Positions 1 to 27,063 of a stretch of DNA of 27,063 bases are shown one piece after another. The notes under the pieces were generated by a model. That model saw only the letters and a list, made by a program, of their open reading frames with translations, was not told the origin of the DNA and searched no databases. The DNA lies in the IMG/VR virus record IMGVR_UViG_3300007345_000208, positions 1 through 27,063 of that record; one strand, given 5' to 3'. Position numbers and translations under genes: made by a program. The stretch is from a virus. Positions within the stretch are counted from its first letter, which is position 1. The number at the start of each line of letters is the position of its first letter.

Positions 1-59
1 AGTCCTTGGCAAGACTATAAACTACCTACTAACAGTTTACTACACTTTTCTTCTTCATT

Positions 60-188
60 ATGTCCAAGTCCGTGATGCTTTCCCTTCTGGGTCGTGCTAA
101 TACTGGCGACGAACTTCTGTCGATTCTTGATACTTTTGTCAGTGACGAAGGTATCAACGAACCCACTGCAGATCCGATTGAATTCTGA
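60..188 (+). CDS. 42-aa conserved-looking small protein, function unknown
   Basis: A short ORF opens at ATG 60 and stops at TGA 186-188, with an in-frame TAA at 30-32, so no longer upstream form with this frame exists. The product begins MSKSVMLSLLGRANTGDELL and ends with an acidic, proline-containing tail (PTADPIEF). The N-terminal half looks amphipathic and helical, without a signal peptide or membrane span. I recall similar 40-50-aa proteins in cyanophages and marine cyanobacteria, but no function is known to me. No Shine-Dalgarno sequence is visible: the upstream stretch is pyrimidine-rich. ATG 75 is an alternative start but has no better ribosome site. A strong hairpin follows ten bases after the stop, which fits the end of a transcription unit. 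The opposite strand also has a long open frame here, which I consider less likely. Confidence 0.6.
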   Translation: MSKSVMLSLLGRANTGDELLSILDTFVSDEGINEPTADPIEF

Positions 189-198
189 TACTAACTGT

Positions 199-226
199 GT
201 GCCCCTTGGTTGACACTGAGGGGCAC
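199..226 (+). terminator. Strong hairpin, terminator-like but without U-tract
   Basis: GTGCCCCT (199-206) pairs perfectly with AGGGGCAC (219-226). The stem can extend inward through two G-T wobbles and one G-C pair (207-209 with 216-218), leaving the loop TTGACA. It follows the 42-aa gene directly, which suggests transcription termination or 3'-end protection. The bases after it (TTATGTTA) do not form a real U-run, so intrinsic termination is uncertain. Confidence 0.5.
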
Positions 227-238
227 TTATGTTAGACT
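210..238 (+). promoter_or_regulatory. Candidate sigma70 promoter overlapping the hairpin
   Basis: TTGACA at 210-215 is a perfect -35 hexamer, followed after 17 bases by TAGACT at 233-238, a 4/6 match to TATAAT. It would fire rightward toward the small genes from 416 on. The -35 hexamer is also the loop of the hairpin at 199-226, so either reading could be accidental. Confidence 0.3.
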
Positions 239-269
239 GATATTCGTATGCGTATTCGGCAGTTATTTG

Positions 270-347
270 CGGCGGTTGTTTATATCGGCGGGCGGCGTAG
301 CGGGCGTTCTTAAAGCGTCCCCCCCGCCCCGTATATAAAAAAGGCAA
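270..347. other. GC-rich island in an otherwise AT-rich intergenic region
   Basis: The intergenic stretch 189-415 contains a block rich in G and C, with several GGCGGG-type runs on the + strand around 287-305 and then seven Cs (319-325), a G and four more Cs. It changes abruptly to TATATAAAAAA at 332-342. On the minus strand the block lies in an ORF (347 down to 15) whose N-terminal part uses many GCC, CGC and TAC codons. It could be a short imported segment, a structured RNA or DNA element, or a minus-strand small gene. No tRNA fold is evident. Confidence 0.4.
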
Positions 348-380
348 ACTACCCTAACCTACAGAGGTGACAAAACGCGA

Positions 381-419
381 GTGTTATATCAATCTCAAAA
401 AAATTTTCCGGAAGTATGA
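381..419 (+). CDS. Possible 12-codon leader ORF coupled to the next gene
   Basis: GTG at 381 opens a 12-codon frame ending at TGA 417-419. GAGGTGA at 364-370 is a purine-rich Shine-Dalgarno match 10 bases upstream. The stop overlaps the ATGATGA at which the next gene starts, an arrangement typical of translational coupling. The peptide is too short to judge by composition, so this rests only on the ribosome site and the overlap. Confidence 0.25.
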   Translation: MLYQSQKNFPEV

Positions 420-598
420 TGACGTACCGAAACCCCCACAGAAGACCTTACTGGAATTTTTATAGAGTAATACTTGCTGGCTGGATAATCAGGTATCCAA
501 AGACAATGGGTAAAATTATATTATTGCCCCTCGGGTTTTTGATTGTACTGATATATAATGCAATGACTAATTAAGGTTAGGGAAAAAAATTTCCGGAG
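397..598 (+). repeat. Two copies of a poly-A/poly-T plus CCGGA element before small genes
   Basis: Seven As, four Ts and CCGGAAG occupy 397-414. Seven As, three Ts and CCGGAG occupy 583-598. Each copy sits immediately before a small gene (starts 416 and 610) and its GGA(A/G)G end can act as the ribosome site. The two are direct repeats about 186 bases apart. A further nine-base inverted pair, CCCTAACCT (352-360) and AGGTTAGGG (574-582), brackets the 52-aa gene. Confidence 0.5.
416..574 (+). CDS. 52-aa single-span membrane protein
   Basis: The ORF starts at ATG 416 (or the adjacent ATG 419) and ends at TAA 572-574. Residues 1-30 are basic and aromatic (MMTYRNPHRRPYWNFYRV and onward). Residues about 32-50 form one hydrophobic segment (KIILLPLGFLIVLIYNAM). 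The positive residues before the span predict a cytoplasmic N-terminus and a small inner-membrane protein. I recall proteins of this kind in cyanomyoviruses, but the function is unknown. GGAAG at 410-414 lies only one base before ATG 416 and four before ATG 419, so 419 may be the true start, or initiation may depend on coupling to the leader frame at 381. The gene lies between the two copies of an A-run plus CCGGA element. Confidence 0.6.
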   Translation: MMTYRNPHRRPYWNFYRVILAGWIIRYPKTMGKIILLPLGFLIVLIYNAMTN

Positions 599-609
599 AT
601 ATTTTTCAT

Positions 610-801
610 ATGGAAAAGGTTTATCACATTTATGCAAGGAATGAATGTTTATATCATTCATTGAAGGAAGAAGAATTCCAAGCAACTTGGAGGACCCTCA
701 ATAATATGGTTGGTTTAATGAAGACTGACTATAGTGTTGAGGATTTGTCATATGAGGAATTGATTGTGAATAAGGAAACAATATTGAATTCCTCGCATTG
801 A
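610..801 (+). CDS. 63-aa acidic hypothetical protein
   Basis: The ORF runs from ATG 610 to TGA 799-801 and encodes a soluble, acidic, mostly helical protein. It starts MEKVYHIYARNECLYHSL and contains a central WRTLNNMVGLMKTDY and a DLSYEEL segment. GGAG at 595-598 lies 11 bases before the ATG, slightly long but usable. I recall the pattern 'HIYA.NECLYH..KEEEF...W.TLNNMVGLMKTDYS.EDLSYE' as a recurrent small cyanomyovirus protein of unknown role. It has no membrane span, signal peptide or known domain. The gene ends inside the TTGACA of a candidate promoter for the downstream glycosyltransferase gene. Confidence 0.75.
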   Translation: MEKVYHIYARNECLYHSLKEEEFQATWRTLNNMVGLMKTDYSVEDLSYEELIVNKETILNSSH

Positions 802-827
802 CAAAGGCATATATAGACTGTTAAAAT
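798..827 (+). promoter_or_regulatory. Candidate sigma70-type (early/middle) promoter
   Basis: TTGACA at 798-803 is followed after 18 bases by TAAAAT at 822-827, which differs from TATAAT at one position. The expected start point (about 834) lies just before the ATG at 850. It overlaps the stop codon of the 63-aa gene and would allow host-polymerase transcription of the glycosyltransferase and the two following tiny genes, separately from the late baseplate genes. Confidence 0.45.
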
Positions 828-849
828 TGAACTGAAGTTTTTAAGACTT

Positions 850-1617
850 ATGGCAAAAGGATTTACTGTAAAAGCTGCTGCACCAAAACCAAAGGAAGCA
901 GAGTGGGATTATGATGCAATCAAGGAACGGATGCGTGGCAAGAGCATTGTCTTTTGTCTACCAGGTCGTGGATGTAGTTTTATTTTTCTGAAGAACTTTG
1001 TCCAACTGTGCTTTGATATGGTACAGAATGGCATGAGTATTCAGATTAGTCAGGATTACTCTTCTATGGTAAACTTTGCACGTTGTAAGTGTTTAGGTGC
1101 AAAAGTTCTTCGTGGTCCGAAGCAAATTCCTTGGGATGGAAAGTTGCAGTATGATTATCAATTGTGGATTGATAGTGATATTGTGTTTACCACAGAAAAG
1201 TTCTGGCAACTGTGCGATCTTGCACTTTCAGAAGATGGCACGGAACGTGAGATTACTGCTGGATGGTATGCAACAGAAGATGGTCACACAACCTCAGTAG
1301 CACACTGGTTAGAAGAAGATGACTTCCGACGTAATGGTGGTGTGATGAACCATGAAACTGTTGAATCCATTAGTAAGCGTAAGAAGCCTTTCACTGTTGA
1401 TTACACTGGTTTTGGGTGGGTGTTGATTAAGAAGGGTGTCTTTGAGAATCTTGAATACCCTTGGTTTGCTCCTAAGATGCAAGTCTTTGAATCTGGTGCA
1501 GTTCAGGATATGTGTGGGGAAGATGTTTCCTTCTGTCTTGATGCAAAGGAAGAAGGTTTTGATATCTGGTGTGATCCTCGGATTCGTGTTGGGCACGAAA
1601 AGACTCGAGTTATCTAA
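850..1617 (+). CDS. GT-A-like glycosyltransferase family protein
   Basis: This 255-aa soluble protein shows the layout of a GT-A nucleotide-sugar transferase. After a basic N-terminus and a hydrophobic beta-strand (SIVFCLPGRGCSF, about residues 32-44) comes WIDSDIVF, whose D108-S-D110 is a DXD-type metal/nucleotide site. Near the C-terminus CGEDVSFCLDA (G223-E224-D225) followed by DPRIRVGHEKTRVI resembles the acceptor/catalytic ED motif and the conserved His of GT2- and Anp1-like enzymes. The substrate cannot be read from sequence. Phage-encoded enzymes of this type may modify virion proteins, DNA or host surface sugars; that is inference. A candidate sigma70 promoter lies just upstream, and the stop overlaps the next ATG (TAATG), so translation is probably coupled. 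ATG 850 is used because the MAKGF start fits the promoter, although its ribosome site (GAAG, 834-837) is weak. Confidence 0.65.
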   Translation: MAKGFTVKAAAPKPKEAEWDYDAIKERMRGKSIVFCLPGRGCSFIFLKNFVQLCFDMVQNGMSIQISQDYSSMVNFARCKCLGAKVLRGPKQIPWDGKLQYDYQLWIDSDIVFTTEKFWQLCDLALSEDGTEREITAGWYATEDGHTTSVAHWLEEDDFRRNGGVMNHETVESISKRKKPFTVDYTGFGWVLIKKGVFENLEYPWFAPKMQVFESGAVQDMCGEDVSFCLDAKEEGFDIWCDPRIRVGHEKTRVI

Positions 1618-1766
1618 TGACTAAATTTAACGTACTTTATAAAGGGCGTAAGATTTATAAAGACCTTACTCATGAAGAATGTAGTGAGGTCTTACAAGAC
1701 TTATCCGAACGCTTTTTCTCGGATGAAACTTTTGATAGTAATTTAATTGAACTGGAGGAAATCTAA
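1617..1766 (+). CDS. 49-aa small hypothetical protein
   Basis: The ATG at 1617 overlaps the TAA of the glycosyltransferase gene, and its own TAA (1764-1766) overlaps the next ATG, so three genes are linked by TAATG junctions. The product begins MTKFNVLYKGRKIYKDLTHE, continues with an acidic helix containing ECSEVLQDLSERF, and ends SNLIELEEI. The first 16 residues look like two short beta-strands with basic residues, and the rest is acidic and helical. I do not recognise a family. The short beta-then-helix layout and coupled position suggest a small regulatory or accessory protein, but nothing in the sequence fixes a role. Confidence 0.6.
   Translation: MTKFNVLYKGRKIYKDLTHEECSEVLQDLSERFFSDETFDSNLIELEEI
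1754..1758 (+). promoter_or_regulatory. Strong Shine-Dalgarno site for the 47-aa gene
   Basis: GGAGG at 1754-1758 is seven bases before ATG 1766, close to optimal spacing, and lies inside the end of the preceding gene. It is one of the two best ribosome sites in the window (the other is AGGAG at 2617-2621, before ATG 2629) and settles the start of this tiny ORF. Confidence 0.75.
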
Positions 1767-1909
1767 TGGCTAAAGGTGGATCGAATAAGACTGTGTTTGA
1801 GCCTGGTGCTCCTAAGAAAACTCGTCAAGGGCGTAGTCCACGTACACTACTCTCTGCAACCTCTCGTAATGGTCGCAAGAAAAAGTATCGTGGACAAGGT
1901 AAGGGTTAA
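1766..1909 (+). CDS. 47-aa highly basic protein
   Basis: The ORF starts at ATG 1766 behind a strong GGAGG site and ends at TAA 1907-1909. The product is strikingly basic and glycine-rich. It begins MAKGGSNKTVFEPGAPKKTR, continues QGRSPRTLLSATSRNG, and finishes with a K/R/G-rich tail (RKKKYRGQGKG). I recall nearly identical small proteins across cyanomyoviruses, but I know of no assigned function. The composition suggests binding to nucleic acid or to an acidic protein surface, and a largely disordered chain. It has no hydrophobic core, span or cysteine motif. Its start overlaps the preceding stop, so it belongs to the operon that begins with the glycosyltransferase. Confidence 0.75.
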   Translation: MAKGGSNKTVFEPGAPKKTRQGRSPRTLLSATSRNGRKKKYRGQGKG

Positions 1910-1931
1910 ATAGTACAGAATGAAAATTTAA

Positions 1932-2654
1932 ATGAGTTGCTTAATCACCAATCTACCATCAGTTGAAGTATGGGTTCGTAAAGAATATCTAACTGATCAT
2001 CAAAGTGGATGGGGTGAATTTGTAAAGGGCGTTTGGGTTTCGGCTAAGTCGATTCCTGGACGCGCTTTTTATTTTGAGACATACTTACCAGAGTATGCTG
2101 CAATGTACGATAAGCTGCCCCTCAGTGCCTTTGTAGCGCGTCCTGAGACCCCTTCACCTGATATGAACCTACCTAACCTACAATTTTGGAATTGTATGGA
2201 TTATGGTGTAGTCAGTATTGATAAGAAATTTATTGGTAGTATGGACTTTGAATGCTATACAAGAGATTATGGCATTCAAAAGGGTACTTATGTTTGTACA
2301 TTAGATAACTATCATCGTGATCCAGACATGGTTGATTGGGCAACAAGTGAAAATCCTGCCGAACATAAGTCACATAACCTAATTGAGCTTGAAAATGGAC
2401 AGTTTGCACTGTATCCCAATAACAGATTACGTATATTTGATAACAGTTTGACACCTGTTGAACCAAAAATGCCCGATTTTAAGGTTTCAACTCAGTATTA
2501 TTCAGTTGAAAATGGATTTGAGCGCCTTGGAATGGGTAGAGAAGACGAATATTTCTGGAAAACTGCTAAAGAACGGGATAGCAACCCCGTAAAAAGTTCT
2601 GTTCAACCCTTAATAGAGGAGAAAACAGATGGCAAACAACCCGAATCCAGATAG
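1932..2654 (+). CDS. 240-aa conserved cyanophage protein, function unknown
   Basis: This protein has a compact, aromatic-rich globular body of about 215 residues. It contains SGWGEFVKGVWVSAKSIPG (about 25-43), FYFETYLPEYAAMYDKLPLS, LQFWNCMDYGVVSI, KGTYVCTLDNYHRDP and ENGQFALYPNNRLRIFDNSL, and then a polar tail (about 215-240). I recognise these segments as recurrent in cyanomyovirus genomes just upstream of gp25, but no role is established to my knowledge. The position hints at a baseplate or tail-assembly link, which is inference. T4 gp53 was considered and no resemblance was seen. There is no membrane span or signal peptide. The last 26 bases overlap the next gene in another frame, and the ribosome site of that gene lies inside this one. 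The upstream ribosome site here is weak. Confidence 0.75.
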   Translation: MSCLITNLPSVEVWVRKEYLTDHQSGWGEFVKGVWVSAKSIPGRAFYFETYLPEYAAMYDKLPLSAFVARPETPSPDMNLPNLQFWNCMDYGVVSIDKKFIGSMDFECYTRDYGIQKGTYVCTLDNYHRDPDMVDWATSENPAEHKSHNLIELENGQFALYPNNRLRIFDNSLTPVEPKMPDFKVSTQYYSVENGFERLGMGREDEYFWKTAKERDSNPVKSSVQPLIEEKTDGKQPESR

Positions 2655-2880
2655 GAATGTTGATTATATGAAAGAAACATGGGGAACAACTAGTTTAATT
2701 ACTGATTATTGGTCAAATCCGAAGCAAAAAATGCTTCGTGAGATCGCAAATGATGATATGACACCCAAAAAACACGATTTTCACACTCAAAATGAGTTAC
2801 ATGAAAAAATTCGTAATGATGAGGACTATGATGACTGGGATTATGGCACTGAACCCACCTATGGATCAATAAAAGGGTAA
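2629..2880 (+). CDS. 83-aa acidic hypothetical protein
   Basis: ATG 2629 lies seven bases after AGGAG (2617-2621), a strong ribosome site located inside the end of the 240-aa gene, so the 26-base overlap is well supported. The product is hydrophilic and becomes strongly acidic and aromatic near its C-terminus (RNDEDYDDWDYGTEPTYG). It has no cysteine, membrane span or recognisable motif apart from KQKMLREIANDDM, which predicts a helix. The family is not recognised. The frame closes at TAA 2878-2880, which overlaps the late promoter motif of gp25. It may be co-transcribed with the 240-aa gene. Confidence 0.65.
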   Translation: MANNPNPDRNVDYMKETWGTTSLITDYWSNPKQKMLREIANDDMTPKKHDFHTQNELHEKIRNDEDYDDWDYGTEPTYGSIKG

Positions 2881-2886
2881 TAAATA
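2879..2886 (+). promoter_or_regulatory. T4-type late promoter (AATAAATA)
   Basis: AATAAATA fits the NATAAATA late-promoter consensus reported for T4-like cyanophages and the TATAAATA core of T4 late promoters. It lies 20 bases before the gp25 start, in the short gap between two genes, and is followed by an AT-rich leader. The same motif at nearly the same spacing occurs before the fibre gene and gp8. Confidence 0.65.
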
Positions 2887-2906
2887 AGATAGAATTATAA
2901 TTTTTT

Positions 2907-3308
2907 ATGCCTGTAGAACGGGTAAGTAAAGGTTTTAAGGACATTAGTTCTTCATTTCAGGTCAATCCATTGACCTATGATTTGATTGCGATTAAAAATG
3001 AGACCGCAATTGCCCGTTCTATTCGGAATCTTGTACTTACATACCAAGGAGAAAGACCTTTTAACCAAATTTTAGGTTCAAAAGTCAGTCGCCTTCTCTT
3101 TGAGAACGTAAATGAGATTACTGCATCATCTATTGAAGATGAAATTAGAACAACCATCAATAATTTTGAACCAAGAGTGAATTTACTTAATGTAAAAGTT
3201 GCTCCAGACTACGATAATGGCGAATTTAATGTAACCGTTAGATATGAAATTGTTGGAATTGATGTCGCAGCTCAACAATTATCATTTGCATTACAACCAA
3301 CACGATAA
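2907..3308 (+). CDS. 25: Baseplate wedge subunit gp25
   Basis: The 133-aa length and pattern match the gp25/GPW family of contractile tails and related secretion machines. The family core is visible: an N-terminal FKDISSSF and NPLTYDLIAIKNETAIARSI, then LVLTYQGERPFNQILGSKV, then EIRTTINNFEPRVNLLNVKV with the hallmark E88-P89-R90-V91, and a final beta-strand region. In T4 this protein joins gp6, gp7 and gp53 in the wedge around the hub and may prime sheath assembly. The ATG follows a late promoter motif by 20 bases. The stop codon overlaps the start of gp6 (TAATG), as expected for products that assemble together. Nothing unusual is seen. Confidence 0.93.
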   Translation: MPVERVSKGFKDISSSFQVNPLTYDLIAIKNETAIARSIRNLVLTYQGERPFNQILGSKVSRLLFENVNEITASSIEDEIRTTINNFEPRVNLLNVKVAPDYDNGEFNVTVRYEIVGIDVAAQQLSFALQPTR

Positions 3309-5209
3309 TGGCACTAGTAAATTTCGCTAATTTAGATTTCGATCAGATTAAAACATCGATTAAGGATTACCTTAGATCGAATTCAAATTTTACTGACTAT
3401 GATTTTGAAGGATCTAATCTTTCAACAATCATAGACACTCTTGCGTATAATACATACATCACTTCATATAATGCCAATATGGTGGCAAATGAAGTGTTTA
3501 TCGATAGTGCTACACTTAGAGAGAATGTTGTTTCTCTTGCAAGAAATATTGGATATGTTCCAAGATCAAGAAGATCTGCAAGAGCAAAGGTATCATTCTT
3601 TGTTGATACAACCAATTTTACAAATGTTCCAACACAACTAACACTTAAATCGGGTGTTGTATGTACGACACGTTCGTTTGGAACAGAAAGTTATTCATTT
3701 ATTATTCCATCAGACATTACTGTACCAGTTACAAACAACATCGCAGAGTTTAATGATGTTGAGGTATACGAGGGAACACAAGTTATTCAAAATTTCACAG
3801 TAAATCCTTTTGATTTAAATCAAAGATTCATACTTGATAACGCTGGAATTGATACAAGAACAATTGCAGTAAGTGTAAAACCAAGTGAAAACTCTACAGT
3901 TAGCAGAACTTACACTTTAGCAAATAGTCTTTTTGATATAAATTCAGATTCAGCGATTTATTTCATTCAAGAAATAGAAGATGAAAGATATGAATTAATT
4001 TTTGGAGATGGTATCTTTGGTAAAAAATTATCAGAACCAAATTATATCACAGTTAGGTATGTTGTATCTAATGGTTCTGATGCAAATGGTCTTTCATCAT
4101 TTGTTTTTAATGGAACACTTGTCGATCAAAGCGAAAGAATAGTAACATCTGGAATATCATTACTTACAACAATAGAATCATCACAGTTAGGTGATTCGAT
4201 TGAGACTGTTGAATCGGTCAAGAAGTATGCAACTAGAATATATGCATCAAGAAACAGAGCAGTAACCGCTGCTGACTATGAAGCATTAATCCCTTCAATT
4301 TATCCAGAAGCAGAATCTGTTTCAGCATATGGTGGGGAAGAATTATCACCACCACAATTTGGAAAGGTTTTCATTAGTATCAAACCATATAATGATCGCT
4401 ACTTATCAAACTTAATTAAGGATAATATTAAAAGAGAACTTAAGCAATATTCTGTTGCTGGCATTATCCCAGAAATTGTTGACTTAAAATACTTGTATGT
4501 TGAAGCATCGTCTAATGTTTATTATAACACCAATTTAGCGGCGTCTGGAAACGCCGTTAATAGCGTTGTTTCTGCAAATGTGAGTGCATATGCCGATTCT
4601 ACTGAATTAAATAAATTTGGTGCAAGATTTAAATATAGCAAGTTTCTAAACATAATTGATGAAAGTCATCCAGCGATTACATCAAATATTACCAACATAG
4701 TAATCAGAAGAGATTTAAAAGCTTCCTTGAATACTTTTGCAGAATATGAGATATGCTTCGGAAATAGATTTCATATCAAGAATGTAAATGGATATAACAT
4801 CAAATCATCAGCATTTAATATAAGTGGAATTGGAAGTCCTGTTTATCTTATGGACATGCCAGATCAAAATCAAGAAACTGGTTCCATTAACATTTTTAAG
4901 TTAAATTCTCCAACCCAACCACAAATTGTGAAAAGAAATGTTGGAACAATTGATTATGTAAAAGGTGAAATTAAGTTATATCCAATCAATATAACTTCAA
5001 CAGCATTATATAAAGGAGCACCAATTATTGAAATATCAACTTCACCATATTCAAATGATGTTATTGGATTACAGGATCTTTATTTGCAACTAGATATTAA
5101 TAATACTTTTATTAAAATGGTTTCAGATAGTATATCATCAGGCGCTGATATTTCTGGAACAAATTATACAGTTTCATCAAGTTACTCCAACGGAATTTAC
5201 GTAAGATAA
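3308..5209 (+). CDS. 6: Baseplate wedge subunit gp6 (baseplate J-like)
   Basis: This 633-aa protein, close to the length of T4 gp6, begins MALVNFANLDFDQIKTSIKD and continues with NFTDYDFEGSNLSTIIDTLA and YNTYITSYNANMVANE. This is the typical opening of gp6/J-like wedge proteins. The helical segment FIDSATLRENVVSLARNIGY is the conserved J-like core. A middle beta-rich region (IYFIQEIEDERYELIFGDG and GKKLSEPNYITVRYV) and RIYASRNRAVTAADYEALI (about 310-330) also match the family. In the particle gp6 dimers link neighbouring wedges into the inner ring. The start overlaps the gp25 stop, and a six-base gap separates it from the giant gene. Alternative identity is unlikely given the gene order. Confidence 0.92.
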   Translation: MALVNFANLDFDQIKTSIKDYLRSNSNFTDYDFEGSNLSTIIDTLAYNTYITSYNANMVANEVFIDSATLRENVVSLARNIGYVPRSRRSARAKVSFFVDTTNFTNVPTQLTLKSGVVCTTRSFGTESYSFIIPSDITVPVTNNIAEFNDVEVYEGTQVIQNFTVNPFDLNQRFILDNAGIDTRTIAVSVKPSENSTVSRTYTLANSLFDINSDSAIYFIQEIEDERYELIFGDGIFGKKLSEPNYITVRYVVSNGSDANGLSSFVFNGTLVDQSERIVTSGISLLTTIESSQLGDSIETVESVKKYATRIYASRNRAVTAADYEALIPSIYPEAESVSAYGGEELSPPQFGKVFISIKPYNDRYLSNLIKDNIKRELKQYSVAGIIPEIVDLKYLYVEASSNVYYNTNLAASGNAVNSVVSANVSAYADSTELNKFGARFKYSKFLNIIDESHPAITSNITNIVIRRDLKASLNTFAEYEICFGNRFHIKNVNGYNIKSSAFNISGIGSPVYLMDMPDQNQETGSINIFKLNSPTQPQIVKRNVGTIDYVKGEIKLYPINITSTALYKGAPIIEISTSPYSNDVIGLQDLYLQLDINNTFIKMVSDSISSGADISGTNYTVSSSYSNGIYVR

Positions 5210-5215
5210 AAAGAT

Positions 5216-8200
5216 ATGTCAGAAACAAGAGTAAAAGTTCAGTCGATTGTTGAAAATCAACTTCCCAATTTTATTGCGGAAGATTCTCCACTCTTAGTAG
5301 AATTTCTTAAGCAGTATTATGTTTCGCAAGAGTATCAAAGTGCTCCTGCTGACATAATTCAAAATATCGACAAGTATTTAAAACTTGAGGAAAATTCTTC
5401 AACTGTCGAATTTACATATCTTTCTGAAGATGTTGAATCATATTCAACATCTATTAATGTTTATCCTGGCAATTCTGCAACCGGATCGTTATTTACTGAA
5501 GGATTTCCTGACAAGTATGGACTTCTTTTAATTGACAACGAAATTATTACCTATGAGTATAAAACCAGATTTACTTTTGTAAATTGCAAAAGAGGGTTTA
5601 GTGGCGTAACTTCATATTCAAAAACAAATGAGCCAGATGAACTAAAGTTTGAAAGTTCAATTGCAGAAAGTCATACTAAAAATACGAAGGTTTATAATCT
5701 TAGCGCTTTATTTTTAAAGGAATTTTTACAGAAAATAAAGAGACAGTTCATTCCTGGATTTTCTGATAGATCTTTAGATTCTGATTTAAATCAAAGAAGT
5801 TTTATATCAAATGCAAAAGATTTTTATACCTCGAAAGGAACTGATAAATCTTTTAAAATTCTTTTTGGTGCTTTATATGGAGAAAATGTTGAGGTAATTA
5901 AACCAAGAGACTATCTTTTCAGACCATCTGATGCAGGATATAGAATTACAAAAGATCTTGTAGTTGAAGCAATTTCTGGGAATCCATTAGAACTTTTAAA
6001 CAAAACACTTTATCAGGACGAGTACTCTGACTATAACATTGATAATTCATATGCTTCAATTACTGATGTTAAAAAAATATTTTTAGGTGGGAAAGAGTAT
6101 TATCAATTAGGTTTTGATGCTGATTATAATAAGGATCTTATTCTCGAGGGATCTCTTTATGGTAATTTCTCATTACATCCCAAAACTATTGTTGTATCCA
6201 ACGTATCTGCAGGATCAACAGTAATTGATGTTGACTCTACGATAGGGTTTCCTGCATCAGGCACCCTGATAAGTACTTTTTCAAATGGTTCCGAATCTAC
6301 ACTAACATACAGTGGTAAATCAGTAACTCAGTTTTATAATGTTTCTGGAGCATCTTCTGACATATCCCCAGAAACAGAAATTAGACTTGATGTATATGCA
6401 TACGGATATGCTGGTGTTTCAACTGACAGTCCTATTAAAGTAAGAATTGGATCTGTTCTGAATGAAGTTGTTATTCCAAATGACACATATCTTTTCTCGA
6501 AAGACGATACTGCAAAAATCAAAACCTTAGGAATTTCTTCAGAAAGTGTTAGAAGAAATAACTGGGTTTATAATATTGCAAATACTTATAAAGTAGAATT
6601 TTTTGCTCTGAGAGATTCTTCTAATTATACTTACGATCTAACGACTTTTGATTCGCATAATTTTAGAGTTGGTGACAGAATAAAGATTACTGGAACTGAT
6701 TCTGTATCAAATGATTCAACTATTGTAGATGTTCTTTCTGATAAAAGAATTTCTGTACGCGGACAGGGACAGTTAAACACAGATTTGACATATACTATTG
6801 ACAGATATATTACAAAACCAAATTCTACAGCATATTCATATTTAAATAATAATACAGCAAACGTACAAAACGTATATACAAACTATTCTGATGAAGTTTT
6901 AGTTGCTTCTCCATCTTTACCATCATACTATAACCAATTAATAAATCCATATAACAAAAAAGTAACAGTTTCTGGAAGTTTTAGTGGAGAAGTTCTTCAA
7001 ATAACCTCTGGTACTGACCATGGTTTTTATACAGGAGATAAAATTTATTACTCTCCACTTAAAGTTGCTTCTAATTTTGCGGATGATGATATTGTAAGCA
7101 AGTTTCCTGAACTTGTTGAGGGTCTTTACTATGCAAAAAGAGTTAGTGCAACAAGTATAAGTCTTGCAAAGAGTCCATCAAACTTAGCAAATGGAGAATA
7201 CATTTCTGTATCAGGCATAGTTACTTCCAATACTTTTGAGTATTATGACTTTGCAAATAAAATTATACAACCACAAAATATTTTACGTGAAATAAAAGAA
7301 CCAACCAATAAGAGTGCAAATTATGAAACTAAACCAGGAAAAACTGGTATTTTGGTTAATGGTGTAGAGATTTTAAATTACAAGTCTTCAGAAACCTTAT
7401 TCTATGGTCAGATTAACAATATTGATGTAACTGCTCAGGGCAGTGGATATGATGTAATTAACCCACCAAGTCTTGATATATCAGATTCTCAGGGTATAGG
7501 TGCAACAGGTATTTGCGCTGTTAATGGCACCTTACAAAGAATTGAAATTATAGATGGTGGTTTTGACTATGTAAACAAACCAACAGTAACAATAACTGGC
7601 GGAAATGGTGTAAATGCTTCTGCCGAGGTAAGTACAATTTCAGTAGATCATAATGCGTTCTTCAATGCAGAATCTACTTCTACCAATGTCAATTTGTTTA
7701 CTGACACGATTGGATTCTCTACTTATCATAAATTTAGAGATTATGAAAGAGTAATTTACTTACCAGATAATCAAAAGGCTATTTCTGGTCTCACTACTGA
7801 ATCAGCTTATTACGTCTCTGTTATTGATGGTTTTAATATTAAACTTCATGCAAAACAAAGTGAGGCAATTTCTGGTATCAATACAGTTAATCTCAATGAT
7901 TATGGAACTGGTATACACAGATTTAAATCTGCTACCAAGAAGGAAATTATATCCGAAATAGTAGTAACAAATAGTGGTACAGGATATCAAAATAAGCAAA
8001 GAACAACACAAATTAGTGGTGTTAGCACCTCTCTGAATACTATTAATATTGAATCGCACGGATACTTTACTGGCGAAGAACTGACGTATTCAACATCAGG
8101 AACTGTAATATCAGGTCTTAATACATCTTCAACTTACCTTGTTAAAAAAATTGATGAAGATTCCTTTAGATTGGCACCAGTTGGGTTGGGAACGACAGCA

Positions 8201-11200
8201 AAAACAGAATTTTTGGATTCTGAAAGATTTGTTGAATTCTCTTCTGCTGGTACTGGTATTCATTCATTTAATTATCCAGAAATTAGTGTAAGAATTGTTG
8301 GAAATATTGGGGTTTCCACTTTATCTGGACAAGATTTCTCAGCAAAAGTACAACCAATTTTCAGAGGTAGTATTGATTCAGTCCATTTAACCTCGAAAGG
8401 AACAAATTATGGTTCTGAAGAAATCATCAACTACAACAGACAACCAATTTATGATTTCAGAAGTGGAAATGGTGCAGAACTGCTTGTAATAGTTAATAGT
8501 GGGGGTGGTATTCAAGAGGTATTGGTTACAAGACCTGGATCAGGATACAATAGCCCACCAAACCTTGTTATTAGTGGTAAAGGAAATTATGCAAAACTTA
8601 CACCAATAATCAAAAATGGAGAATTGGTGGAGGTTAAAGTTATTAAGAGTGGAATTGGATATGATGATACTACAAGCGTAGATGTAATTTCTGCTGGAGA
8701 AAATTGCAGATTATTTGCAAGTATTCAAAAGTGGACAGTTAATTTGTTCCAGAAATATTTTAATACTATCACACCTGACGATGGTATTGTTACTACTTCT
8801 GATAGAGATTCTTACGGTCTGCAGTACTGTCACCTCTATGCTCCAAGAAATCTGAGAAGGTCATTATATTCAAAATCACAAAGTGGAGATACTAAGGTAA
8901 TAAGAGATCTGATTTTATATGGAATTACTGATTTACGCGAAGTTAATAATGAAGAAGTGTCTTCCGCGTATCACTCCCCAATAATTGGATGGGCTTATGA
9001 TGGCAATCCAATCTACGGTCCATATGGATACTCTACACCAACCGGTGGAACTTCAAAATCATTGAAATCTGGATATGAATTGGTAACTAAACCAAATAGA
9101 CCTTCTCTTACATATTTCCCACAAGGATTTTTTAATGAAGATTATGAGTTTAAGGGAAATGGTGATTTAGATGAACACAATGGAAGATTCTGCGTTACTC
9201 CAGATTTTCCAAATGGTGTTTATGCATACTTCTCAACTATTAGCACCGAAAACGTAGATACTGATGGTCCTTTTAAGGGATACAAGAGACCAGTCTTCCC
9301 ATATTTTGTTGGAACAAAATATTATTCGCAACCAATAGATTTTAACTTCTCCACATACTCTAATCAAGACGATTATTCGTTTGATGGATTTAATTGGTTT
9401 AGAAATACTACAAATTATAATCTGAAAGGTGCTAATAGTTCATATAATTATGTCTTCAATCCAGATAAAGTAAAAAATCAGACAGTAAACATAAATTATG
9501 CTTCTTCCGGAAAAGTTGAAAGCATTGGAATATTGACTGGTGGTACAAATTATAATGTAAATGATCGTTTATTATTTGACAACTCAGACACTGGTGGAAA
9601 CAATGCATCCGCAAAGGTAGAGAAAGTTTTTGGCAAAGATGTTACTGCAGTTAGTGTTGCAACAACATCTTTCTCATCTGTTGAGTTTGCTACTTTAGAT
9701 GGTTCCAATACTGTAATTGGATTCGCCACATCACCACACGGATTGAAAAATCTTGAATTAATTTCTTTGTCAGGATTTAATACTTATTTCTCAAGTCTGG
9801 CAGGTTCTTACACTCTAGGAATAAGAACTGATAACTTTGTTACTGCATTGGGAATTTCAACTATTGGTGTCACTGGTTTAACCACATATTTCTATCTTTC
9901 TGGTATTTTGGAGTATCCATATATCAGAGAAAATGACATCTTGGGTATTGGAACTCAAGAAAAGGTCAAGGTTTTAAATGTAGATTCGCCTGCAGGAAGA
10001 ATTAGAGTTTTAAGAGAATATGATTCAACAGTAAGTTCTGCGTATTCTGCAACCACCGTTCTTTATGAAGATCCAAGAAAGTTTAAAGTCAATACTGGAT
10101 TTAAAACCGACTATGCTTATGCAACAAATAAAGAAATTTATTTTGAACCCAAAGAATCAATAGGAATTGGAACTATTGCCTCTGTTGGAATCGGAACAAC
10201 TGTAGTCTTCTCTTTACCTGGAGTTGGATTAACTCAAGTTTTTGTTCCATATCAATCAATTTATCTTCCCAATCATAATTTAAAGACTGGTGAAAAGGTT
10301 CATTATTCTACAAATGGTGGCACACCAGTTTCGGTGTTTAACGGAAATTCATCTTTCTCGCTGCCACAGGGTCAAGATCTTTATGTTGCTAAAATTTCAA
10401 ATAATTTAGTTGGACTGTCTACTGTAAAAGTTGGTCTTGGTACTACAGGTTCTTTCGTTGGAATTGGAACAACCAATTCTACAGGACTTCTGTTCTTTGA
10501 AAACTTTGGTGTTGGGGATTATCACAGCATTACAACTAAGAGACAATCAATCATTGGTGAAATATCTAAAAATATTGTAACCGTTGCAACAGCATCTACG
10601 CATGGTCTCAACACTGGCGATAATATAGAATTTGTATCTAAACCAAAAAATCAAGAAACAATAACAGTAAGTTATAATGACACCAATAGAAGATCTGTCT
10701 TTAATCCCAAATCATTTGACGCAATTGATGTAGATGTTAGTGAAGATACGATTTATATCGAAAATCATAACTTAAATACGGGCGACAAAATTATTCATAC
10801 TTCAACTTCACCTTCTGGTGGTTTGTTGGATGAGAAAATTTATTATGTCTTATATTATACTAAAGATAAAATTAGATTATGTAATACACTTTATGATCTT
10901 TCTTTAAATATTCCCAATTATATTGGTATTACCAGCTCTTCTGATGGTATTCTTTATTCAATCAATCCACAATTAAATCTGTATAAAAATAAAACTATTA
11001 AATTTGATTTATCAGATCCTTCACTGTCATACTTGAATGGTTCAACTCTATATTCAGCTTTCCAACTCAATTTCTATTCAGACTCACAATACCACTATAA
11101 ATTTGATGGCACAGGCATATCCAATAACTTTGAAGTTATTAGAACTGGCAGAGTTGGTATTGATACTACAGCAAGTGTATCACTTGTTCTTAATGATAGT

Positions 11201-14200
11201 TTCCCACAGACTTTCTACTATAAGTTAGAAACTGTCAATAACGACTTTATAGAAGATGTAAAGAAAGAAATAATCATTGATAAGGATGTCTTTAACAATA
11301 ATCAAATTAATCTTATTGATAGTGTTTATTCTGGATTGCACAGAGTATCTGGTGTCGGATCAACCACATCATTTACCTTTAATCTGACAGATTATCCTGA
11401 AGAAAATTCTTATAATCAAGATACTGCAAATCTTTATTATGAAACAACTTCTCCAACAGCGTATGGACCAATATCTAAGGTAAGTGTAATTAGTGGAGGA
11501 AGTAATTATGAATTTACACCTGGAATTAGTTCAGTAACTACAAACTATGGTAGTGGTGCTATTTTTGAGTCGCAGAGTAATTCTATTGGAAAAATCGTCA
11601 CAAATCAAATAGAAAATATTGGATTTGATTATCCGACAGATTTGACATTATCACCTACATTGAATCTGCCTGAGATACTTAATGTAGAACCACTGACTTC
11701 GTTTAAGAGTATTGGTATTACTTCTGCAGGCAAAAACTACTTAACATCGCCAGGATTAGTTGTTATTGACGGATTTAGTAAAAAAATTGTATCTGATGTT
11801 GATCTAAGATATGATCTTGGAGCAACTCAGGTAAGAATATTAAAGAATACTTATGGGATGTACAATACAACACCCACAATTATTCCAATATACAATTCAA
11901 ACGGTGTTGGTATTAATTCAATAACATATAATCCAACCACAAAAGACGTTGTAGTTGGTTTTAATACTGGATTTAGTGATACATTCCCATTTGCAGTTGG
12001 CGATGAGGTTTTAATCGAAAATACTAGTGTTGGAATTGGATCTACCGCAAGAGGTTTCAATTCCTCAGAATATGATTATAAATTATTCACCCTAACTGAG
12101 GTCAATCCTGCTTTGGGTGGAAATACAGGTTCCATTACATATAATTTGTCAAATTATCTCACAACAAATGAATTTCCTGGAATATTTGATGCATCAAATT
12201 CTTTTGGTAGAGTTGTTAATAAAAATGATTTCCCAGTTTTTGATATTAAACTGAAAAAGAATGATTTCTTTGTGGGAGAAACTGTATATTCACAAACAGG
12301 GATTGGTATCGTAGAAAGTTGGAATAACAAAATCGAATATCTAAAGGTATCAACAGATAGTGATTTGTTGATAGGTGAGATTGTTACAGGTCAATCATCT
12401 AACACTAGAGGTGTGATAAAGAAAAAGATTGATTTTGATTCATTTATAAAATTAGCACCATCTTCAAAGGTCAATAAAGGATGGATTTATGATACAGGAT
12501 TCTTAAACAACAATGTTCAAAGAATTGCAGATAACAATTACTACCAGTATTTCTCATATTCTTTAAAATCAAGAATTCCATATGAAAATTGGAACGAGCC
12601 TGTTCAATCTTTGAATCACACTTCGGGATTCTTAAAATTCTCTGATCTTATTATAGAAAATCAAGATGGTGATAGAAATTCAGCAACTCCTTTTACACAA
12701 GACAGTGTTGCAGATATTGTAGTTGATTTGGTTGGTAGTGGAAACATAAATTGCGTATATACCTTCGATTTAGCAACAGAAAAAACTACTAATATTGGTA
12801 CTAGATTGGTTTCTGATGAGGTAATACTGCAAAATAGAGTTTTGACTGATTATTTTGAGTCGATTGGAAATAGAGTTCTTATTATTGATGATATAAGTGA
12901 TAAATTTAATAGCAAAGCAAGACCAACAAGATTCAGTACTATTGATCAGTTTGAATTAGACTCTGCTAGAACCAAAAAGTACTTTACATTTGTAAGAGAT
13001 AAGAGATTCACATTAGAAAGACAGATTATGGTAGTGTCATTACTACATGATAATGTTAATGGGTATCTTAATCAATATGGTAGAGTAGAAACATATTCGG
13101 ATCTTGGATCTTTTGATTTTAATATCACATCAACTTTAGGTCAACTTAATTTCTATCCAATTAAGTACAGAATAAATGATTATGATATATCATATATTTC
13201 GCACGATTTAAAAGATTCTGTATCGGGTATAGGTCAGAGTTCATTGGGTAATGTTGTTAACATAAATTCCACACAAACCACATTTGCTTCCGGTTCATCT
13301 TCTGCAGGAACTATAGTTTCAATAGCAGATACTTATCGATCCGCAAAAGTTCTTGTTGAAATTGGTGGTGTTGATGGTTCCTATTATGAATTTGATGAGA
13401 TTAACCTTTTACAAGATGGAACTAATGTTGATATTGTTGAGTATGGTCAATTAACAGATCATATAACTACCAATCCTTATGGTGTTCCAGGTCTTGGTAC
13501 ATATATTCCATACATTGATGGTTCAAACATTAAGATTGACTTTAAACCAAATGCAGCTCTTGGAGTTGGTGTAACAATCAACACATTGGTTGTATCAATA
13601 GCAAGTTCTACATCAGCATCCGTTGGTGTAGGAACAGAAGAGTTAAAGACTGGATACGTAAGTTCTGGTATTGCTTCAATCACTGCCTCTGGTTCTCCTG
13701 CAGAAACTGTAATTACTGAATATCCAAATGACAGTTCTTGTGCATATTATATTGTAAGTGTTGAAGATACTACAAACCAAAGATATCAAATGTCTGAGGT
13801 TGTAGTCATTGATGATGGCACAGATGTTTCTATGACCGAATATGGAATTATTCAGTCACACACATCTCTAGGTAATGTTGGTGCTGCAATAAGCACAAAT
13901 GGAACTCAACTTACCTTTACACCAGAACCAAGTATTGATGTCCAAGTAAGAGTTTTCCAAAATGCACTTCGTCTTGTTGAAGATGAAAATTCTGTATCTA
14001 ATACATCAATCAATCTTAATAATGCTGAAATTGTTAGTAGTTATGGAAACTATGATGGAACAGAAACATCTGTTATAAGAAGTTTTGACTTAACTCATAA
14101 CCAAAATCCAATATTCTTGAGATACTTCAATGGAAGTAGTTCTGACATTATCGATACATCCACAGATTCTATACTCATTCCAGATCATTATTTTGTAACT

Positions 14201-17200
14201 GGCGAAAAAGTAAGATATTCTTATGCTGGTGCTGGAACAACTCAAGCAATTGGAATTGCTGCAACCGTTGTTACAGGTATTGGATTGACTGATAAACTTC
14301 CATCAACAGTTTATGTTGTAAAAGTTGATGAAAGTACAATCAAGTTGGCAGAAAATGCTTCTAATGCATTAAAAGAAACACCCGTTGTTTTTGATATTAC
14401 ATCTGTTGGAATTGGAACATCACATTCTTTAATTGCAACTAATCAGAATGCAAAAGGTCTTATTGCAATTGATAATTATATTCAATCACCAATTGTTGGA
14501 ACATCAATTACCACATCTTTAGGAAAAAATGTAACTATTGTTGATACTCGTCTTACCTTTACTGGAATTACTTCATTCTTCAGTGGAAATTTGATTCAAA
14601 TTAATGATGAAATTATGAAGATCGATACAGTTGGTATTGGAAGTACCAATATTGTATTAGTTAATAGATCTTGGATGGGAACTGGATTATCAACCCACTC
14701 TTCTGGTGATCTTATTAGAATAATTGACGGAAATTATAATATTATTGATAATACAATTCACTTTGCAGAAGCACCTCATGGATTAACACCAATAGGTTCT
14801 GTAACAAATCCACCAAATGAAAGGGATTGGGTAGGAATTGCGACACATTCTACCTTCCAGGGTAGAACATTTATGAGAAGTGGTGTTACAGACACTACAC
14901 AAGAGACTTATGAATCCAATTATATCTTTGATGGAATATCTAATCAGTTTAATGGAATTGATAAGACATTCACTTTGACCGTAGACGATCAAAATGTTGC
15001 TGGTTTCTCAACAAATAATGCTGTAATTCTTATTAATGGAGTGTTCCAAGGTCCACAAGGAGAACAAGCAGAATTAGAAGATTACACACTCATAGAAAGT
15101 GCTGGTATTTCAAGTATCAGGTTTGTTGGAACAGCATCTTCTGTTGGATATGATGTCAATAATGCAAATGTTCCTGTTGGTGGTGTAATTGTTTCTGTTG
15201 GTTCTTCTACAGGATTTGGATTACAACCTCTTGTCTCTGCTGGTGGCACTGCTGTTGTTTCTGCTGCTGGAACTATTTCAGCGATTAGTATTGGAAATAG
15301 TGGTTCTGGATACAGAATTGGAATACAGACTGTAGTTAATGTTGGAGTTCAAACTACAAGCACAGGAACACCAAATATTGAGTTTATTGGAACTGCTTCG
15401 GTAAGCAATGGTCATATCATTGGTGTTGCGATTACTAATCCTGGATTTGGATATACTACAACTAATCCGCCAATTGTCGTTTTTGATGACCCTCTCTCTT
15501 ATTCTAATATTCCTTTGATTTATAGTTCTTCCTCTTATCAAGGAACAGGAACTGAAGCAAAAATTGATGTTGTTGTTGGTCAAGGTTCTAGTGTAATTGA
15601 CTTTACAATCAAAAATACTGGATATGGTTATGGTCAAGGAGAAATTCTAACAGTTGAAATTGGTGGCAACACTGGTATTCCAACAGATACCACAAAACCA
15701 TATGAACAGTTCCAAGTTACAGTTGATAGAACATATAATGACTTATTCTCGGGATGGGTTCTTGGACAGTTAGAAGTTCTTGATAGTTTTGAGGATCTAT
15801 TTGATGGTACAACTAAAAAGTTCCCATTAAAACTTGGTGGAAATCTAGTTACAATCCGTTCAACAAAAGGATCGAATATTGACATAAAATCAACACTTCT
15901 TATATTTGTTAATGATATTCTCCAAAAACCAGGTGAAGCATATTACTTTGAAGGTGGAAGTGTTGTAGAGTTTAGTGAAGCTCCCAAAGAAGGTGATTTT
16001 GTAAAAGTCCTATTCTACAAAGGAAGTGGTGATATTGATGTAATCTTTAGAGATGTTTTAGAAACAATTAAGGTTGGTGATGAAATTACTTTAAACTATG
16101 AACCAGGTTTTGGGCAGGGATTGGGACTTCAAGAAGAATCTAGAGTTGTTACCGGTATTAATACCACAGATTCTTTGGAAACAAACCCATATTCTGGACC
16201 AGGAATAACTACAGATGATACTTTGGCAAGACCACTTAAATGGTGTAGACAAACTTCTGACAAAATCATTAATGGTAGAATTGTTGGAAAAGATAGAATT
16301 CATTATGAACCATTAATTAATCCTTCATCATATCTGATTAGTTCCGTAGGAGTTGGTTCAACAACAATTTACGTTGATAATATCAAACCATTCTTTGATG
16401 CCCAGAATGAAGGTACATCACTAGATTTCCAAAATAAAGTTACATTTATATCTCAAGACTCTTTAGTAGCAGCATCTGCAACAGCGATAGTTTCTACTAC
16501 AGGTTCAGTGACTTCAATTGATGTAACTGAAGGTGGTTATGGTTATTCTTCTACGCCATTAGTAACGATACAAACACCTGTTGGTATTGGAACTACACAA
16601 AAAGCAACTGCTACTGCAACACTTACGTCAGGATCTGTTGCAACTATTTCTGTAGTAAGTGCAGGAACTGGATATACAAATACAAATCCTCCGGCAGTTC
16701 TTATCGAACCACCAACTTTATTGAGTGAAGTTGCAGATACTATCAACTATTCTGGAGATTCTGGCATAATTGTTGGTGTTGGAACTACAGCACAGGAAAC
16801 AATATTTGATTTGTTTATTCCTACAGATTCTTTCTTGAGAGATAATACATTAGTTGATCCTGCTATCACTGTAAGTGGAATATCTACTGGCGACTTCTTT
16901 GTTGTTTACAATTCAAACATTGGAAGTGCTTCAACATCTATTGATTCATTCAACAGTTCTAACGAAATTATTGGAATAGGAACTCAATTCTTAGATAATG
17001 TTTACCAAGTATCATCTTGCTCAGATGTTCAAGTGAATGTTATTGGTGTTGGCACAACATCAGTAAGAAGGGTATATGTGAGAACTGGCATCAGTACTAT
17101 TGATTTTAGTTCAACAACTATCACTTTTGATTCTACTGTATATGATTTCAGTTCTATTGGAATTGGCGCTGGTGCAGGCACTTTCCTTGGAATAACAACA

Positions 17201-17362
17201 TCAAACTACTATGGCAATTTTAGTTGGGGTAAAGTTGTTCTTTCAAAACCTCTAGAAAATGGTTCATTTAATTCATATACATTTAGAGGTGTTGGTGGAA
17301 TATCAACCTCGGCATTTGTAAACAGAACCGCTCCGCTGAAGTATTTAAACTATACTAGCTAA
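5216..17362 (+). CDS. Giant (4048 aa) gp7-like baseplate wedge/structural protein
   Basis: One unbroken frame makes a giant, acidic, beta-rich protein with no signal peptide. Residues about 1-240 look like the conserved core of T4 gp7: LPNFIAEDSPLLVEFLKQYY, LFLKEFLQKIKRQFIPGFS, and DFYTSKGTDKSFKILFGALY followed by GENVEV (about 201-226). T4 gp7 has a similar segment near its C-terminus, as I recall it. The rest is modular. H-x(3)-TG-(D/E) units occur near residues 602, 948, 1687, 1796, 1851 and 2991. There are at least 14 G-x-(G/N/D)-Y beta units, many VGIGTT motifs, a YHYH-type domain (about 1200-1375) and a duplicated domain (about 2689-2923). The C-terminus ends near NRTAPLKYLNY. T4 gp7 is about 1030 aa, so this is roughly four times larger. 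Position after gp6 supports the wedge role; fibre or adhesin functions of the long tail are inference. Confidence 0.8.
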   Translation: MSETRVKVQSIVENQLPNFIAEDSPLLVEFLKQYYVSQEYQSAPADIIQNIDKYLKLEENSSTVEFTYLSEDVESYSTSINVYPGNSATGSLFTEGFPDKYGLLLIDNEIITYEYKTRFTFVNCKRGFSGVTSYSKTNEPDELKFESSIAESHTKNTKVYNLSALFLKEFLQKIKRQFIPGFSDRSLDSDLNQRSFISNAKDFYTSKGTDKSFKILFGALYGENVEVIKPRDYLFRPSDAGYRITKDLVVEAISGNPLELLNKTLYQDEYSDYNIDNSYASITDVKKIFLGGKEYYQLGFDADYNKDLILEGSLYGNFSLHPKTIVVSNVSAGSTVIDVDSTIGFPASGTLISTFSNGSESTLTYSGKSVTQFYNVSGASSDISPETEIRLDVYAYGYAGVSTDSPIKVRIGSVLNEVVIPNDTYLFSKDDTAKIKTLGISSESVRRNNWVYNIANTYKVEFFALRDSSNYTYDLTTFDSHNFRVGDRIKITGTDSVSNDSTIVDVLSDKRISVRGQGQLNTDLTYTIDRYITKPNSTAYSYLNNNTANVQNVYTNYSDEVLVASPSLPSYYNQLINPYNKKVTVSGSFSGEVLQITSGTDHGFYTGDKIYYSPLKVASNFADDDIVSKFPELVEGLYYAKRVSATSISLAKSPSNLANGEYISVSGIVTSNTFEYYDFANKIIQPQNILREIKEPTNKSANYETKPGKTGILVNGVEILNYKSSETLFYGQINNIDVTAQGSGYDVINPPSLDISDSQGIGATGICAVNGTLQRIEIIDGGFDYVNKPTVTITGGNGVNASAEVSTISVDHNAFFNAESTSTNVNLFTDTIGFSTYHKFRDYERVIYLPDNQKAISGLTTESAYYVSVIDGFNIKLHAKQSEAISGINTVNLNDYGTGIHRFKSATKKEIISEIVVTNSGTGYQNKQRTTQISGVSTSLNTINIESHGYFTGEELTYSTSGTVISGLNTSSTYLVKKIDEDSFRLAPVGLGTTAKTEFLDSERFVEFSSAGTGIHSFNYPEISVRIVGNIGVSTLSGQDFSAKVQPIFRGSIDSVHLTSKGTNYGSEEIINYNRQPIYDFRSGNGAELLVIVNSGGGIQEVLVTRPGSGYNSPPNLVISGKGNYAKLTPIIKNGELVEVKVIKSGIGYDDTTSVDVISAGENCRLFASIQKWTVNLFQKYFNTITPDDGIVTTSDRDSYGLQYCHLYAPRNLRRSLYSKSQSGDTKVIRDLILYGITDLREVNNEEVSSAYHSPIIGWAYDGNPIYGPYGYSTPTGGTSKSLKSGYELVTKPNRPSLTYFPQGFFNEDYEFKGNGDLDEHNGRFCVTPDFPNGVYAYFSTISTENVDTDGPFKGYKRPVFPYFVGTKYYSQPIDFNFSTYSNQDDYSFDGFNWFRNTTNYNLKGANSSYNYVFNPDKVKNQTVNINYASSGKVESIGILTGGTNYNVNDRLLFDNSDTGGNNASAKVEKVFGKDVTAVSVATTSFSSVEFATLDGSNTVIGFATSPHGLKNLELISLSGFNTYFSSLAGSYTLGIRTDNFVTALGISTIGVTGLTTYFYLSGILEYPYIRENDILGIGTQEKVKVLNVDSPAGRIRVLREYDSTVSSAYSATTVLYEDPRKFKVNTGFKTDYAYATNKEIYFEPKESIGIGTIASVGIGTTVVFSLPGVGLTQVFVPYQSIYLPNHNLKTGEKVHYSTNGGTPVSVFNGNSSFSLPQGQDLYVAKISNNLVGLSTVKVGLGTTGSFVGIGTTNSTGLLFFENFGVGDYHSITTKRQSIIGEISKNIVTVATASTHGLNTGDNIEFVSKPKNQETITVSYNDTNRRSVFNPKSFDAIDVDVSEDTIYIENHNLNTGDKIIHTSTSPSGGLLDEKIYYVLYYTKDKIRLCNTLYDLSLNIPNYIGITSSSDGILYSINPQLNLYKNKTIKFDLSDPSLSYLNGSTLYSAFQLNFYSDSQYHYKFDGTGISNNFEVIRTGRVGIDTTASVSLVLNDSFPQTFYYKLETVNNDFIEDVKKEIIIDKDVFNNNQINLIDSVYSGLHRVSGVGSTTSFTFNLTDYPEENSYNQDTANLYYETTSPTAYGPISKVSVISGGSNYEFTPGISSVTTNYGSGAIFESQSNSIGKIVTNQIENIGFDYPTDLTLSPTLNLPEILNVEPLTSFKSIGITSAGKNYLTSPGLVVIDGFSKKIVSDVDLRYDLGATQVRILKNTYGMYNTTPTIIPIYNSNGVGINSITYNPTTKDVVVGFNTGFSDTFPFAVGDEVLIENTSVGIGSTARGFNSSEYDYKLFTLTEVNPALGGNTGSITYNLSNYLTTNEFPGIFDASNSFGRVVNKNDFPVFDIKLKKNDFFVGETVYSQTGIGIVESWNNKIEYLKVSTDSDLLIGEIVTGQSSNTRGVIKKKIDFDSFIKLAPSSKVNKGWIYDTGFLNNNVQRIADNNYYQYFSYSLKSRIPYENWNEPVQSLNHTSGFLKFSDLIIENQDGDRNSATPFTQDSVADIVVDLVGSGNINCVYTFDLATEKTTNIGTRLVSDEVILQNRVLTDYFESIGNRVLIIDDISDKFNSKARPTRFSTIDQFELDSARTKKYFTFVRDKRFTLERQIMVVSLLHDNVNGYLNQYGRVETYSDLGSFDFNITSTLGQLNFYPIKYRINDYDISYISHDLKDSVSGIGQSSLGNVVNINSTQTTFASGSSSAGTIVSIADTYRSAKVLVEIGGVDGSYYEFDEINLLQDGTNVDIVEYGQLTDHITTNPYGVPGLGTYIPYIDGSNIKIDFKPNAALGVGVTINTLVVSIASSTSASVGVGTEELKTGYVSSGIASITASGSPAETVITEYPNDSSCAYYIVSVEDTTNQRYQMSEVVVIDDGTDVSMTEYGIIQSHTSLGNVGAAISTNGTQLTFTPEPSIDVQVRVFQNALRLVEDENSVSNTSINLNNAEIVSSYGNYDGTETSVIRSFDLTHNQNPIFLRYFNGSSSDIIDTSTDSILIPDHYFVTGEKVRYSYAGAGTTQAIGIAATVVTGIGLTDKLPSTVYVVKVDESTIKLAENASNALKETPVVFDITSVGIGTSHSLIATNQNAKGLIAIDNYIQSPIVGTSITTSLGKNVTIVDTRLTFTGITSFFSGNLIQINDEIMKIDTVGIGSTNIVLVNRSWMGTGLSTHSSGDLIRIIDGNYNIIDNTIHFAEAPHGLTPIGSVTNPPNERDWVGIATHSTFQGRTFMRSGVTDTTQETYESNYIFDGISNQFNGIDKTFTLTVDDQNVAGFSTNNAVILINGVFQGPQGEQAELEDYTLIESAGISSIRFVGTASSVGYDVNNANVPVGGVIVSVGSSTGFGLQPLVSAGGTAVVSAAGTISAISIGNSGSGYRIGIQTVVNVGVQTTSTGTPNIEFIGTASVSNGHIIGVAITNPGFGYTTTNPPIVVFDDPLSYSNIPLIYSSSSYQGTGTEAKIDVVVGQGSSVIDFTIKNTGYGYGQGEILTVEIGGNTGIPTDTTKPYEQFQVTVDRTYNDLFSGWVLGQLEVLDSFEDLFDGTTKKFPLKLGGNLVTIRSTKGSNIDIKSTLLIFVNDILQKPGEAYYFEGGSVVEFSEAPKEGDFVKVLFYKGSGDIDVIFRDVLETIKVGDEITLNYEPGFGQGLGLQEESRVVTGINTTDSLETNPYSGPGITTDDTLARPLKWCRQTSDKIINGRIVGKDRIHYEPLINPSSYLISSVGVGSTTIYVDNIKPFFDAQNEGTSLDFQNKVTFISQDSLVAASATAIVSTTGSVTSIDVTEGGYGYSSTPLVTIQTPVGIGTTQKATATATLTSGSVATISVVSAGTGYTNTNPPAVLIEPPTLLSEVADTINYSGDSGIIVGVGTTAQETIFDLFIPTDSFLRDNTLVDPAITVSGISTGDFFVVYNSNIGSASTSIDSFNSSNEIIGIGTQFLDNVYQVSSCSDVQVNVIGVGTTSVRRVYVRTGISTIDFSSTTITFDSTVYDFSSIGIGAGAGTFLGITTSNYYGNFSWGKVVLSKPLENGSFNSYTFRGVGGISTSAFVNRTAPLKYLNYTS
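8810..9340 (+). other. YHYH-type domain inside the giant baseplate protein
   Basis: Residues about 1200-1375 of the giant contain, in family order, QYCHLYAP, then YHSPIIGWAYDGNPIYGPYG (from Y1252), then LDEHNGRFCVTPDFPNGVYA (from L1318) and finally VFPYFVGTKYY. These fit the YHYH protein family signature, in which an SPxxGxAxDGxPIYGPYG block is followed by LDxxNGRxxxTPxxPxGxYHY and FPYxxG. Here the second YHYH tetrad is YAYF, so some of the namesake histidines are lost. Confidence 0.7.
13280..13985 (+). repeat. Diverged tandem duplication of a ~115-aa domain in the giant
   Basis: Two adjacent segments of the giant, residues about 2689-2808 and 2811-2923, share the same layout. In copy 1, SAKVLVEIGGVDGSYYEFDE is followed by INLLQDGTNVDIVEYGQLTD, then IKIDFKPNAALGVGVTINTL. 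In copy 2, AYYIVSVEDTTNQRYQMSEV is followed by VVIDDGTDVSMTEYGIIQSH, then LTFTPEPSIDVQVRVFQNAL. Shared positions include the DGT-V---EYG core. The duplication is diverged at DNA level, so it is old. Confidence 0.7.
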
Positions 17363-17372
17363 TGTTTTTTAA

Positions 17373-17380
17373 AATAAATA
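17373..17380 (+). promoter_or_regulatory. T4-type late promoter (AATAAATA) for the fibre gene
   Basis: AATAAATA lies in the 37-base gap after the giant gene, 19 bases before ATG 17400. Motif and spacing match the site before gp25, so the fibre-like gene can be transcribed independently late in infection. No good Shine-Dalgarno sequence is visible in the leader. Confidence 0.65.
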
Positions 17381-17399
17381 AAAGAAAACGTAAGTTACG

Positions 17400-19595
17400 A
17401 TGTCAAGAGTAGCAATAAACACCGGATCAGTTGGAAATGACGGAACTGGTGATAGTTTAAGAACTGCTGGTGGTATTATTAATGATAATTTTGCAGAAAT
17501 TTATAGTCAGTTTGGCGATGGTACAAATTTAACACCAACTTGGGATAAAACTGCGGCTGGTGTTAATACAACTTCTAATGTTGGAATTGGAACAACAAAT
17601 CCAAGATTTGCTCTTGAGGTTGGTTCTGTTGGGTCATCAGGAACTTCCTTGTTTGTCAATGGCAATGCAAGAGTTACTGGTATTTTAACTGTAGGTTCTT
17701 CTTCTATTATATTGGATGGAAATACAAATAAAATACTTGTAGGATCTGGAATTTCTTTTGATGGAAACACTGGTGTAATCAGCGCAACTGCTTTCTATGC
17801 TGGTGGTTCAATTGTATCTGCTGGTGGAGAATCCTATTGGGATCAAACAGAAGTAGGTATTCATACACTTTCTAATGTTGGTATAGGAACAACAAATCCA
17901 ACAAGTGCTCTCACAGTAAAAGGAAATACTTCTCTTGAAACTTTAAGTGTTTCTGGTGTTTCTACTTTTAGTGGTGATATAAAATTTTCAGGAACATATG
18001 GAGATAATGGAGCTTTATGGGATGAATCTGAGGGTGCTCTTATATTTAAAGATGGGAGGGAAATAAGATTTGGTGATTATGATGGAAGTGGTGGTGATTT
18101 GAGAATTTATCATGATGCAGGTGGTTCTCATAGTTACATACAAGATACGGGAACTGGTAATCTTAGAATAATTTCTAATGGTGATACTATTGAGTTGTTG
18201 AAAGGTACATCCGAAACTATGGCAAAGTTCAACACTGACGAGTCAGTGGAACTTTACTATGATAACTCTAAGAAATTTGAAACTCTTGGCGCTGGTGTAA
18301 CAGTTACTGGAACTACCTTCACAAATCAGTTAAATGTTTCTGGTATTTCTACATTTTCTGGAAGAATTGTTGGTCCAGTAAGATTTTCTAAAGATGGTTC
18401 TGCGGATGCATCACAAAATGTAGAAATAAACAACGACGGTTCTTATGCATTTTTAAATGTCGGCGGCTCGTCATCATTCTATTTTGATTCTCCAAATACT
18501 AACATAAGAAATACTTTCAGTGGTGGAAGAATTCGTATGGATTCTCCATCGGGAATTGATTTTGAACAGTATGGACTTGGGGGAGCATACAGAGCAAGAT
18601 TTGATGACAACTCAGTAAGTTTATATTCTTCAAATAGTAAAAAATTTGAAACTCTTGGCACTGGTGTAACAGTCACTGGAACTACTTTTACCAACCAGTT
18701 AAGTGTTTCTGGTGTTTCTACCATTAACGGGATTACTGTTAAGGGACCAGGTTCTACTAACGTTTACATTGGGCAGAGTGTAGCAAATTCCGACCTTGGG
18801 GGACAACAAAACACTGCTGTTGGATATTATGCACTTAATAATGCGATAAACTGCAACTTTAATACTGCAGTTGGAACACAAGCTCTATCTAACTTAGGAA
18901 TTAATAATCCATCTACTTCATTTCAAAGAAATACTGCCGTTGGAACTGGAGCTGGACAACAACTCACTTATGCAAATAATAATACATTTATTGGAGATTT
19001 TTGTGGATCTCTTATTACTACTGGAAGTTCAAATACAATTATTGGAAAATATAGTGGAAATCAAAATAATCTAGATATTAGAACTTCATCAAATAATGTT
19101 GTTCTTTCTGATGGTGATGGTAACATTAGACTTTATGCAAATTCCAGTGGCAATATCGGAATAGGAACCACAAATCCAACGGCTGACGTTACAACATCAA
19201 ATACCAATGTTCTCGCAGTTGGCATAGTTACTGCAAATACTTTTTATGGAGATGTATCAAATGCTGCAGTAGGTAGATGGATTCTAGGTGCTAATGGAAC
19301 ATCTGATTATACATTTACTGGAATTGGATTTACACAAACCACAAATGATCCAGTTTTATATCTCGCAAGAGGTATGGTATATGAGTTTGTAAATAACTCT
19401 GGAGGTGCTCATCCTTTTGAAATTCGCGTTTCTAATGGTGGAGCAGCATATAGTGATGGCGTCACTAATAATGCAGCAGCAACGGGCGTCATAAGATTTG
19501 AAATTCCTTTCAATGCTCCAAACACATTATATTATCAATGTACAGCTCATTCGGGAATGGGAAATACAATTAGTGTTTATCCTAACACTATCTAA
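17400..19595 (+). CDS. Tail-fibre-like structural protein with C-terminal cupredoxin-like domain
   Basis: The 731-aa protein opens with AINTGSVGNDGTGDSLRTAG and IINDNFAEIYSQF, an attachment motif common at the N-terminus of T4-like fibres. It continues with beta-rich fibre repeats built from VGIGTTNP and VSGxSTFSG segments, a LRIYHDAGGSHSYIQDTGTG block, and an 80-base intragenic duplication. About residues 470-565 carry NTAVG-(x)-AL / NTxIG-(x)-G repeats that resemble trimeric beta-helix heads (YadA type). SSNNVVLSDGDGNIRLYANS and SGNIGIGTTNP follow. The last ~100 residues form a cupredoxin-like domain with His671, Cys714, His717 and Met720. The protein is probably a trimeric fibre or baseplate spike that contacts the host. 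It lies between the gp7-like gene and gp8, which are neighbours in T4, and has its own late promoter. Confidence 0.78.
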   Translation: MSRVAINTGSVGNDGTGDSLRTAGGIINDNFAEIYSQFGDGTNLTPTWDKTAAGVNTTSNVGIGTTNPRFALEVGSVGSSGTSLFVNGNARVTGILTVGSSSIILDGNTNKILVGSGISFDGNTGVISATAFYAGGSIVSAGGESYWDQTEVGIHTLSNVGIGTTNPTSALTVKGNTSLETLSVSGVSTFSGDIKFSGTYGDNGALWDESEGALIFKDGREIRFGDYDGSGGDLRIYHDAGGSHSYIQDTGTGNLRIISNGDTIELLKGTSETMAKFNTDESVELYYDNSKKFETLGAGVTVTGTTFTNQLNVSGISTFSGRIVGPVRFSKDGSADASQNVEINNDGSYAFLNVGGSSSFYFDSPNTNIRNTFSGGRIRMDSPSGIDFEQYGLGGAYRARFDDNSVSLYSSNSKKFETLGTGVTVTGTTFTNQLSVSGVSTINGITVKGPGSTNVYIGQSVANSDLGGQQNTAVGYYALNNAINCNFNTAVGTQALSNLGINNPSTSFQRNTAVGTGAGQQLTYANNNTFIGDFCGSLITTGSSNTIIGKYSGNQNNLDIRTSSNNVVLSDGDGNIRLYANSSGNIGIGTTNPTADVTTSNTNVLAVGIVTANTFYGDVSNAAVGRWILGANGTSDYTFTGIGFTQTTNDPVLYLARGMVYEFVNNSGGAHPFEIRVSNGGAAYSDGVTNNAAATGVIRFEIPFNAPNTLYYQCTAHSGMGNTISVYPNTI
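18273..18721 (+). repeat. 80-bp direct repeat within the fibre gene
   Basis: Segments 18273-18352 and 18642-18721 align without gaps over 80 bases with eight mismatches (90% identity), 369 bases apart and in the same frame. Both encode KFETLG-GVTVTGTTFTNQL followed by VSG-ST. A related VSG-STFSG stretch occurs at about 17948. The similarity suggests recent duplication or ongoing recombination of fibre modules. Confidence 0.85.
19287..19595 (+). other. Amicyanin-like cupredoxin domain at the fibre C-terminus
   Basis: Residues about 630-731 read as a small beta-sandwich: DYTFTGIGF, DPVLYLARGMVYEFVNNSGG, then AHPFEIRV, VIRFEIPFNAPNTLYYQCTA, HSGMG and ISVYP. The four possible type-1 copper ligands are all present: His671 in AHPF, and C-x2-H-x2-M at Cys714, His717 and Met720. 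That spacing equals amicyanin's (CTPHPFM) and is near plastocyanin's. Copper binding itself is inferred. Confidence 0.7.
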
Positions 19596-19602
19596 AATAC
19601 TT

Positions 19603-19614
19603 AATAAATAAATA
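19603..19614 (+). promoter_or_regulatory. Tandem T4-type late promoter motifs before gp8
   Basis: Two overlapping AATAAATA matches (19603-19610 and 19607-19614) lie 18 and 14 bases before ATG 19629. Together with the sites at 2879 and 17373 they mark the starts of likely late transcripts. The leader lacks a clear ribosome site. Confidence 0.65.
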
Positions 19615-19628
19615 AAAACTCCCGTCAA

Positions 19629-21197
19629 ATGTCTGCAATAATTACTGATCAACTTCGTATATTAAATGCAAAGAACTTTGTAGCAGGGGTTGCTTTAACT
19701 AGCAACTCTTACTATTCTTTTGTTGGTCTGCCAAATCCAACTGATTATAATACTGACTGGAACACAAGTCCACCATCTCCTGTTGATAATTTTAATCAGG
19801 AAAACAATCATTGGGACACAATGATTGCGATGAAAAAAATATCCAAAACTGATGTTAGACAGGTTGTAAGAAAAACTATTTGGACATCTGGTGTTACTTA
19901 TGATATGTATCGCCACGACATCAGTGCAACAAAGCTATCACAACCATCAAATTCGGTTGATTTATACTCTGCAAACTATTATGTTTTAAACAGTGATTAT
20001 CGAGTTTATATTTGTCTGCAAAATGGAACTTCTCCAGAAAATCCATCCGGAAGACCTTCTCTTGATGAACCAACATTCACTGATTTAGAACCAAGAGAAG
20101 CAGGAACAAGTGGTGATGGTTATATTTGGAAATATCTTTACACAATTAGCCCAAGTGATATTGTAAAGTTTGACTCTACAAACTATATGCCAGTTCCACA
20201 AGACTGGGATACAAGTTCAAGAGAAGCGGCAGTTAGAAATAATGCAGCGTCTAGTGGACAATTAAAAATTGTAACCATCACCAATAGAGGTGTTGGATTA
20301 GGAACAGCAAATAGAACTTATACAAGAGTACCTATTAGGGGTGATGGTTCCGGTGCAGAAGCAACTGTTGTTATTAATAATGACTCTAAAGTCGAAACTG
20401 TAACTGTTTCTAGTGGTGGATCTGGATATACTTTTGGTACGTTAGATCTTGTTGGTGGTAATGTTCCAACAGGCACAACATTACCAGTCTTTAACGTTAT
20501 CATTCCTCCACAAGGTGGTCATGGTGCAGACATTTATAAAGAACTTGGTGCATATAATGTTCTTCTTTATTCTAGAATTGAGAATGATGCAGAAAATCCA
20601 GACTTTATTACTGGAAACCAAATTGCACGAGTTGGCATTGTAGAAAGTCCTTTAAGTAATGGTTCTGATAGTATTCTAACACTTGATAAAGCAAGTGCTG
20701 TTTATGCACTCAAGCTGACAGGTATTGGTTATAGTTCTGTTGTCTTTAATGCAGATACACAAATCACCCAAACTATCGGTGTTGGATCAACTGCTTTTGG
20801 TAGAGTAATTTCTTATGATCAAAGCACAGGTGTTTTGAAATATTGGCAAGATAGGTATCATTGTGGTTTCAATACTAATGGTACGCAAAACGCATCACCA
20901 ACTTACGGATTTGCCTTACATAGATTTACTGCTGATATTGGAGGTGGCGGATCTTTTAACATTCTTGGTGGTAGTGCAACTTTAGCAATCCAAACATCAT
21001 TTGGTAGCGAAAGCAACCCGGGTATCAGTACCGTAATAAATAGTAGGACATACTATTTGGGCCAACAGTTTGTTAAGGGTGTGTCACAACCAGAAGTCCA
21101 AAAGTATTCTGGAAATATCATTTACGTTGATAATAGACCATCAATTACTCGGTCAACAAACCAAAAAGAAGATATTAAAGTCATTTTGCAATTCTAA
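19629..21197 (+). CDS. 8: Baseplate wedge subunit gp8
   Basis: This 522-aa protein has the opening and closing signatures of T4 gp8 relatives. The N-terminus reads ITDQLRILNAKNFVAG and SYYSFVGLPNPTDYNTDWNT, then WDTMIAMKKISKTDVRQVVR. The C-terminus reads SGNIIYVDNRPSITRSTNQK and EDIKVILQF. In between are DGYIWKYLYTISPSDIVKF and a GGSGYTF beta unit like those in the giant. It is longer than T4 gp8 (334 aa), as I recall is usual for cyanophage versions. In the particle gp8 dimers bind the gp7 arm and connect to gp10 and gp25. A late promoter lies just upstream and the stop is six bases from the next start, so gp8 and the following DUF4815 protein are probably co-transcribed. Confidence 0.85.
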   Translation: MSAIITDQLRILNAKNFVAGVALTSNSYYSFVGLPNPTDYNTDWNTSPPSPVDNFNQENNHWDTMIAMKKISKTDVRQVVRKTIWTSGVTYDMYRHDISATKLSQPSNSVDLYSANYYVLNSDYRVYICLQNGTSPENPSGRPSLDEPTFTDLEPREAGTSGDGYIWKYLYTISPSDIVKFDSTNYMPVPQDWDTSSREAAVRNNAASSGQLKIVTITNRGVGLGTANRTYTRVPIRGDGSGAEATVVINNDSKVETVTVSSGGSGYTFGTLDLVGGNVPTGTTLPVFNVIIPPQGGHGADIYKELGAYNVLLYSRIENDAENPDFITGNQIARVGIVESPLSNGSDSILTLDKASAVYALKLTGIGYSSVVFNADTQITQTIGVGSTAFGRVISYDQSTGVLKYWQDRYHCGFNTNGTQNASPTYGFALHRFTADIGGGGSFNILGGSATLAIQTSFGSESNPGISTVINSRTYYLGQQFVKGVSQPEVQKYSGNIIYVDNRPSITRSTNQKEDIKVILQF

Positions 21198-21203
21198 GGA
21201 ATT

Positions 21204-24200
21204 ATGTCTCAAGAAATCAACCTCAACGTAGCTCCATATTTTGATGACTACAATCAACCAGTGATTGGTGGTAAGGATAATAATTATTATAAAGTTCTCT
21301 TTAAACCTGGATATCCAGTACAAGCTAGAGAACTGACTACTTTACAGTCAATTCTTCAAAATCAGGTTGAACAGTTTGGCAATCACTTCTTTAAAGAAGG
21401 TGCAAAGGTAATTCCAGGAAACCTTACATATATTCAAAATTTTTATGCAGTTGAGGTTGAAAGCAATTTTTTAGGCATCCCAGTATCATTATATCTTGAC
21501 AATTTAGTTGGGTTGCAAATCAGAGGAGAAACTTCTGGTGTTGTAGCAATTGTTAAAAAGGTTATTACTTCAGATGAGTCTGAAAGGGGAAATATTACTT
21601 TATATGTTGACTATTATCAGTCAAATCAAAATAATTTGTCTTCAAGAGATTTTGAAGACGGTGAGAATTTAATTACAGATTCTAATATTTCTTTCGGAAG
21701 TACTTTTATTTCTGCAGGTGAGGGATTTGCTAGAACTATTGCTTCAGACGCAAATTCGGTTGGATCTGCTTTTGCTTTAGGTGCTGGTGTCTACTTTATT
21801 AGAGGTTATTTTGTTGATGTTAATGATGAGATTTTAATCTTAGACCAATATACAAATACTCCAAGTTATAGAATTGGTTTTGATATTATAGAGGAAGTTA
21901 TATCTGCTGATGTTGATAAAAACTTAAGTGATAATGCAAATGGATTTAATAACTATGCAGCACCTGGCGCTGATAGATTAAAAATATCTGCCATTTTATC
22001 AAAGAAACCACTGGATAACTACGATTATCCAAGTTTTATTGAATTAGCAAATGTAAAAGATGGTGTACTCAGAAAAATTAACAAAAATACTGATTACAAT
22101 CTTTTAGCAGATGAACTTGCCAGACGAACTTTTGATGAATCTGGAAATTATTATATCAAATCATTTAGCACTTTTTGTAAAGAAAGCTTGAATGATGGCA
22201 AAGGAAATAATGGAATTTATTTAGAAAATCAAAAGACATCTTCTGGGGTTTCGCCATCAGAAGATTTGATGGTTTATAAAATTAGTCCAGGAAAGGCATA
22301 TGTAAAGGGATACGAAGTAGAAACCATTTCTCCAGTCCTTCTGGATGCACCAAAACCAAGAACTACAAACTTAATCCAGAATCAAGCAGTTAATTTTAGT
22401 TTTGGTTCTACCCTCAACTTAAACAGATCTTCTGGTGCTCCTTCTATTGGTATTAATACCTCATCAACGATTAGCCTCAGAGATGCTAGGGTTGGTTTAA
22501 GTTCATATGCACCTGCAGGTAAGGAAATAGGTGTAGCAAGAGTTTATGATTTTGCTCTGGAATCTGGTTCTTACGAATTAGGAAATCAAAATATCAACAG
22601 ATGGGACATTTCTTTATTTGATGTTCAAACATTTGGTGACCTGAGTGTAAATGAAGCGGTTACCTTAAGCACACCAACATACATTAAAGGCGATTCTAGT
22701 GGTGCTACAGCGTTCCTCAAGCATGATGTTTCTGCTGGCGTAGCACTAACTGTATATCAAATTTCTGGTAACTTTATTAACGGCGAAAAGTTAATCTTTG
22801 ATAGCACTAATGATACTAGAGTTAGTATTGGATTCAGTAATTATGGTCTTTCTGATGTCAAATCTCTTTATTCAAATGTTGGAGCATCCAAAACCTTCTC
22901 CGCAGATACTATTCAGTCAGTCTCTGGTTTGATTGGTAACGGTAATGCATCAATTTCTGGATTCTCTGCAGGCGTTTCTACTATTACTAGCCCAACTGTA
23001 ACATTCCCCGGAATTGTTACAACAGGCAATTTAATTCAATATACAAGACCAGAATTTACAACCAAATCTTTTGCAAGAGTTGATCAAGTATTAACAAACT
23101 CTATTATTGTTAGTGGAATTACTACAGTAAATGGTGTTTGTGATGGTGGATTGCCCTCTGCAGTTTCTACTGAAGTAAATGATCTTTCCATTCTTTACAC
23201 AAAACTTCAAGCAACACAGAACAACAATAGACTATTCTCACCATTACCAAAAGTAAATATTGAATCTGTTGATCTTACAAATTCTTCTTTGATTGTTAGA
23301 AGAGAATTTGATATTACTATAACTGACAATTCAACAAATACAATAACTGCAGCAGCAAATCAAGTATTTTTACCTTTTGACGAAGAAAGATATATTTTAT
23401 CAAGATCTGATGGAACTTTAGAAGTTCTTACAGAAGATAAGTTCCAATTTACAAATGGTTCTACTGAACTTGTTATTAATGGATTGGGATCCAATGATAG
23501 CAGTGCTAAATTAGTTGCAACCTTAAGAAAAGAATCGGTAACTTCAAAAGTAAAAAGAAAAGCACGTATCGGTTCTTTAATTGTTGACAAATCTAAGTAT
23601 GACTATTCTGGCACTGGAACCACTACAAAAAATGATGGTTTGACATTCGGAACATATCCATTTGGAACTCGTGTCCAGGACGAAAAGATTTCTTTAAATA
23701 TTCCTGATGTAATTAAGATCCACGGAATTTATGAATCTAGTGATACTTCTGAACCAGTTCTTCCAAATTTGGTAGTTGGATCATTAGATGGACCAACAGC
23801 AAAAACAGATGATTTGATTATTGGCGAAGAATTTGTTGGAACTGTTAGTGGCGCAAGAGGAATATATGCTGAAAGATTAGACAGTAGTAAAGTATCATTC
23901 ATTTATTTAAATAAGAATGTTTTCCAAGAAGGCGAAATCGTTAAGTTTTTAGAATCTAACATTAATGGAATTGCATTCACACTGAATCAAGGTAGTAAAA
24001 ATATTACTGATAATTTTACTTTCTACAATGGTCAAACAGCGACTCACTACGATTATAGTTATATTTTAAGAAAGCAAAATACCAAAGAACCTGTAAGAAA
24101 GATAAAGATTGTATATTCTAATGGTTATTATGACACTTCAGAAACTGGCGACATAACCACTGCAAATTCATATGATCTTTTTGATTATGGAAAAGATATT

Positions 24201-27063
24201 CAAAAAGTAAATCAGTTTAGAAACACTGATATTTTGGATGCAAGACCTAGAGTTAGTAACTTTACAGTTTCTGCTGGATCTAGATCGCCATTTGAATTTG
24301 AAGGAAGAACATTTACTAGCGGCAATCATAGCACCAACTATGTTTTAGCGTCTGATGAATCTGAAACACTGTCATTTACATATTATCTCCCAAGAATTGA
24401 TAGAATTTATTTGACAAAAGAGGGTATTTTCCAATTAAAGGTTGGTGAACCAGCAGATAATCCAAAACTTCCCGAAGAAGTATCTAATGGACTGAATATT
24501 GCAAATGTTGCTTTACCTCCATATCTTTATGATGTTAGAGATGCAGAAGTAAGTTTTGTTGATCACAAGAGATATCAAATGAGTGATATCTTCAGACTTG
24601 AGAATAGAATTAAGAATCTTGAATATTATACAAGTCTTTCACTTCTTGAAAATAATACTGCAAACTTGTTCATTTCAGACTCTGTAGGACTGAACAGATT
24701 TAAATCAGGATTCTTGATTGACAACTTCTCTTCCGTTGGTGTTCAGGATAACACGGTTGGTGTGAAGAATAGTTTAGATCTTCAAAATGGTCATCTTAGA
24801 CCATCACACTACACAACTTCACTTAATCTTGAGTTGGGTTCTGATGCAATTGCAGGAATTGGAACAACAACTAATGCAAATCAAGATAAAAATTATCTGA
24901 GTAATATACTTGGAACAAATATCAGAAAAACTGGTAGTGTTTTAAGTTTGGATTATGATGATGTTCTTTGGGTAGAACAACCATTTGCAACAAGAGTTGA
25001 AAATGTAACTCCATATCTTGTAAAGACTTGGGAAGGGACTATTGATCTTGAACCCACAGTTGATGTTTGGATTGATGTAAATCGTCTTGAACTCAGAGAC
25101 GTTAGAATGGAAGGTTCTTTCCTTGGTGTTGCAGAAGCACTAAGGTCAGAAGTTACTGACCAAGCAGATGGTTCAAGATTGGGAGTAAGTCCTATTATTT
25201 GGAACTCTTGGGAAACAAACAATATTAGACAAGATCTTGGACTCGCCTTAAGTGCAAGTATGTCTTCTTCCTCAAGCACAACTGATGTTGGTGGCGGAAG
25301 ACAGGAAGTTTCTACGACAACTAGTATTGATATTGGAGGAGGTGTAAGTCTTGCAACTAACTTAGACCAAAGAAGAACAGGCGTTCAGCGTACAGTTAGA
25401 GAGCAGATTGATACAGAATCTCTTGGTGATAGAATCGTAAGTAGAAATATTATCCAATTTATGCGCTCCAGAAACATTCAGTTTACTGGTAAGCGTCTGA
25501 AACCAAATACTCAAGTATATGGATTCTTTGATAGTATTGATGTTAACAACTTCTGTACACCAAAACTGTTAGAAGTTTCAATGACTTCTGGAACATTCCA
25601 GGTTGGTGAGAATATTATTGGTACAATGCCAACTGCCACTATAGTTGATGGTTTTGATACAAGCACACTTCCATATATTTCTTTCCGTCTTGCAGTTTCA
25701 AACCATAAGTATGGTCCATATGATAGTCCTACAGATTTCTATGCACAAAACCCATATGATAGACAAAACAATATTCCTGAAAACTATTCATCAACCAGCA
25801 CACTGCTGAATATTGACACATTCAGTTTGTCAAATGAAAGGCAACCAGAATTCTGGGGTTGGGCAAGAACTGGTATGATTCTTAGAGGTCAAAGCAGCGG
25901 TGCAGTCGCAACTGTTTCAAACCTCAGAATGGTAACTGATAACATTGGCACTGTAATTGGTACTTACCTTGTTCCTGATGGTAATGTTCCAGGAAATCCA
26001 GTATTTGAAACAGGAAGAAGTGTATTCAGATTAACAAACAGTTCTACAAATAGTAGAATTGGTGGTGTTGTAACAACATCTGCTGAAGAAATCTTCTATT
26101 CACAAGGTGATATTGATAATACTCAAGAAGTCACTCTTTCTCTCAGAAATACTAGGGTTGAGCATCAAGATTTTGAAGAGACAAGATCTTTAACAGCATC
26201 TTCTGTTGCAACCTCTAACGCAGGAGCAACAACTTCTTCATCTACCCAAATTACATCACAGGTAATTAATAATATTACCAATGTCACTAATGTAACACAA
26301 AATATAACACAGCAACGAGCAAGAAGAATTGACCCACTTGCCCAGTCATTCTATGTTGATGATGCGACTGGTATTTTTGTAACCAAATTGAATGTATATT
26401 TCAGAACAAAAGATTCCACATTACCCGTATATTGCCAACTCAGAGAAATTAAAGTTGGTCTTCCAACGCTGAAGATACTTCCATTCTCTGAAGTTGAATT
26501 GTCACCAGATCAAGTTAATGTGTCTGAAGATGCATCTGTTCCAACGACGATTGAATTTGATTCTCCAATCTATTTGAATGGTGAAACAGAATATGCAATT
26601 GTGTTGCTTTCAGATTCTACAGAATACACTGTTTGGATTTCTCGTCTTGGAGAAGCAGATGTTACCTCTGCAGCAACAGAAGCTGGTCAAATTCTTGTAT
26701 CATCACAACCAATTCTTGGTTCACTCTTTAAGTCACAAAACGCTTCAAGTTGGGATGCAAGTCAGTATGAAGATCTTAAGTTTGAACTTTATCGCGCTAA
26801 CTTTGTTTCTAGCGGATCGGTACAATTCTTCAATCCAACACTGCCAACGAATGGTGTAGATGTATTGAGAAAAGACCCATTTGATATTGATTCAAAAACT
26901 GTCCGAATTGGAATCGGAACAACAGTTCAGGATACTTTAACAAATGGCAATACATTTATTCAGTTACAATCTGGCGCAACAGGAACTCTTGTTGGTACTG
27001 CTGGAACAGTAGCAACTTTGAGTATAACAAATGCTGGTATTGGATACACTCCAAGTGCAGGCG
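21204..27063 (+). CDS. Very large DUF4815-type structural protein, 3' end outside window
   Basis: The frame opens at ATG 21204, overlapped by a usable ribosome site (AAGGA, 21196-21200), and stays open to the last base: 1953 codons without a stop. The N-terminus is the DUF4815-type block of phage tail proteins: NVAPYFDDY, then VLFKPGYPVQARELTTLQSI and LQNQVEQFGNHFFKEGAKVI. Further conserved parts are LPRIDRIYLTKEGIFQLKVG and YQMSDIFRLENRIKNLEYYT (about 1062-1150), then IQFMRSRNIQFTGKRLKPNT. A Ser/Thr-rich stretch and the coiled-coil-like VINNITNVTNVTQNITQQRA (about 1686) precede RIDPLAQSFYVDDATGIFVT and the FDSPIYLNGETEYAIVLLSD region. The visible end (GIGTTVQD and TNAGIGYTPSAG) enters the same beta repeats as the gp7-like giant. 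It follows gp8, so a T4 gp10-like or baseplate-fibre role is possible, but I cannot assign it. Confidence 0.75.
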   Translation, partial: MSQEINLNVAPYFDDYNQPVIGGKDNNYYKVLFKPGYPVQARELTTLQSILQNQVEQFGNHFFKEGAKVIPGNLTYIQNFYAVEVESNFLGIPVSLYLDNLVGLQIRGETSGVVAIVKKVITSDESERGNITLYVDYYQSNQNNLSSRDFEDGENLITDSNISFGSTFISAGEGFARTIASDANSVGSAFALGAGVYFIRGYFVDVNDEILILDQYTNTPSYRIGFDIIEEVISADVDKNLSDNANGFNNYAAPGADRLKISAILSKKPLDNYDYPSFIELANVKDGVLRKINKNTDYNLLADELARRTFDESGNYYIKSFSTFCKESLNDGKGNNGIYLENQKTSSGVSPSEDLMVYKISPGKAYVKGYEVETISPVLLDAPKPRTTNLIQNQAVNFSFGSTLNLNRSSGAPSIGINTSSTISLRDARVGLSSYAPAGKEIGVARVYDFALESGSYELGNQNINRWDISLFDVQTFGDLSVNEAVTLSTPTYIKGDSSGATAFLKHDVSAGVALTVYQISGNFINGEKLIFDSTNDTRVSIGFSNYGLSDVKSLYSNVGASKTFSADTIQSVSGLIGNGNASISGFSAGVSTITSPTVTFPGIVTTGNLIQYTRPEFTTKSFARVDQVLTNSIIVSGITTVNGVCDGGLPSAVSTEVNDLSILYTKLQATQNNNRLFSPLPKVNIESVDLTNSSLIVRREFDITITDNSTNTITAAANQVFLPFDEERYILSRSDGTLEVLTEDKFQFTNGSTELVINGLGSNDSSAKLVATLRKESVTSKVKRKARIGSLIVDKSKYDYSGTGTTTKNDGLTFGTYPFGTRVQDEKISLNIPDVIKIHGIYESSDTSEPVLPNLVVGSLDGPTAKTDDLIIGEEFVGTVSGARGIYAERLDSSKVSFIYLNKNVFQEGEIVKFLESNINGIAFTLNQGSKNITDNFTFYNGQTATHYDYSYILRKQNTKEPVRKIKIVYSNGYYDTSETGDITTANSYDLFDYGKDIQKVNQFRNTDILDARPRVSNFTVSAGSRSPFEFEGRTFTSGNHSTNYVLASDESETLSFTYYLPRIDRIYLTKEGIFQLKVGEPADNPKLPEEVSNGLNIANVALPPYLYDVRDAEVSFVDHKRYQMSDIFRLENRIKNLEYYTSLSLLENNTANLFISDSVGLNRFKSGFLIDNFSSVGVQDNTVGVKNSLDLQNGHLRPSHYTTSLNLELGSDAIAGIGTTTNANQDKNYLSNILGTNIRKTGSVLSLDYDDVLWVEQPFATRVENVTPYLVKTWEGTIDLEPTVDVWIDVNRLELRDVRMEGSFLGVAEALRSEVTDQADGSRLGVSPIIWNSWETNNIRQDLGLALSASMSSSSSTTDVGGGRQEVSTTTSIDIGGGVSLATNLDQRRTGVQRTVREQIDTESLGDRIVSRNIIQFMRSRNIQFTGKRLKPNTQVYGFFDSIDVNNFCTPKLLEVSMTSGTFQVGENIIGTMPTATIVDGFDTSTLPYISFRLAVSNHKYGPYDSPTDFYAQNPYDRQNNIPENYSSTSTLLNIDTFSLSNERQPEFWGWARTGMILRGQSSGAVATVSNLRMVTDNIGTVIGTYLVPDGNVPGNPVFETGRSVFRLTNSSTNSRIGGVVTTSAEEIFYSQGDIDNTQEVTLSLRNTRVEHQDFEETRSLTASSVATSNAGATTSSSTQITSQVINNITNVTNVTQNITQQRARRIDPLAQSFYVDDATGIFVTKLNVYFRTKDSTLPVYCQLREIKVGLPTLKILPFSEVELSPDQVNVSEDASVPTTIEFDSPIYLNGETEYAIVLLSDSTEYTVWISRLGEADVTSAATEAGQILVSSQPILGSLFKSQNASSWDASQYEDLKFELYRANFVSSGSVQFFNPTLPTNGVDVLRKDPFDIDSKTVRIGIGTTVQDTLTNGNTFIQLQSGATGTLVGTAGTVATLSITNAGIGYTPSAG

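Follow-up and report, generated by a model that had tools for sequence, protein, structure and literature searches.

A predicted cupredoxin domain with a conserved type-1 ligand set at the C-terminus of a gp9-type baseplate protein in marine cyanophages

Known cupredoxins and metals in phage tails

Cupredoxins are known as cellular electron carriers and as domains of enzymes. Amicyanin is a periplasmic single-domain electron carrier that works with a partner dehydrogenase, plastocyanin is a soluble photosynthetic carrier, and rusticyanin carries electrons in acidophiles. In plastocyanin and amicyanin the first ligand stands in a His-Asn context, in which the backbone NH of the Asn bonds to the Cys sulphur, and the type-1 site of laccases includes a His-Pro-Phe comparable to that of the domain described below. 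On the viral side, gp9 of phage T4 joins the long tail fibres to the baseplate and, as far as is known, has a beta-sandwich of a different, fibre-binding type at its end. Iron at the tip of T4 gp37 and in His-x-His tail fibres sets a precedent for transition metals in the adhesion proteins of phage tails (PMC11705849). No description of a cupredoxin domain in a virion was found in the literature, which is weak evidence of novelty as most subscription papers lay outside the search, and Pfam and NCBIfam likewise yielded no description of the C-terminal gp9 domain discussed here. The nearest reports, of a phage petE listed as a separate gene (PMC2984593) and of a viral NirK (PMC8115048), concern different things.

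A gp9-type protein in a cyanophage baseplate cluster

The window analysed here is the whole of a 27,063-nucleotide stretch (positions 1 to 27,063 of IMG/VR virus record IMGVR_UViG_3300007345_000208). Its features of interest, with the evidence for each, are as follows.

2907-3308, gp25, neighbouring gene in the window (Pfam/PHROG matches)
3308-5209, gp6, neighbouring gene in the window (Pfam/PHROG matches)
5216..17362, plus strand, giant gp7-type baseplate wedge protein, 4048 aa (PHROG 2885)
17400..19595, plus strand, gp9/gp10-type connector between baseplate wedge and tail fibre, 731 aa (PHROG 677, Pfam T4_gp9_10_N, gene order)
17412..17543, plus strand, N-terminal T4 gp9/gp10-type domain, residues 5-48 (Pfam PF07880, E 2e-7)
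17979..19241, plus strand, repetitive fibre-like middle, about residues 194-614 (PHROG tail fibre families; direct repeats of 103 and 75 nt)
19287..19595, plus strand, predicted C-terminal cupredoxin domain, residues 630-731 and the stop codon (AlphaFold, Foldseek against the PDB, profile against the PDB)
19410..19412, plus strand, candidate ligand H671, in His-Pro-Phe (no variation across 23 divergent domains; in register with the first His in plastocyanin and in amicyanin)
19539..19541, plus strand, candidate ligand C714, where a predicted strand ends (model, conservation, alignments)
19548..19550, plus strand, candidate ligand H717, in the loop that joins the last two strands (model, conservation, alignments)
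19557..19559, plus strand, candidate axial ligand M720, just before the last strand (model, conservation, alignments)
19629..21197, plus strand, gp8 baseplate wedge subunit (Pfam Phage-Gp8, E 1.1e-13; PHROG 438)
21204 to the window end, further long ORF

The N-terminus of the ORF at 17400-19595 scores 31.7 bits against Pfam T4_gp9_10_N (cut-off 25), and PHROG 677, ‘baseplate wedge tail fiber protein connector’, matches the whole protein at E 2.5e-44, most strongly over the C-terminal domain, which is part of that family profile. The gene lies in the order gp25-gp6-gp7-gp9-gp8, and phages RB11-B and P-TIM68 have a matching arrangement of gp7-type gene, gp9-type gene and gp8. Because of the N-terminal domain, the PHROG match and the gene order, the ORF is identified as the gp9/gp10-type connector of a cyanomyovirus-like phage, the N-terminal domain being, by analogy with T4, the likely baseplate end. 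It thus shares its N-terminal domain and gene neighbourhood with T4-type gp9, while PHROG 677 carries no copper annotation. Proteins of this type differ greatly in length among the relatives, that of S-SSM7, at 244 aa, being the shortest and that of P-TIM68, at 814 aa, the longest. The preliminary description had placed a copper site at the tip of a cyanophage tail fibre; the C-terminal position holds, whereas a fibre tip was not established, given that the protein is classed as a connector.

Some other features of these clusters were noted in passing. The giant gp7-type protein contains a YHYH domain (window 8957-9247, Pfam E 2.7e-25), predicted elsewhere to be a zinc-dependent tail-associated hydrolase (PMC7824862), and one uncultured phage protein named YHYH protein was found in a viral fold search to have a cupredoxin-like fold as well. 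Also within the baseplate cluster, window 1932-2654 encodes a 240-residue protein that matches PHROG 3704 at E 2e-110, a family with the putative label ‘ferredoxin’. In S-SSM7 and P-SSM2 a gene for a subtilisin-type peptidase (PF00082) directly precedes the cupredoxin-bearing gene.

Predicted fold and comparison with known copper proteins

All four candidate ligands, H671, C714, H717 and M720, are present in residues 630-731 with the C-x2-H-x2-M spacing first reported. This motif occurs once among the main ORFs of the window, and a profile of the domain has a single match in the entire 27,063-base record (E 1.9e-52). AlphaFold, supplied with an alignment of 70 sequences, predicts a Greek-key beta-sandwich of eight strands with a pLDDT of 92.3 and a pTM of 0.85. 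In this model, numbered as the window residue minus 614, C714 (residue 100) ends strand 95-100, H717 is residue 103, M720 (106) lies just ahead of strand 107-113 and H671 (57) just ahead of strand 59-62; the last three ligands of the His/Cys/His/Met set thus fall in the loop before the final strand, in the model as in the alignments and the relatives. As modelled, this layout of strands and ligands is the arrangement of type-1 sites.

Comparison with known structures points the same way. The best 50 Foldseek matches in the PDB are named copper proteins, including rusticyanin, nitrite reductase, plastocyanin, amicyanin, AcoP and laccases, together with a few respiratory-complex chains that we take to be cytochrome oxidase subunit II; their probabilities are 0.99-1.00, the best E is 7e-5 and the query TM-scores are 0.40-0.57. 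When a profile of 22 relatives was compared with PDB sequences, 29 were matched at E up to 1 (best E 0.014), and all 29 are copper proteins of cupredoxin fold or multicopper-oxidase-type proteins; each match is weak singly, and it is their uniformity that is the evidence. A cupredoxin sandwich had been proposed from the letters alone, and the structure prediction bore this out, with cupredoxins at the top of both the fold and the profile comparison. A multicopper oxidase or nitrite reductase was considered and dropped, as there is one domain with one site. In the viral fold library, ‘beta-sandwich’ proteins of Marseillevirus- and Pithovirus-like giant viruses also match the cupredoxin model.

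Detection of the fold depended on an alignment profile and on structure prediction: used as a single sequence against Pfam, NCBIfam and the PDB, the window domain gave only sub-threshold cupredoxin matches. The scores were 13.5 bits for Pfam Copper-bind (cut-off 21.2) and 17.1 for the halocyanin model (cut-off 93.8). These missed cut-offs count against the reading of the domain as a metal site, though they argue against those subfamilies more than against the fold.

None of the described cupredoxins is a complete match for the phage domain. Rusticyanin gives the best PDB fold match (E 7e-5) but is a longer protein with 18-20% identity. With Prochlorothrix plastocyanin, hhalign (E 1.5e-5) places all four ligands in register on the shared fold, with a two-residue gap in the loop, where the plastocyanin C-x2-H-x4-M is two residues longer than the loop of the phage domain. 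With an amicyanin (hhalign E 7.5e-4) the four ligands are likewise in register, and the C-x2-H-x2-M loop aligns ungapped. The amicyanin spacing claimed in the preliminary description therefore stands as far as loop length goes, but it does not extend to family membership: the NCBIfam amicyanin model TIGR02657 left the window domain unmatched at E up to 0.5 and matched 13 of 22 relatives weakly (best E 1e-3), and Pro, not Asn, follows the first His in 22 of the 23 phage domains compared. This His-Pro(-Phe), which would remove the NH bond to the Cys sulphur, suggests a shifted redox potential in the phage domain, and its unlikeness to plastocyanin and amicyanin is counted against the metal-site reading.

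Conservation of the ligands

Two of the peptide patterns used to find loci contain the ligands themselves, so conservation was counted again on a divergent set gathered almost entirely by tblastn. It holds 23 domains, namely the window domain and those of 21 named phages, with two from P-SSM2, the second of which came in through the motif. Their pairwise identity has a median of 37% and a minimum of 22%, and among roughly 102 columns just six show no variation, those of the ligands H671, C714, H717 and M720 and those of Y712 and G641. The chance that four chosen columns are all invariant is about 3.5e-6, and an artefact of the search patterns was rejected since the invariance persists in this mostly tblastn-collected set. 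Free variation of C714, H717 or M720 in homologues had been named beforehand as the observation that would sink the claim; it was not seen, and the H...C-x2-H-x2-M set recurs widely in cyanophages.

The larger collection is supportive only, as its loci were partly found with ligand-containing patterns: of 123 distinct domains of nearly full length, every one has the His and Cys ligands and 122 have the Met. Ligand codons vary synonymously, both CAT and CAC and both TGT and TGC being used. The single Met exception is a Gln in a different protein, a related C-x2-H-x2-Q domain encoded by a downstream ORF (L142:4173-4508); a type-1 site with an axial Gln is known from stellacyanin. One locus (L165) has Lys at the axial position. 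The conservation count excludes a Hodr fragment truncated at the end of its record and also S-CAM1, whose copy may be permuted or broken: in the tail protein at ORF 1904-4159 of that phage (L088) a C-x2-H-x2-M piece precedes a His-Pro-Phe piece, and this protein possibly holds a permuted or rearranged cupredoxin.

Some relatives (e.g. L044, L047 and L130) encode further domains of similar type in the large downstream ORF, which hhalign links to the gp9 domain (probability 97%, E 7e-11). Across eleven rows of an alignment, a few of which are almost the same, the Cys, second His and Met are gone (YYFDRTV...DKG), and L044:6013-6438 and its relatives retain the His-Pro strand despite this loss. 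The model of a ligand-free copy (pLDDT 76.8) matches generic Ig-like sandwiches more than cupredoxins; these domains are diverged relatives, not a clean apo copy. The absence of Cys, His and Met from such nearby domains indicates that the ligands are not conserved simply because the scaffold demands them, and these phages do lose ligand residues when they are not needed. The earlier view that a preserved set would be unexpected in a mere structural knob agrees with this, since constraint on the ligands goes beyond what the scaffold requires.

Distribution in phages and cells

At E up to 0.01, tblastn found the domain in 340 phage records, nearly all of Synechococcus or Prochlorococcus phages and most of them with gp9 as the annotation; for scale, the gp8 of the window finds 458 records with such phage names. 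As judged from these searches, the cupredoxin domain is common but not universal in marine cyanophages and is not peculiar to the IMG/VR phage. S-SM2 is an example of a related phage without the domain, gp9 being absent between its gp7 and gp8, and this is counted against the metal-site reading. The domain is also found in the Prochlorococcus podovirus P-SCSP2 and the pelagiphages HTVC028P and Baldr, which belong to the divergent set of 23 domains, and in several phage types it recurs in proteins that bear a tail fibre or spike annotation.

In scanned genomes of bacteria and archaea 13 loci were found; among them, L187, L190, L191, L192 and L195 resemble phage gp9 genes inside assembled genomes. 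On a Bacteroidetes contig (L193, ORF from 1864), a 137-residue protein with a lipoprotein-type N-terminus and little beyond this domain is a possible free cellular relative; another Bacteroidetes protein (L188) has a signal-like N-terminus and collagen-like repeats. The first His is kept in every cellular match that covers its position, which is the only informative ligand here as the scan pattern included the Cys loop.

A proposed metal site on the attachment apparatus

Considering what such a domain may do on a baseplate connector, we favour, with modest confidence, the explanation that a true cupredoxin with an intact type-1 metal site ends gp9 and binds metal in the mature virion, most likely copper, where it stiffens a docking or adhesion surface. 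The gp9 N-terminus would anchor in the baseplate wedge and present the cupredoxin at the opposite end, as the T4 analogy suggests. Metal would be loaded after synthesis, perhaps as copper from host lysis or from seawater, and would tie the ligand loop to the opposite strand, giving a stiffer exposed surface that may hold a fibre or touch the host; copper is the most likely metal because the axial Met is invariant in the relatives. Since cupredoxins usually fold without copper, stabilisation alone is not the first role that one would expect. Retention of the ligands at identities down to 22% suggests that the particles carry metal, probably copper, on their attachment apparatus. The metal-site reading is supported by the predicted fold, the register of the ligands, the selection on them, the C-terminal place in gp9 and the precedent of metal in a tail adhesin (PMC11705849). 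The purpose may be comparable to that of the iron sites of the T4 gp37 tip, where iron is held through paired His-x-His, whereas the phage domain would use a His2-Cys-Met set within one chain.

The same evidence bears on several other explanations. Invariance of all four ligands, including an axial Met that tunes redox behaviour, and recurrence of the domain in annotated tail fibres and spikes would also fit copper- or redox-dependent host recognition, in which the centre itself touches some surface component, acts as a redox sensor or takes advantage of copper uptake as a copper ‘Ferrojan horse’. We consider this unlikely, though credible, and less likely than a structural metal role, as no receptor or redox partner is known and the domain sits mostly on a baseplate connector. 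A site that takes zinc or another metal from the host cytoplasm, in a purely structural role, would suit phage proteins that fold where free copper is scarce, and type-1 sites are able to bind zinc in vitro; the axial Met, invariant in 22 of 22 relatives, is typical of copper sites and brings no clear advantage for zinc, which leaves this explanation doubtful.

Phage adhesins often reuse beta-sandwiches, and the domain might instead be a metal-free structural knob whose ligands are kept for packing or by descent. This seems improbable, given that the ligands persist at 22-40% identity in a scaffold that is mostly variable, that their codons vary synonymously and that related domains nearby have lost them. 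That curated family models were not reached could be taken to mean that the motif arose by chance in a fibre domain of unrelated kind, but fold, profile, register and conservation agree with one another and make this barely credible. Taken as a whole, the interpretation offered in the preliminary description is partly supported.

Significance for marine phages

Neither the fold nor the site is of a new kind; the novelty, as far as the checks reached, lies in the setting, in the His-Pro context and in how widely the domain occurs among marine phages. For the cupredoxin fold, a strictly kept type-1 site in a baseplate connector would mean a new place of occurrence, in viruses that are abundant in the ocean, and, if metal-bound, the site would add a further metal in phage tails to the known iron. 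A wider and rather unlikely prospect is that copper-loaded type-1 centres sit on the baseplates or fibres of most marine cyanophages of the T4-like type, and of some SAR11 phages, and are themselves active in adsorption or triggering; if this were true, infection would be copper- or redox-dependent and virions would form an ocean pool of strongly bound copper. The domain provides a concrete lead for the C-terminal part of PHROG 677 and ties phage attachment to ocean copper chemistry.
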